NCBI RefSeq assembly: GCF_021491375.1
Contig: NZ_JAKEVY010000001.1
Coordinates: 744,001-808,000 of the forward strand
DNA from: Flavihumibacter fluminis
GTDB lineage: Bacteria > Bacteroidota > Bacteroidia > Chitinophagales > Chitinophagaceae
Length of the DNA stretch: 64,000 nt
Direction of reading: 5' to 3'
A model generated the notes under the pieces. The model had not been told where the DNA came from, did no database searches, and saw only the letters and a program-made list of their open reading frames with translations. The position numbers were made by a program, and so were the translations under genes. Within the stretch, counting starts at the first letter, position 1. The number at the start of each line of letters is the position of its first letter. Of this stretch, positions 1-64,000 are shown piece after piece.

Positions 1-293
1 ACAAGGATGGCAGCTAATCCTGAACCCAGGTATTGCTGCGACCATAATACCGAACCACTGCCACCAACCAGCATCAGTATACCTCCCACACTGTTTATGA
101 TTATCGCTCTTTTCCCGGGCATTGGTTTTTTATTAAAAAAAGACCAGGCAAGCAGTATTAGTCCCGCTATTGCAAAACGCATCGCACCCATCAGGTATGG
201 AGGAATAGTAGCCAACCCAAACTGTGCAGCGAGGTAGGTAGAACCCCAAATAAGGTAAACAGCCGCAAATGCTAAAATGACTTTTACAGGCAA
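1..293 (-). CDS. DMT-superfamily permease (EamA/YedA-like), N-terminal part, runs off the left edge
   Basis: The minus strand is open from about 293 to the window edge. It reads a hydrophobic N-terminus with the motif VYLIWGSTYLA followed by a second membrane segment (YLMGAMRFAIAGLILLAW) and a third (VGGILMLVGGSGSVLWSQQY), the order seen at the start of EamA-domain drug/metabolite exporters such as YedA and RhaT-like proteins. About 97 codons are present; the rest lies outside the window. No ATG is available in frame after the upstream TAA, so I place the start at TTG 293-291; a non-ATG or slightly different start is possible. The substrate cannot be told from the sequence. Family identification is fairly secure, the start is not. 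Confidence 0.75.
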   Translation of the reverse strand, partial: MPVKVILAFAAVYLIWGSTYLAAQFGLATIPPYLMGAMRFAIAGLILLAWSFFNKKPMPGKRAIIINSVGGILMLVGGSGSVLWSQQYLGSGLAAIL

Positions 294-337
294 TGGAATA
301 AATTAAGGCGTAATGATACTACATTTTAACAATTAAC

Positions 338-356
338 TTATCCACAGCTATACACA
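338..356. promoter_or_regulatory. Pair of DnaA-box-like nonamers
   Basis: A perfect match to the DnaA-box consensus TTATNCACA (TTATCCACA, 338-346) is followed ten bases downstream, in the same orientation, by a one-mismatch copy (CTATACACA, 348-356). They lie between the divergent permease and transglycosylase genes. Two helically phased boxes could bind DnaA as a titration or regulatory site, or be chance in AT-rich DNA. No dnaA, dnaN or AT-rich unwinding element is visible next to them. Confidence 0.35.
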
Positions 357-441
357 GTCCTAATTGATTGATTACAATGAAAATACATAAGTTATACAGG
401 AGTCTTTTGATACGCTTCGTAGTTTCCCTAAGTACATAAAC

Positions 442-473
442 CTTGCATTGGCGGCGCCGCTGCACTATTTTTG
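442..473 (+). promoter_or_regulatory. Putative Bacteroidetes-type promoter for the transglycosylase
   Basis: A TATTTTTG (466-473) fits the Bacteroidetes -7 consensus TAnnTTTG, and CTTG (442-445) sits 20 bases upstream at the -33 position. Transcription would start near 480, leaving an unusually long leader of about 150 bases before the ATG at 633. Apart from this and the DnaA-like boxes I see nothing in the 339-base gap 294-632. The call rests on motif match and spacing only. Confidence 0.4.
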
Positions 474-632
474 CACCATCTTATTTGGTCAGGCTACCGG
501 ACAATTGAAAAACCCAAACTCGTCCGCCCCCCGGTTTCCTGATTAACTCATCCAATCTTCCTGTGATTTTCCAGTTCTGATTATTATTATCCATAAGCCT
601 GGGTCGGCATTGTTCATCTTTAATGTACCCGT

Positions 633-1346
633 ATGTTAAGATCTCAATCGCTGAAACTCATTTTGGTTCTTTTTTTGTTCGTGTTCATCAGTGCATCCGC
701 TCGCAATTCCATGCGTGAGCGAAATGTACAGATTGAAGCAGCTACACGTAGCCTAAGCGCCTTCAATGTATTTGAACCCGAAACCTATTCTCATCATTAT
801 GGACTGCAACTGTACATTAGCAATTACAATAAAATGCAGTCGGAGCTTTTCACTAAAATTCAAAAAACAGAAAAAGCCAAGCTCAAATTAATTGATAAGA
901 TTTTTACGTCTTATAAACTACCCGGAGAATTAAAATACCTCGCCATTGTTGAATCGGAAATGAAAAGTTCCGCTACATCAAGAGTTGGTGCGCTTGGTGT
1001 TTGGCAACTGATGCCATCAACTGCAATGGATCTTGGTCTTCGTGTTGATTCTACCGTTGACGAACGTTTACACCTGCAGAAAAGTACAAAAGCAGCCGCT
1101 CTTTATCTGCGCGATTTATACAGAACTTTTAACGACTGGTCACTCGCGATTGCCGCGTATAATTGTGGCCCCGGTCCCGTTTTTAAAGCCATTAAAAAAG
1201 CCGGCTCCAATAACTATTGGGATCTTCAACAATACCTCCCAAAAGAGACAAGGCATCATGTCAAAAAACTGATGGCTACACAGGTGTTTTTTGAAGGCAA
1301 ATCAAACTTAACGGACTACTATGACGGTACCCTTGCGAGTAAATAA
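633..1346 (+). CDS. Secreted lytic transglycosylase (SLT/GH23 type)
   Basis: A 237-residue protein that would cleave peptidoglycan glycan strands in the periplasm. Residues 1-23 form a signal peptide (hydrophobic LKLILVLFLFVFISASA). The SLT domain follows from about residue 85: the catalytic glutamate lies in AIVESEM, followed by the GALGVWQLMPSTA block and the AAYNCGPGPV block, all hallmarks of the GH23/MltC-MltD group. There is no LysM tail, so the protein is shorter than MltD. Its 3' end overlaps the convergent PKD gene by 39 bases. The ATG at 633 gives a clean signal peptide. Family assignment is firm; the physiological role (wall turnover or assembly of an envelope machine) is open. Confidence 0.9.
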   Translation: MLRSQSLKLILVLFLFVFISASARNSMRERNVQIEAATRSLSAFNVFEPETYSHHYGLQLYISNYNKMQSELFTKIQKTEKAKLKLIDKIFTSYKLPGELKYLAIVESEMKSSATSRVGALGVWQLMPSTAMDLGLRVDSTVDERLHLQKSTKAAALYLRDLYRTFNDWSLAIAAYNCGPGPVFKAIKKAGSNNYWDLQQYLPKETRHHVKKLMATQVFFEGKSNLTDYYDGTLASK

Positions 1347-4300
1347 TTCACCGGTATCGCAAATGAATTCAGCAAAATAAACATAGGTGCCTGCTGCAGC
1401 GGGATTGCCGGAAATAGTGCCATCCCATCCTGCCTGGCGTTCACCAATCTGGAAGTTTTTCCGCTCAAAGATCACATCCCCCAAACGGCTGTAAATCCGC
1501 AGGCTTTTAACCTCCCTGATCCCCTTACCCATTAGGTTAAACCGGTCATTTTTACCATCTTTATTGGGAGTGAAGGCATTCGGTATGGAAACGTTCTCAG
1601 CACATTCCAGCTGGAACCCGACCGCATCAGTAGCAACACAACCATATTGGTTCTGTACCGTAATAGTGATGGGTGCATTGTCTCTCGGAAATGCAAGTGG
1701 TTCCGGGCAGGTAGCACAACTTACAAACCAGCGGGGCGACCAGCTATAACTAACCACATCAGCACTATAGGTTGGTTTTAATTGTACCTGGTCCCCGGTT
1801 GCAAGGCGAATATCATTACCAGCATCTACAGTTGGCAGTTCCCTCACCATAACCAATACCTCAGCAGTATCTGTGAAGCAATTGTAAGCATCATAACCTA
1901 CTACTCTATAACGGGTATCAGTAACCGGACTTGCAATTGGATTCGGACTGGTTGATGAACTCAATCCTTCACCACTAATCCATTGATAGCTGGAAGCACC
2001 ACTTACCGGAAGGTTAACAGAAAATCCCCGACAAACAGCTGTATCGGCTGCAACCTGCAACTGTATCGGCTGGGCTACCGTAACAGTGGTTGAATCCATA
2101 CTAACACATCCAAACTGATTGATTACAGTTACCTGATAGCTGGTGCTAACTGTAGGCGAAATAAATGGATTCGGAATGTTGAGGTTGGCTATCCCTTCAG
2201 CAGGCTTCCATTGGTACTGAACCCCATCCCGTACAGACAACTGCACACTATTACCCAAACACAAAACAGGATCTTTTGGAGTTAGCGCGGGTACCGGATT
2301 CGGATGCACTGTTAAATTCCAGTTGACAGTATCACGGCAACCATTATGCGCAACAATCAATTGAACCGGATAAATGCCCGCCCTTTCATACCGAATGATT
2401 CCGGGTGCCGGCTGCGATGCCACAGCTCCATTTCCAAGCGTCCATGACCATTCCAGATCCCCTTCCCTGTCGGCACTGCCGGCGAATGCAACTTCCGCAT
2501 TTTCGCACACTGCCTGCGGACCTGCAATAGCTGCCTGTGTCACCCTGTTGACGTTTATATCCACTTCAGAGTTGGCTGTACAGCCAAAGGGTGAAACAAT
2601 TTCAATTGTTGCGATATACACTCCAGGCCGATTAAAATAAAAAGATGGTTTTTCTTCATCGCTGCTCTGACCATTTCCAGATTGCCAGCGGTAGGTTAAT
2701 GGTAATCCAAGTTCTGTTGCTGCGAGGCTGATGGTTGTCGGATCCAACTGAACAAATCCGGAATCACATACCAGGGCTGGCTCCGCTTTTGCGGTTGTTT
2801 TAAGCTGATCAATAATTATTTTATCATCAATCCGGGATGTTCCGGCACAACCGGATGAATCTTTCATAATGAGAGCAGGCTGATAAATACCCGGACTTAA
2901 ATACCTATGCACGGCAAATGTATCGGTCGTTTGCAGAAGTGTACCATCACCAAAATCCCAAGTGAATGAACTGGCATTTCTTACAACAGCACTCAGTTGA
3001 ACAGAAAGATCCTGGCATCCAAAAATGGTATCGGCAGATAAAATCGCATAAGGTCCCTTGATCTCAATAGGCACTTTTAGTGAGTCTACTGAATTATTAA
3101 ATCCGTATGCATACAAGGTTACCGTATAAACGCCCGGCAACTCATAGGTACTGGATACATTGTTCTGATTACCGGCACTTCTGCCATTCCCGAAATCCCA
3201 GCGTATATATTGGTAGTTGTCGGAGGTATTGATAAAACTTGCTACTACAGGCGGACAACTATTGTTATTAATATAGGAGGTAGTATAGGTAAATCCGGCG
3301 GAAACGTCTTTTACGACAACTACTTTGTAGGCTGTATCACGGCAACCGGTAACCAGGTCGCGTGCGATCATACGTACAGTATCATTCGTAACACGGGGGT
3401 AATATTTGCTGACAAATGCCCCCTGGTTGTTAGAACCATCCTGGAAGCGCCACCGATAATCCACCGGATTGTATGGATACACATTGGAGGTACTGAAAAA
3501 GCTTACGGTGTTTTGAGGAATCACCCGCTGCGGACTGAAATCAAAACTTGCTTTCGGGCCATAAACCAGCACCTGTTTAGCATACTCACCCGTAACATGA
3601 AAGCAACCCTCTGCATCCGTAACTTTCAGGCGTGCATAATAAGGTTGGGGATTTTCATAGAGATGTTTAACCGGATCCGCATTGTTACGGGTAATTGACT
3701 GACCATCACCTAACGTCCATTCCCATTTCACAATGGGAACATTGTTTTGCCCAACAGATCGATCTATCAACAGAACCGAATCTTTTAAACAATAAAAATC
3801 CTTCGCCATTTCAAAGTCGGCAATGGGACCTTTTATCACCAGCGGCAATAAATTGGTGGTATCATAACATCCGAAGAAATGCGACTGAAGGATCATTTTG
3901 ATACCCTTTTTAGCTGGATCAAGGTTGCGGTACCTGGCGCTGTAAACAGTAGTCCAGTTAGGAACCAGTTGCTCACTAAATCCCTCCAGGCGGCTGCCAT
4001 CCTGGTATTGTCCTTCCACAATCAGGTAGTGCGAACTATTACTCCAGGCAGATGGCCGGGGGTTACCTTCCAATCCGTCTATTTTAATATCAATTGCGTC
4101 GTTGGAACAAAGTTCTTTGGTAACTGAACTCAAAACCGGCTGCTGTTTGAGTAATACTGCTGTTTCCACGGAATCACTCACCGTACAACTGCCATTGGTG
4201 ATGGTGAGCCTGACTTTATAAGCACCTGTTTTCGTGTAGGTATGACGGATAGACTCCTGGCCACTTGTCCATTGAACCGGCACAGAACCATCTCCAAAAT

Positions 4301-6239
4301 CCCAGGTATAAGTTTCTGCATCCCGGCTATTCTGGTAAAGGGTCACTTCTCCTCGGGTATTCTCGCAGCTATTGGTAAAAAAGCTGATATCGGGGAAACC
4401 CTTTTTAATTTCTATATAATTTTCTTTCCGAATGGTGTCTGCGCAGTTTCCATTGACAGCAATTAACTGAATGGAATAAACACCTTCCGTTTGAAACTGG
4501 TGAATAGCATTGATCCCAGTAAAAGAAGTAGGTCCATAGTCTCCACCAAAATCCCATATATAACGGGTAACTGTACCCGTAGTCAAATTTTCAAACAATA
4601 CCGGCGAATTTCCGCAGATGATTAACGTATCAGTAGTGAAATCAGCTGCTGGTTGCCGGTTGATCAGAATTTGAATGGTTTCAGTTCCTTTACAACCTGA
4701 TTTAGTAGTATAATTCAGCTTTACATTAAAAACTCCTTCTTTGGTAAAAGTATGTGTTGGTTCCGAATCGGAGGAACTGCCACCATCGCCGAAATCCCAG
4801 GCATATGTATCGATTTCCTCAGATGAATTGGTACCGAATTTATTTGTCAGATTGATACATCCTGATAATGCGCCAGATAAAAGATTTATGGAAACACTTG
4901 GTTTGTAAACATCAATATACCGCTGAACCGATGATACACACCCTAAGGCATTTTCAACCTGCAAGCCGATCAGGTAGGAGCGGTTGCTTGAAAAAGTATA
5001 AGAACTTTCTTTTGTAGTTGAAAATGAACTTCCATTATCCACTGTCCATCTCCATTTAACAGCAGTGGCAGTAGTGTCTCTGAAACGGACTGTTGCCGGC
5101 GCTCCGCAGGCGGAACCAAAATCCACCACAAAACCTTGTAAATCGGGACCGGTTTTCACTTCCACCTCTTTGGTAACTGTTTGGGAACAGGCTCCAAAAT
5201 TGGCTGTCATGGACAGCTTCCGTATACCGGACTGATTGAATACAAACTGTACAGGTGAATTTCCTGTTGAATAGGCAGCGCTTCCATCATCTGCTGACCA
5301 GCTTACATAATCAGGGGTTGGACTGCTCGTATTCTGTAATTCAATCACGCTACTGTTACATATCAGATCCGGAAGTTTAAAATCGGCTGTGAAGTCTGCA
5401 ACCCGGATCGTAACGGGAGCACTGGTAGCTGAACATCCCAGCTCATTTTTTACCGTCAACTGTGCTTTAAATTGTCCCTTTTTACCGTAGGTATGGGTAG
5501 GAGATCCTGTGGCAGAACCAGCACCATCTCCAAAATCCCAGCTATAGGTAAGCGTACCCGGACCGTTGCTTGTATTGATGAATGAAACCGGATCCGACTC
5601 TTTACAAACAGATGCTTCAGGCACATTAAATGCGGCAGAAATGGGTTCCAGAATTTCAACAAGGGCCGTTTTTTCAAGCGTACGAAAACAACCAAAACTA
5701 TTCGTTACAGTAAGACTAACAGAAGCTTTCTGTGCCAACTGGTAAGTATGGGCAACTTTTTGAAGATTTGCACCCTGCTGCAAACCACCATCTCCAAAAT
5801 CCCAGAAATAACTGGTAATCGTACCATCTCCGGCTGTGGAATTACTGGTTAGCTCAACAGGGAACGGAGCACAACCTTTTAGAACATTTGCTTCAAAATT
5901 AACTTCGGGCTTTTTGTATACGGTCACTTCCAATGTTTTGGTGGAAGTCTGGTTTCCGTCACGGGCGGTCAGTGTTACCGTATAAATTTTTTCTTCATTG
6001 TACGTGGCACCTGGATTTTTCAGTGTGGAACTGTTCCCGTTTCCAAAGGTCCAGGAATAGGTGGTGGATGCAGTAGTTCCGGTGGAGGTATTGGTAAAAC
6101 CCACGGCATGTGGTGCACATCCACCAGGCTTATCAATAGTAAAATCCGCCTTCAACTGACTGTATGCCGGAAGCTTGAAAAGAATCAGCAAAAATGCCAA
6201 TCCTATAACAATAGGAAGTTTAGGTCGCAGGGAATCCAT
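1308..6239 (-). CDS. Giant PKD-repeat surface protein with type IX secretion (CHU_C) sorting domain
   Basis: A 1643-residue exported protein. After a signal peptide (about residues 1-27, ending PAYSQ) come roughly fourteen PKD-type beta-sandwich repeats, recognisable by variants of the YxWDFGDG motif, then two Ig-like/SprB-type repeats rich in cysteine and GCxxxDS motifs, and at residues about 1546-1643 a C-terminal domain beginning IPNAFTPNKDGKNDRF with a later GWDG and ending in KGTVIVVR. That tail is the gliding-motility-associated / T9SS type B sorting signal, which routes proteins across the outer membrane and often to the cell surface. No catalytic domain is visible, so adhesion or motility is more likely than enzyme activity. 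It converges on the transglycosylase gene (39-base overlap) and diverges from the helicase gene, with about 94 bases between starts. Confidence 0.9.
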   Translation of the reverse strand: MDSLRPKLPIVIGLAFLLILFKLPAYSQLKADFTIDKPGGCAPHAVGFTNTSTGTTASTTYSWTFGNGNSSTLKNPGATYNEEKIYTVTLTARDGNQTSTKTLEVTVYKKPEVNFEANVLKGCAPFPVELTSNSTAGDGTITSYFWDFGDGGLQQGANLQKVAHTYQLAQKASVSLTVTNSFGCFRTLEKTALVEILEPISAAFNVPEASVCKESDPVSFINTSNGPGTLTYSWDFGDGAGSATGSPTHTYGKKGQFKAQLTVKNELGCSATSAPVTIRVADFTADFKLPDLICNSSVIELQNTSSPTPDYVSWSADDGSAAYSTGNSPVQFVFNQSGIRKLSMTANFGACSQTVTKEVEVKTGPDLQGFVVDFGSACGAPATVRFRDTTATAVKWRWTVDNGSSFSTTKESSYTFSSNRSYLIGLQVENALGCVSSVQRYIDVYKPSVSINLLSGALSGCINLTNKFGTNSSEEIDTYAWDFGDGGSSSDSEPTHTFTKEGVFNVKLNYTTKSGCKGTETIQILINRQPAADFTTDTLIICGNSPVLFENLTTGTVTRYIWDFGGDYGPTSFTGINAIHQFQTEGVYSIQLIAVNGNCADTIRKENYIEIKKGFPDISFFTNSCENTRGEVTLYQNSRDAETYTWDFGDGSVPVQWTSGQESIRHTYTKTGAYKVRLTITNGSCTVSDSVETAVLLKQQPVLSSVTKELCSNDAIDIKIDGLEGNPRPSAWSNSSHYLIVEGQYQDGSRLEGFSEQLVPNWTTVYSARYRNLDPAKKGIKMILQSHFFGCYDTTNLLPLVIKGPIADFEMAKDFYCLKDSVLLIDRSVGQNNVPIVKWEWTLGDGQSITRNNADPVKHLYENPQPYYARLKVTDAEGCFHVTGEYAKQVLVYGPKASFDFSPQRVIPQNTVSFFSTSNVYPYNPVDYRWRFQDGSNNQGAFVSKYYPRVTNDTVRMIARDLVTGCRDTAYKVVVVKDVSAGFTYTTSYINNNSCPPVVASFINTSDNYQYIRWDFGNGRSAGNQNNVSSTYELPGVYTVTLYAYGFNNSVDSLKVPIEIKGPYAILSADTIFGCQDLSVQLSAVVRNASSFTWDFGDGTLLQTTDTFAVHRYLSPGIYQPALIMKDSSGCAGTSRIDDKIIIDQLKTTAKAEPALVCDSGFVQLDPTTISLAATELGLPLTYRWQSGNGQSSDEEKPSFYFNRPGVYIATIEIVSPFGCTANSEVDINVNRVTQAAIAGPQAVCENAEVAFAGSADREGDLEWSWTLGNGAVASQPAPGIIRYERAGIYPVQLIVAHNGCRDTVNWNLTVHPNPVPALTPKDPVLCLGNSVQLSVRDGVQYQWKPAEGIANLNIPNPFISPTVSTSYQVTVINQFGCVSMDSTTVTVAQPIQLQVAADTAVCRGFSVNLPVSGASSYQWISGEGLSSSTSPNPIASPVTDTRYRVVGYDAYNCFTDTAEVLVMVRELPTVDAGNDIRLATGDQVQLKPTYSADVVSYSWSPRWFVSCATCPEPLAFPRDNAPITITVQNQYGCVATDAVGFQLECAENVSIPNAFTPNKDGKNDRFNLMGKGIREVKSLRIYSRLGDVIFERKNFQIGERQAGWDGTISGNPAAAGTYVYFAEFICDTGELFTRKGTVIVVR

Positions 6240-6333
6240 GCAAGTTAGTTCTGGGGCAGGTTTACTGCAATATAACCTGATAGAGCAAGAAAGACAAGCG
6301 CTTATACAGGTTATTTTTTCATTATTTTGCCCA

Positions 6334-8232
6334 ATGGATTATTTCAGGCAACTGGCCCTGGCACTAAAACAGGAATGGCAGGAAGACAAACTAAACTTTG
6401 ATGAACAGGTTCGCCTCAGTTCTGTTCAGGATCGAAGAGCAAACGGATACAGCTGGTATCCTGTGGCCATCAGAGATACCGAATTGGGTAAAGGAGATTA
6501 CCTTACCGTGCAGTTTGAACGCACCACACATACCGAAATTCCCCATTTATTCCGGTTTGGGGGCGCTGCCACCCTCTTCTCTCAACACCAGCCGGATACC
6601 AACCGCCTGGAAGGCATTATCACGCATGTTTCAGGTAATACACTGAAAATCAATTTTCGCACCGAAGAACTCCCCGATTGGGCCGATGATGGCAAACTGG
6701 GAATTGACCTGGCATTTGACGACAACAGCTACGAGGAAATGCGAAAAGCCCTTCAGCTGGCAGACTCCTTAAAAGACAAAAGGGAAGAAGGCAGACTAAT
6801 CCGGATTCTGACAGGAGAAGAAACTCCCACCTGGAGGAGAGAAGAATCCAGTTTCACCAGTGCCGCTCTGAATGAAAGCCAGCAGGCGGCTGTACGGAAG
6901 ATTATAGATGCCCAGGACCTGGCCATTGTTCATGGTCCGCCTGGCACTGGCAAAACCACTACCCTGATTGAAGCCATTAAAATACTCTGCCTAACTGAAA
7001 AGGGCCCACTGCTGGTGGTTGCGCCCAGCAATGCTGCGGTTGATCTGTTAAGCGAGAAAGCTGCAGATGCCGGATGCTCTGTTCTTCGAATAGGCAACCC
7101 CGTTAGAGTATCAGAGAAATTGCAGGCACTGACACTGGATGTAAAACTGGCAACACATCCCCGCATGAAAGAAATCAGGCGAATGAAAAAACAGGCGGAT
7201 GAATACCGAACCATGGCGCACAAGTATAAACGGAGTTTCGGCAAAGCAGAATGGGAACAACGAAAAGCATTATTTAAAGAAGTCCGGGCCATCATGAAGG
7301 AAGTGGATAACACCATGGAATACATGACCCGCGATATTATTGAAAAATCCCAGGTGATAACAGCCACGCTGGTTGGTGCCGCTCATTACACCATCACCGA
7401 CCTTCGGTATGCTGTAGTAATCATGGATGAAGCCACTCAGGCACTGGAACCCGCAGCCTGGATTCCAATCCTGAAAACCAGGAAACTGGTTCTGGCAGGA
7501 GATCATCAGCAACTGGCACCAACCGTAAAAAGCCAGGCAGCGGCTGAAGCCGGACTCTCCACATCACTGTTTGAAAAACTGGTACAGCGCTGGCCCGAAA
7601 CAGTTACCATGTTAACAACTCAATACCGGATGAATGCCGGTATCATGGAATTCTCAAACCGGAAATTTTATGAAGGTAAACTGTTGGCGGATGCATTCGT
7701 GGCAGACCATACTATTTTTCCCGGCGATGCTCCGTTTCTATTCATTGATACAGCCGGTTGCGGTTTTGAAGAGAAACAGGTAGGCACCAGTACCAGCAAC
7801 CCGGAAGAGGCCGCCTTCCTGGTAAACTATTTCATCCGGTACTGGAAGGAAGTAACGGAAGCCGGCATACCTGCGAAAGACCTCAGTATCGGGATCATTG
7901 CGCCTTACAAAGAACAATTGGAAGCCATCCGGAAGGCAGTTGAAAATGCAGGTTCAGTTCCTTTTATTCAGCAACTATCCATCAATACCGTGGATAGTTT
8001 CCAGGGGCAGGAACGCGATATTATCCTCATTAGCATGACCCGCTCCAACCCAGACAGCCGGATTGGATTTCTATCAGAAATACGACGCATGAATGTGGCT
8101 ATGACAAGAGCAAAGAAAAAACTGGTCATCATTGGCGACAGCAGCACCCTAGCCCAACATGCCTTTTACAGCGAACTTATTGAACTGGCGGAACAACGCA
8201 AAGCCTACCAAAGTGCCTGGGAATATATGTAA
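6334..8232 (+). CDS. Superfamily 1 DNA/RNA helicase, UPF1/IGHMBP2-like
   Basis: A 632-residue helicase with all the SF1B motifs in order: Walker A GPPGTGKTT (residues 201-209), Walker B DEAT (365-368), motif III AGDHQQLAPT, motif IV region TQYRM, motif V TVDSFQGQERD and motif VI MTRAKKKL. The N-terminal 150 residues form the beta-barrel insertion typical of the IGHMBP2/UPF1-like bacterial proteins. The reading frame is open further upstream (to 6175), but that part overlaps the divergent PKD gene and is not conserved-looking, so I start at ATG 6334 (MDYFRQLALALKQEW). The substrate (DNA or RNA) is not deducible. It ends three bases before the convergent DUF4197 gene. Confidence 0.92.
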   Translation: MDYFRQLALALKQEWQEDKLNFDEQVRLSSVQDRRANGYSWYPVAIRDTELGKGDYLTVQFERTTHTEIPHLFRFGGAATLFSQHQPDTNRLEGIITHVSGNTLKINFRTEELPDWADDGKLGIDLAFDDNSYEEMRKALQLADSLKDKREEGRLIRILTGEETPTWRREESSFTSAALNESQQAAVRKIIDAQDLAIVHGPPGTGKTTTLIEAIKILCLTEKGPLLVVAPSNAAVDLLSEKAADAGCSVLRIGNPVRVSEKLQALTLDVKLATHPRMKEIRRMKKQADEYRTMAHKYKRSFGKAEWEQRKALFKEVRAIMKEVDNTMEYMTRDIIEKSQVITATLVGAAHYTITDLRYAVVIMDEATQALEPAAWIPILKTRKLVLAGDHQQLAPTVKSQAAAEAGLSTSLFEKLVQRWPETVTMLTTQYRMNAGIMEFSNRKFYEGKLLADAFVADHTIFPGDAPFLFIDTAGCGFEEKQVGTSTSNPEEAAFLVNYFIRYWKEVTEAGIPAKDLSIGIIAPYKEQLEAIRKAVENAGSVPFIQQLSINTVDSFQGQERDIILISMTRSNPDSRIGFLSEIRRMNVAMTRAKKKLVIIGDSSTLAQHAFYSELIELAEQRKAYQSAWEYM

Positions 8233-8235
8233 CCC

Positions 8236-8937
8236 TTATTGCTGTGCGAATACCTTTTTTAATAATTCAGTAACGCGTGCGGCAGGATCCTTCCGGATCT
8301 TCTGTTCCTCCAACGCAAGCTCATGAAAAATACCTGCAATCGCTTTTTCGGTTACATAAGCCGTTAAGTCAGTATTGACGGGCGTACGGGAAACTTTATT
8401 GTAAGCTGAAAACACATCGTTCCAGTACTTGGTGGCATCTACTTGCTTTAAAGAGGATTCAATAACGGGGCGAAAGGCATCCGTTAAGGCAAGATTCGTT
8501 TTCTCTTTGAAATAATTCGTTGCTGCAAAATCCCCTCCTTTTAAAATGCCGACAGCATCAGTAATGGTCATTTGCTGGATGGCATTTTTAAAAATGGGAA
8601 GAGCTGATTTGGATGCTTCCTCCGCCCCCCTGTTCATCGACTGGATGGCTTTATCGACAACAGAACCCAGACCGATATTCCGCAAGGTAGATTCAACTTT
8701 ATGCGCTTCGGGCGGCATCAGAATTTTCAATGCAGCATTGGAGAAAAATCCATTAACTGCACTAAGGCGACTGGTACTATTGGCTGCTCCAACGCTTAAT
8801 GCTTCTTTTAATCCTGCAGCAATCTGTGCCGTATTGGTTTCGGTTCCTGTTGGTAATCCACCTAATATCTGTTGGGTGCTTTCGCATCCAGCCCCCAGTA
8901 CCAAAACCATTAAAGCTACCAGTGTGATCTTTTTCAT
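8236..8937 (-). CDS. DUF4197 family lipoprotein
   Basis: A 233-residue predicted lipoprotein: MKKITLVALMVLVLGAGC places the lipobox cysteine at residue 18. The rest is helical and contains the features of the DUF4197 family (GLKEAL near the start, LMPPEAHKVE, IGLGSVVDKAI, repeated helices with FKNAIQQMTITDA, and VTEKAIAGIFHELALEE near the end). Function is unknown for the family. It is the last gene of a minus-strand run (dehydrogenase, DUF92 protein, this gene) with an 11-base gap after the DUF92 gene, so co-transcription is likely. Confidence 0.88.
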   Translation of the reverse strand: MKKITLVALMVLVLGAGCESTQQILGGLPTGTETNTAQIAAGLKEALSVGAANSTSRLSAVNGFFSNAALKILMPPEAHKVESTLRNIGLGSVVDKAIQSMNRGAEEASKSALPIFKNAIQQMTITDAVGILKGGDFAATNYFKEKTNLALTDAFRPVIESSLKQVDATKYWNDVFSAYNKVSRTPVNTDLTAYVTEKAIAGIFHELALEEQKIRKDPAARVTELLKKVFAQQ

Positions 8938-8948
8938 TTTTTTGGATT

Positions 8949-9671
8949 TTAACTGAAAGCAATACTAAGAAGAATCATGGAAATCGCCGCGATAATGGTA
9001 TTCAGCACATTCACCCAGTCGTTGTTTAACACCCCTTTGCGCTGTAAGGCTGCACCGAAGAAAGAGTCTGAAAGATTACCCAATAATCCGGCCAGTACAA
9101 TCCCGGCAAACTGCCAGCCAAATGAATACATAAAACCATAAACAAGTGCAATCAGCACACTTCCAATAATACCAAACACAAAGCCTTCCAAACTCACCAC
9201 TCCATCAGCTCCCCGTTGATCGGGCTTCCCTGTCAGGCAATTGAAAAAACGACTTCCATACAGGGTTCCAAGTTCTGAGGAAAGCGTATCAGAACAGGCA
9301 GCAGCGAGTACCGCAACTACTATTAACAATCCTTCCTCCTTCCATTCCGGAAACAAGATTGCTAGTACCGCACCAAGACCTGCCATACCTCCGTTGGCCC
9401 AAACCTGGCTGGCTTTTCGATCGGTTTTATTCTTCTGATTTTCGGATACCCATTGCCGTTTAACTTTCTTTTTCCAGCGTGTTGCTCCTGCCCCGCATAT
9501 AAAAAACAGCGCCAATGATAGTACACCAGTCACTCCTGTTCCCAGCCAGATCAGCCAGGCAAGTAAAGCACCAGAAGCGGCTGCCGGTTTATTCAGCAAC
9601 CGGGCTTTAACTGTTAGTCCGGACAACAGGAGGAACAGCAAAAAAACAAGCAGATTAGTAATCCAATCCAT
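8949..9671 (-). CDS. DUF92 integral membrane protein (VTE6/phytol-phosphate-kinase-like family)
   Basis: A 240-residue protein with about six membrane segments. The signature of the DUF92 family is visible: GALLAWLIWLGTGVTG in the second helix, the cytosolic loop around RKASQVWANGGMAGLGA, the AAACSDTLSSELGTLYG block, and GLLGNLSDSFFGAALQRKG followed by NDWVNVLNT near the C-terminus. Plant VTE6 in this family phosphorylates phytyl phosphate; bacterial members are largely uncharacterised, so a prenyl-phosphate kinase role is only suggested. The start codon directly abuts the stop of the upstream dehydrogenase gene, a strong sign of an operon. Confidence 0.88.
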   Translation of the reverse strand: MDWITNLLVFLLFLLLSGLTVKARLLNKPAAASGALLAWLIWLGTGVTGVLSLALFFICGAGATRWKKKVKRQWVSENQKNKTDRKASQVWANGGMAGLGAVLAILFPEWKEEGLLIVVAVLAAACSDTLSSELGTLYGSRFFNCLTGKPDQRGADGVVSLEGFVFGIIGSVLIALVYGFMYSFGWQFAGIVLAGLLGNLSDSFFGAALQRKGVLNNDWVNVLNTIIAAISMILLSIAFS

Positions 9672-10658
9672 TTATAGCATTGCTTTCCAGTAGTGCAGCC
9701 AGTCGAGCATGCGGCTTGTATAACCATATTCGTTATCAAACCAGGCAATCAGTTTTACCTGTCTGCCAACCACTGAAGTAAGACTTCCATCAATAATCAG
9801 TGAATGCGTATTACCCTTAATATCAGCCGAAACCAGTTCATCATCTGTGTAATCTAACACCGATGCATAATTGCTTTCAGCGGCTTTTTTGAAGATGGCA
9901 TTTACCTGCTCCCTGCTCACTTCTTCCTTCATTTGAAGTGTAACATCTGTCAATGCCCCATTGGTAACCGGCACACGGATCGACATGGCTGCCAGTTGAC
10001 CTTTCAAAGGAAACAGTCTGTCCAGCGATTTTACCAGGTCAATTTCTACCGGGATGATGGATTCAGCCGCTGCACGCCCCCGCCTGAACTGCGGATGCGC
10101 GGTATCCACCAGCTCCTGTCGGGAAGTATAGGAATGCAGAATATTAAAGTGTGCGGATTCTATTCCAATGGACTGCATCAGGTACAGGATATGCGTACTG
10201 CAATTGGTCATACATCCACCTGGAGAAACGATATCAACACTGGCATCCAGTTGGTGCTGATTGAAACCAAAAATCAGTAAGGGAATATCTTCTGAACCGG
10301 TGGTTGACAGCAATACTTTTCTTGCTCCGGCTTTCAGGTGTTTTTCTGCACCAGCCCTGCTGCTAAACCGTCCTGAACATTCCAGAACCATATCAATGCC
10401 CAGCCCCTTCCAGTCAAGCCGCAGGGGATCTTCTTCCTGGAAAGCACGAACTTTTTTGCCCTCAACAGCAATCAATCCATCTTCCCGACTGATTGGCTTA
10501 TGCAATGGCCCATAAAGAGAATCGTATTTTAAAAGGTACACCAGGTTATCAACCGGCATCACATCGTTTACCGCTACCAGCTCAATACCTTCCTGGTTCA
10601 GCAGGCGCCGGAACAACAACCGGCCAATCCTGCCCATTCCATTGATCGCAACTCTCAT
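9672..10658 (-). CDS. GAPDH-superfamily dehydrogenase with erythrose-4-phosphate dehydrogenase (Epd)-like motifs
   Basis: A 328-residue NAD-dependent aldehyde dehydrogenase of the GAPDH fold. The N-terminal Rossmann motif is INGMGRIGR, the catalytic cysteine is C149 in GGCMTNC, and the activating histidine is H175. The C-terminus carries the family block WFDNEYGYTSRM. The loop that in true GAPDH reads IIPTSTGAAKA is here IIPVEIDLVKS, resembling the IIPVDTKLAAG of E. coli Epd, which oxidises erythrose 4-phosphate for pyridoxal phosphate synthesis. So it may be an Epd or a divergent GAPDH paralogue rather than the glycolytic enzyme. It heads a minus-strand operon with the DUF92 and DUF4197 genes and diverges from the AraC-type regulator. 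Confidence 0.85.
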   Translation of the reverse strand: MRVAINGMGRIGRLLFRRLLNQEGIELVAVNDVMPVDNLVYLLKYDSLYGPLHKPISREDGLIAVEGKKVRAFQEEDPLRLDWKGLGIDMVLECSGRFSSRAGAEKHLKAGARKVLLSTTGSEDIPLLIFGFNQHQLDASVDIVSPGGCMTNCSTHILYLMQSIGIESAHFNILHSYTSRQELVDTAHPQFRRGRAAAESIIPVEIDLVKSLDRLFPLKGQLAAMSIRVPVTNGALTDVTLQMKEEVSREQVNAIFKKAAESNYASVLDYTDDELVSADIKGNTHSLIIDGSLTSVVGRQVKLIAWFDNEYGYTSRMLDWLHYWKAML

Positions 10659-10718
10659 AAGGGCAATTTTGGGCGCAAAGATCAGTATTTAGTTCGTATT
10701 TTACTGAAAACAACCGGC

Positions 10719-11546
10719 TTGGAAAACAGGTTCTACCTACCTCATCCTCTTTTGCAGGACAGTATTCACTGCATCATGCCGGTGCATGCGATTTTTGATA
10801 CCCCTGATCCTGCAACTCCCTGTTTTTACCCACCCACACCGCAAAATTCTTTGTTCCTCTACCTGCGGGATCCCATCAGTGCACAACTCGATCCATCCCT
10901 GGATTTTTTACCACAACCCAGGGCCGTTATTGTAGGTCCGCAGACAAATCCGGTTTATCTCCTACTTCATCAGGAGCACCTGGCTATCAGAATAGGTTTT
11001 CATCCATCTGGATTGTATCGCCTGTTAGGTATGCCCCTGCATGAACTGGTGGATAAAAGTTTTGATGCTACTGATTTTTTTGGCCGGCCCCTTAGGATGC
11101 TGGTCGATCAGTTGCAGCATTGCAACGGATTCGACGAAATGGTGCACCTGGTGGAATCATTTCTACTTGATCAACTGGTTCACCAGAAAGTATTACTTCC
11201 TTTTGACCATGCCATGCAGGCACTGCTACGATCCGGCGGCAATTGCAGCATCGATCAGATTGCTTCCCTTGCCTGCCTCAGCAATCGTCAATTCGAACGG
11301 GTATGTAAAGAACGGATTGGTCTTTCTCCCAAATACTTTGCGCGACTGATCCGGTTTTCCCGTGCTTACCGCATGCACGAAGAAGAACCTGAGGTTACCT
11401 GGACAACCATCGCACACAGTGTTGGGTATTTCGACCAGACGCACCTGATCCGGGATTTCCGAGAATTCACCCACCAATCGCCCCGGGGTATTGAAAAAGA
11501 AATCAATCAGGCTCCCTTGAAAATGCAACGCGACCTCCGGTTATAA
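10719..11546 (+). CDS. AraC-family transcriptional regulator
   Basis: A 275-residue regulator. The N-terminal half (PHPLLQDSIHCI..., LAIRIGFHPSGLYRLLGMP) matches the DUF6597-type sensor domain common in Bacteroidota. The C-terminal half from about residue 165 contains the double helix-turn-helix: IDQIASLACLSNRQFERVCKERIGLSPKYFARLIRF for the first and WTTIAHSVGYFDQTHLIRDFREFTHQSP for the second, with the typical G-Y-F-D-Q-x-H and SP residues. No ATG precedes the conserved N-terminus, so the start is taken as TTG 10719. It diverges from the Epd-like gene; the ligand and targets are unknown. Confidence 0.88.
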   Translation: MENRFYLPHPLLQDSIHCIMPVHAIFDTPDPATPCFYPPTPQNSLFLYLRDPISAQLDPSLDFLPQPRAVIVGPQTNPVYLLLHQEHLAIRIGFHPSGLYRLLGMPLHELVDKSFDATDFFGRPLRMLVDQLQHCNGFDEMVHLVESFLLDQLVHQKVLLPFDHAMQALLRSGGNCSIDQIASLACLSNRQFERVCKERIGLSPKYFARLIRFSRAYRMHEEEPEVTWTTIAHSVGYFDQTHLIRDFREFTHQSPRGIEKEINQAPLKMQRDLRL

Positions 11547-11607
11547 TGTCGGATTTGTACTAGTTTCCGCCCATTTCAAAAGGGATTTTTACAGTAAATA
11601 AATCGTT

Positions 11608-12504
11608 ATGAAATATTGTTTACTGTTATTACTGACTGTTTTACTCCAGATCCAGGCACAAGCCCAGGATTATTCACGACTCGGTAAAATGGAAAAAGAA
11701 CACTTCACCGTTTATTTTAGCAATGGCTATCAGGCACGTGCAACCGAAATTTCCAACCTGGTGGATACGGCTTTTACTTATTATGCCAATCAACTCTCCT
11801 TTCAACCGAAAGTGGATTTGTTGGTACTGGCAGAAGCAGACTGGAGCACTTATTCCAGGTTTCGTCTGGTGTACGGAATGCCGCATTATGACGATCAGCG
11901 AACACTAATTGTTGCAGCGCAGGACAACCCCTTCTGGAAAAGTTTTATCCCGCCCCTCAGCGATCTACCGGGGCAATGGAAATTAGCTTTAAAAAACACA
12001 TATGGTGTTCCAAATGGTAGTATCAGCGCAATCGCATTTTTTGATATACTGGCTCTTCATGAACTGGCCCATGCATTTCACATGCAGGCCAATATCAACC
12101 TGCAACGCAAATGGATGGGCGAATTATTCTGCAATATCATGACCCATAGTTTTGTAGCAGAAAAGAAACCGCAATTGCTGCCGGCATTGACGGTCTTTCC
12201 CAATTTTGTGGTGGCCGGGGGCTATCAGCAATACAAGTTTACCGGCCTGGAGGAACTTGAAAAAAATTATGATCTGATTGGCCAGGAGTATCCACAGAAC
12301 TATGGCTGGTACCAATGTAACTGGCATAAAGCTGCTGGTTATTTTTATGACCACCATGGACCAGCATTCGGTCAACAAATCTGGAAAGCATTTAAATCCC
12401 AGCCTTCAATGCTTTCAGATGCTGACTGGAAAACATTCCTGATAACTCAGCAATTAGCACCATTGGTAAAGCTGCTGGAAAATTGGCCGGATTTCGGACC
12501 TTAG
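11608..12504 (+). CDS. Secreted HELAH metallopeptidase-like protein
   Basis: A 298-residue protein with a signal peptide (MKYCLLLLLTVLLQIQAQAQ). It carries a zinc-site motif HELAH (H151, E152, H155) within a helix of small and hydrophobic residues, and a plausible third ligand E172 in MGELFCNIM, giving a gluzincin-like arrangement. An aromatic-rich region (GQEYPQNYGWYQCNWH) follows. I do not recognise a named peptidase family; the protein could be an active metallopeptidase or a binding protein with the same fold. It stands alone between the AraC regulator and the dehydrogenase gene (18-base gap to the latter), so it may be expressed with that gene. Confidence 0.7.
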   Translation: MKYCLLLLLTVLLQIQAQAQDYSRLGKMEKEHFTVYFSNGYQARATEISNLVDTAFTYYANQLSFQPKVDLLVLAEADWSTYSRFRLVYGMPHYDDQRTLIVAAQDNPFWKSFIPPLSDLPGQWKLALKNTYGVPNGSISAIAFFDILALHELAHAFHMQANINLQRKWMGELFCNIMTHSFVAEKKPQLLPALTVFPNFVVAGGYQQYKFTGLEELEKNYDLIGQEYPQNYGWYQCNWHKAAGYFYDHHGPAFGQQIWKAFKSQPSMLSDADWKTFLITQQLAPLVKLLENWPDFGP

Positions 12505-12522
12505 CAGTTCAAATGAAATCAT

Positions 12523-13371
12523 ATGATCACATTTATAGGAATGGGATTGCTAGGCTCCAACTTTACCAAAGCGCTCCTGAAACAAGGCAATACCGTACAG
12601 GTCTGGAATCGTACGCATGAAAAAGCGGTAGCTCTTGAATCTGCCGGAGCAAAAGCCATCCAGGATATACGGCAAGCCGTTAAGGGCATCCAACGGATCC
12701 ACCTCACGCTTTCTGATGATGCATCTGTGGACAGTGTATTAGCAGCCGCTGAACCGGCACTTGAAAAAGGTTGTTTCATCCTGGATCATACCACCACCTC
12801 CATGCAGGGTGCCATCGATCGCACCAGGAATTGGGCTGAAAAAGGCATCCACTATGTACATGTACCGGTATTCATGGGGCCTGCGAATGCACTCGAAAGC
12901 ACCGGGTATATGCTGATTTCCGAAGCAGCACCCATTCTGGGTCAGGTACTTCCGATGATTCGTCCAATGACCGGAAAAGTATTACAGTATGGAACCAATA
13001 CGGGTCGCGCTGCTGCCATCAAACTAATGGGCAACTCATTTCTCATAACCATGACCACCGGCATTGCCGATATGTTGGGCGTTGCCAAATCAATGGGTGT
13101 GCCTAATGAAGACATTACCAACTTATTTGAGAACTGGAATGCAGGCGCCACTGCTCCTGCGCGACTAGCCCGTATGCTTAGTGGAAAATACGACCAGCCT
13201 TCCTGGGAATTGCAAATGAGCCGGAAAGATGCGCGTCTGATGCTGGAAGTTGCCGAAGCAGCCGGCAAACAGCTCGCTATCTTACCCGCATGCGCAACCG
13301 AAATGGATCGCTGGCTTGCAAAAGGGATGGCGGAAAAAGACTGGACGATTATCGGCTCGGAGCACCTGTAA
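12523..13371 (+). CDS. NAD(P)-dependent beta-hydroxyacid dehydrogenase-type oxidoreductase (6PGDH / HIBADH family)
   Basis: A 282-residue protein. The N-terminus is a Rossmann fold with GMGLLG (residues 6-11) and an NRT cofactor-edge motif consistent with NADP use. The catalytic lysine of the family is probably K167 in IKLMGNSFL, with N171 four residues later. The substrate-loop motif, usually D-A-P-V-S-G-G, is here H-V-P-V-F-M-G-P, so the substrate is unlikely to be 3-hydroxyisobutyrate itself. Glyoxylate reductase-like or imine-reductase-like members of the family share such changes. Its 3' end overlaps the convergent glycosidase-like gene by 23 bases. Confidence 0.85.
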   Translation: MITFIGMGLLGSNFTKALLKQGNTVQVWNRTHEKAVALESAGAKAIQDIRQAVKGIQRIHLTLSDDASVDSVLAAAEPALEKGCFILDHTTTSMQGAIDRTRNWAEKGIHYVHVPVFMGPANALESTGYMLISEAAPILGQVLPMIRPMTGKVLQYGTNTGRAAAIKLMGNSFLITMTTGIADMLGVAKSMGVPNEDITNLFENWNAGATAPARLARMLSGKYDQPSWELQMSRKDARLMLEVAEAAGKQLAILPACATEMDRWLAKGMAEKDWTIIGSEHL

Positions 13372-15727
13372 CCGTTTCCTCTTTGCTCAGACCGCTAACC
13401 TGGAAATAGAGGATTGGTTTTTCATCTCCGTCGAACTGGCAATCCACCGTGATTTTATGTTTACCCGGTACCATTACCGGCAGGTCCCGATCAAGTGTCC
13501 GCGTCTGCCGGTGATTTCCTTTTGCATCGTAAACCTGTACCTGCCGTTTGCCTTCTGTAACCAGGGACTCTCCTGCTAACAGTTCTACTGGCAGACTGAT
13601 TTCGTAATAATCATCCACCTGTAAACTGATCTTCCTGATTTTGCCTTCCTTGCCTTCGGCATTCATCCGGAACTGAAGTGGTTGTTCTTTCCATTGCTGG
13701 CTGAATTCAAACAGGCTATGCGTTGGTTCACCTGGCTGACGAATAAAATGCTCCCGTTTGAACAAAGGAGATTGTTCATATTGAAATAATTTCCACTTGC
13801 CGTCTGCTATTTTATCCAGGTGAAATGCCAGTTGAGTATTTTTCAAACGCGCTTGCTGATCCGCATTAAATGCACCTGAATTCCTGGCAGCTTCCCATTC
13901 GCGGATAGCATCCAGTAAAAGGCCGGATCTAGGATTTTTTCGAAGCGCATCTGGTCTTGCCACCATCGCAAACCCTGCTCCATATCCAGCGGCCCTGGCC
14001 AGCATCCATTCCATTTCCGGCAGTGTAGTACTGGCCGTAAGCAAATACCAACCCAGCATCGGTGGCATCAGGTTACGATGAAACAATCCCTGGTTATCGA
14101 TCCGGTACTGTTGCATGCTTTCCTTAAATCCACCATACCAGGGTTCACCCCAGTTATAATAGGAACCGATATGCCAGTAAAAGGTTTTGCTGAGACTGGT
14201 GCCGGCAATAAAATCATGTTTCACCTGGTCGTACACATCCTTTGCAAAAATTTCCAGCGCATAATCACCCTGGCCGGATGCCAATGCGCCTTCATGTCCG
14301 TCAAAATCCAGGTGATTCACACTGGTTTCATTCATCAGTTGCGCAATATTGGATGCCACCTCCCGCTGCATATTGAAATCAGGAAAGAACACTTTATACC
14401 CATGATCAAATAATTTACCTACCACTGAACCCGCAGCATGTGCTGTCGGCTTTGTTCCAAAAGCCCCCCGCTGGCAATCCAGCAAACGGTAGGGGGCTTC
14501 TTTGGTCACTGCCCGATAGCGGATCAGCTCTTTTCCGATTTTTACTGTATGCAATTCATTCCCTTGTTCTGCGCTAAAATATTCAGGAGATCTAACCACC
14601 ACTTCCTTTTCACTGGCATCTATAGGCGAAACCAGAACAGAACTACCGGTAACGCTTAACCGGTCATCTGGCACCGGGGTGACATAGGTATCACTGGTGG
14701 TAATGAAATTGGTAAGTGTATGTACACCAAAAAATAAACCCGCTGCTTTTGCTTTTGCGACACTTTCCTTCAATCCTTTTCTTCCATTGGGGAACATCGT
14801 ATTGTCCAGCTCAAAATGACCCCAGGAACTGAACGGTCCTTCATGATAGAGCGAGATCAGTCCCGCTCTTTTGGTATACGCGATCATCTCATCCACATCT
14901 TTCTCCCCGAACGAGGAAATCAGGTAGGATTTTCCAAAATAGGGCGACTTCTTGAACCAAACTCCATTGATCGTAGGATGAGGTAACCCCTCTGCCAGTT
15001 CAATGGCTCCAAGCCGGTCAAGGGTTGCCGGCTCCGCGCAACTGAAAAATGCCAGCTTGCTTCCATTTACCGACTCTCCTTTCACTGCCTGAACCAGCAT
15101 GTTTTTCTGAACACCTCCCCAGGCATCCACGGTTCGGTTTTTATCTCGGTTGATGCTATAGGCCTGCATGGTACTGCCCCAGGTATATTTACTGGCGGCA
15201 ATGCCTCTTTCCCAGGTAGCACCTTCTTTATTGGGATAATTTCCTCCAAGTGTTTTGGGATTCAATACCTGTATGCCAATGGCTACCTGGTCATCGCGCA
15301 CTACCCCAATCACTTCTCCAACCAGTTTCGTAATAGTAGTTGGAAAAGGACCCCAGATCACCGCATCCAGCAATTGTTTAGGTTCTGCCCGTACCAATTC
15401 TAATACAAGGTGGGTAGACCGGATGCTTACTTTAATATCCGCCTGCCCTTTAATATCCGGATAGGATACACGAATGGTCTGACTAGCCTTATTCCAGGTC
15501 GCTTTGGCTGGCAGGTATTTTTTATCCCCAACAACCAATTGCAGAAGAGGAGCAATCGTATCTGTGGCGAGGTAATTCTGCTGATTCGGCAAATGCGTGA
15601 TGGCAGTCAGAAATCCCTTTTCATCCAGCTTCAGTGCCAGTTCGCCCGCCTGGAGATTGACCTGTGCCATTACAAAGGGACCAGTCAGGAGCAATAAAAT
15701 ACAAAACAGCAGTGCGCCTTTTTTCAT
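13349..15727 (-). CDS. Secreted glycoside-hydrolase-like protein, family not assigned
   Basis: A 792-residue exported protein (signal peptide about residues 1-21, ending VMAQ). The first 250 residues look like a beta-sandwich as found before many glycosidase barrels. From about residue 270 a TIM-barrel-like region follows: strands such as GLISLYHEG, GLFFGVHTL, KVFFPDF, NHLDFDGHEG (an acidic pair at a barrel strand end, D-F-D) and FYWHIGSYYNWGEPW. A C-terminal beta domain follows from about residue 680. The architecture fits clan GH-D-like or related exo-glycosidases, but I cannot name a CAZy family. It stands apart from the large carbohydrate locus and overlaps the convergent dehydrogenase by 23 bases. 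Confidence 0.65.
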   Translation of the reverse strand: MKKGALLFCILLLLTGPFVMAQVNLQAGELALKLDEKGFLTAITHLPNQQNYLATDTIAPLLQLVVGDKKYLPAKATWNKASQTIRVSYPDIKGQADIKVSIRSTHLVLELVRAEPKQLLDAVIWGPFPTTITKLVGEVIGVVRDDQVAIGIQVLNPKTLGGNYPNKEGATWERGIAASKYTWGSTMQAYSINRDKNRTVDAWGGVQKNMLVQAVKGESVNGSKLAFFSCAEPATLDRLGAIELAEGLPHPTINGVWFKKSPYFGKSYLISSFGEKDVDEMIAYTKRAGLISLYHEGPFSSWGHFELDNTMFPNGRKGLKESVAKAKAAGLFFGVHTLTNFITTSDTYVTPVPDDRLSVTGSSVLVSPIDASEKEVVVRSPEYFSAEQGNELHTVKIGKELIRYRAVTKEAPYRLLDCQRGAFGTKPTAHAAGSVVGKLFDHGYKVFFPDFNMQREVASNIAQLMNETSVNHLDFDGHEGALASGQGDYALEIFAKDVYDQVKHDFIAGTSLSKTFYWHIGSYYNWGEPWYGGFKESMQQYRIDNQGLFHRNLMPPMLGWYLLTASTTLPEMEWMLARAAGYGAGFAMVARPDALRKNPRSGLLLDAIREWEAARNSGAFNADQQARLKNTQLAFHLDKIADGKWKLFQYEQSPLFKREHFIRQPGEPTHSLFEFSQQWKEQPLQFRMNAEGKEGKIRKISLQVDDYYEISLPVELLAGESLVTEGKRQVQVYDAKGNHRQTRTLDRDLPVMVPGKHKITVDCQFDGDEKPILYFQVSGLSKEETVTGAPSR

Positions 15728-15842
15728 AACAATCGTTTTATTTGAGAGCTAACCTGGACACAATCTGTGAATTTTTCGGAGTATTCCATCTTTAACAGCT
15801 TAATTGGATAAGGAAATGAAATCATTTGGTAATTTTCAGGCC

Positions 15843-16364
15843 ATGAAACAGGTATCATTTGCGCTGCTTATTACCGGGCTCCTGCTGGCCGGTTGCGATA
15901 ATTCCATGAAACCGAGAACCAGCAACAGTTTTGAAGAACAGAACCAAAAAAACAAACTGGCCGGTACTCCCCTGCCCTCACTGCAACTGGTAAATATTAA
16001 AAATGAACCATTCGACCTGGCTTCCTTAAAGGGGAAAAAAGTCCTGGTGAATCTATGGGCTAGTTGGTGTGCACCCTGTCGCGAGGAAATGCCCTCCCTG
16101 GATGCGCTGTACAAAACCATGGATCCTGGGAAAGCCACTATTGTGTTGTTGAATGTGGACAAGGATCGCCAGAAGGGAGTTGACTATGCATTGAAAAATA
16201 ATATCCAGTCGCCTGTGTATTTTACCGACCAGGCATTGCCCTCCGTTTTTGAAGTTTCGGGTATTCCAACCACGTTCATCTTCAATGAAAACGGTGAACT
16301 CATTGACCGTATTGAAGGTGCACGTGATTACAGCACCGCCACTTACCAGCAGTTTTTTCAGTAG
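15843..16364 (+). CDS. TlpA-like thiol-disulfide lipoprotein (thioredoxin fold)
   Basis: A 173-residue lipoprotein: MKQVSFALLITGLLLAGC gives a lipobox with cysteine 18. The mature part is a TlpA/ResA-type thioredoxin domain, with the redox motif WCAPC followed by REEMPSLD and a cis-proline region at SGIPTTFIFNENG. It would reduce disulfides on exported proteins, for example during cytochrome c maturation. The frame is open upstream to TTG 15804, but only the ATG at 15843 yields a clean lipoprotein signal. It begins a tight plus-strand run with the phosphoesterase (22-base gap) and the serine hydrolase. Confidence 0.9.
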   Translation: MKQVSFALLITGLLLAGCDNSMKPRTSNSFEEQNQKNKLAGTPLPSLQLVNIKNEPFDLASLKGKKVLVNLWASWCAPCREEMPSLDALYKTMDPGKATIVLLNVDKDRQKGVDYALKNNIQSPVYFTDQALPSVFEVSGIPTTFIFNENGELIDRIEGARDYSTATYQQFFQ

Positions 16365-16386
16365 CTTAGGGAAAGCTTTCAGATAT

Positions 16387-17376
16387 ATGAAAAGAAGAGA
16401 CTGGCTCCAATTACTGGGTGTTTCTACCCTTGGAGCCTCCTTACCTGCCTGGGCACAACCGCCTGCAACCATGCAATCCAAAAGAAAAGGCAGTTTTTCG
16501 CTGGATGGAACGCGCCTTCGGTTTTATCATCCGGATATCAAACAGACATTTCAGACCGTCGTGATCGCTGACACTCATCTTTTTCGGGACGATGAGCGCG
16601 GTATTCCATACCAATCCTACAGTGGCCGAATGGCCAAAGCCTATAATCAAACCCAGCATTACCTTACCGGGGAAGCCACCAACCCTGAAAAAAGCCTGGC
16701 TGCCGCGCTCAACCTCGCGGCCGATAAAAAAGCAGCACTGGTTGCCCTGATCGGTGATATTGTCAGCTTTCCATCAGAAGCAGCTGTCGATTTTGTGCTG
16801 GATAAGATGAAAACGGCTGGATTGCCATATGTATATACGGCTGGCAATCACGACTGGCATTATGAAGGCATGCCCGGCAGTTTATCAAGTTTACGAAGCG
16901 AATGGATTCAAAAGCGCTTACTCCCGCTTTACCAGCAAAAGAACCCCTTGATGCAGGTAACGGCATTGCAGGGTGTACGAATTGTAATCCTCGATAATTC
17001 CAATTACCAGATTACAACAGAGCAGTTGCAGTTTTTCAAACAGCAGTTGCAATACGGGCAACCTGTTGTGCTTATGGTTCATATTCCACTCTATGCACCG
17101 GGCAGGTCCGTCGGTTTTGGTTGCGGCCATCCGGAATGGAATGCCAAATCTGATAAAAATTTCGAATTGGAACGCCGCGAACGATGGCCCGAAACAGGTC
17201 ATATAAAAGCAACGATGGATTTTCATCATACGGTATTCAATGCACCCAATGTGCTGGGTGTCATAGCCGGGCATATTCACCGTCCATCCCTGGATATTAT
17301 TAACGGTATCCCGCAGGTGGTTAGTGAAGCCAATGCTCGTGGTGCCTGCCTGGAAATTGAATTCATCCCCACCTGA
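16387..17376 (+). CDS. Tat-exported calcineurin-like metallophosphoesterase
   Basis: A 329-residue protein. The N-terminus MKRRDWLQLLGVSTLGASLPAWAQ has a twin arginine followed by a hydrophobic stretch, consistent with Tat export of a folded metal enzyme. The metallophosphoesterase motifs appear in order: D-T-H (IADTHLF), G-D (LIGDIVSF), GNHD (AGNHDWH), H in MVHIPLY and the final GHIH (IAGHIHRP). The substrate is unknown; phosphodiesters, nucleotides or phosphoproteins are possible. A longer frame begins at 16249 inside the TlpA gene, but the signal peptide fixes the start at 16387. It sits between the TlpA and serine-hydrolase genes in one likely operon. Confidence 0.9.
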   Translation: MKRRDWLQLLGVSTLGASLPAWAQPPATMQSKRKGSFSLDGTRLRFYHPDIKQTFQTVVIADTHLFRDDERGIPYQSYSGRMAKAYNQTQHYLTGEATNPEKSLAAALNLAADKKAALVALIGDIVSFPSEAAVDFVLDKMKTAGLPYVYTAGNHDWHYEGMPGSLSSLRSEWIQKRLLPLYQQKNPLMQVTALQGVRIVILDNSNYQITTEQLQFFKQQLQYGQPVVLMVHIPLYAPGRSVGFGCGHPEWNAKSDKNFELERRERWPETGHIKATMDFHHTVFNAPNVLGVIAGHIHRPSLDIINGIPQVVSEANARGACLEIEFIPT

Positions 17377-17387
17377 TTTATTTAAGT

Positions 17388-18905
17388 ATGTCTATAAAAA
17401 TTAGTTGCCTGTTTATCTGCGTATGTTTATCAGCGTTCGTACAGGCTCAATCCATTGATATCAATTCTTCCGATTGGAAAAAAGTAATTCAGGAAACGGA
17501 TCAACTTTTTACAGATTTTGCCGCCAAAAACAACCAGCCAGGATTCATCTATGGCATCGTTGCAAATGGCAAACTGGTGCATCTTAAAACTTCGGGTATG
17601 GCTAACCGGGAGATGGGAATTCCGGTTAAACCCGGCTCTGTTTTTCGTATTGCCTCCATGTCAAAAAGTTTTGCAGGGGTAGCTATTCTTCAATTGCGCG
17701 ACCAGGGCAAACTGCAGCTCGATGAACCGGCGCAGCTTTATATACCGGAACTATCTGACATACAGTATCCTACCACCGATGCACCTCCGATCACCATCCG
17801 GCACCTGCTGACACATGCAGCAGGATTTCCGGAAGACAATCCATGGGGCGACCGTCAGCTGGATATCTCAGAAGACAGCATGCACGCCATGTTCAAAAGA
17901 GGGATATCCTTTTCTACAAGTCCGGGTACCGCTTATGAATACAGTAATATGGGATTTGCCATGCTGGGTGCGATCATCAAAAAAGTTTCGGGCATGTCCT
18001 ACCAGGAATACATTGAAGAACATATCTGGAAACCACTCGGCATGCACCATACCTATTGGGAATACAGTGCTGTACCCGATAGTACACTGGCAATTGGATA
18101 CCGTTGGCTGAATTCCAGCTGGGAAGCACAACCGATGGAACACGATGGTGCATATGGCATCATGGGCGGCATCCTTACTACCGCAGAAGATTTTTCAAGG
18201 TATATGAACTTCATGCTAAGTGCCTGGCCGGCCAGAAATGGATCCGATAACAGTCCGCTTCAAAGAAGTTCTTTGCGAGAAATGCAGCAACCCTGGAATT
18301 TTGCAGGACTGAATCCCAATTACAAATACCCGGATGGAAGAATCTGTCCAACTGCAGCCGGTTATGGCTACGGACTTCGCTGGAGCAAGGATTGCGAGGG
18401 CCGTATAACGGTGGGGCATAGTGGCGGATTACCAGGCTTTGGCAGCAACTGGAGCATCCTGCCTGATTATGGAATCGGCATTGTAAGTTTCATCAACCAC
18501 ACCTATGCGCCAGCCACAACCTTGAATATTCAATCGCTCGACCTGCTGGTTAAGAAAGCAGCACTGCAACCACGAACCATTCCACCATCTCCGATCCTGC
18601 TGCAACGTCAACAGGAACTTACTGCTTTGTTGCCGGATTGGAAAAATGCTGAACAATCGTCCATCTTCGCAGAAAACTTCTTCTTCGATTACCAAATTGA
18701 CAGCTTACGGAAGGAAGCCAAAACGCTTTTCCAGTCTGCGGGCAGAATTCTCCGTAGTTCACCTGTTATCGTGGAAAACAACCTGCGGGGAACGTTTACG
18801 CTTAATGGAGAGAAAGCTGATTTGAAGGTATATTTCACCCTCTCACCCGAGCAGCCAGCCAAGATTCAGGCTTACCGGTTACGATTGGAACCGCGTGAAA
18901 AATAA
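17388..18905 (+). CDS. Serine hydrolase of the beta-lactamase / class C PBP fold
   Basis: A 505-residue exported protein (signal peptide about residues 1-21, ending FVQAQ). The SxxK motif is SMSK (S90-K93), the YxN motif is YSN in YEYSNMGFAM, and the third motif is HSGG in VGHSGGLPGFGSN. About 100 residues follow the domain and form an extra C-terminal part. Members of this family include esterases, D-aminopeptidases and peptidoglycan-acting enzymes, so the exact reaction is open and resistance should not be assumed. It is the third gene of the run starting at 15843 (11-base gap) and ends one base before the convergent hydroxyisourate hydrolase gene. Confidence 0.9.
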   Translation: MSIKISCLFICVCLSAFVQAQSIDINSSDWKKVIQETDQLFTDFAAKNNQPGFIYGIVANGKLVHLKTSGMANREMGIPVKPGSVFRIASMSKSFAGVAILQLRDQGKLQLDEPAQLYIPELSDIQYPTTDAPPITIRHLLTHAAGFPEDNPWGDRQLDISEDSMHAMFKRGISFSTSPGTAYEYSNMGFAMLGAIIKKVSGMSYQEYIEEHIWKPLGMHHTYWEYSAVPDSTLAIGYRWLNSSWEAQPMEHDGAYGIMGGILTTAEDFSRYMNFMLSAWPARNGSDNSPLQRSSLREMQQPWNFAGLNPNYKYPDGRICPTAAGYGYGLRWSKDCEGRITVGHSGGLPGFGSNWSILPDYGIGIVSFINHTYAPATTLNIQSLDLLVKKAALQPRTIPPSPILLQRQQELTALLPDWKNAEQSSIFAENFFFDYQIDSLRKEAKTLFQSAGRILRSSPVIVENNLRGTFTLNGEKADLKVYFTLSPEQPAKIQAYRLRLEPREK

Positions 18906-18906
18906 C

Positions 18907-19314
18907 TTAATTCCCGCGGTACGTGGAATATCCAAATGCGGATAAGGTAATTGGTACGTGATAATGTGAGTTGTCTTTGATTTCAAAAACTATTTCCACA
19001 AAGGGATAAAAGCTTTCCAGCTGCTGTTTTTTAAAATAGTCGCTGGTTAGAAAAACCAGTTTGTAGATGCCTGTATTGGACTTTCCTTCCGGCAAAAAAT
19101 CCCCGACACGACCATTCTTATCTGTTATTTTTTGATCGACTACCAACCATGACTTGCCTGCAGGATCCATTTTTTCTAACCGAATGGGTACGCCAGCCGC
19201 TGGTGCACCCTTAGCAATATCCAGGATATGACTTGAAAGCTGGTAGTTATTCGACTGCGAAAAACAAACCATAGAAAAACAGGCAAAACAAACTGCCAGT
19301 AGTACTGATTTCAT
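18907..19314 (-). CDS. uraH: Exported 5-hydroxyisourate hydrolase (transthyretin-like)
   Basis: A 135-residue protein with a signal peptide (MKSVLLAVCFACFSMVCFSQ), so periplasmic. The mature part is a complete transthyretin-like domain: YQLSSHILDIAKGAPAAGVPIRLE at the start, an internal TDKNGRVGDFL, SFYPFVEIVFEI, the HYHVPITLSAFGYSTYRG block, and a C-terminal YRGN where the family usually ends YRGS. The enzyme hydrolyses 5-hydroxyisourate in purine breakdown; exported forms are known in some bacteria. A longer frame to 19368 overlaps the upstream chrA gene; ATG 19314 gives the signal peptide. It is the last gene of the metal-handling operon, an odd partner for a urate enzyme. Confidence 0.85.
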   Translation of the reverse strand: MKSVLLAVCFACFSMVCFSQSNNYQLSSHILDIAKGAPAAGVPIRLEKMDPAGKSWLVVDQKITDKNGRVGDFLPEGKSNTGIYKLVFLTSDYFKKQQLESFYPFVEIVFEIKDNSHYHVPITLSAFGYSTYRGN

Positions 19315-19357
19315 GACGAAGTTATTTGGAAGAGAAACAGGAAGGGATGAAAAGAGT

Positions 19358-20512
19358 TTACCACACAAATGTTAAAATATACCCTAACAGCGCTCCACCC
19401 AGAACAATAAACGCACTATTAACACGGGGATAAAAAAAGGAAACCAAAAATCCTGAAACCGCAATTACAATCATTCTCCAGTCGGAAATGGTTTGCTGGC
19501 CCATTTCAATCAATACGGCGAGGATGATTGCCACTGAAACAACATTCACCGTATCGAGAAAAGCTGCCATAACCGGAGATTTTCGCAGAAAGGGAATCAA
19601 TCGCTGTAAGAGTGCGACAAATAAAAAAGAAGGCAGAAAAATGCCGATAGTGGCAGCAACCGCACCTCCAAAACCACCCAATTGCCAGCCAATAAAAGTT
19701 GCTGCAGAGAAAACAGGTCCTGGGGTAAATTGTCCCACTGCAATCGCATCCACTAACACCTGCTTCGACAACCAACCCGTGCTGACCAATTCTGCATCCA
19801 GGAAAGCGAACAGGACATATCCGCTGCCATATAAAATGGAACCGATCTTTAAAAAGATCCAGAAGATTTTCCCGTTCACCATAGCCGGCGCCTCCAGAAC
19901 AATCTGTAATAGTGGAGCAGGGAGAAATCCTTTCAATAAGCGATTGGATCGTGCATAATGCAGCAGTATACCGATTGCCCCGGCTCCAAACAAAACATAT
20001 ATCTCATGCATACCAGCCAGTACAGCAATTAGCGCCAACATGCCCAACAGGGCCAGCTGCCTGTTTTTCACGGCTTTTTTACTCAGACTGATCATCACAG
20101 CCAACACTACAGATAATACGGCGGGTTTGATCCCATAAATAAAAGGCGCTACTTCCGGTAATTGCCCGTATCGCTGATAGGCCCAGGCAAGCAAACCGGT
20201 TATCAACACCGCAGGAACAATAAAGCAAACACCCGCAACTACCAAACCTTTCCAACCTGCCCGTTCATAGCCGCAATGCATGGTCATTTCTGTGGAATTA
20301 GGCCCGGGTATCAGGTTCGTAGCACCTACCAGATCCAGGAAATGTTGCGCGGTCATCCAATTGCGCTTGCGCACTACTTCTTCTTCCATCATGGCGATAT
20401 GTACAGCCGGACCACCAAACCCGATTACTCCGAGTTTCAGAAATACACTTGCCACTTCGGTTATCCGTTGCCGTTGGGTCAATGCCGGATTGGCGGTTGC
20501 AGGCTGCTCCAT
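19358..20512 (-). CDS. chrA: Chromate transporter, ChrA family (two-domain form)
   Basis: A 384-residue membrane protein with two homologous halves, the long form of the CHR family. Half one carries FLKLGVIGFGGPAVHIAMME and the LIPGPNSTEM motif; half two carries FLKIGSILYGSGYVLFAFLDAE and GQFTPGPVFSAATF. Each half has about six membrane segments. ChrA proteins export chromate in exchange for other ions, but many homologues are untested. The gene starts 16 bases after the stop of the TonB-dependent receptor and so is probably the fourth gene of the operon read from the promoter near 23850. Confidence 0.92.
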   Translation of the reverse strand: MEQPATANPALTQRQRITEVASVFLKLGVIGFGGPAVHIAMMEEEVVRKRNWMTAQHFLDLVGATNLIPGPNSTEMTMHCGYERAGWKGLVVAGVCFIVPAVLITGLLAWAYQRYGQLPEVAPFIYGIKPAVLSVVLAVMISLSKKAVKNRQLALLGMLALIAVLAGMHEIYVLFGAGAIGILLHYARSNRLLKGFLPAPLLQIVLEAPAMVNGKIFWIFLKIGSILYGSGYVLFAFLDAELVSTGWLSKQVLVDAIAVGQFTPGPVFSAATFIGWQLGGFGGAVAATIGIFLPSFLFVALLQRLIPFLRKSPVMAAFLDTVNVVSVAIILAVLIEMGQQTISDWRMIVIAVSGFLVSFFYPRVNSAFIVLGGALLGYILTFVW

Positions 20513-20528
20513 ATCAGCCGCTAAAATA

Positions 20529-22547
20529 CTAAAGCCGCGCTTTTAACGGTTCTGAAAATCCAATGATCAGGTTCAAAAACAGATTTCTTCCCATACGGGG
20601 GATCCTGTTCCAATCAGCAAATGTGGTATAATACCGATTGAACAGGTTATCTACGCCACCTCTTACCTGGAAGGTATTTTTCTTCCATTTGAACTGGTAT
20701 CCGGCTCCCAGGCTTGCGATGGTATAAGCAGGTGCAGCAGTTTCACCAAATAACGGACTGAACTTCGATTGTTTTACCGCCCCATCCATGCTGGCCTCTG
20801 CAGAGAACGCATTGCTGGCATATTGCAAACGAACCCCATAAGACAATGGCTGCATCATTGGCAGATCAAGCTGCTCATTCGTAAACCCTCTGCGGTATAT
20901 TGCCTTTGCGGAAACCGATAAGCCAGAAACAATACCATAACTGGCATTCAAACTGGCGGAGTAAATAGTTGCAAATGGAACTTGCTCATAAATTTTAATT
21001 CCACTTGCGCCGATCGTCATTGGAATTAGTCCACTTGCCGGCATCCCTACTATATACCTGCGGATATGAAACCAGTTTCCCTGTCCTTTCAAACTCAACC
21101 GGTCATTCGCAAAGGCAATAGTTCCGTTCAAAGAAATGGATTGCTCATTTTTCAAACCGGGATTGCCGATATAATCAAACCGATCAAAACTGTTAAACAG
21201 ATAAAACCCATATCCTTCCGATACACCGGGTGCGCGTTCACTGTAAGAAGCACCCATCGAGAACCGCCAGCTGCCGGGCTGGTACTGCAAACTGGATCCG
21301 AAATTTTTCAACAATCGGTTTTTCACAGACTGCATATCCGGGTAAAAGATTTGCAGCGTTTTTACCCCGGCTTCATCCTTTAATTGATTCTGTTGAAAAG
21401 CAACACCGGCTGAACTATTGAGCGTCCATTTGCGATGCAACTGAAAATTATCTTCTGCAAACAATCCGGCATACCAGGTATGTACATCGGGCCAGGTGAG
21501 CATAAACATCTCCTTTTCATTCGGGTCATTCGGATACATGGTCATCTCCGCCAGGGAACGGTTATGATGCGCGCTGGCAGTTAGTTTGAACTGGTGACTG
21601 GATGATTCCCCTTCAATTCGGCTATACATCCCGGTTGTTGTACTCCAGCCGGGCATATCCATTCTTATCGGAACGACCGGACGTTTAGTGTCATCCATAA
21701 CATGGGTTACCTTATTGTGGTAAATTTTGGTTTCCCATTCCTGCCAGGTGTTTGAGAGGTGGTGACGGGTATACGCTAGGGATGCGATGACTGCTTTTGC
21801 GCTGGATACATCCATCGGAAGTGCCGGGTACCCGATATCGCGTGCATCATCATAAATAACAGAAGCTTCCACCTGTGCATGTTCATTCAGTTTATAACCT
21901 GTAGCAGCAGACAAATTGAATTTGGAAAATTGGCTATAGCTGATTTCCTGATTTTTTCCGTCGCGATAGTTCCCCGCCTTTCGAATGGTAAAATCAAGAT
22001 CGGTATACCAGCGGCTTCGGCTGTATTGAAGATCAGTGCCCAACATGCGTTGTCGGTTATTGAACTCAAATCCACTAAAGAGATGAGTCGAAAACCGATT
22101 GTTTCCAAAACCGGATTTTTTTCGAACCAGATCCAGGCTCCCTCCAATGGATGCACCATGAGCATTTCCTGCTTGCCCATTTTTTACATCGGCCCTAGAA
22201 AGATTTGTTGTTTCCACATAGGAACTGACCGGATCCATTTTATCTGTACAGGCACCGTAAATGCGCATGCCATCAATAGTGATTACTGAGCGCTCTGATG
22301 AGAGTCCATTTAACATTGGCTCCCAGGCATAGGCCCCTCTCTTGATCAGATCAACCTGCTCGTGCGAGGAAAGATATTGGTCCAGCGTACTCAACAGATT
22401 ACTGTTTTTATTCCGGCTTGCCTGGCGGGAAATCACAATTACCTCGGTTAATTCCTGAACTTTTGTAGAATCTTTTTGCGCAGATACTGTCTGACCTGTG
22501 GATGACAGGCCAGACAGTAACAATGCGCAGCATACTAGCTGCTTCAT
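20529..22547 (-). CDS. TonB-dependent outer-membrane receptor with OprC-type copper-site motifs
   Basis: A 672-residue outer-membrane receptor: signal peptide to about residue 23, no carboxypeptidase-like extension, a plug domain (about 30-150, with IVISRQASRNKN and GGSLDLVRKK) and a 22-strand barrel ending in NLFLNLIIGFSEPLKARL. In the plug, GACTDKMDP supplies C100 and M104 (CxxxM), and the barrel contains H282 and M284 (HxM in THVMDD). CxxxM plus HxM is the copper-binding set described for Pseudomonas OprC. Copper uptake is therefore a reasonable inference, supported by the Met/His-rich lipoprotein gene just upstream (10-base gap). The metal specificity has not been shown here. Confidence 0.88.
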   Translation of the reverse strand: MKQLVCCALLLSGLSSTGQTVSAQKDSTKVQELTEVIVISRQASRNKNSNLLSTLDQYLSSHEQVDLIKRGAYAWEPMLNGLSSERSVITIDGMRIYGACTDKMDPVSSYVETTNLSRADVKNGQAGNAHGASIGGSLDLVRKKSGFGNNRFSTHLFSGFEFNNRQRMLGTDLQYSRSRWYTDLDFTIRKAGNYRDGKNQEISYSQFSKFNLSAATGYKLNEHAQVEASVIYDDARDIGYPALPMDVSSAKAVIASLAYTRHHLSNTWQEWETKIYHNKVTHVMDDTKRPVVPIRMDMPGWSTTTGMYSRIEGESSSHQFKLTASAHHNRSLAEMTMYPNDPNEKEMFMLTWPDVHTWYAGLFAEDNFQLHRKWTLNSSAGVAFQQNQLKDEAGVKTLQIFYPDMQSVKNRLLKNFGSSLQYQPGSWRFSMGASYSERAPGVSEGYGFYLFNSFDRFDYIGNPGLKNEQSISLNGTIAFANDRLSLKGQGNWFHIRRYIVGMPASGLIPMTIGASGIKIYEQVPFATIYSASLNASYGIVSGLSVSAKAIYRRGFTNEQLDLPMMQPLSYGVRLQYASNAFSAEASMDGAVKQSKFSPLFGETAAPAYTIASLGAGYQFKWKKNTFQVRGGVDNLFNRYYTTFADWNRIPRMGRNLFLNLIIGFSEPLKARL

Positions 22548-22557
22548 AGTGTGTGCT

Positions 22558-23397
22558 TTAAAATTCTACTTCAAAAAACAGGCTGCTGGATTCATTATCA
22601 CCGGCAACGGGTTCCCCTTTCACGACCGTTCCATTGGCATTCAGCAATTGGAGATTAATTTTCCAGTAACCGGTCATGGTCAGGCTCAGTTTTCCCCGGT
22701 ACATCTTATCTGCCCCCTGTGTAAGGTGAATATTATTAGGTGATCCATGATTACCCATACCAGGCATGCGCGGATCAATCTGGATGGTATAGTTATCTAC
22801 CGGGTCGAATTGCATCATGTTGGTCATGGTGTAGAGCAACACACTCATATCATTTAATGCAACTTTTGGACTGGAAGGCTCCATCATCGCCAGCACATAC
22901 CGTTTGTTATCAGATCCCATTACAGATTGTACTTTTCTGCGTGTTGGATCTGTAACCTGAATGCGTTCTTTTATCGTATAGGCTTGTCCATTGATCGTAT
23001 AAGTAAGACTTAATTCCCAATATTCCATATCGTTTCCCGGCATTTGGAAAACAATAAAACCCTGGTAAGTGTATTGAGCACCCTGTTTTTTTTCAATAGC
23101 TGAAAAAGGACAGGAATGACTCATATTCATCATTTTCATAACCGGCATCCAGTTAGTGGTGGCATTGTCAACCAGGCTGCCACTGGTGGTTTTTATCTGG
23201 AAATATATGGGATTATATCCGGTTTCAAACTTTCCATTTGCTGTGTACAGGTCTATAATATGCGTGGCATTCGAGATTGATTTAACGAGAGTAAGGCCTT
23301 CCAATTCATCCGCGGGTGCGGGTTTTTCATCATTTTTGGAACAGGCGGTAAATAGTAGGGTAAGGGATAACAGTCCCCATATGAACAGAGATTTCAT
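22558..23397 (-). CDS. Met/His-rich lipoprotein, probable copper-binding partner of the receptor
   Basis: A 279-residue lipoprotein (lipobox LLFTAC, C19). Two regions resemble soft-metal sites: MPVMKMMNMSHSC (M84, M87, M89, M90, M92, H94, C96) and a second, RMPGMGNHG (M211, M214, H217). Two repeated beta-sandwich-like halves (residues about 35-140 and 160-279) recall FixH/YtkA-type domains. I do not recognise a named family. It lies between the small tri-cysteine gene and the TonB receptor gene, so the group is probably a surface metal-capture unit. Metal binding is inferred from composition and context. Confidence 0.7.
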   Translation of the reverse strand: MKSLFIWGLLSLTLLFTACSKNDEKPAPADELEGLTLVKSISNATHIIDLYTANGKFETGYNPIYFQIKTTSGSLVDNATTNWMPVMKMMNMSHSCPFSAIEKKQGAQYTYQGFIVFQMPGNDMEYWELSLTYTINGQAYTIKERIQVTDPTRRKVQSVMGSDNKRYVLAMMEPSSPKVALNDMSVLLYTMTNMMQFDPVDNYTIQIDPRMPGMGNHGSPNNIHLTQGADKMYRGKLSLTMTGYWKINLQLLNANGTVVKGEPVAGDNESSSLFFEVEF

Positions 23398-23439
23398 TTT
23401 TATAAATTAAATAATTAGACAATAGATGGGATGGAGTGC

Positions 23440-23829
23440 TTATGCTATTGTCTGCGGAGGGCGATCCGTACGGGAAAGAAACTGAAACTGATATAAATTG
23501 GAATAAACTGCAACAGGAGCAGGCTGATCAGCTACCTGAAGAGTTGGTATTTGCAGTGTGATTTTTTCTGTTGGCTGAAAGAGCAGGTATTCTGCCTGTA
23601 GGGAAACAAGGGTTTCGTTGGCTTCTTTACGTTCTTTTTCTTTCAGCAGCTGGGAGAGTTTACATTTTCCATCACAATGCAACTGAGGCCGGTCTTTATT
23701 CACACAGAATGTGTTGATAAAAGCGGTGGTATCAACCTGGTAATACATCAATAACAGTGAGTTTTTCATCGCTCCGGTAAGCACCACCAGTAATAAAACG
23801 CTGGTTACTATGTTATGAAGTAGTTTCAC
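23440..23829 (-). CDS. Small membrane-anchored protein with three conserved-looking cysteines
   Basis: A 129-residue protein if started at GTG 23829. One membrane segment (about residues 6-28) is followed by an exported part with C42, C52 and C56 in FCVNKDRPQLHCDGKCKLSQ and a charged helix KEKERKEANE. Similar short proteins with a CxxxC after an ND-rich stretch occur next to copper-type TonB receptors in Bacteroidota, but I cannot name the family. The frame extends to ATG 23883, yet a good promoter overlaps that extension, which favours the internal GTG. It is the first gene of the operon. Confidence 0.65.
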   Translation of the reverse strand: MKLLHNIVTSVLLLVVLTGAMKNSLLLMYYQVDTTAFINTFCVNKDRPQLHCDGKCKLSQLLKEKERKEANETLVSLQAEYLLFQPTEKITLQIPTLQVADQPAPVAVYSNLYQFQFLSRTDRPPQTIA

Positions 23830-23845
23830 ACGATAATATACATCA

Positions 23846-23877
23846 CAAAAGTACACTTGCTTTGATCTAATTCCAAA
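23846..23877 (-). promoter_or_regulatory. Bacteroidetes-type promoter of the metal-handling operon
   Basis: On the minus strand TACTTTTG (23853-23846) matches the -7 consensus TAnnTTTG exactly, and TTTG (23877-23874) stands 20 bases upstream at the -33 position. Transcription would begin about 5-8 bases downstream, only some ten bases before the GTG at 23829. This is the best promoter match in the window and decides the start of the first operon gene. Confidence 0.65.
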
Positions 23878-23953
23878 AAGCATTATTCAGGTAGAAAACT
23901 GATTTATATCAGGAAGAAATCCCGGAATGGCTCTATCTGCCTGTTCAACATTT

Positions 23954-24505
23954 TTACAGCATATTAGATTCCGTAACCAATGACTCGAAAGTTATCAAGA
24001 AAGTCCCCAATTCCTTTTCCGTCACTTGATCGGTTATATTACCATCAAAATCAACTTTTGATTTAACTCCCTGTATTAGCAATGTCGTCTCTTCTGTAAA
24101 TTTAGCCATGAGCGTATTCATGATCAACTTCAATTCTTTATGGCCTTCCTTCCCACTTGCTGAAGCCGTAATCAAACCTGTAGGTTTACCATTAAATATG
24201 GTTGTTGCGACACACCATTCCAATATATTTTTCAGTCCTGAGGGTATACTGAAAATATATTCAGGACTGCAGATTATTACGCCATCTGAATGTTCAATGG
24301 TTGTTCTAAGTTCGATAATGGATAAAGGCGGACAATTAGTTGAAAGTTCTGGTTCAAAGTGAGGGAAAATACGTAAATCACTATATACAATTAATTCAAA
24401 AGCAGGTCCTAACCTTTCTGATAAATAATTTATAATTTTTTGATTGGCCGAATGCTTACTGGCACTTCCAACAATTATTACAATTTTTTTGCGCTTCGAT
24501 ATCAT
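23954..24505 (-). CDS. NADPH-dependent FMN reductase (flavodoxin-like)
   Basis: A 183-residue cytosolic protein of the NADPH-dependent FMN reductase family. The phosphate-binding loop is GSASKHSANQK near the N-terminus, and the flavin-edge motif SPEYIFSIPSGLKNILEW lies at about residues 80-97, followed by KPTGLITASASGKEG. It would reduce FMN or quinone-like substrates with NAD(P)H. It follows the YrdB gene with an 8-base gap, so the two are likely co-transcribed. The substrate is not deducible. Confidence 0.88.
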   Translation of the reverse strand: MISKRKKIVIIVGSASKHSANQKIINYLSERLGPAFELIVYSDLRIFPHFEPELSTNCPPLSIIELRTTIEHSDGVIICSPEYIFSIPSGLKNILEWCVATTIFNGKPTGLITASASGKEGHKELKLIMNTLMAKFTEETTLLIQGVKSKVDFDGNITDQVTEKELGTFLITFESLVTESNML

Positions 24506-24513
24506 ATTGCTTA

Positions 24514-24870
24514 TTATTCAAGTAACCACCTGATACGTTCCCAGGAGATCAGGTAATGCAATATTGATATAGTCGCAAAAAGATTGGCAGCTTTATAGAG
24601 ATTCAAATTTCTCAGCATCCAATATCCTGCAACGAATAAAAAAACTTCCAGTATTATCCGTACCCAACCGGGTATGGCCACAATCGCTTTACCAGGATCA
24701 CCGGGGACTTTGAAAATTCCCCAAAGCAGCATACCAGCGAGCGGAATAAGCAAGCTGAACAGGTATTTTTGAAACCCTTCAAAACTATGCCACGACCAGT
24801 AAGCATAGATGCCAACCAGTACAAGTTCCAGCCCGAAACGTAACAGCAGATTAAGCGGATGATTATGCAT
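24514..24870 (-). CDS. YrdB/DUF2568 small membrane protein
   Basis: A 118-residue protein with four predicted membrane segments. The family features are LLRFGLELVLVGIYAYWSW, an internal WGIFKVPGDPG with conserved proline-glycine, and a C-terminal pair of helices ending HYLISWERIRWLLE. The DUF2568 family has no established function. It diverges from the alpha/beta hydrolase gene and precedes the FMN reductase gene. Confidence 0.85.
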   Translation of the reverse strand: MHNHPLNLLLRFGLELVLVGIYAYWSWHSFEGFQKYLFSLLIPLAGMLLWGIFKVPGDPGKAIVAIPGWVRIILEVFLFVAGYWMLRNLNLYKAANLFATISILHYLISWERIRWLLE

Positions 24871-24907
24871 GCAACTTCAAGGTAATAAAGTTAGTAAGAA
24901 AGAACAG

Positions 24908-24915
24908 TACATTTG
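24908..24915 (+). promoter_or_regulatory. -7 promoter element upstream of the alpha/beta hydrolase
   Basis: TACATTTG matches the Bacteroidetes -7 consensus TAnnTTTG and lies 22 bases before the ATG at 24938, which supports that start over the longer frame from 24869. No convincing -33 element is seen at the expected distance. Confidence 0.4.
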
Positions 24916-24937
24916 CAAATCCCTAACATGCACCCAT

Positions 24938-25873
24938 ATGAAAAAAAAAGTTTTACTGACAGTCTTTATTTTAGCCCAGCTGCTGGCTTTTTCTTCGGAT
25001 ACGACCCAAATGATCCGAACTTCAGATTCCGTTAATCTATTTGTACATATCAGTGGTAAAGGCGCACCGGTATTGTTTCTCCATGGCGGCCCTGGCTCTA
25101 ACTCGGGTTATTTTGAACATACCGGAGGAAATATATTTGAACAGGAGGTTCAGATGGTCTACCTCGACCAACGAGGATGTGGCCGTTCCGGCAAGTCGGA
25201 AAGCAGCAATTATTCACTCACAAGAATGGTTCAGGACTTTGAAGAAGTCCGGAAATCCCTGGGAATTAAACAGTGGATAGTGATGGCGCATTCGTTTGGC
25301 GGTATACTGGCAACGGCTTATGCAACAGCCTACCCGGATGCAATAAAAGCGATGGTATACCTGAACTGTACTGTAAATATAGATTCGTCAGCTACCAGCG
25401 GAATTAAACATGCTATAACACTCCTGGAAAAAAAGGGTAAAACTTATCCGGAACTAACCAATGACACCATTCCCTTATTGCAACGTTGGGGACAAGCATT
25501 TGGAAAACTTAGGGAAGAAGATTTATTCTATGGGCTGATGTTTAACAGCCGGGAGAATTTTCAGTATCATGATTCAGTTACGCTAGTCTATGGAAAAGAA
25601 TGGGATTTTGGCAATAAAGTCTGGGGATACAAAGAATATTTTGAAGACTTTATACCGGCAACAGCCAGGATTAATTGCCCGGTTTTAATAATTGGCGGAA
25701 CAAAAGACTATACCATTGGAATCAGGCATCCTGAATTGATGCGTTTTCCGGTAAAACAGGTAAAGTACGTAGAAGGTGGCCATGCCCTTTATTTTGAAAG
25801 CCGGGAACAATTATACAAAGCTGTACTTCCTTTTTTAAAGAAGTATGGAAAAACGTTACAGTCGGTCAAATAA
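24938..25873 (+). CDS. Exported alpha/beta hydrolase, proline-iminopeptidase-like (S33)
   Basis: A 311-residue protein with an N-terminal signal sequence (MKKKVLLTVFILAQLLAFSS). The oxyanion block is LFLHGGPGSNSGYF, followed by VYLDQRGCGRSG and the nucleophile elbow AHSFGG (S119), the arrangement of proline iminopeptidases and related S33 hydrolases. The acid and histidine are probably D in GGTKDYTI and H in VEGGHALYFE. An export signal is unusual for a true prolyl aminopeptidase, so another ester or peptide substrate is possible. The ATG is chosen because of the signal peptide and the upstream -7 box. Confidence 0.87.
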   Translation: MKKKVLLTVFILAQLLAFSSDTTQMIRTSDSVNLFVHISGKGAPVLFLHGGPGSNSGYFEHTGGNIFEQEVQMVYLDQRGCGRSGKSESSNYSLTRMVQDFEEVRKSLGIKQWIVMAHSFGGILATAYATAYPDAIKAMVYLNCTVNIDSSATSGIKHAITLLEKKGKTYPELTNDTIPLLQRWGQAFGKLREEDLFYGLMFNSRENFQYHDSVTLVYGKEWDFGNKVWGYKEYFEDFIPATARINCPVLIIGGTKDYTIGIRHPELMRFPVKQVKYVEGGHALYFESREQLYKAVLPFLKKYGKTLQSVK

Positions 25874-25903
25874 AGGCCAGCGACTTTCGTTGAGCCATCC
25901 TGG

Positions 25904-27169
25904 TTACTGTTTTACAAATTCTACCCGTCGGTTTAACGCTTTGTTGGAAGGTGTGTCATTGGGTGCAACCGGTTGTATTTCCCCCTTACCTTCAGAATCG
26001 ATTCGTGCGGCATCTATACCAAAGGTTTTAACTAATTCACTCTTTACAGCAGCAGCCCTGCGTATGGACAGATCGAGGTTGTTGGCATCGTTACCATCAG
26101 CATCCGTATGACCAATGATTTTTATTTTAACATCCGGATTCTCAGCTAACACATCGGCAATGCCTTTTAGGGTGCCATAAGATTCGGGTTTTATAACATC
26201 TTTATTTACATCAAAATAAATTCCGTAGGTCACCAGTTTGCCTTCCGTTATAAGCTTGCTTCGCATATCGGGAGCACCAATTGCAATCCTTACGTTGCTA
26301 ATCATCGCTGAACCGTATTCGAACCTGAGGCGATCCGGCTTTACACAACCAGTCGGGAACGCTTTCGGCAAATCGATGATTTTGTTCTGATCCTGGTAAA
26401 TCCTGATTCTTGATTTCTGTACCCAGATAGAAATATGATACTTCTGATTTATTTTTTCTTTTAGTATTTCATCTCCTACGTAACCACTCAGTTTGGCTGC
26501 AGCACATTCATCCCCATAAAACCAGGTGCTGTAACCCGGGCGACCATAATATGCTACCTCGAACTTAAATCCACCATTACCAGGAGCAGAACCTCCATCC
26601 CAGGCCTTTGCATTTTTGGCCTGCATCAATCGCATTTGCCAGCCAGACATTCCAGGACCTTCCAGGCCGCCTAAAGGAACAATATCGAACTCGATAGTAT
26701 AGTTATCTGGTAATTTAAGCAACTCATCAGTCCAAATACATTCCCGCATCGCAAATTTCATCCACTTACCGGGATAAAGATTGGTAGTTACTACTTCTCC
26801 TGTACCATTGGTGTTCCAGGCGGCGGGAAAATCACCTATTGCCTCCTGGCTAAAGTCATCATAAAACAACACTTTTTCACCCGGAACAAAATCAAACTTG
26901 GTGTACGATTGTAAAGAGGGTTCACTACCGCCGGCTGGAAGCACTGTCGTGTCATTTGCGGGTGTTGTTTCTTTTTTAGGTTCGTTGGGATTTTTTTTGG
27001 CTTTAAAAGCTGAATCCACCGCCTTGTCAGCTTCCTTGTTGATGGCCTGGTTGGCTTTATTAGTTACTTTCCGTTCCAGTACTTTTTTAGGATTAGTGAT
27101 TTGGGCACCAGCCGAGCTTGTTGAGAGAATGAAAAATGAACCCAGGAACATTATAGGAAGAGCTTTCAT
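25904..27169 (-). CDS. OmpA-domain envelope protein with an N-terminal jelly-roll-like region
   Basis: A 421-residue exported protein (signal peptide to about residue 22, SSAGAQ). A charged low-complexity helical stretch (residues 25-85, lysine and alanine rich) is followed by a beta-rich region about 90-300 (VLFYDDFSQEAIGDFPAAWNTNG..., WYGD ECAAA) resembling a lectin-like jelly roll, and a C-terminal OmpA peptidoglycan-binding domain (about 315-421) with IIGHTDADGNDANNLDLSIRRAAAVK and the terminal NRRVEF. It probably links the outer membrane to the wall. It converges on the alpha/beta hydrolase gene, 30 bases apart. Confidence 0.87.
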   Translation of the reverse strand: MKALPIMFLGSFFILSTSSAGAQITNPKKVLERKVTNKANQAINKEADKAVDSAFKAKKNPNEPKKETTPANDTTVLPAGGSEPSLQSYTKFDFVPGEKVLFYDDFSQEAIGDFPAAWNTNGTGEVVTTNLYPGKWMKFAMRECIWTDELLKLPDNYTIEFDIVPLGGLEGPGMSGWQMRLMQAKNAKAWDGGSAPGNGGFKFEVAYYGRPGYSTWFYGDECAAAKLSGYVGDEILKEKINQKYHISIWVQKSRIRIYQDQNKIIDLPKAFPTGCVKPDRLRFEYGSAMISNVRIAIGAPDMRSKLITEGKLVTYGIYFDVNKDVIKPESYGTLKGIADVLAENPDVKIKIIGHTDADGNDANNLDLSIRRAAAVKSELVKTFGIDAARIDSEGKGEIQPVAPNDTPSNKALNRRVEFVKQ

Positions 27170-27389
27170 ACTTTATCGTTTCAATAAAGGTATTATGGAG
27201 CAATAAGTTGATTTATTGACCGTGGTCAAATGCAGAAATGATTCAGGTCATAGAGGACACTTAGGCAAGTCTGTGAAACATCAATTTTATACCAACTGTG
27301 TAATTTAAAAAAATGTCTATAGATTTAAACTGCTTATCCAAAATGTGATAGTCAATTTTTGACACTTTTGGGGGACAGAAATCATAATT

Positions 27390-27593
27390 TTAAATCTTTT
27401 GAAAAAGTACAGTTTTGTCTTTCAAGGATATTTTTTTGACCTCATAACCATATTCCAGCAATTCCTTTTTATAATTCAAAAAGGAATGGTCTATTTCAAC
27501 TCCAGTAATATTCTTAATATCATCAAAAGATAATTTAAATGATGGCCCACCATTTTTCTTGATATGTTTCCACAAGAGTTCATATTTACTCAT
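27390..27593 (-). CDS. Small hypothetical protein (67 aa)
   Basis: A 67-residue soluble, lysine-rich protein beginning MSKYELLWKHIKKNG and containing FDDIKNITGVEIDHSFLNYKKELLEYGYEV. The pattern resembles a group of short proteins of unknown role in Bacillota and Bacteroidota that start with Y-x-x-L-W-x-x-(L/I)-K. A helix-turn-helix-like arrangement is possible but not convincing. The gene is AT-rich, as is the neighbouring CPBP gene. Confidence 0.6.
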   Translation of the reverse strand: MSKYELLWKHIKKNGGPSFKLSFDDIKNITGVEIDHSFLNYKKELLEYGYEVKKISLKDKTVLFQKI

Positions 27594-27744
27594 GCCTCAA
27601 AAATTGTCTTACAATGATCCTAATCGGAAGTATATTGAACTAATAAAGGATTATCCCTCTTACCGCCTGACTTACACCGGATTCTTTATAGTTTACAGTA
27701 GTTCCAAACCATTGCTCTGCCGTAGTAGATCTTTGCCCATTTCC

Positions 27745-27752
27745 TACATTTG
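27745..27752 (+). promoter_or_regulatory. -7 promoter element upstream of the CPBP protease gene
   Basis: TACATTTG, an exact TAnnTTTG match and identical to the one at 24908, ends 11 bases before ATG 27764. No clear -33 element is found at the usual 19-21 base spacing. Confidence 0.4.
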
Positions 27753-27763
27753 TATAAAAAGTG

Positions 27764-28495
27764 ATGAAACCTTCCAATTCATTTATCGCTGGTTTTCTTA
27801 TTTTATTTTTTATCTATCATTTTCCAGAGTTTTTTCAATCGTTTTGGATAACAGCGCTATTCAAAATAGGATTTCTGATTGTCGCAATAATCCTGTGTCG
27901 CTTACAGGGATGGAAGGGATTAGAAGGATATGGACTTTCTTTCAATAAGAAATGGTATTTAGTTCTGGCATCTGGACTGTTGATAGGATTCGGTGCATTT
28001 GTTTCTTCAATACTTATCTCAATCGGAATACAATTCGAACAGATTGAAAATATTCAAAGTATTGAATTCTTTCTACAAAGTATTCCACTTACTTTACTAA
28101 TGACATTCTTCCCATCGATTGCTGAGGATATTTTAACACGTGGTTATTTGTATGGACATTTAAAATTACTGAAACCAACTATATGGATTTTACTTTCTTC
28201 AACAATTTATGTCTTAAATCATATCTGGCGACTGAACGATGGGATACCAGTTTTGTCTTATTTATTTTTGCTTGGAGTTGTCTTAGCTATTAGTGTTTTA
28301 GCAAAAAGATCATTATGGTTAGCTCTTGGTATTCACTGGGGCGCCAACATCGCATATGAACTGAGCAACTCAGGCCTAAAGCTGAATTCTGTGAGTAACA
28401 AGCCTGAAACATCAACCTGGCCCCTTGCCATAGTTTGGGGATTTACTTCACTCATCTTGCTGTTCATGTATCGCCGTCAACTTAAAAACTCATGA
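27764..28495 (+). CDS. CPBP-family intramembrane metalloprotease
   Basis: A 243-residue membrane protein with six to eight hydrophobic segments. The CPBP (CAAX/Abi) motifs are present in modified form: the EExxxR motif is E121-D-I-L-T-R126, a histidine follows in the next helix (H153 in YVLNHIW), and HxxxN is H191-W-G-A-N195. Such proteins cleave membrane-bound peptides or act in bacteriocin self-immunity. The ATG at 27764 is preferred to GTG 27761. Base composition is lower in GC than the surrounding genes, a hint of recent acquisition. Confidence 0.85.
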   Translation: MKPSNSFIAGFLILFFIYHFPEFFQSFWITALFKIGFLIVAIILCRLQGWKGLEGYGLSFNKKWYLVLASGLLIGFGAFVSSILISIGIQFEQIENIQSIEFFLQSIPLTLLMTFFPSIAEDILTRGYLYGHLKLLKPTIWILLSSTIYVLNHIWRLNDGIPVLSYLFLLGVVLAISVLAKRSLWLALGIHWGANIAYELSNSGLKLNSVSNKPETSTWPLAIVWGFTSLILLFMYRRQLKNS

Positions 28496-28588
28496 AGACT
28501 GGTTACTGATGCAATTCCCTCCAACGAAGATCCCTGCTTGCACAAAATACAGGTTGGTAGTTCTGAATGAAATTCAACGCACTGCACT

Positions 28589-28621
28589 AAAAAAAGACCG
28601 CCTGTTAAGCGATCTTTTTTT
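28589..28621 (-). terminator. Intrinsic terminator following the ssrA 3' remnant
   Basis: A 13-base stem (28589-28601 with 28609-28621, seven-base loop) starts with AAAAAAAG and ends in seven T. The one mismatch on the plus strand becomes a G-U wobble on the minus strand, so the signal is better in the minus direction, directly after the tmRNA 3' end. It could also end plus-strand transcription from the CPBP gene, 93 bases upstream. Confidence 0.75.
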
Positions 28622-28643
28622 AGTGGAGCTGGGGGGAGTCGAA
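28621..28643 (-). other. ssrA: 3' end of a tmRNA gene (ssrA), remnant acting as probable attachment site
   Basis: On the minus strand TTCGACTCCCCCCAGCTCCA (28643-28624) followed by CTA is the T-loop, 3' T-stem strand and acceptor 3' strand of tmRNA. Upstream of it (higher coordinates) the partner T-stem strand, expected as GGGGG, is absent: the sequence reads TGAGCTTTG, so the gene is cut in the T-loop. Integrases of tyrosine type often use exactly this T-loop-to-3'-end segment as the crossover identity block, leaving such a remnant at one end of the inserted element. I see no intact ssrA and no second copy of this block in the window. Confidence 0.75.
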
Positions 28644-29430
28644 CAAAGCTCACAACTAATTTAATATCAATAAGATGGAAATGACAAAACCTATTAGTTC
28701 AATGAATTATTCAATCACTATTTTTACTTTGTAACGCAAACTGAAAATACGTAAATTTTATCAATAGTTTCGAAATCTTGACAAACAACTTTAGACCGCT
28801 TTTTTTCTTGTTTATCCAAAACATGATGTGTAAGTTTCATCAAAAGGAAAATTCATACCTGAAATTAATAAAAATCCCAAGCCGGACAAGTTGGAATCGA
28901 TCTCTTTTAATTTCGAATTCGTTTTTCAAGTTAAAAACAGGCATAATAAGCGGAAAATCATTACAGAATTTATTGAATACTCTGGGAAAATCAACCTAGC
29001 TAAACTCCTCAAAAACAATGTGGTTTATTTGTAGATAAAAAATTTATACACATAAATAGTAAAGTACGGCAAGGAGCAATTTTACCGCAACACGGATTAC
29101 GGGGAATTCGACATTATCGATTGTAAAACAAGATTGATTGTGTTATGTAGTTTTCTGATCCTTCGAGATTCATTTCTCTCCGCCTCTTTTCCTTTCCAGC
29201 ACATTCGCTGAATTTTGAGAATAAAAAAATAGAAGAGTTACTCTAAGAGCGGGGTTCGAACCATACTCTATAGTTTTATGAAAATCAATAAGTTGACTGC
29301 AATTAAAAAAATGAATTCAATGGTCTGTTCAAGATTCTAATATTTTTCTAAATTAAATAAAATGCTACATCTTGATTTGCATTAAAACTGGGCTCTAATT
29401 CATAGGTTCCAGTTCTGGGTATACTTAAAA
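28644..29430. other. AT-rich junction region without an intact gene
   Basis: Between the ssrA remnant and the first gene of the carbohydrate locus the DNA is AT-rich and shows only broken coding-like stretches. One runs on the plus strand at 28834-29034 after a TAA with no proper start codon; it encodes 66 residues that look protein-like (includes ISFNFEFVFQVKNRHNK and ITEFIEYSGKINLAKLL). A second at about 29056-29210 includes FYRNTDYGEFDIIDCKTRLIV. I recognise neither. They may be relics of an integrase or cargo gene. No tRNA, repeat array or terminator is visible apart from the elements listed. Confidence 0.45.
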
Positions 29431-31008
29431 CTACCTAATCCACTCCCCATTAACCAGCCTCATTATACCCAAAGGATTTTCATCCTTCAATTCCTCGGGC
29501 AACAAAAAAGAAGGAAAATTCTGATAACAAACAGGCCTTGTAAACCTGTATATAGCATAGGTTCCAACGGATGTGGATGAGGGCGCTGTTGTGGCGGGAA
29601 AAGGTCCGCCATGAACCATGGCATGGCATACTTCCACCCCTGTTGGAAACCCATTGATGATCAGTCTGCCGGCCTTTTGTTCAAGAATTGCAATCAGATC
29701 TTTATTGGCTTCCAGGTCTTCCTGGGATCCATGTATCGTCATAGTAAGATGACCTTCCATTGACTCCGCCACCTCAATAATTTCCTGCCTATTACCAGCT
29801 TCCACTACGAGGCTGCAGGGTCCAAAGATTTCATCTGATAGGACAGGATTTGTTAGCAATGTCCTGGCAGTTGTTCGAAACAATAAAGGTTGTACCGCGG
29901 TATGACCATCCGGTAACAGTCCTGATGCCAATACTTCTAAATGCTTTTCTTTGGTCCGCTCGAATACACTCTGCCTATAGGTTTGTTGAATCGCCTCTGT
30001 TAACATAATTCCACCGGCTGCTAAAGTAAATTGTTCCTTAAGTAACTCCGGAAACTGACTCTGGCCATGCTCCTGTAATACCACCATCAAACCCGGATTG
30101 GTGCAAAACTGGCCAACACCCTGGGTTACGGAAGCTGCGTAATCAAGTGCTATTTTTTTACCATTTTCTTTCATGGCACCTGGCAATACAAAAACTGGGT
30201 TGGCGCTTCCCATCTCTGCAAAAACCGGGATAGGAAAAGGTCGCTGTTGAGCAGCATCGTAAATAGCTTTACCTCCCCGGAAAGAGCCAGTGAATCCAAC
30301 AGCTTTGATTGCCGGATGTTTAACCAGGTTCATCCCGGTTGTAAAACCATCATCTTGCAACAAAGAGAAAACACCATCCGGAAGTCCACATTTTTTAGCG
30401 GCCCTGCAAATCGCCTGACCAACCAGATCAGAAGTGCCGGGATGAGCCGGATGAGCTTTCACCACAACCGGGCATCCGGCTGCAAGTGCCGATGCTGTAT
30501 CACCACCGGCAACTGAAAAAGCCAGTGGAAAATTACTTGCTCCGAATACTGCTACCGGACCCAGTGCCACTTGCATCATCCTGATATCTGGTCTTGGTAT
30601 GGGCTGGCGATCCGGCAGTGCTGTATCTATGCGGGCATTTACCCAGGATCCTTCGTGTAATAACTTCGCAAATAAATTCAACTGGCCAATTGTCCTGCTT
30701 CGCTCACCTTGCAATCGAGCCAAAGGAAGGCCGGTTTCCGTATGAGCGATGTTTATCAGTAGATCACCAAGTAATTCAATCTCATTCCCAATAGTTTCGA
30801 GAAAACCGGCACGTATTTTTGCAGGTAGCTTACGATAATCCTTATACGCTTTTTCAGCCAGGCAGGCAGCCTCATTCAATTCCGCTTCCGTAGCCCGGCA
30901 GAATGCAACAAGCAGGAGATTACCATCCGCCGGATTCTTTGCATAAAAAACTTTATTCCCCTCAGCTGAAAATTTATTTCCGATGATCTGCATTCCAATA
31001 ACTGCCAT
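29431..31008 (-). CDS. Alpha-ketoglutarate semialdehyde dehydrogenase (2,5-dioxovalerate dehydrogenase) type
   Basis: A 525-residue NAD(P)-dependent aldehyde dehydrogenase. The catalytic residues are E265 (FAEMGSANPVF) and C302 (GQFCTNPG), and the cofactor motif is GFTGSFRGGK. The length and the FGASNFPLAFSVAGGDTASALAAGCPVVVKAHPAHPG block are those of the KGSADH group, which oxidises 2,5-dioxopentanoate to alpha-ketoglutarate at the end of the non-phosphorylative pentose (Weimberg) and related sugar-acid routes. It lies 6 bases after the FAH-family gene. An internal ATG at 30993 (MQIIGNKFSAEG) is an equally good start. The oxidised aldehyde is inferred, not proven. Confidence 0.85.
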   Translation of the reverse strand: MAVIGMQIIGNKFSAEGNKVFYAKNPADGNLLLVAFCRATEAELNEAACLAEKAYKDYRKLPAKIRAGFLETIGNEIELLGDLLINIAHTETGLPLARLQGERSRTIGQLNLFAKLLHEGSWVNARIDTALPDRQPIPRPDIRMMQVALGPVAVFGASNFPLAFSVAGGDTASALAAGCPVVVKAHPAHPGTSDLVGQAICRAAKKCGLPDGVFSLLQDDGFTTGMNLVKHPAIKAVGFTGSFRGGKAIYDAAQQRPFPIPVFAEMGSANPVFVLPGAMKENGKKIALDYAASVTQGVGQFCTNPGLMVVLQEHGQSQFPELLKEQFTLAAGGIMLTEAIQQTYRQSVFERTKEKHLEVLASGLLPDGHTAVQPLLFRTTARTLLTNPVLSDEIFGPCSLVVEAGNRQEIIEVAESMEGHLTMTIHGSQEDLEANKDLIAILEQKAGRLIINGFPTGVEVCHAMVHGGPFPATTAPSSTSVGTYAIYRFTRPVCYQNFPSFLLPEELKDENPLGIMRLVNGEWIR

Positions 31009-31014
31009 AAGCTT

Positions 31015-31860
31015 TTACCCTTTTTGTGCCACAATATTGTATAAGGTCCCAATAGAGTCAATACTTACAAACACTTCATCACCTGCCAGCAATGTAAATT
31101 CATTCGGTGGTACCAACCCGGTTCCTGTCATCAGAAATACTCCATTCGGAAAGCTGGTTTCCCGGAAAAGAAAGCCGATCAGTTCTTCGTGCCCGCGCTT
31201 CATGCGATTGATCGAGATGCTTCCTTCAAACACAATAGCTCCCTTTCTTTTAATCTCAAGCCGTATTTGCGTTGCCGGATCAATTGGGTTTTTAGGAACA
31301 TACAGGCAGGGTCCGATTGCTGCTGAGGCATCGTAACTCTTGGCTTGTGGCAGATACAGCGGGTTTTCTCCTTCAATATCCCGGGAACTCATATCATTAC
31401 CACAAGTATAACCCTGTATTTTTCCAGAGGCACTTGCAAAAAGTGTCAGTTCCGGTTCCGGGACATTCCATTTCGAATCACGCCGGATATGCACGTATTC
31501 ACCTGTCCCTACGGTTCTTGCCGGTGTTGCTTTAAAAAAAAGCTCCGGTCTTTCCGCATCATACACCCTGGCATAAAAATCACCTCCGCCGGAATCTTTT
31601 GACTCTTCTATCCTGGCTTCCCTGCTTTTCAGATAGGTAACCCCGGAAGCCCAAACTTCCTGCTGGCCAATGGGAGCAAGAATTTCATCATTTAACCAAC
31701 CACCTATCATCTCTTCCGGAACTTCATTGCTAAGTTCCATTATCACCTGCTCATGCAGCTGATCGCGATTGATGAAAGCATCCCAATCTTTACCTTTCAG
31801 GAGAAAAAAATTAGTTTCGAACTGAACTACAATTCCTTTCCTCGTTTTAAAAAGTTTCAT
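31015..31860 (-). CDS. FAH-family enzyme, probable 2-keto-3-deoxypentonate dehydratase (XylX-like)
   Basis: A 281-residue fumarylacetoacetate-hydrolase-fold protein. The metal site is E135 and E137 (VPEPELTLF) plus D156 ([22 protein letters not shown]). The blocks [15 protein letters not shown] and [22 protein letters not shown] resemble Caulobacter XylX, the 2-keto-3-deoxy-D-xylonate dehydratase, and its L-arabinose counterparts. The product of that step is alpha-ketoglutarate semialdehyde, substrate of the dehydrogenase encoded 6 bases downstream. A 2,4-diketo-3-deoxy-L-fuconate hydrolase of the same fold is the main alternative, given the fucosidases nearby. Sugar dehydrogenase, lactonase and sugar-acid dehydratase genes are not in the window. 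Confidence 0.75.
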
Positions 31861-31870
31861 GCATTTCTGT

Positions 31871-33979
31871 TTAACTTAATTCAATCATCTGATGACCATT
31901 CAATTTTGGAAGGGTGATTTCTAACCTGCTGCCAACCTTTCGGAACGAAAGGGAAGTTTGCTGCGGCACTAACCTGACTTTTCGGATAGCCTTCTCTGTC
32001 TTTACTGATACTTTCAGATCATATAATGGGATAACATCTTCTATAATATCAAAGTCTGCTCCTTTACGCTCCGGCAAATAATGCAAAAGGTGCAGTACCA
32101 GGCGATTTTGCTCCGCCTGCTCGTTTAATGCGGTTACCAAAGAGGATGGTCCATTATGCTTGACAATAGGTTCTGGAATAAAAAGTTTCAATGCATTTAA
32201 GATAAACTTCTTACACCAGGCAGGTGCATTCTTTGCATACTGGCTGAATATTGGGTGCATGAAATAAATGACGCTGTCATTTTTTACAATTGCAGGATAG
32301 CCCGTCTTACCTGAAGATGGCGTGTGTTTATGGGAGGAAAAATGATCCCATTCCCGGTTGAAATAAGGAATAGTAGTTTCAGCCAGCACTTCTGCTCCAG
32401 GGTTTGTCTTCACTTCCATCCCACGTTCATACATCACCAGTTCTGTATCGGGCAAACCATCTGAAATAGCCCCACGAGTCCGGATAAAATCCGGACTGTA
32501 AGGAGCAGGGCCAACCAGGCTGACACCAAATTCATTTAAGGCAAAGGACTTACCATCAGGAGATAAACCTGACTGAAAGCTGGCAATCAATTTACCTCCT
32601 CTGGAAAGATATTGTTGCAGTTTTGACTTGAGAGCAGGATCAACAGGGATTTCATCCGGTAAGATCAACACTTTATACTTGTCAAAAGTTGAGGAAGAAT
32701 CCAGGATATCAAATTGCATGGAGCCCTCCTGCAGCAACTTTACTGCGCCTAACATGGAAGCTGGCTGTCTGACATCTCCCTTTACAAATTCTTCTGTAGA
32801 GAGCACGCCTATTTCGGTAAATGCTTTAGCACCTTCACACCAGGCCTCTTTCTCTGCTATCTGTTTGTATGCTGATCCGATCAGATCATAGGTTGCAGCA
32901 TCAAGCCGGCCTCTTGGATGCAATTGATCACCAATGGAACATCTGGCATTCATGGCTAGCATCATGGAAGTCTCAAATTCAAGTGCCGCTTTGTTTTTTA
33001 GCGAATGAAAATCACCCCAGCTTGTATGAAACTTCCCCGTCATACCCATAATATCCTGATTAAAATTTCTGGCATACCTGGCTGTCAATGGGAAGTGCAG
33101 ATAACCCCAGCCACCTGAAGGCAAGGACTCCAGCTCCAGGTGCGTATTGGAAACAAAAGTGGACCGGATTTGCGGACCCACATGGCCTCCGTTGTAGAAT
33201 ATGGTGCAATCCTTATCAAGCTTACGAATAAACGCAGAAAGGTCCTGCTTGTATTCCCTCATTACTTCTTTATAAAAATCATAGCGAACTTGTTCCTTGC
33301 TTGGATCCAGTCCCTTCTTCAGCATCGCATCAATACAATACTCATTCGCATTAGGCCTCACATGATGGATATCCAGGAATAGTCCGTCTACCGGCACCTG
33401 CTCAAAAAGATCGGCAATATAACTTTTCAGAAAATCGATATAAGGCGTCAGCACACATAGATGATTATAGAAGCCCGGGTGAAAACGGTTGGTATCACCA
33501 AAAGCGATTGGAGCACCTGCATCATCGCGCATTAGCCATTCAGGATGTTGTTTTGCGGTAAGGTAATCCCATTGAACAGTTACGTAAACCGGAGTTCGTA
33601 TACCCTGTTTATGGCAAGCTTCGATCTGCTCTTTCAGCAGGTTGCGTTTCAGGTGCGGATGGATCCTGTCTGCAAATTTCTTACTGTTGTGATAGATATA
33701 ACCATGATGGCACCGACCAAAAACGGTAACGGAATTGACATAGGCCTTCTTCAAGGTGGAAGCAAATTCTTCCGGGTCAAAATCCTGTGCCACATCAGGT
33801 ATCAATTCACTGGTATGGTAATCGAGGTGAACCTGGCGATACCTGAGGGAAGCATAGCCACCCGCGGTAAACGGGGCGGGGGCAAAACCGGCTTGCAGCC
33901 AATGGGGCAAGACAAGCAATGAAGAAGCCGCGAGGCCGGAATTTCGGATGAATGATCTTCTTGAAACCATAGTATTCAT
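31871..33979 (-). CDS. Tat-exported GH151-like alpha-L-fucosidase (GHL6 + beta-galactosidase trimerisation-like domains)
   Basis: A 702-residue protein. The start [18 protein letters not shown] carries a twin-arginine signal. The barrel domain (about residues 50-380) has the GHL6 hallmarks [55 protein letters not shown] and the acidic strand end [14 protein letters not shown] trimerisation-like flavodoxin fold ([29 protein letters not shown]) and a C-terminal beta domain follow, as in GH151 alpha-L-fucosidases. A longer frame to 34072 exists but overlaps the upstream esterase gene; ATG 33979 lies one base from that gene's stop. Fucose as substrate is inferred from family and context. Confidence 0.75.
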
Positions 33980-33980
33980 T

Positions 33981-35906
33981 TTATCGAATGGATCTGTTGA
34001 ATGGTGCTGCCGGCAATCCTTCCTTATTGAACAGTCCGGCATCAGGGTTATCTGCCCATGCATAACGGACATGCACAGGTACTTTTACATGTTCGGTGTA
34101 CACGACTACCTTATTCTCCATGATAAAGGCCCTGGCCCAATGGAATCGGCCGTCCTCACCTGCTATTTCAAACCCTTTTACCAGTCCGTATTTATCAGGT
34201 GTAAGCAGTCCACTACCGGTACTGTTAAAACTCAGAAGTAATCGGGCACCTTGGGCCTCAATAGAATCGATCTGCGGTCCTGAGGCCACCAATTTCTCTT
34301 CACCGTATGCTATCTTCCTGGCCAGCAAATTCAATCGGTATCCTACATCCATTTTATTGACAGGATGGATATCAGTTGAATCCCCAACATCAATGGTAAA
34401 CGCAAGGGCAACATTGGGCAATGTTACCGCCTCCTGCTGTGCAGCCCTTATCAAGGTATAGTTCCCAACACGGTCCGGGGGTGCGGTAAAATTGGGAAGC
34501 TGTACCACCAGGAATGGCAATTGGGGCATCTTCCAATGGCTTCGCCAGTCATTGACCAGGGCCTGAAGGTGCCAGGCATAATCGGATGGCCGGGAGGTAT
34601 TGTTCTCTCCCTGGTACCAAATCACCCCCTTCAATCCAAAAGAAGTGAAAGGCACTACCATAGAATTGAAGAGGGAAGCAGGATAACTGTTCGGCCCCCT
34701 GAACAGCATGGGGTTCCTACTGAGGAAGCCGGGCCGGAACCGCCATTCGCCGGCCAGAGAAAGGGGTCCTGAAGGTTTTAACAGATACATGTCCGTGGCC
34801 TTCCCGATGAAACCACCGTAAGACCAGAACTTATATACTTTTGCAGCAATGAGGTTACTGCCTTCCCTGAACAGGGATGCAGGCACAACATAGAACTGTT
34901 GCTTTCCTATGGTCGCAGGTCCATCCAGTAGTTTCCCGTTCACATATACTTCCGCCTTATTGTGCACCTGGCCCAGCGACAATAGCATTGGCTTCTTGAT
35001 ATCATTACCTGACAATTCAATTGATTTCCTGAACCAGCCAACCCCTTCCCCCTTATATCCCAGCACATCCCATACCGCCGGGGCAGTGATGGTTGGCCAA
35101 TCTGCATCATTGGTAACAGGGTCCTTCCAGTTTTCCCTCCCTCCCAGGTCTGCATGGATAAGCGAATCTTCCCAACGCTGCTGGCTTTCCTTTGATTGCT
35201 GCAGATAGGATTCCGGATCACCAACCGACCCCAGCCTGTCCAAAGCAGCACGATGCTTTTCCAATTGCGTAAGGGTCCCGGGACTGATCCATGGTTCAAT
35301 ATCCGTTCCACCCCAGGCACTAACAATGATACCTATGGGTACTTTTTTCTCCTGCTGGAGGAATCTTGCAAAATAAGTGGCGACGGCAGAAAAAGCCGGG
35401 GCGTTTTCAGGTGTACAGGGAAGCCATTGGGCTCCCTGCACCTCTACGGTAGCCTTACCGGCCATCAGGTGAGGTACCGTATAGATACGAATGGAAGGAT
35501 GGTCAAAGGACCTGATCGCAGCCTTCTCCTTTTCCAACCAGCCAAGTTTCCACTCCATATTGGATTGGCCGCTGCAGAACCACACATCGCCGATAATCAC
35601 ATCCTTAAGCTCAATTGTATTCTTGCCGGTAAAACTCAACAGGAATGGGCCGCCTGCAGGTAGTGCCGGCAGCAGCACTGTCCATTTTCCGTTTCGGTCT
35701 GCTTTTACAACTGCCGAATTGTTTCCCAATTGAACCCTAACCCTTTCCCCTGCATCGGCCCAACCCAACAAACGGATGGGTTGATCTCGTTGGAGGACCA
35801 TATGATCAGAATAATAGCCGGGAATGGAGACCCTGGCAGCAACCACTGTCGTCACCAGGCAGGCGAGGAAAAGAAATATGGTTCGCAATGCAGGACTAAT
35901 TTTCAT
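33981..35906 (-). CDS. Sialate O-acetylesterase-type (SASA/SGNH) carbohydrate esterase
   Basis: A 641-residue exported protein (signal peptide to about residue 24). The SGNH-like blocks are CSGQSNMEWK with S115 as nucleophile, VSAWGGTDIEPW, GVIWYQGENN and the Asp-His pair in DIHPVNKMD. Between the first and later blocks (about 220-400) an extra jelly-roll-like domain is inserted, as in many Bacteroidota members. The enzyme removes O-acetyl groups from sugars; the true sugar need not be sialic acid, and in this locus acetylated plant or bacterial glycans are more likely. It is the first gene after the IS insertion, which separates it from the SusC/SusD promoter. Confidence 0.88.
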   Translation of the reverse strand: MKISPALRTIFLFLACLVTTVVAARVSIPGYYSDHMVLQRDQPIRLLGWADAGERVRVQLGNNSAVVKADRNGKWTVLLPALPAGGPFLLSFTGKNTIELKDVIIGDVWFCSGQSNMEWKLGWLEKEKAAIRSFDHPSIRIYTVPHLMAGKATVEVQGAQWLPCTPENAPAFSAVATYFARFLQQEKKVPIGIIVSAWGGTDIEPWISPGTLTQLEKHRAALDRLGSVGDPESYLQQSKESQQRWEDSLIHADLGGRENWKDPVTNDADWPTITAPAVWDVLGYKGEGVGWFRKSIELSGNDIKKPMLLSLGQVHNKAEVYVNGKLLDGPATIGKQQFYVVPASLFREGSNLIAAKVYKFWSYGGFIGKATDMYLLKPSGPLSLAGEWRFRPGFLSRNPMLFRGPNSYPASLFNSMVVPFTSFGLKGVIWYQGENNTSRPSDYAWHLQALVNDWRSHWKMPQLPFLVVQLPNFTAPPDRVGNYTLIRAAQQEAVTLPNVALAFTIDVGDSTDIHPVNKMDVGYRLNLLARKIAYGEEKLVASGPQIDSIEAQGARLLLSFNSTGSGLLTPDKYGLVKGFEIAGEDGRFHWARAFIMENKVVVYTEHVKVPVHVRYAWADNPDAGLFNKEGLPAAPFNRSIR

Positions 35907-36002
35907 AACAAACTGGCACCAGCTAAAGCACTATATGCCATTATGAAAGTATAGAATAGGTATAGAGGGAAATTATACAATATTGGCAAATCATTAAAGG
36001 AT

Positions 36003-36011
36003 ATTAAGATG
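36003..36011. repeat. Target-site duplication, left copy
   Basis: ATTAAGATG stands immediately left of the insertion sequence and is repeated immediately right of it at 37434-37442. A perfect 9-base duplication marks the site of insertion and suggests the event is not very old. Confidence 0.8.
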
Positions 36012-37433
36012 CACTATTGTCCGACTAAAGTAATCGAATCCGGGGTATAAAAAAGGGCAGTTCCGAAGAACCACCCAGATTAGTTAAGTTTGGTTTACCA
36101 CAACAAAACTTCACTAATGGGTGAAATTAAAAAATTTCCCGGACAGCCGATACTTTCTCAGGTTTTAGAGCTTATTCCCGGGCAGCTTATTCATGCTGCC
36201 AACCGCAAACACAAAGCTAACCGATACTATAAAACCCTGTCGTTCCGGGTCCACCTGGTGAGTATGCTCTTCGGGGTATTCAGCTACTGTAACGGGCTAC
36301 GGGAGCTGTGTGAAGGGCTGCTAGCCTGTGAAGGTAAGCTCTCCCATTTAGGATTGGATAAGGCGCCAGCACGCAGTACTTTATCCGATGCCAACAGCAA
36401 TCGCCACTATCAGGTCTTTGAAACGATTTACTACGGATTGCTCAGGCAATACCATAGCTTTATCTCGGACAGCCGGTTAAAAGGATTGAGTATCAGAAAT
36501 TTGAAAGTAATAGACAGTACTACGATTCAATTATTCAGTGAAATCCTTCGAGGTGTGGGCCGCAACCGGCTGGATGGTGCCCGAAAAAAAGGAGGTATCA
36601 AAGTACATGCGCTCATGGATGCCTTCAGCGGGGTAACCGAGTTTATCCGAATTACAGAAGCCCGGGAGCATGACCGCAAGTTCCTCTACCACCTAAAACT
36701 GGTGCCCAACAGTTGGATTGTTTTTGATAAAGCTTACACTACCTATAACCAGTTCGCCAAATGGGCGGATCAGAAAATCTGGTTTGTAACCCGCGAGCGT
36801 GGCAATGCTGATTTTCATGTAACCAAGGTGCTGGTGGATAAAACCCGGCAGCGAAAATCGAAGGGTGTATTAAAAGAACAACTGGTAACAGTGGGCGTAA
36901 AACAAAATGGCACTGTTGTTCAACGACTGAAGCTACGTAGGATAACCTATCTCTCTGAAGAAGGTAAAACCTATGTTTTCATCACCAATAATATTACACT
37001 GCCGGCCACACAGATCGCAACGATTTACAAGAATCGCTGGATGATTGAATTACTGTTCAAGCAAATCAAGCAAAACTTTCCGTTGCGCTACTTCTGGGGT
37101 GAAAGCCCAAACGCAATTAAGATCCAGGTGTATTGTGTGCTGATCGCACAACTATTGATGGTGGTTATCCGGAAAAAAGCAGCTACAAAAAAATCCTTTG
37201 CCAATATGATAACCGTCATCCGGCTGCATTTAACCAGCTATGTGAATCTGCTGGAGTTCATAAAAGACACCTACAAAGCTTGGAGAAAAACACACAATGC
37301 ATCTTTTGCATTTACTACCTGACGGATACCCGGGGTACTACCCCTGAAAATGAAACAAGCAAATAATCAACTGAAACCAACGCTGGATCTACATTACAGC
37401 GCAGGAATTGCTATTTTTAACCGGACAAGAATG
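36012..37433 (+). mobile_element. IS4-type insertion sequence, 1422 bp, complete
   Basis: The ends form imperfect inverted repeats: the left end reads CACTATTGTCCGACTAAAG and the right end, on the complement, CATTCTTGTCCGGTTAAAAA, with TTGTCCG identical and about two thirds identity over 30 bases. Perfect 9-base direct repeats flank them. Inside is one intact transposase gene on the plus strand. The element sits between two co-directional minus-strand genes about 112 bases apart before insertion, so it splits the carbohydrate operon without breaking a gene. Confidence 0.85.
36117..37322 (+). CDS. IS4-family DDE transposase
   Basis: A 401-residue transposase, intact. The N-terminal domain has FRVHLVSMLFGVFSYCNGLRELC and STLSDANSNR, the hallmark of the DUF4372 part. 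The catalytic domain shows the first Asp in KVIDSTTIQLF, the second in WIVFDKAYTTY and the Glu in the YREK-like block YKNRWMIELLFKQIKQNF (Y, R, E, K in order). The frame is open to TTG 36090, but ATG 36117 (MGEIKKFPGQPILSQ) matches family N-termini. It is transcribed against the surrounding operon. Confidence 0.92.
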   Translation: MGEIKKFPGQPILSQVLELIPGQLIHAANRKHKANRYYKTLSFRVHLVSMLFGVFSYCNGLRELCEGLLACEGKLSHLGLDKAPARSTLSDANSNRHYQVFETIYYGLLRQYHSFISDSRLKGLSIRNLKVIDSTTIQLFSEILRGVGRNRLDGARKKGGIKVHALMDAFSGVTEFIRITEAREHDRKFLYHLKLVPNSWIVFDKAYTTYNQFAKWADQKIWFVTRERGNADFHVTKVLVDKTRQRKSKGVLKEQLVTVGVKQNGTVVQRLKLRRITYLSEEGKTYVFITNNITLPATQIATIYKNRWMIELLFKQIKQNFPLRYFWGESPNAIKIQVYCVLIAQLLMVVIRKKAATKKSFANMITVIRLHLTSYVNLLEFIKDTYKAWRKTHNASFAFTT

Positions 37434-37442
37434 ATTAAGATG
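37434..37442. repeat. Target-site duplication, right copy
   Basis: ATTAAGATG directly after the right end of the insertion sequence, identical to the copy at 36003-36011. Confidence 0.8.
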
Positions 37443-37449
37443 GTATAAT

Positions 37450-39792
37450 TTACTTTGAAACCCGCAGCAGTTTACGCTCACCAGCCTTAATGGAAAAATT
37501 CATAAAACTTGCAGGTTGATTCACATTCATAATTCCAGTCTCAACAAACACTTTCAATTCAGCATCGAAAAGGGTGGCATTATGCACTTCGAACTCAAAG
37601 GCTTTCCTGGTTATTCCCTTCGGCTTTACATCCAAATGATCAAGCACTACAAATGATCCATCCCGTTTTACAACCATTCCCGGAAGTTGATTCACTGAAA
37701 GCATGTTGGCAATTTGCGCCCAGGTAGTTTGATTCATCACTTCACCTATTCCTTCCAACCAGTCAGTAGTGCTGCACCGCTCATCTACACCGCCCGGGGG
37801 AATTGCGCCAATCGGTTTGTCTTTCCTGGAAATGTATTGCACACAATTGTGAACAATATCCCTCAACAGGTCACGATAAAAGGGGTCACCGGTTGCCAGG
37901 TAGAGTTTCAGCAAACCCAGGCCGCCGTGAGTACAAATATTGGGTGACCCATGCTTATTTTGCGTATTGGCCCATACTGCACCATTGGAAAGGATTCCCA
38001 ACTTGCCAAAACTTGAACTGGATGGAAAGCGATAATTATAGGAAGACACCCATGTAGCAAATTGAACTGTCATGCGTTCCGCAATATCAAGCCACTCTTT
38101 TTCACCGGTTGCTTCATACAAAGCCACGGCACTTTCCACCATGGAATAGGCACTTTCACTATCAGGGTTTTGCAATGCATCGCCCGGCCCACCGGTGGTG
38201 TAGCCCTTACGGATAAATGCAGTATCAAAATAGCGCATCATGCTTTTAGCAGCATCCAGGAATTTTGGCTCTTTGTAATAGCTTGCCGACAGGGCAAGCG
38301 CAGCGGGCACCAGCGACCCACTAGCCGATCCGCCCACTATAATCTCGCCTGTATAATTATCGACAAACTGTCCCAACTGCCCCTCCTTCTGCCATTGCCT
38401 AAAAAAGGCGTCAGCAACCCTGCGTATGGTATCACGATAACCATCAGGCATCTGGAATTTAACCGCCCAATTTTTGTCAGTACCGTCCAGGTACTGCATC
38501 AGTTGCAGGGCATAATACAACCCATCGGCACTGCGGCGTACAAGGTGCCAATTCCGGGTATGGGGCCGCCGAAAGTCGCCTGGCACTGGGATATCCTTTT
38601 CAATGGCGTCCCAAAAGAAACCAGAAGGTGCTACTGCATGTGTAAAGGCGAACCTTAGGTTACGAATGATCCGTTCCCGGGTGAGCGAATCCTGCTTACT
38701 GAGCAACAAACTGTAGAGCAATTGAAAGCCACCTGTCCATCCAGGTGTCCACCGCTTCCAGGATCCCACCGAATAGTAATTGAATGCTTCATTCCAGTCG
38801 TTGCGGTTCAGGCCCTCAAACATTATTTTTGAAGCCATGGAAAATGGCAGTTCCTGTTTCATTTTCCTATCATAAACCGGCAGTGTCCGCAAAGAAGAGA
38901 ATGTATTGAATAGTTCTTGCAGATCATCTGCTGGCTTGGTGTATAAATAAACACGGATACTGAATGCATCACCTTTTCGGAAATGATATCCACGGTCGAT
39001 TGATGGCTCCCTTGTTGTTGTGATTTTATATTGATACATCTCCCGGACCACCGGCGCGGTAAGGGAAATAATAGCCCTGCTCCTGTCTTTTGTTTCTTCT
39101 ATATCAATACCATAATCACCCAATTGATTACCCTGCTCAGTAAGCATCCAACAGATGCGTTGCACTGAAGGGGAATAGAATCCAATAGCAGGAGTACTCA
39201 TATCTCCACTCCGAAACTGCACCCTGCTAACGCCGTTACCAAGGGACAGTCTGGGAACATCGCTGATGATGGTAGGCACCTGCCTTCCAATATCAACCGG
39301 AACATCCTTTTCCTTTTCAGCAGGGTTCTTATAGCCTGTTGCATAATAAGAAAGCTTAGGTGAATACGGAATTACCCTCGCTTCAAAACGGTTTCCGTTG
39401 TATAAGGCTGCCGGAGCCAGTACAAAGTTTTCTGTTCGCCAGTGGTCGAAAACCAAATCCAGCGATACGGAAGCTTCATTCACCTCCCCTTCTGAAACCA
39501 GAAAGTCCACCTGTACTTCCATCAGATCCTTATATCCAGGTACAGGCTTTGTGTGGTACTTAACTTTCCAAACCACACAGTTCGCATAAACTTCTTGTAC
39601 AGCATTGGAATCATCTGACAATTTTGCAGTAGTTGACTGTATTAACCTGCTGTATCGCTGTTCATCATAGGTGTTAAATCGAAGCTGAAGAGCTGCATTC
39701 ATTGATGCAAGTTGTTGCTGTAGGGTATTTTGCGCCAGCGCGTTCATACCACAAGACAAAACAATTACAGATAATAAAATCTTGCGCATCAT
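37450..39792 (-). CDS. Secreted six-hairpin (alpha/alpha) glycosidase-like protein, family not assigned
   Basis: A 780-residue exported protein (signal peptide to about residue 20, NALAQ). Residues about 30-320 are beta-rich. From about 330 onward repeated helix pairs follow with aromatic and acidic residues typical of (alpha/alpha)6 barrels: YSVGSWKRWTPGWTGGFQLLY, RRSADGLYYALQLMQYLDG, GGSASGSLVPAALALSASYY, PDSESAYSMVESAVALYEATG, NICTHGGLGLLKLYLATGDPFYRDLLRD and EGIGEVMNQTTWAQIANML. A C-terminal beta domain closes the protein. It resembles GH105/GH127-like folds, but I cannot match a family or point to catalytic residues with confidence. The start lies one base after the stop of the next upstream gene, so both are translated from one message. 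Confidence 0.65.
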   Translation of the reverse strand: MMRKILLSVIVLSCGMNALAQNTLQQQLASMNAALQLRFNTYDEQRYSRLIQSTTAKLSDDSNAVQEVYANCVVWKVKYHTKPVPGYKDLMEVQVDFLVSEGEVNEASVSLDLVFDHWRTENFVLAPAALYNGNRFEARVIPYSPKLSYYATGYKNPAEKEKDVPVDIGRQVPTIISDVPRLSLGNGVSRVQFRSGDMSTPAIGFYSPSVQRICWMLTEQGNQLGDYGIDIEETKDRSRAIISLTAPVVREMYQYKITTTREPSIDRGYHFRKGDAFSIRVYLYTKPADDLQELFNTFSSLRTLPVYDRKMKQELPFSMASKIMFEGLNRNDWNEAFNYYSVGSWKRWTPGWTGGFQLLYSLLLSKQDSLTRERIIRNLRFAFTHAVAPSGFFWDAIEKDIPVPGDFRRPHTRNWHLVRRSADGLYYALQLMQYLDGTDKNWAVKFQMPDGYRDTIRRVADAFFRQWQKEGQLGQFVDNYTGEIIVGGSASGSLVPAALALSASYYKEPKFLDAAKSMMRYFDTAFIRKGYTTGGPGDALQNPDSESAYSMVESAVALYEATGEKEWLDIAERMTVQFATWVSSYNYRFPSSSSFGKLGILSNGAVWANTQNKHGSPNICTHGGLGLLKLYLATGDPFYRDLLRDIVHNCVQYISRKDKPIGAIPPGGVDERCSTTDWLEGIGEVMNQTTWAQIANMLSVNQLPGMVVKRDGSFVVLDHLDVKPKGITRKAFEFEVHNATLFDAELKVFVETGIMNVNQPASFMNFSIKAGERKLLRVSK

Positions 39793-39793
39793 A

Positions 39794-41554
39794 CTACCTT
39801 AGATTTCTGTACTTATCAATAGAAGCACCCATTCCCGGCACATCACCCATAAAATATTCATCAACATACAGGGTAGGGCAGTCAGCATTCATAGCCTTAA
39901 GGTTGTTCCACTCATTCCATAAGAAATCGTATTGATCGATTGCCCCCCGTATTGCGGCAATTTCATACCTGCCAGACCTATCCCCCTGCATCCCTTTCAG
40001 CATTACTATCCATGCCTGCTCGATAATGGCGTATTTGACACGACCATAGGTGGCTGTTGTCATAATGAATTCAGCCTGTTCCCGAGAAGGCATTTCAAGC
40101 TGTCGGGCCAACGCCTCTATCTGCTGCCAGATGGCGGAAGCTTCCCTTTTCTCAGCTAAAACTTTAGCGACCAGCCCATTGCCGATGATATAGGAAAAAT
40201 CCTTTTCCAATTGTTGTATTCCACCCAGGAATTCATCTCTAGTCCACCAGTGATTCAAAGCAGGGTAGTATTGCGACAATTGTCCTTTCAGCACACCTTC
40301 CGCACTCAGCATAGCCAGGCGCCTGAAGATTTCAGTATTCTTTCTATCCAGGCCCAGATAGCGATGAGCAAATTCATTGAAAAGGCTTTCCTCACTGCGG
40401 GTGGTGTCCTGTGCCCAATGGCTAATCACATATGCATTCAGTGCAGGCCACAATTCGTTACCGATATAGGGGCCGCGCCAGCCGCCACCCCGCGACCAGG
40501 TCCACACCCCCACAAACCTGGGAGAACCGGATAAGCTTCGTAGTCCTTTGTATGGATAATCTGGTTGCAGATATCGGTATTCCTCCCATCCTTCAATTAC
40601 ACCATTTGCAACATAGTAGGGATGGGCCCCTTTGCCGTAAGCTTCCATCTGGCACTGAACTTCCACCTGAAAGCGGTGTTTCCCCTTGTTAATGGTGGGA
40701 TTAAATACCGTGTTACGATGATAGTCACCCTTCTGATGCTTGATGGAAAAGATGAACAGTGGATGGGGTTCCAGGGCAGCGCTCAGGCGAAGAAAATTCT
40801 CTTCATTGGTGTGCAGTAACCCGAAGTCCCAGGTACGGTAAAGTACTTTTTTACCCCGCTTCACACATACTTCATCCCTTAGCAGGTTAGCAAGAATAAT
40901 GTGATTTTCCAGCCGCCCCTGTATTAGGTTGCCACCGGTATGGTGCGGACAATCCTGAAGGTATATTTCACCTGTGCGTGTGGTCAGTCCATCAATTTGG
41001 GGAAATCGATCAAATATTTCCGCAATGCACTCACGGATCAATTTTTGCGTAAAAGGCTTACTGAGGTCAGGAATGATCCTTCCCTGGGTAAGCGAATCTT
41101 CCAGCGAACCGGAGTGCATAGTGGCCACACCCAACTCCACGGCATATTTTTTCACCAGGTTCTCGGGAAGCACCAGAAAATCGGTGAAGGGATAGACCTC
41201 CAATCCTTGCTTCTTGGCCGCCGTAATGATCGTATCGTATTTCGCAGCCAAACTATCTACCCAAAAACGCTCTTTACTACCTTTGGGGAAAGTGCGTGGA
41301 CGATGTTTGTCCCAGGTCACTGCACAGGCAGCATAGATGCGTGGTATCTGCGCCCGGTACCCCCATTCTTTTAGCGAATCGGCACAATTAAACCGGCTCA
41401 CGAACCATGGCTCCATGGGATTATGGTGCACCATATCGGAAATCATCGGAAGGTTGTGCTGAGCCAACAGCTGGCTCTTCACCTGTAGGCAAAAAATAGT
41501 TATACCCAAAAAGCGAGCAAGCAGGGATACTTTAATTAATCGAATAAGGTTCAC
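39794..41554 (-). CDS. Secreted TIM-barrel glycosidase-like protein, family not assigned
   Basis: A 586-residue exported protein (N-terminal hydrophobic segment LLARFLGITIFCLQVKSQ). The central region reads as an (alpha/beta)8 barrel: AAKKQGLEVYPFTDFLVLPE, IAEIFDRFPQIDGLTTRTGEIYLQDCPHH (a strand ending in an acid, as in clan GH-A), GKKVLYRTWDFG, HPLFIFSIKHQKGDYH, and GVWTWSRGGGWRGPYIGNELWPALNAYVIS. A helical C-terminal region of about 170 residues follows. The pattern recalls GH67/GH115-type alpha-glucuronidases or GH20-like enzymes, but no family is certain. Its first 23 bases overlap the end of the FAD-oxidoreductase gene, showing translational coupling. Confidence 0.62.
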   Translation of the reverse strand: MNLIRLIKVSLLARFLGITIFCLQVKSQLLAQHNLPMISDMVHHNPMEPWFVSRFNCADSLKEWGYRAQIPRIYAACAVTWDKHRPRTFPKGSKERFWVDSLAAKYDTIITAAKKQGLEVYPFTDFLVLPENLVKKYAVELGVATMHSGSLEDSLTQGRIIPDLSKPFTQKLIRECIAEIFDRFPQIDGLTTRTGEIYLQDCPHHTGGNLIQGRLENHIILANLLRDEVCVKRGKKVLYRTWDFGLLHTNEENFLRLSAALEPHPLFIFSIKHQKGDYHRNTVFNPTINKGKHRFQVEVQCQMEAYGKGAHPYYVANGVIEGWEEYRYLQPDYPYKGLRSLSGSPRFVGVWTWSRGGGWRGPYIGNELWPALNAYVISHWAQDTTRSEESLFNEFAHRYLGLDRKNTEIFRRLAMLSAEGVLKGQLSQYYPALNHWWTRDEFLGGIQQLEKDFSYIIGNGLVAKVLAEKREASAIWQQIEALARQLEMPSREQAEFIMTTATYGRVKYAIIEQAWIVMLKGMQGDRSGRYEIAAIRGAIDQYDFLWNEWNNLKAMNADCPTLYVDEYFMGDVPGMGASIDKYRNLR

Positions 41555-43421
41555 GATAAACCAGTTTATAGAGTTCGGTTAGAAATGCTGCCCTGGTCAT
41601 GCCAGAATATTTTTGGCTCAACACAGGATGGTTTTGTTGTCCAGCCTTTTCCAGCCACATTCTCGCCAACCTTTCATCCACTTTTTCCAATGGCATGGCT
41701 GCGTGATAGGGAAAAGCAGGAGTGTATTGATGGTCACCGATAAATTTCAAATGGTCTTCAAAAGGCACTGAGCCCCATTGTGGCACATCATGGAAATATC
41801 CCAGTGTGCCGAAATACTGGAACACCCGAAACCATGGGTCTGAAGGTTTTACATCAGAAAAATAAACAGTGATACCACCAGCTGCATGAAGCTGCTGCTG
41901 GATACCTTCCACAGCCACCCGGCGAAGGGCTGTTCTTTGCTTAACGGATGTAACGGCTGCGATGCCGGCAGCCTGTCCCAATGAAGTCCAAATCACTTCA
42001 TAGCGTAGCGCAGAAAAACCCACATGAGAGGAAGAAAGGGCCACTGGAACAAGCAATCCCTCCATCTTTTCAGGCACCATTACACCATAGGGTATCTGGT
42101 AGGGCAAATTACTGGTGGCATAGGAAAAAGCACCATCCCTGATGCCGGGATGATATCGTGACGGTTCATCGCATCCATGTGAATTAAGGCCATAATCACC
42201 CACCGCTACTGCATCTTTGCGTAAATACCCCCTTACCGTATTAGGCGCCTGCTGGCAATCCTTCTCGATAAAGGTCATTACACCTGACAGCCGCCTTCCT
42301 TCCCTAACGTAAATGGAAGGTGTGAAATGATTGTTCTCCTCAAACTCATCTTTAGGCAACCAAAGTGTTTTGGCTTCGTTTCGGATCTTTTCAGGAATAG
42401 CTTCATCATTTTGAAGGAAGAAAAAGAAGCCTAGCGTATATTCCAGATGACGTTTGAAGATTTCCTTCCGCTTAGATTCATTGCCTTCAGGCCAGTCCCA
42501 GCTCCAACCAGGGCGCGCCAGACTAATTGAATTGGCAAGATGCTTGTCATTAACATCATACTTGCGGTTGGGTATGGATCGTAACTTCAGTATCTGATCA
42601 CTTACGGCTGTAATCTGACCGCTTTGAATGGCTCTTAACAAAGGCAGGTAAATACTACGGTCATAATTCTCAGGTTTAGGAATGGGCAACCCGTTTTCTG
42701 CACTATCGGTCATACAAACACGGAAATTATATCCCTGTATAGCCCTGTCACCTTCGCCGGTTGAACCCAGTAGGATACGGCCGTCCTTAACAAAAACCTT
42801 TCCAGCAAAAATTTCGCCATAAGTTTCACGGCTTTCCCGGCCTAACCGATAACTACACCCCGCGGCGGCCATCAGGTCACCTTCGTAAGTGGCATCAATG
42901 AATACTTTGGCCTGCAAAAGCATTGACTGCGGACCTTTGGTGTTTTTGAAATCAGCAGCATACAGGGTCGGTTTCCCACCTACCGGACGTACATGGGCTT
43001 TCTGTAACCGAAAATTCGTAAACACCCTTACACCTGCACTTCGCAACAAACTGTCAAAAACATATAATGCCACATGAGGTTCAGCCTGTAAGCCATGGTA
43101 GGAATCAGCCACCTGCTTACTATTGGCGCCATATCGGGTGGAATAGTATTGGTGTACACCATTCATATATTCCCTGAAAAAACCCTGAACGGCTTCAAAT
43201 GTCCTGAAATCAATATAGGCAAGCCCACCGGTAAGCATGCCCCCTACCTGGTATTGCTCTTCCACCAAAATAACCTTAACCCCACCTCTTGCAGCCTGCA
43301 CAGCAGATGCGATACCACCGGGAGTTCCCCCATATACTACCAGGTCAGCGGTCTGCTGGGAAAATCCGTACGAAAAAAAAGACAACAAACCAAGCAGTAA
43401 CAACTGTATCCTTTTGAACAT
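41532..43421 (-). CDS. Exported FAD-dependent oxidoreductase (PF12831 type)
   Basis: A 629-residue protein with a signal peptide (MFKRIQLLLLGLLSFFSYGFSQ). The FAD-binding Rossmann motif is VVYGGTPGGIASAVQAARGG followed by LVEEQYQVGGMLTGGLAYID. Further flavin-binding blocks are AKVFIDATYEGDLMAAAGC and VPVALSSSHVGFSALRYE. Such exported oxidoreductases are common in Bacteroidota polysaccharide loci, but the reaction is unknown; oxidation of sugar hydroxyls or a tethered cofactor role has been proposed for the type. A longer frame to 43499 lacks a signal peptide, so ATG 43421 is preferred. It follows SusD with a 291-base gap, in which I see no clear -7 element. Confidence 0.83.
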   Translation of the reverse strand: MFKRIQLLLLGLLSFFSYGFSQQTADLVVYGGTPGGIASAVQAARGGVKVILVEEQYQVGGMLTGGLAYIDFRTFEAVQGFFREYMNGVHQYYSTRYGANSKQVADSYHGLQAEPHVALYVFDSLLRSAGVRVFTNFRLQKAHVRPVGGKPTLYAADFKNTKGPQSMLLQAKVFIDATYEGDLMAAAGCSYRLGRESRETYGEIFAGKVFVKDGRILLGSTGEGDRAIQGYNFRVCMTDSAENGLPIPKPENYDRSIYLPLLRAIQSGQITAVSDQILKLRSIPNRKYDVNDKHLANSISLARPGWSWDWPEGNESKRKEIFKRHLEYTLGFFFFLQNDEAIPEKIRNEAKTLWLPKDEFEENNHFTPSIYVREGRRLSGVMTFIEKDCQQAPNTVRGYLRKDAVAVGDYGLNSHGCDEPSRYHPGIRDGAFSYATSNLPYQIPYGVMVPEKMEGLLVPVALSSSHVGFSALRYEVIWTSLGQAAGIAAVTSVKQRTALRRVAVEGIQQQLHAAGGITVYFSDVKPSDPWFRVFQYFGTLGYFHDVPQWGSVPFEDHLKFIGDHQYTPAFPYHAAMPLEKVDERLARMWLEKAGQQNHPVLSQKYSGMTRAAFLTELYKLVYREPYSIN

Positions 43422-43712
43422 GGTACTGATTTTATCCTTTTTAATACATAATTTTCCTGCCACTGGTAACCATTCTAACCCATGATCTTTGTCCCACACC
43501 TAAAAGCAGGATAGAATTCCCCCATCCAGGCATGGATCTAAAACTATAATAAAGCCAAGCAGGAAGATTTTATTTTTTTGGCATTGTTTAGTAGAAAAAT
43601 GGCATTTAAAAACCAACTCATTACAGCACTTCCTTATTTTGCGAAAACCTGAAAAAGCGGAATGCCGGATGATTGATTAGGGACCAAAAAGCAATTTTGG
43701 CTTGTCTAAAAT

Positions 43713-45161
43713 TTAAAGCTCAGCCCAAAACAAGCGGTTGACAGAAGAATAAATGGTTTGGTCATTGATACCCTGAGGTGCATTGGCGTTCCTGCTGACC
43801 TCATTCTGGGGATAAGGAAACCTAAACGCATGACCTAATGGATCTGTGACAGCCAACAAGCCAGTCCTACGAAACTCATTATAGGCTTCCACGTGTTGAA
43901 ACTGGAAATAGAAGATATATTTCTGCAAAACAATATCTTTAACAGTAAGGCTACTTGCTCCAGGGAAAACTTTTGACCTGCTTAAATAATCATTAATCTC
44001 AGTCTGGCTCAATACAGCGGTAGGAGAAAACAGGGAAGCCTGACTCAGTGCGCTCCTAACTGCTAGTTCATATTCTTCATTAGCCTTTTCATTGTTACCA
44101 AGGAGCAGGTGCGCCTCAGCAGCTATAAATTTTAATTCCACAAAGGTCAGAACGGGTAATGGCGCACGTCTTTCCCTCATGAAAGCAGGCTTAGAGTAGG
44201 TTGTTCCATTGATGGAAATATCAGTAACCGCTTTTCCGCAGGGAGCCGGCACAACTTTCCCACCTATAAGTGTAAACCAAATCCTGGACCTGGGATCACC
44301 ATTAACCTCTTCACCGGGATTCAGAAAATACTTCATAGTATTTACCAAATTTTCAGAAACACCAACTGCAGACTGAAGAATATAACCAATTGAAACCGGA
44401 TTACCATTAAAATTATCATCCGTAAAGAACGTTAGATTCATTGCCTCTCCCGCACCAAAACTATTCTGGACCGCCGCCAATGCCTTTGTTGCAAAGCCTT
44501 GCTTATCCGTATTGCTAAGTCTCATAAAAAGACGAGCCTTTAATGCCCATGCAGATTTTTTCCACAGCGTCATATTACCATTAAATACGAGATCGTCCTT
44601 AGAAGGCCTGGTGACAGCAGATGTTGCCCGGTCAAATCTTGAAATAGCAGAATCCAGCAATACTTCAACCCTTTTGTACAAATCTTCGTCATTATCAAAA
44701 GCAGGTTGAATGTTCTGAGTTGGATCAAATGCTTCGTTAAAAGGCACGTCCCCGAACAGATCGGCCAGGTTCATTACACAAAGTGCACTAAGAAAATTTG
44801 CAATACCTGCATAGCCCCATTGGCCAGAGGCAATTGCTCTTTGCTCAAGTTCAGTTGAAGTGCGTAATGCTACATAAGCATTCTCCCAGGAAGGGGTTGC
44901 ATAAAAATTCAGGCCGATGATACTTCCCGTACCAGTGAATGCAAACTGCTCTGCTACCACACCTGCCCCAAACGCTACCGCACTGTTGTTGTTGTTACCA
45001 AATACGGAATGCATGGTTCCCATTATGGCAGAAGGCAACAAGGTGTTTACAGGGGTGTTAATCAACTGATTAGGATTTTGGTCAATAGCGTCTAACTTCT
45101 CCTTACTGCAAGAAGACAACAATGTACCCAAAAGGATGAAAAAAATACTTAGCCTTTTCAT
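43713..45161 (-). CDS. SusD/RagB-type nutrient-binding outer-membrane lipoprotein
   Basis: A 482-residue lipoprotein (lipobox LLSSC, C18). Family features are the IDQNPNQLINTPVNTLLPSAI start, the helix pair with YAGIANFLSALCVMNLADLFGDVPFNEAFDP, LPVLTFVELKFIAAEAHLLLGN and the C-terminal RRTGLLAVTDPLGHAFRFPYPQNEVSRN. These match the SusD-like_2 (PF12771) group. The protein lies over the SusC barrel and captures glycan at the cell surface. It follows SusC by 103 bases and is presumably co-transcribed with it. Confidence 0.93.
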   Translation of the reverse strand: MKRLSIFFILLGTLLSSCSKEKLDAIDQNPNQLINTPVNTLLPSAIMGTMHSVFGNNNNSAVAFGAGVVAEQFAFTGTGSIIGLNFYATPSWENAYVALRTSTELEQRAIASGQWGYAGIANFLSALCVMNLADLFGDVPFNEAFDPTQNIQPAFDNDEDLYKRVEVLLDSAISRFDRATSAVTRPSKDDLVFNGNMTLWKKSAWALKARLFMRLSNTDKQGFATKALAAVQNSFGAGEAMNLTFFTDDNFNGNPVSIGYILQSAVGVSENLVNTMKYFLNPGEEVNGDPRSRIWFTLIGGKVVPAPCGKAVTDISINGTTYSKPAFMRERRAPLPVLTFVELKFIAAEAHLLLGNNEKANEEYELAVRSALSQASLFSPTAVLSQTEINDYLSRSKVFPGASSLTVKDIVLQKYIFYFQFQHVEAYNEFRRTGLLAVTDPLGHAFRFPYPQNEVSRNANAPQGINDQTIYSSVNRLFWAEL

Positions 45162-45264
45162 ACAATTATTTTTTAATTGCCCAATTCTTAAATGGGCTGA
45201 CTATTTTCTGAAAATAAATTTTAGCATTACAGGAAGAAACTGGAAATTTTTCTTTAATACTTTA

Positions 45265-48200
45265 TTACCAAGTAATTCTCAACCCTCCTCCAAAACTTTT
45301 TGTCTGGGGAGTTTGGGTTACTAATATTCCATTTGCATTGCCTGTACTCTGTCCACTCATGTTTGTGAAATTTCCCTCTGGATCGGTAAACGCCTTTGTA
45401 TTAAGGAACAGGTTTCTTCCCATAAAATAAAGATCAGCATTCTTAATACGCAGCCTTTTCAGCAGACTGCTTTGGGGAAGGCTATAGGACAGATTGATCT
45501 CTCTCAACCTTACGAAAGATGCATCATTAAGCTGGGCCTCAATATTACCCATCAATACTGCACCACTATAGTAGGTATTCTTCCTAAAAATAGAAATATC
45601 GTTATCACCATCAATAAACAGGGAACCATTCACCAACCTTCCTTTCTTACCAGGCAAAACAACCGGAACATCCCTGTCCCTTGTTTCACCTGCCACACCC
45701 CTGAAACGAGCCTCCACGAGATCATGCATATAAACAACCCCACCCTGCCTCCAGTCTAGCTGAAAGCCAAATGTGAGAGACTTGTACCTGAAAGAGTTGA
45801 GGAAATTCACCTCAAAATCCGGATTACTCGTACCCAATATCATGGGAGATTGAGATAACAGGGGCATGCCACTTGTGGGGACATTTGAGGCGGAATTAAC
45901 AACTATTTGTCCACTTGATGGATCCCTTAAATAACCAAGGCCCAATAATGAACCGTATTGGTATCCAGGCTGGGCAACAACTGCTGGAAGACCAGTACCA
46001 TACTGGGCAAGGACAATCCTGGTCAACCCATCCGATAATTCATCCACATAGGTTCGATTGGAAGTAAAGTTGGTAGTAAAATCCCAATTGAATGATCGAT
46101 TCCTGATTGGTGTTATACGAAGGGTCACCTCATGTCCATATGAACTCATCCTGCCAGCATTGCGAACTTCCTGTGCTGCCCCTGAAGAAGGAGTTAATGG
46201 AACCGATACAATTTGACCATCGGATACACTTCGAAAATAGGTATAGTCAAGTCCAATACGGTCATTGAAGAACCTCAGATCAAACCCGAGTTCATAACTG
46301 GAAGTATTTTCAGGCATGAGGTCCTTGCTGATGGTAGTCTGGGAAGGAACAAATCCAACCACGCCATTAAACGGGAATTGGAATAACCCGCCACGACTAT
46401 TGAAAGCAGAATAACCGACATTATTAACATATAAAGGCCCTGCTTGCCCCACTTCAGCCCAATTGACTCTCAATTTTCCAAAGTTGATCACATTACCCAA
46501 AGCAGGAAAAGATTCTGTAAAAACATAACTCAACCCCAGGGAGGGATAAAAGAAAGACCTATTATTTGATGGCATGTTTGACACCAGGTCATTTCTGCCA
46601 CTGGCAGTAAGGAACAACCTGTTCTTCCAACCGACTGATGCATTACCATAAAAACCAACAACCCTTTGCCGAAATAAAGAATTAGACGCCTGGATCCTAC
46701 TGGCATTGCTCAGGTTGAACAGGTCAGGAGAAATAAGGTCAAATCCTTGTGATAATTCATTCCGGGTTTGAATATCATAAATTTCGTTACCAACTATAAA
46801 ATTGTAGGTAAAATCACCTTTTCGCTTATCATAAGTAAGAAAAAGGTTGGAATTAACTTGCTCCTGTTTGGTGTTCAGGATTTCTATAAAACCTCCTGCA
46901 GGTGTACCTGTAAAACTTGTAAAACCAGCTGGTGCCGTACCCAGGTCTTCAAAGGTATTCCTCGTGTTACTGAAATAATCTATACCCAATCGATAGGTCA
47001 GCTTAAAATCAGGCAAAATCCTGTATTCGGTTAAAATATTTCCAAAGAGGCGGTTCACATACAATTTCCGATAGTTATTCTCTACAACCCAGTATGGATT
47101 GTTCTGGCTGGTACGATAAAAAATCTGCGCATTGGGATTGTCACTCCTCGCATAAGGCTTACCAGCTAAATTATACGATGGAGGTGTTTCTATTACCCCA
47201 CGGAACAAATTACCGTTACCCTGGTTATCAGGGAAATCATCAGTCCTGGAATCAGTATAGTTTACCGAAATACCCAACTTGAATTTAGAAAAAGGTTCAA
47301 AGTTTCCACTGAATCTGAGGCTATTCCTTTGTAAGTTGGTGCCTTTAATGATACCACTCTGGCTGGTATTCCCTATCGAAAAGGAATAATTTCCTATACT
47401 TATTCCCTGTGATAGCTCCAGGTTATTATTGATAGTTGTACCTGTTTCGTAAAAATCTCTTGCATTATCATAGGCCCTTGCTTCCTCCGTCTCTCCCAAA
47501 AGGTTTGTATAGCTGCCTATCTTATCAATCCTGCTGCCCCATGCAAAGATGGCATTTTGGTTAAACTCATCATTCTGGCCCTGGGCATATTCATTTTGCA
47601 AATCAGGAATCACACTAACTTTATCAAAGGAACTAGAATTATCAAATATTATCCTCGGACTTTTTTGGGCATTTTTACCGCTCTTGGTCGTAATTACGAT
47701 AACACCGTTAGCAGCCCTTAACCCATATAGGGCAGATGCGGCCGGTCCCTTGAGGATATCCATATTCTCAATGTCGGCAGGGTTAAAATCAAGCGCCCTT
47801 TCTCCACCAGATACCGGTAGGCCATCTACAACAAAAAGCGGTTGATTATTGCCTGTCATGGAACGTGCCCCACGGATATTGATTTGAGGAGCCCTTCCTG
47901 GCATACCACTACTCAATCGTACAGAAACACCGGCAGCTTTTCCCTGGAGAGAGTTGAGCACATTAGGATTACCTACTGAATTCAAAAGTTTACCATCAAC
48001 CTTTTGAGCTGAATAGGTTAGTGATTTCGAACTCTTCCTGATTCCGAAAGCAGTTACTATTACAGAATCCGAAACGGCAACTTCCGGTTGCATCTGGATA
48101 GTTAAAATATTATTTCCTGTAATTGCGACCTCTTGTATTTGGTAACCAATATAGCTGAAAACCAAAACACCATTTTCCTTTAGCAATCCAATTGAAAAGG

Positions 48201-48732
48201 CGCCCCCCTGGTCTGTCACCGTTCCATTGCTGGTGTTTTTTTCAAGTATACTAACACCTTCCATAGGCTGACCATTCTCTGATACAACCTTCCCCTTTAT
48301 AACCCGCTGCTGTTCATCATTATTTAATCCGGAAAGGCCTTCAATAACAAGAGTCTCCCCAACGGAACTTTTCCGGCTAAGCACTATATAATTATTGACC
48401 AATTCATACTTCAGGTCAAGGGGAAACAGTAACTCTTCCAAAACCCTTGCCAACTCCTTATTGAGGGATTTGATAGTTACTTTCCTATTTGACCTGATTA
48501 ACTCAGGACTATAAACAAACTTTACCGCTGCCTGCTTTTCAATCTCATGTAAACAAGTCCTTATTTCCGCTTGATAAAAATCGATCGAGACTTTTTTATT
48601 AAGAACCTCCTGTCCCATACTTGTATGAGCATGAGTCAGTATCGATATAGACAATAGTATTGCTGGTAATACTGAAAATTTCATAATGGCAAGTACTACT
48701 GACCTTGTCAGTAATTTTTTCATAAATTGCAA
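45265..48732 (-). CDS. SusC/RagA-type TonB-linked outer-membrane transporter with N-terminal STN domain
   Basis: A 1155-residue outer-membrane protein. After the signal region comes an STN (secretin/TonB short N-terminal) domain about residues 45-120 (VSIDFYQAEIRTCLHEIEKQAAVKF), a carboxypeptidase-like beta-sandwich (VIKGKVVSENGQPMEGVSILEKNTSNGTVTDQGGAFSI), the plug domain with INIRGARSMTGNNQPLFVVDGLPV and ILKGPAASALYGLRAANGVIVITT, and a long barrel ending GGGLRITW. The STN domain marks the kind regulated by an ECF sigma factor and FecR, both encoded upstream. ATG 48723 is a possible alternative start. It imports the target glycan together with SusD. Confidence 0.94.
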   Translation of the reverse strand: MQFMKKLLTRSVVLAIMKFSVLPAILLSISILTHAHTSMGQEVLNKKVSIDFYQAEIRTCLHEIEKQAAVKFVYSPELIRSNRKVTIKSLNKELARVLEELLFPLDLKYELVNNYIVLSRKSSVGETLVIEGLSGLNNDEQQRVIKGKVVSENGQPMEGVSILEKNTSNGTVTDQGGAFSIGLLKENGVLVFSYIGYQIQEVAITGNNILTIQMQPEVAVSDSVIVTAFGIRKSSKSLTYSAQKVDGKLLNSVGNPNVLNSLQGKAAGVSVRLSSGMPGRAPQINIRGARSMTGNNQPLFVVDGLPVSGGERALDFNPADIENMDILKGPAASALYGLRAANGVIVITTKSGKNAQKSPRIIFDNSSSFDKVSVIPDLQNEYAQGQNDEFNQNAIFAWGSRIDKIGSYTNLLGETEEARAYDNARDFYETGTTINNNLELSQGISIGNYSFSIGNTSQSGIIKGTNLQRNSLRFSGNFEPFSKFKLGISVNYTDSRTDDFPDNQGNGNLFRGVIETPPSYNLAGKPYARSDNPNAQIFYRTSQNNPYWVVENNYRKLYVNRLFGNILTEYRILPDFKLTYRLGIDYFSNTRNTFEDLGTAPAGFTSFTGTPAGGFIEILNTKQEQVNSNLFLTYDKRKGDFTYNFIVGNEIYDIQTRNELSQGFDLISPDLFNLSNASRIQASNSLFRQRVVGFYGNASVGWKNRLFLTASGRNDLVSNMPSNNRSFFYPSLGLSYVFTESFPALGNVINFGKLRVNWAEVGQAGPLYVNNVGYSAFNSRGGLFQFPFNGVVGFVPSQTTISKDLMPENTSSYELGFDLRFFNDRIGLDYTYFRSVSDGQIVSVPLTPSSGAAQEVRNAGRMSSYGHEVTLRITPIRNRSFNWDFTTNFTSNRTYVDELSDGLTRIVLAQYGTGLPAVVAQPGYQYGSLLGLGYLRDPSSGQIVVNSASNVPTSGMPLLSQSPMILGTSNPDFEVNFLNSFRYKSLTFGFQLDWRQGGVVYMHDLVEARFRGVAGETRDRDVPVVLPGKKGRLVNGSLFIDGDNDISIFRKNTYYSGAVLMGNIEAQLNDASFVRLREINLSYSLPQSSLLKRLRIKNADLYFMGRNLFLNTKAFTDPEGNFTNMSGQSTGNANGILVTQTPQTKSFGGGLRITW

Positions 48733-48804
48733 GAGTTTTGGTTTAACAATTACATCAAAACAGCCCGCATTGGCGATGTGGTAATTTCCTTAGCGGGTCC
48801 TTAG

Positions 48805-48838
48805 AAGCTGATAATGCTCCAACATTGTCAGCTTTTTT
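48805..48838 (+). terminator. Hairpin with T-run in the FecR-SusC gap
   Basis: A 12-base stem (48805-48816 with 48823-48834, one wobble, six-base loop) is followed by TTTTTT on the plus strand, the form of an intrinsic terminator. The flanking genes are transcribed from the minus strand, on which the T-run is missing; there it may act as a weak attenuator or protect the SusC message. Confidence 0.4.
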
Positions 48839-48879
48839 GTTGCGATGGTGGTAGTTTATTTATGTCATAGGCAATCGTT

Positions 48880-50004
48880 TTAGTTTTTGCAACCGGTTGA
48901 TGAGATCACAACACTTCCATCCATCACCTCATAAGAGGCGTTGATAGCCATGCAGATAATCTTTAGTTTATCAAAAAAAGCTTCATTCCCAAGGGAGGCC
49001 GATAAGGTACAGCCAGCCAAAACCTCTTCATCGTACACTATTTGAACACCATAGGCTGATTCTAACTTCTGAAACACTTCCTTTATCCGAGTCCCGGAAA
49101 ATTCAAAGGACAGGTTATTGGCCTGTGGTAAAATGCAGGGGCTTTGCACTACCATCTTCTTCAGTTCATTGGACTGCACATCAAACTCCACCTGCTGGTT
49201 GGGTGTAAGGATGGTGCCCTGTAGCTTCCCTGAATTGGCCGCAGGCTTCTTCCGATCAGGGGTTTTAAACACTGATACTTTACCAGACACTACCGACACC
49301 ACTGACTTTGTGTCCTTATCAAATGCTTTGACATAAAAGCTCGTTCCCAATACCACGGTGACAATATTCCTGGTGTTGACATAAAATGGGCGTTGGGCAT
49401 TTTTCTTCACTTCAAAAAAGGCCTGGCCAGTCAGGAATACTTCCCGCTTTTGTTCGATGGAGTTCTGCCTGTATTGTAGCCTGCTTCCGGGATAGAGCTT
49501 CACCAAACTACCATCTGCCAGGTAAAACTGGTGAACCGTATCGGAATCATTGACCTGTTCCATCACCACACTGGAAGCCCTGACTCCTACATGATCCCGT
49601 TCCCCAGCCAGCTCCCCAGGATTAACATGCACCCGATTAATGAAAAAATACAGCCCTATAAACAGCACAAACATGGCGGCCGCTGCCATTATCCAACCAA
49701 CCCTAAACTGGCTGAATCGCTTTTGCTCCTTTCCCACTACATACAACATCCCTTTGTTCCGGGAAGCCCTCTGAAGTAAATTCCTGACCTGCAAATCCAA
49801 TTCCTCCTCACTAAGTGTATGATGATCCACTGCCAATGAATAGACAAGTGCCTTGGCCCAATCCACCAGATCCTTGTGGCCGGGGGCCTCATTCAGCCAT
49901 TGCTCCCAACGGACATTATCCGCCTCTTCCTTACCCATTAGCCAGGCCCGGAAGGAGGGATCGAACACAAGGGAGGCCAACTGATTTATTTCTTTTTCTG
50001 TCAT
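48880..50004 (-). CDS. FecR-type anti-sigma factor
   Basis: A 374-residue inner-membrane protein. The cytosolic N-terminus (residues 1-100) binds the sigma factor, a single membrane segment (VGWIMAAAAMFVLFIGLYFFI, about 104-124) follows, and the periplasmic part contains the FecR domain (FYLADGSLVKLYPGSRLQYRQN..., REVFLTGQAFFEVKKNAQRPFYVNT, VLGTSFYVKAF) and a C-terminal DUF4974 region (SFEFSGTRIKEVFQKLESAYGVQIVYDEEVL). It senses SusC via the STN domain and controls the sigma factor encoded at 51497-52081. The MFS gene lies between the two partners. Confidence 0.93.
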   Translation of the reverse strand: MTEKEINQLASLVFDPSFRAWLMGKEEADNVRWEQWLNEAPGHKDLVDWAKALVYSLAVDHHTLSEEELDLQVRNLLQRASRNKGMLYVVGKEQKRFSQFRVGWIMAAAAMFVLFIGLYFFINRVHVNPGELAGERDHVGVRASSVVMEQVNDSDTVHQFYLADGSLVKLYPGSRLQYRQNSIEQKREVFLTGQAFFEVKKNAQRPFYVNTRNIVTVVLGTSFYVKAFDKDTKSVVSVVSGKVSVFKTPDRKKPAANSGKLQGTILTPNQQVEFDVQSNELKKMVVQSPCILPQANNLSFEFSGTRIKEVFQKLESAYGVQIVYDEEVLAGCTLSASLGNEAFFDKLKIICMAINASYEVMDGSVVISSTGCKN

Positions 50005-50104
50005 AAGATAATGTGCACAAAAAACCTGTCCTTATAGACAGGCATTAAACTTGAAAATCTACTGGTCGCGGGAAAGATTTTTTCTCAATTTCCCCCAGCA
50101 CCAC

Positions 50105-51349
50105 CTATTCTTCTAAAAAATCCAGGTCACGCCCATGGGTTTCCGATATGGTCAGAACAGACAAAAGCCCGATGGCAAAACAGATGGCTCCCACTGCGGC
50201 ACCTGCGATGGGCACCTGAAAGAAGGTTTTGAAGTACGCAAAACCAGTGGTCATGAACACCACTGTTCCCCTTACCATGTTGGGGATGGTAGTGGCGGCA
50301 GTAGCCCTCAGGTTAGTTCCAAACTGCTCGGCACCAATGGTGACAAACATAGCCCAGTAACCAATCCCCAGCCCCATGAAGAGGGTAATGGCATAGAACA
50401 GCCCCAGACTCCTTATTCCTGCAAAAAGGTACACGAGGGAAAAAAGCAGTGTAAACAACATCATATATAGAACTGCTTTCTTCCTCGATTGCAACTGGTG
50501 ACTTATAACACCGCTCGCCAGGTCACCAAACGACAACCCAACATAACACCACATAATGGACAAACCAGGGCTTACCGGCTCGTTAATCCCCAATGCTTTC
50601 CCAAACTCATTACTAAAGGTTGCCAGGATCCCTATGACAAACCAGGTAGGCATTCCCATGCCCACACATTTTAAATACCGGAAGAGCCTTTCCCTGCGCT
50701 TGAAAATCGAGAAAAAATCACCCCGTTTCACATTTTCCTTCTCTTTCACCCCTTCAAAAACACCGGATTCAAACACCCCAACACGTAGCAAGAGCAAAGA
50801 AATACCCATCCCCCCACCAATAAAATAAGCAGTTCGCCAGGCGAACCATTCCACTGTGAAATATGCCACCACAGCGCCTAAAAGGCCAATACCCGCCACC
50901 AGAGAGGTACCCAGGGCCCTGAGTTTTTTAGGAAGGACCTCTGCTACAAGGGTAATACCAGCCCCCAGTTCACCTGCAAGGCCAATGCCGGCAATGAACC
51001 GCAAAACTTTGTAGGTAAAAGGATCCTTAACCAGACCACAGGCTATATTGGCAAGGGAGTAGGTTAGGATGGACCCAAACATTACAGAAAGCCTCCCTTT
51101 TTTATCACCTAACACCCCCCAAATCATCCCGCCTAATAAAAGTCCTGTCATCTGCCAGTTCAAGATACTGGCACCGGTTGCTGAAGCGGCAGATTCATCC
51201 AGCCCCATATCTCTAAGGCTGGGCAGTCGGACGATCCCAAACAACAGTAGGTCATAAATGTCTACGAAATAACCCAATGCCGCTACCAGCACGGGGATAC
51301 TAAATAATTGACGGAGATTCGCATCCTTGCTCGATGTAAATTCACTCAT
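50105..51349 (-). CDS. MFS transporter (sugar-acid / metabolite:H+ symporter type)
   Basis: A 414-residue inner-membrane protein with twelve predicted helices. The MFS signature between helices 2 and 3 is WGVLGDKKGRLSVMFGS; another conserved block is FIAGIGLAGELGAGITLVAEVLPKKLRALGTS, characteristic of metabolite:H+ symporters and sugar-acid permeases. A C-terminal ISETHGRDLDFLEE tail matches the same group. It may import sugars or sugar acids released in the periplasm. Its position between the ECF sigma factor and FecR genes is unusual; in most such loci sigma and anti-sigma genes are adjacent. Confidence 0.88.
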   Translation of the reverse strand: MSEFTSSKDANLRQLFSIPVLVAALGYFVDIYDLLLFGIVRLPSLRDMGLDESAASATGASILNWQMTGLLLGGMIWGVLGDKKGRLSVMFGSILTYSLANIACGLVKDPFTYKVLRFIAGIGLAGELGAGITLVAEVLPKKLRALGTSLVAGIGLLGAVVAYFTVEWFAWRTAYFIGGGMGISLLLLRVGVFESGVFEGVKEKENVKRGDFFSIFKRRERLFRYLKCVGMGMPTWFVIGILATFSNEFGKALGINEPVSPGLSIMWCYVGLSFGDLASGVISHQLQSRKKAVLYMMLFTLLFSLVYLFAGIRSLGLFYAITLFMGLGIGYWAMFVTIGAEQFGTNLRATAATTIPNMVRGTVVFMTTGFAYFKTFFQVPIAGAAVGAICFAIGLLSVLTISETHGRDLDFLEE

Positions 51350-51496
51350 TGATTTTGGAAGATTTGATTTTTGCCATTCTTACAGCAACGATGATTTGGA
51401 TTCATTCCATGGCGTAAAATATCAACAACACCTAATAAAGAAAGGAAGTATTGAAATCTACTGTATTTCGGAAAGGAAGCTAAAAAGAAATTTGCT

Positions 51497-52081
51497 CTAT
51501 AACAGAAAGGGAAAAGATTCCTTTCCGGCATTTTTACGGAATTGATTAAATGCATCCTGTAGCAGGTTATAAACCGATTGCCTTTTCAGTGTCATAATCT
51601 CGGCGATTTGGTCAAGGTCAGCTTCAAGGTAATACCTCAGGTAAATGATCTCCTGTTGACGTTTAGATAGTTTCCCGATAATATTCCTAACTAAACCAAT
51701 CTTTTGAGTGATTTGTTCCTGTTCCTCAATAGTTTCTTGTACAGGTACCACGGAAAAAAAACCGGCATCAAAGGGAATACCTGTTAGTTCAAGAAAGGGC
51801 CTGCTTTTTCTAATCTCCCTGAATAACTTTCGTCGTATAGATTTGAACAAATAAAATTTAATTGAACCAGTAGGCCCTATACCTTTCTTGTTCTTCCAAA
51901 GTTCGAGGAACAGATCCTGAATACAATCTTTTACAAGCTCTTCATCACGGGAGAAGCGCGTTCCGTAATTGAACAGGGATTGAAAATGCAGTCGGGTAAT
52001 CATTCCGAATGCTTCAACATTTCCGCAACGGAATTGATCCCAAAGCCACTGATCATCATATGTTCCTTTGATGGCAAGCAT
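51497..52081 (-). CDS. ECF-type RNA polymerase sigma factor (Bacteroidetes SusCD-associated group)
   Basis: A 194-residue sigma factor. Region 2 is QWLWDQFRCGNVEAFGMITRLHFQSLFNYGTRFSRDEELVKDCIQDLFLELWKNK, and region 4 is KLSKRQQEIIYLRYYLEADLDQIAEIMTLKRQSVYNLLQDAFNQFRK, a complete helix-turn-helix. It would direct transcription of the SusC/SusD operon when released by the FecR protein. The frame opens at 52114; ATG 52081 (MLAIKGTYDD) puts the usual distance before region 2 and is preferred. Confidence 0.93.
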   Translation of the reverse strand: MLAIKGTYDDQWLWDQFRCGNVEAFGMITRLHFQSLFNYGTRFSRDEELVKDCIQDLFLELWKNKKGIGPTGSIKFYLFKSIRRKLFREIRKSRPFLELTGIPFDAGFFSVVPVQETIEEQEQITQKIGLVRNIIGKLSKRQQEIIYLRYYLEADLDQIAEIMTLKRQSVYNLLQDAFNQFRKNAGKESFPFLL

Positions 52082-52194
52082 ACAACCTTCTACGATTCCT
52101 ACTAAGTTGAACAAATTCGGAATATTATTATTAAACTATCTTGACATCTTATTTAATAGTTTTGGCATCATTCAACCCACTACAATTTCTATGT

Positions 52195-53577
52195 TTATTT
52201 CAAGTGTATGTCTGCCACTGTACTGAATTTAAAAGGTTTATCAGGATGTTGCCCCATTTGAATAAAACAATTACCAGCCTCCCTGTTTCCCCACCAGGTT
52301 CCGAAGAAAGGCAATTGTGTTGCGTTTGCCAATAAATATATAGAATTCACTTTTTTAATGTCAAGTCCCTTTGCCGAAATCATGCCCACATGAGGGTACA
52401 TCCAATGCGCAAATATTCGTTTGCCTTTTTGAGTATATCTTCCCCAATCAGGCTTTGGCAATATAGCTGCACCTGCGCCATAAATACTTTCTCCGTTCTT
52501 CTGCATCCACTGACCTACTTCTTCCAGAATCCTTACGCTTTCCTCAGGAATATCACCCCTCGCATCTGGCCCCACATTCAGCAACAGATTGCCATTTTTA
52601 CTCACACAATTGATCAGAGTATGAATAATTAATTCCGGCGACTTCCAATTATGATCAAATGCACTAAATCCCCATACATTATTTAGCGTAAGACAAGTTT
52701 CCCAGGGTACCTGATTCCCGTACTTGTCCAAAATAGGATCATCCGGCACACCTTGCTCAGGTGTTTCAAAATCTCCCAGCATTGATATCGATCTCTTTAA
52801 AGATGAAGAACCTTCATGAATTTCAAGCCTGTTATCAAGGATGATATCCGGCTGATGCCTGCGCACCAGCTCTACCAATTCTCTCGCTTTCCATTTTTCA
52901 CCGCTGTACTCATCAAATGAATAATCAAACCACATGATATCGAGCTTACCATAGCTGGTGATCAGTTCTTCTACCTGCCCATGCATATACTTCAGATAAT
53001 TATCCCAATTCACTTTTCTCAAACCATTGAGACTGTCGTTACGCTGCGGATGGTTGCCAACATTTGGATAATCCGGATGATGCCAGTCAATTATTGAATA
53101 ATACAATCCAACTCTCAATCCTTCCGCACGAAAAGCATCCAGAAACTCCCTCACCAGATCTCTGCCTCCCCAGTATTTTGATATAGTATAATCTGAAAGC
53201 TTTGAATCAAATAGACTGAAGCCATCATGATGCTTTGCTGTCAGTACAGCATATTTCATTCCGGCAGCCTTTGCTAACTTTGCCCAGGCCCGTGGATTAT
53301 AATCAGTTGGCTTAAAAGCATCCACAAAGGGTTGATATTGTTCAGTAGTAAGCCGTTCATTAGATTTTACCCACTCCCCTCTTCCGGGTACGGCATAGGC
53401 TCCAAAGTGAATGAACATGCCAAACCTTGCTTCACGCCACCATGCCGTTCGCTGCATTACTTTATCATATTGCGTTTTGTAAGCAGCCGGCATTTGCTGG
53501 GCACTGAGTTCTAGGTGATTCACAATTAAAAGTGCAAAACACAGAACTACCTTATAAATTAAGTCCTTTCTTTGCAT
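52195..53577 (-). CDS. GH29 alpha-L-fucosidase, exported
   Basis: A 460-residue protein with a signal peptide (to about residue 26, LSAQ). GH29 hallmarks are WWREARFGMFIHFGAYAVPG, KYAVLTAKHHDGFSLFDSK, GLRVGLYYSIIDWHHPDYP and the nucleophile aspartate D218 in LDIMWFDYSFDEY. A C-terminal beta-sandwich follows (ILPKPDWGRYTQKGKRIFAHW). It is shorter than eukaryotic lysosomal fucosidase and matches bacterial GH29-B or GH29-A lengths; the linkage preference is not deducible. It follows the GH95 gene with a 5-base gap, so the two are co-transcribed. Confidence 0.93.
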   Translation of the reverse strand: MQRKDLIYKVVLCFALLIVNHLELSAQQMPAAYKTQYDKVMQRTAWWREARFGMFIHFGAYAVPGRGEWVKSNERLTTEQYQPFVDAFKPTDYNPRAWAKLAKAAGMKYAVLTAKHHDGFSLFDSKLSDYTISKYWGGRDLVREFLDAFRAEGLRVGLYYSIIDWHHPDYPNVGNHPQRNDSLNGLRKVNWDNYLKYMHGQVEELITSYGKLDIMWFDYSFDEYSGEKWKARELVELVRRHQPDIILDNRLEIHEGSSSLKRSISMLGDFETPEQGVPDDPILDKYGNQVPWETCLTLNNVWGFSAFDHNWKSPELIIHTLINCVSKNGNLLLNVGPDARGDIPEESVRILEEVGQWMQKNGESIYGAGAAILPKPDWGRYTQKGKRIFAHWMYPHVGMISAKGLDIKKVNSIYLLANATQLPFFGTWWGNREAGNCFIQMGQHPDKPFKFSTVADIHLK

Positions 53578-53582
53578 ATCTA

Positions 53583-55988
53583 TTATTTTTTTTTCAAAAG
53601 ATGTTGATTCAATGAAAAGGGTTTCCCTTCTTTTAAAACAACCGTTTTATTCAAATTCCCATACTTTATTCTAACCTTCTGGGAGATAGGTGATACCAGC
53701 TTCACTTCTTGTAATTGGCCATCCTGCCAGCTTATATCCACCAGGATATTCCCCCTCGCTTTTAAGCCTTTCACATCCCCCTCCTTCCAGGCATTAGGCA
53801 GGGCTGGCAGGAAATGTAGGCCATTATGCGATTGCAGCAACATCTCCGCCACACCGGCAGTGAAACCAAAATTGCCATCGATCTGGAATGGAGGATGGTT
53901 ATCAAACAAATTGGGAAGGGTGAGGTAACGTTGCATATCGAGGATATTCTTCCAGGCCGCATCCCCATCCAACAGGCGCGCATACATGTTCACCGACCAG
54001 GCCTTACTCCAACCTGTGTAAAAGCCTTGCCCCTTCTCTGCAAACTGGTGGCGCCTTTCAATGGTCTTACGTGCCGCCTCGAACAGCTCGGGCTGTTCGG
54101 GAGTGATCTGCGCCGCAGGGTACAAACCAAACAGATGTGAAATATGCCGATGCCCGGGTTCCACTTCTTCGTAGTCCTCTATCCATTCCTGGATAGTGCC
54201 ATATCGCTTACTCACCCGTACCGGGGGCAACTCCTTCCTCACCTTTTCCCATTGAGCCAGCAGGACCTTGTCCTCACCCAGCAGCTTACCAGCCTCCAGA
54301 CAGGCATCCACCAGTGCAGTAATGATCTGGATATCCATGGTCGCCCCATAAGTAAGCATGTATTGCTCACCGTTAGGCAACCTGTAGGTATTCTCCGGGG
54401 AATTGGAAGGTGCTGTAACCCATTGGCCATTCTTATCCTTCACCAGGAAACCAAGGACAAATTCGGCCGACTCTTTGATAATGGGCCAGGCTTCCTGTTC
54501 GAGGTATTGCCTGTCCCTGGTAAACAGGTAATGGTCCCATACCTGCAGCGCCATCCAGGGGCCACCCATTGGGAAAGTACCCCAACCCACACCATCGGCA
54601 ATAGCGGTCCGGCCAAAGACATCCGTAAGATGGTTCACTGTCCAGCCCTTCGACTGAAAGGTTTTGCTGGCGGTTATCCTGCCCGGACCGCGCAATTTGT
54701 TGGTGAGGTTCGTGAAGGGCTGGAAAAGTTCTGAAAGGTTACAGTTATCCGCCGGCCAGTAATTCATTTGCAAGTTGATATTGGTATGGAAATCGGAATT
54801 CCACGCTGCCTCCATATCCTTGTTCCAGATACCCTGGAGGTTGGCCGGCAATACACCTGGCTTACGGGAGGACCCCATCAAAAGATACCTTCCATACTGG
54901 AACTGCAGTACCGCCAGCCCCTTGTCTTCCTTGCCTTCCTTCACAGCCTTCAGCCGGAGATCAGTAGGTATAGTATCCTTATCCTCCTGACCTAAGGAGA
55001 GCGACAAACGGTTAAAGATGGCGCTATGCTCCCTGATATGATCCTGCTTAATGGATGCATAATCCCGTTGCCTTGCCTTTTCAAGGATGGCCGCACACTG
55101 CCTGGCCGGGTCTATACTCCTGTCGTAATTGAGCGCCTCAAAATTATAATCGGTCGCAGCAGTCAGGTAGAACACCGCTTCATCCGCCCCTTCAACAAAG
55201 ATCGAATTGTTGATGGCCTGGAGACTGCCACCCTTATTCATGCCCCAAACCCTGGCGGCAAATTTCATGTGCGGACCCGCCGGGCCAGACTCAACAGCTG
55301 GCAGGTCAAGGACTTGGCCCTGCATCAATAATTCATCTTTGGCGGAAGGGACAACAGAGGCATCCTGTTCCCTATTCAAAGAGAGGCGGAAGGTCAATTT
55401 ACCGGGTACACTGGAAGACAGCCTCACCACGATTATATTATCAACGGCCGATGCAAACACTTCCCTGGTCAACCGGATACCGGCATAACTGTACTCCGTC
55501 CTGGCAATACCGGTCCCGAGATCAAGTTCCCGGCGGTATTCACTTAGCTCCGGCAGGCTGCGGGTATTCTTAAAAAAATCAATATAGATATCGCCCACAG
55601 GCTGGTAAGAACGGATACGAAGCGGGTCACTTTTCAAGCCTTTCTCGGACAGCTCCATAGCAGACCTGATATCCCCTTCCAATAGTTTCTTCCTGATATT
55701 TGGTAACCATTCCGCACCATCAGCATCTGCCTCTACTTTGCTTCCGGCCCAAAGGCTTTCTTCATTCAGCTGGATACGTTCCCTTACCGCATCACCAAAT
55801 ACCATGGCACCCATGCGACCATTACCTACAGGAAGGGCTTCATTCCAGTCCCTGGCCGGCTTCTTGTACCACAACCTGAGTCCGGTTCCGGCTTCCTGTC
55901 CTTTCACAGCAATGCCACCAAATACAAAGAAGCAAAGGGCAGCCGCAGCAGCCTTGCAGAAGGAATAAATTGGCTTGATCATAAGCAT
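53583..55988 (-). CDS. GH95 alpha-L-fucosidase / alpha-L-galactosidase
   Basis: An 801-residue exported protein (signal peptide to about residue 31). The N-terminal beta-sandwich has LWYKKPARDWNEALPVGNGRMGAMVFGD and QLNEESLWAGSK. The (alpha/alpha)6 catalytic domain has NINLQMNYWPADNCNLSELFQPF (N-x-N), the PSNSPENTY block with the general acid glutamate, and the C-terminal DGNFGFTAGVAEMLLQSH with the aspartate used in GH95. The family acts on alpha-1,2-linked L-fucose, and some members on L-galactose, in plant xyloglucan, pectin or bacterial glycans. It is followed by the GH29 gene, a classic fucosidase pair. Confidence 0.93.
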   Translation of the reverse strand: MLMIKPIYSFCKAAAAALCFFVFGGIAVKGQEAGTGLRLWYKKPARDWNEALPVGNGRMGAMVFGDAVRERIQLNEESLWAGSKVEADADGAEWLPNIRKKLLEGDIRSAMELSEKGLKSDPLRIRSYQPVGDIYIDFFKNTRSLPELSEYRRELDLGTGIARTEYSYAGIRLTREVFASAVDNIIVVRLSSSVPGKLTFRLSLNREQDASVVPSAKDELLMQGQVLDLPAVESGPAGPHMKFAARVWGMNKGGSLQAINNSIFVEGADEAVFYLTAATDYNFEALNYDRSIDPARQCAAILEKARQRDYASIKQDHIREHSAIFNRLSLSLGQEDKDTIPTDLRLKAVKEGKEDKGLAVLQFQYGRYLLMGSSRKPGVLPANLQGIWNKDMEAAWNSDFHTNINLQMNYWPADNCNLSELFQPFTNLTNKLRGPGRITASKTFQSKGWTVNHLTDVFGRTAIADGVGWGTFPMGGPWMALQVWDHYLFTRDRQYLEQEAWPIIKESAEFVLGFLVKDKNGQWVTAPSNSPENTYRLPNGEQYMLTYGATMDIQIITALVDACLEAGKLLGEDKVLLAQWEKVRKELPPVRVSKRYGTIQEWIEDYEEVEPGHRHISHLFGLYPAAQITPEQPELFEAARKTIERRHQFAEKGQGFYTGWSKAWSVNMYARLLDGDAAWKNILDMQRYLTLPNLFDNHPPFQIDGNFGFTAGVAEMLLQSHNGLHFLPALPNAWKEGDVKGLKARGNILVDISWQDGQLQEVKLVSPISQKVRIKYGNLNKTVVLKEGKPFSLNQHLLKKK

Positions 55989-56171
55989 TGATTCAGCTCC
56001 AAAATATTTAATAATGGTTGTTGTATTCTGAATAACGAGTCCTAACTAAAGCAATTCCATAAACACCCTGATGAAAAGCGAAGGATCATAATCCTTCATC
56101 CTTATTTACCCCCAAAGGCATATTCTGTAGTCAGTATACCTTTATAACATCCTTACCCATCAGTATGAATT

Positions 56172-57527
56172 TTACAAAAGTGCCTGGTAAACCAACATCC
56201 GAAACTTCCTGACAAATTCCCCATAATGCGCATAAGGATGAACGTTGGTAAATACCAGAAGTATCAGGTCTTCTTTTGGGTCGATCGTGTATTCACTGCA
56301 ATAAGCACCACCCCAGGTAAAAGAACCGGGACTGGCCTGGTCTGCATAATGACTGCCTTCGGTGATCAACTGGAAGCCCAGACCGAATTTATCCTTACGG
56401 TCCCAAACTTCGGCTGCCCCTATCTGGTTGCGCAGCATCAGTTCAATGGTTTTCCGGGAAAGTACCCTTTGGTTATTGAAGGAGCCGCCATTGAGGAGCA
56501 TCTGGCAGAACCGCGCATAGTCTTCTGCGGTACTAACCATGCCCGCACCAGCAGAAAGGTAAGTCTGTGCCCCGGCCACCGGATACAGGCGGAAGGTATC
56601 GTTCTTATGCCGCACCAGCTTGTCTTCCGCCCTTTCCTTGCTATACAGTTCTACTAGCCTTGAATGCTTTTCACCAGGCAGGTAAAAATAACTGTCTTTC
56701 ATCCCCAGGGGCTTTAACACCCTGTCATGGATCACTTTGTCGAGTGGTTGGCCTGATATCACTTCAATCAGCCTGCCGATCACATCGGTATTCAGTCCAT
56801 ACACAAACCCTTCACCAGGATCAGCAATGAGTGGCCTTTTCGCCAGCTTATTGATCACCTCTTCCAGCCTGTCAGGCTTCATGGAATTCAGGTAAGGGAT
56901 GGAAAATTCCGGGCGATTCTCCAGCGGATGACCATATGGTATTCCGGCAGTATGGGATAGCAACTGCCTGATGGTGACAGGTGACCGGGCAGGCCTTGTT
57001 TCATAAGGACCGGTCTCCGGATGGGCTGTATCATAACGAACAAGCACAACCGGGTTAAGGAATGCAGGGATATACTTACTAATGGGGTCATCCAGCAGGA
57101 ACTTGCCTTCTTCATAGAAGGTCATCAGTGCCACCGTGGCAATAGCCTTTGTTTGCGAAGCGATCCTGAAGATCGCATCAGTTTTACAGGGATTCCCTCC
57201 TTCCCTGTTGGAAAAACCAAACGATTTATGGTAAACGACCTGCCCCTTCCTGGCAACAAATGCCACTGCATTGGGTGCCTTACCTGAATCGATAAATGCC
57301 TGGAACCATGCATCCAGCCTTGCCAATCTTTCAGCGTTAAAACCCGCCTTTGAAGGAGAAATAGCTAACTTAAATTCCTGGGGCGGCGGGAAAGATTGGC
57401 CGTAAACCACCTGTTGGAGTAAAACAAGAAAAGCAAAGCCAACAGCCTTTAAGGAGCCGCCAATCCATTCAGGATAACGATAAGTCACCAAATGCAGCCC
57501 CATGGTCCTGTATACAGTTTTTTTCAT
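56172..57527 (-). CDS. Exported serine hydrolase of the beta-lactamase / class C PBP fold
   Basis: A 451-residue protein. The hydrophobic segment ending VVYGQ (about residues 25-44) acts as a signal or anchor. The SxxK motif is SQTK (S124-K127), a YxxN-type motif is found in GFVYGLNTDVIGRLIE, and WGGAYCSEY stands for the third motif. Such proteins are esterases or peptidases; in a carbohydrate locus an esterase removing acyl groups from glycans is plausible. It belongs to the minus-strand cluster, but gaps of about 180 bases on each side suggest its own promoter may exist. Confidence 0.85.
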   Translation of the reverse strand: MKKTVYRTMGLHLVTYRYPEWIGGSLKAVGFAFLVLLQQVVYGQSFPPPQEFKLAISPSKAGFNAERLARLDAWFQAFIDSGKAPNAVAFVARKGQVVYHKSFGFSNREGGNPCKTDAIFRIASQTKAIATVALMTFYEEGKFLLDDPISKYIPAFLNPVVLVRYDTAHPETGPYETRPARSPVTIRQLLSHTAGIPYGHPLENRPEFSIPYLNSMKPDRLEEVINKLAKRPLIADPGEGFVYGLNTDVIGRLIEVISGQPLDKVIHDRVLKPLGMKDSYFYLPGEKHSRLVELYSKERAEDKLVRHKNDTFRLYPVAGAQTYLSAGAGMVSTAEDYARFCQMLLNGGSFNNQRVLSRKTIELMLRNQIGAAEVWDRKDKFGLGFQLITEGSHYADQASPGSFTWGGAYCSEYTIDPKEDLILLVFTNVHPYAHYGEFVRKFRMLVYQALL

Positions 57528-57703
57528 GACAAGCTATTTACCTTAATACCCAGGAAATTCTATATTTATTTTAGGTTTCAGTTTCCAAAAATGCCGGATT
57601 AGCTGGCAGATCGGTTCTACTATCCTAGCAATATTTTATACTCAACTGGCATAAAACACGCACATGGAGCTTTTTTATATCACCCATAAAACCCTGGAGG
57701 AAC

Positions 57704-58666
57704 TTAATGATACGAAACCAGGGATTGGCTGGCCATCCAATCCAGGAGCAATTCTTTCCAACGCAAATATGTACCGGTTCCTAGTTGTTGCGCCACCCCA
57801 AAATCATGTCCCCCGTCATGTAAAATATGCATGGCCGCATCCACCTTGTTTGCCTTCAGGGCATTAAAATACCTCAGGCTGCCTTCAACCGGGACCGTTT
57901 GGTCGTTTAGTGGATGGAAGAGGATAGTCGCCGGTGTCATAGCGGTCACCTGTTTATCCAGGGAAAAATAATTGTGCATTTGCTTTGAAGGCTTGTTTCC
58001 CAGCAGGTTTCGGATACTACCCGGATGTCCCATTGAATCTGTAGTGATAACGGGATAGACCAACACGGCAAAATCGGGTTTGCCGGAATTGGCGTACTTA
58101 CCCTTGTCGAAATCCTCATAGTGAGTGGAAACAGAAGCCGCCAAATGTCCCCCTGCACTAAACCCCATGATACCAATCCGTTGCGGATCCAATTTCCATT
58201 CCTTTGCTCGATAGCGGATGACTCTGATTGCCTGTAACGCATCTATCAAAGGAACTTTGTGTGGCTCTTCCATATACCTTGCATCAGGAAGCCTGTATTT
58301 TAAGACAAATGCCGTTACCCCTTCCTTACTGAGCCATTCCGCCACTTTTGTCCCTTCAATGTCCCAGGCAAGAAAGCCATAGGCGCCACCAGGACAAATC
58401 AGGATAGAAGTGCCATTGGGTTCCGCAGGCATGAAAACAGTGATGGATGGAACACGTATATTCTTTTTGCTGGTAAATAGTGGGCCAGGAACATCTGTCT
58501 CCTGCAGCGTATCACTGTCTTTGCTATAGGGAGGTCTTGAAGGCCAAATGGCAATCTCCCCCTGCCCGAACACCAGGTTCCCAACAAAGCAAAACAGCAA
58601 CCCTACTACACCAGCCTTCCATGAAAGTTGGCAGGACCAAAACGGTCCTTGACATCGCTTATTCAT
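57704..58666 (-). CDS. Exported alpha/beta-hydrolase, acetylesterase-like
   Basis: A 320-residue protein with a signal peptide (ending LVFGQ, about residue 35). The oxyanion block is ILICPGGAYGFLAW, and the nucleophile elbow is GFSAGGHLA (S170). The triad acid is probably D in HPLNDQTVPVEG and the histidine in HDGGHDFG. This pattern (HGGG-like block, GxSAGG, HPxxDxxVP) is that of BD-FAE / carbohydrate acetylesterases found in Bacteroidota loci. The longer start at 58693 is possible. It lies 33 bases upstream of the broken GH63-like gene in the same orientation. Confidence 0.85.
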   Translation of the reverse strand: MNKRCQGPFWSCQLSWKAGVVGLLFCFVGNLVFGQGEIAIWPSRPPYSKDSDTLQETDVPGPLFTSKKNIRVPSITVFMPAEPNGTSILICPGGAYGFLAWDIEGTKVAEWLSKEGVTAFVLKYRLPDARYMEEPHKVPLIDALQAIRVIRYRAKEWKLDPQRIGIMGFSAGGHLAASVSTHYEDFDKGKYANSGKPDFAVLVYPVITTDSMGHPGSIRNLLGNKPSKQMHNYFSLDKQVTAMTPATILFHPLNDQTVPVEGSLRYFNALKANKVDAAMHILHDGGHDFGVAQQLGTGTYLRWKELLLDWMASQSLVSYH

Positions 58667-58726
58667 TTGACTTGAATAGATACCATTTATCATCAGCTTT
58701 AGTTGACCATTACCAAAAACACAGTC

Positions 58727-60661
58727 CTATTGCTTCTGGAATATTCCTTTTTCCATCATCATTGGAATAGCCATTAGGGTCCCCCAGGTATAGTAACAAT
58801 CGCTGCCGCCGAAACATTTATTGGTGCAGGGTGTACCATCCCCATGGTCAGCATGAAAATTCTCCCTTATCCAATTGCCTTTCAGATATTCCTTTAGCAA
58901 TAACTGGTTGGATTTCCCAGCCAATACCCTTGCTTCTTCATTAAAGCCATAGTTCTTTAGCCCCATATACACGAACATATTCATAGGAGGCCAGATCCTT
59001 CCCCGCCAATAACTCTGGTCCTTGTAAGCCGGATCATTCCTTGCGATGGAAGGCAGCATCCATTGCCCATAAAATTCATTGGGATTCAACAAGTGTTCCT
59101 TCACCATCCGGGCAGCCTTTCCCGCATCAGGAATACCCACCAGCAAGGGATAGAAATTAGTTGGGGATATCCTGGGGTTAAAACAGCGGGTATCCAAACG
59201 CCAGTTCAGGTAAAGGCCGGTCTTTTCATCCCACATGGTAGCCAGCTTAGCTTTATAGGTTGCAGCCCTGCCGGCCAATTCAGTTTTTATATCACTTTTC
59301 CCTAACCATTCCGCGATGGTGGCGAGGGCTTCACAATCCCGGATATAGAGCGACATCAACCCCACATCGCCCTGCATCATGATATGCCTGGAGGTATCAA
59401 ACGGCACATCATCGAACATTGGTGAGTTATCAAGGCCGGACTCAAACATTGCTGCCTTTTTGGTATGTGCATCCCAATCCATGATAATGGGACTTGATCC
59501 CCAACAAAGGAAGCCCTCATACGATCTGTTATGATGCCACCACCGGTTATTATCCAATAAATGAGGAAATACAATCTCCAGCAGCCATCTTTCCTTGTAC
59601 TTGCTATAAAGTTCCTTTGCTACCCAACTATATACCGGTGGCTGGGAGCGATCGCGGGAAGCTATACCATAACCCATAGCATAGTTGGGAAAGAAACCTT
59701 CCGGCGTCTTATGGCGAATGATCTCGACCAGGTTGGCATAGGCCAATTGCTTGTGGAAGGGCAGGAAATTGTAAGCAGTAAAATCCCAACCTCAAAGTAC
59801 GTAATTATTGAAGCGCTTGTTCCACCATCGGCCCGCTCCCGGAGTTACCACCCTGCTATACATGGGCTCATAAATGGTACTCCAGCCCAGTATGGCCTGG
59901 GTAGCTTGGAAAGAAGCCCTGAGTTCGCCAAATGGAGTTGCTTCCTTCTCAACACTTGCCCTATTCGCACAAACCAACTCACGGATATCAGCAAGGGATC
60001 TTTTCCTGCCCACATAGACCCCAACTTGCTCATTGTTCAATTGAAAAATAAGGTAGGGAGTAGCCAGATTAACCAGAAGGTCCCTGGTGATGGGTTCAGT
60101 AGTGCCAACCTCCAGTTGCATCCCCCCACATTTCACAAGCAGCTTATCTTTCCCATAGGCAATATTGCCTGATCGCTGCCATAGCATCCCGGCTTCAATG
60201 GTGATATGGGGCCTGATCCTGGGCATGACTATAGGAGTGATCAGCCAAACCATATCATTCCCGTCTACAGCACTTTCAACCCTGAAATGGATACCCTTCC
60301 ATTCAACTTCCACATCGGTATACTTCCCATCAAAGGAACGTAGCTTACCAGGCCTAATGACCACATCGGGCGTTTCATTCTCCATTGGGTAAAACTCCCT
60401 GACATGCTCCCCAAACAATCTCCTGTCCTTCAAACCAAGGCTTACTGACAATCCCTGAGGAAGCAAAACCTGGCTCAACATGGAGTGGTTATTCCAGGTA
60501 TTCCAACCTTGCGCCAATTTCTTTTGAAGGGCGATGTATTGGGGGTGGTTAATATCCACTATATCATAACGCAAAAGTGAAAGGCTGTCCACCTGCGCGT
60601 TTGACCCCGGTGAACACATTGCTAATAAAAAAGTATAAAAAGCATATAAAGCTCTTTTCAT
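58727..60661 (-). pseudogene. GH63-like (alpha/alpha)6 glycosidase interrupted by an in-frame TGA
   Basis: The frame is continuous from ATG 60661 to the stop at 58727 except for one TGA at 59794-59792. The amino-terminal part ends WWNKRFNNYVL, and after the stop comes GWDFTAYNFLPFHKQLAYANLVEII. The intact neighbour (60741-62657) reads YVLFDWDTYLSGMMAGFDNKALAYANVVEV at the same place, so only one codon is lost (a Phe position there). The rest is well preserved (DRSQPPVYSWVAKELYSKYK, ESGLDNSPMFD, SYWRGRIWPPMNMFVYMGL), so the mutation is recent, a sequencing error or a readthrough site. The substrate would be an alpha-glycoside of the kind removed by GH63/MGH1-like enzymes. Confidence 0.75.
59792..59794 (-). 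other. Single in-frame TGA interrupting the GH63-like reading frame
   Basis: Positions 59794-59792 on the minus strand read TGA in the otherwise open frame. A one-base change from TGG or CGA would produce it; the neighbour has a Phe codon at the aligned site. The codon is not followed by an obvious selenocysteine element, and no suppressor is known here. Confidence 0.85.
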
Positions 60662-60740
60662 AGCAACTGAATTAATGGACCTTTTTAAGTTAATTGGCAT
60701 TGCATAATATCTCTGGAATCAGCCATCTTTTGAAATAACA

Positions 60741-62657
60741 TTAAAATCCAGTCACTTCATTTTCCAGCAGGTACATATAGCCAAGCAAAGCGCCCCAATG
60801 GTAAAAATTATCGCTCCTGACTTGGACCTCTTCTGGCAATCTTCCTATCCCTGAGGCATGGTAATTTTCAAATACACCTTTCGATTCCTGCCAGTTCTTC
60901 AATAATAATGCATTTGATTTTTCAGCAAGAGAATGCGCCACTTCTTTGAAGGGATATTTTTTCAATCCCTGGTAAACAAGAAAATTCAAGGGTGCCCAGA
61001 TTCTTCCTCTCCAGTAGTCCTGGTCCTTAAATGCTGCATCATTTCGGGCAATGGATGGCAACACCCATTCACCCCAGAATTCCTGTTCATTCAAAAGATG
61101 TTCATTGATCATTCGCCTGGCTTGCTCTTCTGTTGCTGCTCCGGCAATCAATGGAAAGAACAGGGTTGGTGATAAGCGATAGGACCATTCACCAGTATCG
61201 GTACGCTTATTCAGGAATAGCCCGAAATCATTGTTCCACAGTTTTTGCAGCGCTGCCTGGTATTTGCCGGCACGGGCCTCCAATTCCCTCACCTCTGCGG
61301 TCTTGTTTAATTCCCTGGCAATGGCTGCCAGGTACTTGCAATCAGCAATGAACAAACCCATCAACCCAACATCCGCCAGGGCCATCTGGCTGTTCTGTTT
61401 ATTGAAAGGAACCTTATCGTACATGGGGGAATTATCAAGTCCGGATTCATAGGCCGCTCCCTGCCAACTATGGGCCGCATCATCAGGGGGAATCGCATTG
61501 GTTCCCCAACAAAGGAATCCATCCGTATCACGATTCTTAGGCCACCAACGGTTCCATTTCAGCAATTGGTCAAAGGTCAACTCCAGCAACCATTTATCCT
61601 TATACTTCTGGTACAACTCATACACCGCCATACTTCCCACAGGAGGCTGTGAACGGTCGGGAGAACCATACCTATGGGCTGATACATAATTGGGTACCAT
61701 CCCCCATTGGTCAACGGTTTTGGTTACTTCCACCACATTAGCATAGGCAAGAGCCTTGTTATCAAAACCAGCCATCATACCGGATAAATAGGTATCCCAG
61801 TCAAACAATACGTAGTGCCCGCCAAAAAAACTGTTCCAGACCCTACTGACAGGGGCTATTACAGCATTACGCTGCTTATCATAGATCATGTTCCAGGCCA
61901 GCACAGATTGCTGTGCCAGGTAAGTCTCCTTCAGGTTTCCGAATTTGGCCAGGCCAGATTCAAAAGCAAGGCGCTGCTTTAATACCAATGCCCTGATCTG
62001 ATCAAGTGTGCGGGGCTTTCCCACACTCACCCCAATCGGCTTATCGTGATAAAAAGCTAAATAAGGACTGCTTAATGGCAAATGATCCTCAATAGTTGGT
62101 GCGGAGGATTGAATCTGCCATGATTGATTTTCCACTTTGGCCACGATTCCTTTACCAGCATGTTGCACCACGCCCTTCATATTCCACAACATTCCAACTT
62201 CAATCACCAGGTGATGTTTGTACTGAGGTGTCCTTACAGGAGTTACAAGTATCACCATCCCATTCCCATCATGGGCCGTTTCCACTTTTGATTCTGCTCC
62301 TTCCCATAAAACAGTGCATTCTGTATAACTGCCATCATATGCATGATGACCGGGTACAATCTGTTCAGGTCTTGGATCTTTTTCTGAAATATAAGATTCC
62401 TGCAGGTATCTGTTACCCGATATTACATTGTTCTTAAATCCAATGTTAACAGCTAATCCCTCAGGCAACTTCACATGACTCAGGACACTTTTAGTATTCC
62501 AGGTATTCCATCCGGAAGCTAGTTGTGTCTGCAGTTGGCGATAGGGATGCAGAGAGTTTTGCTGCGCAAAAGCATCAGCGTAATCAATAAGGAATAATAT
62601 CACCAGAATGCTAACAAATCTTGACAAAAAAAAGTGTTTACTTGTGATCTCATTCAT
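60741..62657 (-). CDS. GH63-like (alpha/alpha)6 glycosidase, intact
   Basis: A 638-residue exported protein (signal peptide to about residue 31, DAFAQ). The first half is a beta-rich domain (GWNTWNTKSVLSHVKLPEGLAVNIGFKN), the second an (alpha/alpha)6 toroid with DWDTYLSGMMAGFD, YGSPDRSQPPVGSMAVYELYQKYK, ESGLDNSPMYD and DYWRGRIWAPLNFLVYQGL, the motifs of the MGH1/GH63-like group. The aspartates of DWDT and LDNSP are candidates for catalysis. It is a paralogue of the broken gene next to it (79 bases apart), about half identical over the aligned core by eye. The sugar removed is unknown. Confidence 0.87.
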   Translation of the reverse strand: MNEITSKHFFLSRFVSILVILFLIDYADAFAQQNSLHPYRQLQTQLASGWNTWNTKSVLSHVKLPEGLAVNIGFKNNVISGNRYLQESYISEKDPRPEQIVPGHHAYDGSYTECTVLWEGAESKVETAHDGNGMVILVTPVRTPQYKHHLVIEVGMLWNMKGVVQHAGKGIVAKVENQSWQIQSSAPTIEDHLPLSSPYLAFYHDKPIGVSVGKPRTLDQIRALVLKQRLAFESGLAKFGNLKETYLAQQSVLAWNMIYDKQRNAVIAPVSRVWNSFFGGHYVLFDWDTYLSGMMAGFDNKALAYANVVEVTKTVDQWGMVPNYVSAHRYGSPDRSQPPVGSMAVYELYQKYKDKWLLELTFDQLLKWNRWWPKNRDTDGFLCWGTNAIPPDDAAHSWQGAAYESGLDNSPMYDKVPFNKQNSQMALADVGLMGLFIADCKYLAAIARELNKTAEVRELEARAGKYQAALQKLWNNDFGLFLNKRTDTGEWSYRLSPTLFFPLIAGAATEEQARRMINEHLLNEQEFWGEWVLPSIARNDAAFKDQDYWRGRIWAPLNFLVYQGLKKYPFKEVAHSLAEKSNALLLKNWQESKGVFENYHASGIGRLPEEVQVRSDNFYHWGALLGYMYLLENEVTGF

Positions 62658-62828
62658 AATTTGAACTTTGAAATGAAAGGAAAGGAAAGCCCTCCAGGAA
62701 TGGAAGGCTCGGTAAGTATTAACTACTGCTCGCTAAATCAAATTTCTACTATTTAACAAGTTCTGAATTCCTGTATTTGAGCATCCTATTATACTATTCT
62801 GGCATTGCCATTGCTTTCGAAAACGCGA

Positions 62829-64000
62829 TTAGTTTTTTTTATTTTTAAACAGTACAAGTGAGCTAAAAGGGTCAATAACCACTTTTTCCTGCAATGGCTC
62901 ACCTTTAATAGAATAATGTTCCCCGGTAAGTAAAAATGATTTCGGATATCCCGAATCATTAACAAGAATTTTGGGTGCCATCCCTTTTGACCACTCTGTT
63001 CCAAAAGTAATTGCAGTACTTCCCTTATCGTTATCCATAATTGACTGCCACTGTTCGAATGAAAGATCTAGTCGTGTGGGTGCAGGAAATTGTTTAGTTG
63101 TGTAATAAAAACCCTGGGTGGATGTAAGGTTAACATATTGATTATTGCTGAATATTCCAGGCTTTAAATAAGGACCGATCCAGTTAGTTAAACTGAATAA
63201 TTTCTGCTGAGGCGATAACCCCACTACCAGGTTATTATCTACCACCATACCATAGATCTTACCGAGGTTCGCCCACTCGGCCATTCCTAGTCCCTCCTTG
63301 CAATCGAATATGGTATTGTTGCGTATGGTATTATTGAAGGAAGCATCATTGTTAACGATACCGGAAGCGCCTGTTGCTATAACGGTATTGCCTTCCACCA
63401 GCATTTCAGATGAGTTGTTATCGAGGTAGATCCCAAATGCCAGGTTGGGATTATCAGGTGTAGCCTGGCTGTCACCAACACTGTACCGTACAATATTGTT
63501 CCTGAAAATACTATTATGGGTTACCCCCGGCCCTGCGGCAAAACAATAGAGGTTCGCTCCATCATTTAGGGTCAGGCTACAATGGTCTATGACATTGTAT
63601 TCAACCAGGTTGTGGTGACCATCCACCCTTACCCCATTATAGCCACAACTATCTACACGATTATACCTTACTGTATTATGATGGGCAAAACTGGTATCGG
63701 TCTGGATCCTCCTCTCCACATTGTGAATGAGAATACCCGAAGCACCATTCACGCCAGTCCAGCCATGCCCCCGCGATAAACCGATCCTCGACAAGGTATT
63801 CCCTTCCACCTGAAGACCCATCGGTTCCAGCGCGGATATTCCCCGGCCAAGGATATCAACAAACTGATTCCTGCTGACTGAACAATTGGAAGAAGCACTA
63901 TCCATCAATACCCCAACACCATGGATCTGATGAAAGCGATTGTCCTTTATTGTAACATGGGAAAGTTTCCAGGCCCCGCCAACGCCCGCTTTCTCATATT
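62829..64000 (-). CDS. Right-handed parallel beta-helix protein, 5' end beyond the right edge
   Basis: The minus-strand frame is open from the window edge (64000) to the stop at 62829, so the N-terminus lies outside. More than 380 residues are present. Repeated short strands with asparagines in N-x-(I/V)-x-x-N-x form (HNTVRYNRVDSCGYNGVRVDG, VEYNVIDHCS, FRNNIVRYSV, VEGNTVIATGASGIVNNDA, IRNNTIFDC) define a parallel beta-helix (PbH1 repeats). A C-terminal domain from about the last 60 residues is not recognised. Such folds occur in pectate lyases, alginate lyases, GH28/GH110 and related enzymes; no catalytic residues can be named. It probably begins this stretch of the locus as seen here. Confidence 0.75.
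   Translation of the reverse strand, partial: YEKAGVGGAWKLSHVTIKDNRFHQIHGVGVLMDSASSNCSVSRNQFVDILGRGISALEPMGLQVEGNTLSRIGLSRGHGWTGVNGASGILIHNVERRIQTDTSFAHHNTVRYNRVDSCGYNGVRVDGHHNLVEYNVIDHCSLTLNDGANLYCFAAGPGVTHNSIFRNNIVRYSVGDSQATPDNPNLAFGIYLDNNSSEMLVEGNTVIATGASGIVNNDASFNNTIRNNTIFDCKEGLGMAEWANLGKIYGMVVDNNLVVGLSPQQKLFSLTNWIGPYLKPGIFSNNQYVNLTSTQGFYYTTKQFPAPTRLDLSFEQWQSIMDNDKGSTAITFGTEWSKGMAPKILVNDSGYPKSFLLTGEHYSIKGEPLQEKVVIDPFSSLVLFKNKKN

Follow-up and report, generated by a model that had tools for sequence, protein, structure and literature searches.

Does the fragment of an ssrA 3' end in this part of the Flavihumibacter fluminis genome mark the edge of an integrated island, and if so, how was that island assembled? 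The window, by which we mean the whole 64,000-nucleotide stretch analysed, corresponds to C11:744001-808000 of a 4.71-Mb genome in 41 contigs; the genus Flavihumibacter belongs to the family Chitinophagaceae. A preliminary description had placed a minus-strand ssrA 3' end with its terminator at 28589-28643. This is borne out, with an exact repeat of 23 bp (28622-28644) when compared letter by letter with the genome's own ssrA. Positions are those of the window unless a contig is named, and the features that define the two junctions are as follows.

28589 to 28621, minus strand: intrinsic terminator directly 3' of the remnant (hairpin energy; match to G005 C161).
28622 to 28644 (C11:772622-772644), minus strand: displaced ssrA 3' end, from T-loop to acceptor end, an attL-type junction; copy 1 of the 23-bp exact repeat.
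Window-equivalent 82732 to 82754 (C11:826732-826754), minus strand: copy 2 of the exact repeat, within ssrA, beyond the window.
C11:826731-827106, minus strand: complete ssrA, the sole one in the genome (130 bits, tag GNTQYAMAA*).
C11:825760-826593, same strand as ssrA: integrase fragment of 277 codons, downstream of ssrA (Pfam).
C11:772,645-826,732: the island delimited by the ssrA repeats; it starts at window position 28645 and extends some 18.7 kb beyond the right edge of the window.

On the minus strand, 28623-28644 is a 22-mer, GTTCGACTCCCCCCAGCTCCAC, present exactly twice in the 4.71-Mb genome with up to two mismatches allowed: in the remnant and in the complete ssrA. About 5e-7 copies are expected by chance, the reversed pattern gave no genome match, and none of 100 window shuffles held the 22-mer at up to three mismatches. 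The T-stem 5' strand was said to be missing from the remnant, and identity with ssrA indeed stops one base short of the T-loop TTCGA; as the preceding sequence is unlike ssrA, the remnant is a 3' fragment. ARAGORN detected no tRNA or tmRNA gene in the window and no Rfam family reached its gathering score there, as expected for a fragment; near the remnant, nine Rfam matches at E up to 10 all fell below their own cut-offs. The terminator, AAAAGATCGCTTAACAGGCGGTCTTTT followed by a T-run, has a predicted energy of -12.2 kcal/mol, lower than all 50 of 50 shuffles.

The complete ssrA was expected to the right of the remnant, in the same orientation and with the same block, and was found 54,110 bp rightward, the length of the repeat unit, sharing the 23-bp block. 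The integrase had been supposed to lie at the far end or to be lost, and both apply: the gene adjoins ssrA at the far end, and half of it is gone. What remains contains Arm-DNA-bind_5 and Phage_int_SAM_5 domains without a Phage_integrase domain (Pfam), and tracks seven aligned homologues (407-417 aa) up to FLFQCY, then diverges before the catalytic part. The catalytic half was not found elsewhere in the island, where other matches had E values of 0.06 or worse. Set beside the features by which Islander-type islands are recognised, the locus therefore has an intact ssrA at one end, a same-strand 3' fragment at the other, and between them, by ssrA, a tyrosine integrase gene with its catalytic domain cut off.

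Relatives were also searched for an empty site, and one was found in genome G005, on a single 3.2-kb contig (C161) of a 55%-complete bin, in which ssrA runs directly into the remnant's terminator and then into parts of the window's left flank. Bases 1-2224 of this contig match C11:828975-826729 at 91.2%, bases 2199-2253 match window 28644-28589, and further pieces match 27618-27395 and 27364-27189; 27619-28588 has no counterpart in C161. The terminator after ssrA in C161 is 96% identical to that of the remnant over 56 aligned columns including the core, so that the earlier term "native terminator" holds for the C161 allele; other relatives carry different terminators at this spot, and for this reason the remnant's terminator may itself stem from an older insertion layer. 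Another contig of the bin, C226, begins with a 99-base ssrA 3' end identical to that of F. fluminis and, about 1 kb past this end, continues with the left flank from 25838 to 20343, minus 23916-24519. That a bin only 55% complete should have two ssrA ends points to a mixture of strains or to copies left unresolved.

The flanks were further compared with Flavihumibacter cheonanensis WS16 (G004).

8822 to 25855, no strand: left flank, collinear with G004 (91.3% identity over 15,098 bp, 89.0% over 1,345 bp).

Collinearity continues until about 400 bp before the ssrA remnant in G004. Both island flanks are about 91% identical to G004; in that genome the interval between the flanks is taken up by 108 kb of different DNA with the same 22-mer at its two borders. 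Separately, we observed that 25856-28588, which runs from the alpha/beta-hydrolase gene to the remnant and includes an OmpA gene and its neighbours, is missing at the G004 junction and in G005 C226 and partly present in G005 C161 and G008 C14; it is possibly an older layer at the same ssrA site.

Taken together, the repeat, the intact ssrA, the integrase fragment and the empty site bear out the view that the DNA rightward of the remnant, from 28645, is an integrated island. That the 22-23 bp block is instead a leftover of ssrA duplication or a chance match, with no integration, is hardly conceivable: its shortness is the one point in favour, set against the minute expected copy number, the integrase fragment at ssrA, the empty site, and second core copies in G004, Flavihumibacter sp. 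UBA7668 (G014) and G007 (there on another contig).

We then considered the DNA between the junctions.

29431 to 64000, minus strand: cargo within the window (Pfam).
36090 to 37322, plus strand: IS transposase (DDE_Tnp_1/DUF4372; Pfam).

Thirty island ORFs were scanned against Pfam, including the integrase fragment and the IS transposase, and two had no Pfam family. Within the window the cargo encodes aldehyde dehydrogenase, FAA hydrolase, GHL6, acetylesterase, GH127-like and FAD oxidoreductase proteins; SusD-like and SusC-like proteins, a FecR anti-sigma factor, MFS, sigma-70, alpha-L-fucosidase and GH95; and beta-lactamase-like and S9-like hydrolases, an MGH1-like GH and a beta-helix protein. 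Beyond the window, up to C11:825740, follow GHL6, GH2, DUF4397, SusD, FecR, SDR, altronate/galactarate dehydratase and an AraC regulator; outside the 30 scanned ORFs, L005:9715-13296 looks SusC-like and L005:14536-15129 sigma-like. No relaxase, coupling protein or Tra gene occurs among the 30, whose only recombination genes are the tyrosine-type integrase fragment and the one IS transposase, with no DsiB serine recombinase module. The IS is probably a recent insertion, since a 99% identical 1.24-kb copy lies at C11:1356390-1357630.

Cargo searches spanned window 29431-61900 and L005:1000-18740, scored 7 or 20 candidates per genome and, in two cases, list matches at E 1e-50 or better. No orthologue-level match to 42000-61900 was obtained in 38 relatives; the best-scoring was 72% over 1.1 kb, with higher identities only in pieces of up to 219 bp. 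For 29431-42000 in 14 genus relatives, the matches listed comprised only IS pieces (79% over 1.3 kb and 84% over 284 bp), and for L005:1000-18740 the best among those listed in the same 14 were 73% over 1.6 kb and 77% over 0.8 kb. The altronate dehydratase stretch has a 67-73% match in all 14 relatives and at another site in the F. fluminis genome. Cargo G+C is 44.7%, equal to that of the flanks (44.9 and 46.4%), and so composition gives no foreign mark; the integrase fragment has 35.4%.

These properties bear on a scenario that overlaps with the two-insertion reading set out below, in which two real insertions bracket the region and the 52-kb carbohydrate cluster was a subsequent addition, through rearrangement or homologous exchange with Flavihumibacter-like DNA. 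Late arrival would explain the host-like composition of the cargo, set between an AT-rich stretch at the left (30.5% G+C over 28645-29430) and the AT-rich integrase fragment; the truncated integrase frame ends about 20 bases from the AraC gene. The searched cargo has no orthologue-level copy in the 14 genus relatives, in which a donor is thus not visible, and we regard this scenario as less likely than not.

The left end of the island resembles that of a known type of element.

28645 to 28836, no strand: left end of the element, with 93% identity to the end of the element next to the ssrA remnants of G004 and G014.
28837 to 29430, no strand: AT-rich stretch with no ORF of at least 90 aa and no blastn match to the G004/G014 element.

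The 93% homology to G004 and G014 covers 192 bp, or 215 bp with the core. Both of these genomes hold a CTnDOT-type ICE in ssrA, which they share over 92 kb in pieces of 97.9-100% identity, whereas the DNA surrounding ssrA shows only 81% and 79% identity; the ICE has therefore moved recently. In G004 it encodes TraG, TraJ, TraM, a relaxase and a coupling protein, with a full integrase beside ssrA, and the 16 kb nearest ssrA differ in G014 (loci L120, L121, L128-L131 and L046, the last at G004:C110:1643227-1735337; L122, L132-L137 and L055 in G014). One scanned cargo protein of the ICE is an RND efflux pump (ACR_tran). Outside the left end and the ssrA side, the F. fluminis island and the G004 or G014 stretch share just one DNA match of at least 100 bp (144 bp, 68-69%).

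We also observed, 600 bases inside the island at 29244-29262 on the minus strand, a tRNA-like T-loop plus 3' half, GGTTCGAACCCCGCTCTTA, which may be chance; it is the single genome copy at up to two mismatches, and one of 100 shuffles matches at up to three.

The two ends do not pair. In the G004 ICE, TTCATTGAA occurs three times near the right end and once near the left, and the F. fluminis left end likewise carries one copy (28698, minus strand), whereas the arm between the F. fluminis integrase and ssrA has four copies of GGTGACCAA within 74 bases and none of TTCATTGAA. As the 129.5-kb G004 stretch contains TTCATTGAA at five further positions and the 108-kb F. fluminis stretch at four, one of these inside the F. 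fluminis integrase fragment, these repeats are soft, supporting evidence only for mismatched ends; two copies per 300 bases are no excess over shuffles. The F. fluminis right end was absent from all 13 other genus ssrA genes read; the element left ends available for comparison come from only three further genomes of the genus (G004, G014 and G007). Integrase arm sites generally match at both ends of an element.

Given an ICE-type left end and a right end with another integrase lineage and other repeats, we propose that C11:772,645-826,732 is a hybrid island in the ssrA 3' end, left by two successive ssrA insertions, and put the probability of this at roughly 0.8, a value lowered because few left ends were read. 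The mismatched ends and the lack of an orthologue-level match for the searched cargo in relatives join the repeat, intact ssrA, integrase fragment and empty site as its observed basis. The original proposal of an integrated island from 28644 thus stands; what could not be seen from the window is that the ends belong to different elements, which would make the island a hybrid and not the product of one simple insertion. Some points count against the hybrid reading. Neither an inner junction nor a second-element body is visible in the sequence, and the same picture would be expected from a single element, one end of which had been exchanged; the empty site is on one contig, and C226, the bin's second ssrA end, has other downstream DNA, which may reflect mixed strains.

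The single-element alternative is that a modular element, with an ICE-like left end and an integrase end of the other lineage, inserted once and later decayed. Exchange between elements sharing one target site is plausible, and no internal core copy remains: within the 108 kb around the island there is no third copy at up to five mismatches, the next-best site having six (shuffled patterns yield a mean of 0.3). We judge it improbable nonetheless, in view of the TTCATTGAA copies near both ends in G004 as against the differing repeats here, a short motif, and of the right end's occurrence in none of the 13 other ssrA genes, a weak comparison with left ends from three genomes.

Under the preferred two-insertion reading, a tyrosine integrase would have crossed over inside the 23-bp block between T-loop and acceptor end, the element bringing a replacement 3' end that keeps ssrA intact at the right junction and displacing the old 3' end to the left. 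The left end would derive from the CTnDOT-type ICE family that occupies ssrA in both F. cheonanensis WS16 and Flavihumibacter sp. UBA7668; the right end, which adjoins ssrA, would come from a different integrase lineage. As a rule, tandem elements enter at the position closest to the intact target gene. Because new ssrA elements would insert next to ssrA, the ICE-type insertion, which lies farther away, would be the first and the second type the later. The cargo would have arrived on one of the two elements. Later deletion or recombination would then have eliminated the inner junction, together with the genes for conjugation and the integrase's catalytic half. The remainder would be a fixed polysaccharide-utilization island, presumably immobile by its own integrase.

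Insertion at ssrA recurs across the genus. A homologous integrase lies beside ssrA in 5 of the 14 genus ssrA genes with downstream DNA read (G000, G004, G007, in which it is shortened, G008 and G014), counting homologues of the F. fluminis integrase only. Four of the five genomes with such an integrase carry a second core copy at up to one mismatch, compared with none of eight without (Fisher p 0.007; the test covers those 13 of the 15 genus genomes that reach 90% completeness); in G007 and G014 it sits on another contig. G005 and G010 were excluded as incomplete, and G005, with two core copies and no integrase match, runs against the trend, so that its inclusion would weaken the test. As a side observation, the host side of the G004 remnant (L120) and G005 C226 (L124) have short AAGGTAAGG / ATAAGGTAA repeats and a different terminator after the ssrA core, an arrangement like the arm of another element since lost. 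When repeated 9-mers were counted over the 300 bases that follow each of 19 core copies, the count exceeded that of 100 of 100 shuffles at three of them: the G000 ssrA, the G004 remnant and G005 C226.

In the family, integrase matches at E 1e-40 or better were obtained in 53 of 294 genomes, F. fluminis counted, with open frames mostly of 400-440 aa and few shorter. At 29 family loci around such matches, the gene next to the integrase was a tmRNA gene in 3, a tRNA gene in 21 (14 Ser, 3 Asn, 3 Asp, 1 Thr) and neither in 5. On a 36-row integrase tree the tmRNA label requires at least four changes; the F. fluminis row has a long branch of unsure placement. In wider genome contigs, 18 pattern matches yielded no confirmed close relative of the fragment, and the one island-end pattern run against viral contigs gave no match.

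Terminator-like hairpins were then surveyed beside target genes. A T-run hairpin follows within 110 bases of 18 of 19 genus core copies under a relaxed rule (5 T in 6; the miss is G007 C39), at most 2 of 50 shuffles being as low, and of 13 of 19 under a strict one (6 T in 7). Each element type has its own hairpin sequence, and so it seems that new terminators arrive with the insertions. Among integrase homologues in the family, a hairpin follows 28 of 31 target genes (misses: L163, L178, L183), starting 0-37 bases past the gene, mostly 17-29 (loci L155-L183, L063 and L109-L113, within the first 85 bases past the tRNA/tmRNA gene).

Twenty-seven of the 31 arms, chosen post hoc, align as one 13-bp hairpin with 94.3% paired cells, compared with 76.7% when shuffled and at most 65.0% when slid; excluded were the F. 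fluminis arm, G004 (a near copy of G008 and G014), L163 and L183. Every terminator self-pairs, so this covariation is partly built in, and the model search weighs more. Over 55 sources, some containing training arms, the hairpin model matched at E 1e-3 or better in 11: four training-arm sources, two near copies at ssrA (G004, G002) and five of seven integrase loci without a recognised target (L156, L158, L171, L173 and L114; not L175 or L118). The G001 ssrA, which has no integrase match, gave E 0.006. At E 1 or better nothing was matched in the window, L005, L163 or L183, or at ssrA of G003, G005, G006, G009, G011, G012 or G013.

At E 1e-4 the model matched in 55 of 195 family genomes, F. fluminis not among them. 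Of 30 best-match loci, 22 start within 10 bases of a tRNA/tmRNA 3' end and 17 have a downstream integrase homologue; without training arms these counts are 16 and 11 of 24. We rejected the hairpin as a marker of these integrases alone, as 13 of the 30 loci lack a downstream homologue of the integrase set (their ORFs were judged by eye). Its occurrence thus extends beyond this integrase family, and at such sites it may be native or may have outlasted a lost element. A generic tRNA terminator is unlikely given that 140 of 195 genomes are without a match at E 1e-4, although strict filtering also discards weak matches. Five training loci scanned with Rfam gave no family at gathering score for the hairpin. 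The hairpin was also seen at some 3'-fragment-like sites without a homologue of this integrase, and as same-orientation pairs 12-35 kb apart in G136:C9, G078:C21, G100:C16, G204:C3 and G022:C1; such pairs are what would be expected of tandem elements, or of an element plus a displaced junction.

We tentatively posit, at somewhat below even odds, that Chitinophagaceae elements with Arm-DNA-bind_5/SAM_5 integrases carry a conserved, covarying T-run hairpin in the attachment arm at the restored tRNA or tmRNA gene, which would replace the displaced terminator and shield int from the target promoter. Were this so, the elements would repair not only the target RNA but also its termination, the different hairpin at the F. 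fluminis right end would have the same role, and ssrA in the genus would be a layered insertion record of which this window shows a fused, immobile stage.

Tandem ssrA islands are already known, and the terminator-like hairpin at the targets of related elements may be the newer observation; an earlier paper by Williams is entitled "Traffic at the tmRNA gene". Among the matches listed from openly licensed literature (titles and abstract starts), none concerned ssrA elements in Flavihumibacter. In the excerpted Islander report, the tmRNA gene is more enriched as an island target than any tRNA type, and tandem arrays at one target are recognised (PMC4383910). The present locus shares with islands of that type, as excerpted, the intact tmRNA gene, the displaced 3' fragment opposite and an integrase gene between, and differs in combining the ends of different elements, in having lost the inner fragment and in an integrase cut short of its catalytic domain (PMC4383910). 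The Dehalococcoides ssrA islands, as far as the excerpted account describes them, likewise have a 20-bp ssrA 3' repeat, T-loop insertion, several tandem islands downstream and catabolic cargo, some possibly fixed; there the recombinase is the serine type DsiB within a six-gene module, whereas here it is a tyrosine-type Arm-DNA-bind_5/SAM_5 integrase in Bacteroidota (PMC3146451). The CTnDOT-type ICE of F. cheonanensis WS16 and of Flavihumibacter sp. UBA7668 corresponds to the present island at the left end only, the right end being of another type, and no conjugation gene is among the island ORFs scanned here. For ICEKp1 in tRNA-Asn, the excerpted source states that insertion moves the target's terminator to the far end and places int under the target promoter, and proposes stem-loops before int as a terminator-like attenuator (PMC13023037). 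Those loops, as there described, lie in the int 5'-UTR of one ICE; the hairpin here is close to the target gene and recurs in many elements that share one integrase family.

A 23-base fragment is thus enough to set the limits of a 54-kb island that would escape notice by composition, its cargo having the G+C of the host. Mismatched ends would expose layered insertions even after the inner junction has vanished, and island finders could include a test of whether the two ends pair. The survey marks ssrA as an insertion hotspot in Flavihumibacter, linked to an ICE almost unchanged between two species, and our analysis suggests a way in which a glycan-degradation cluster can become fixed, through mobility loss of the elements surrounding it.
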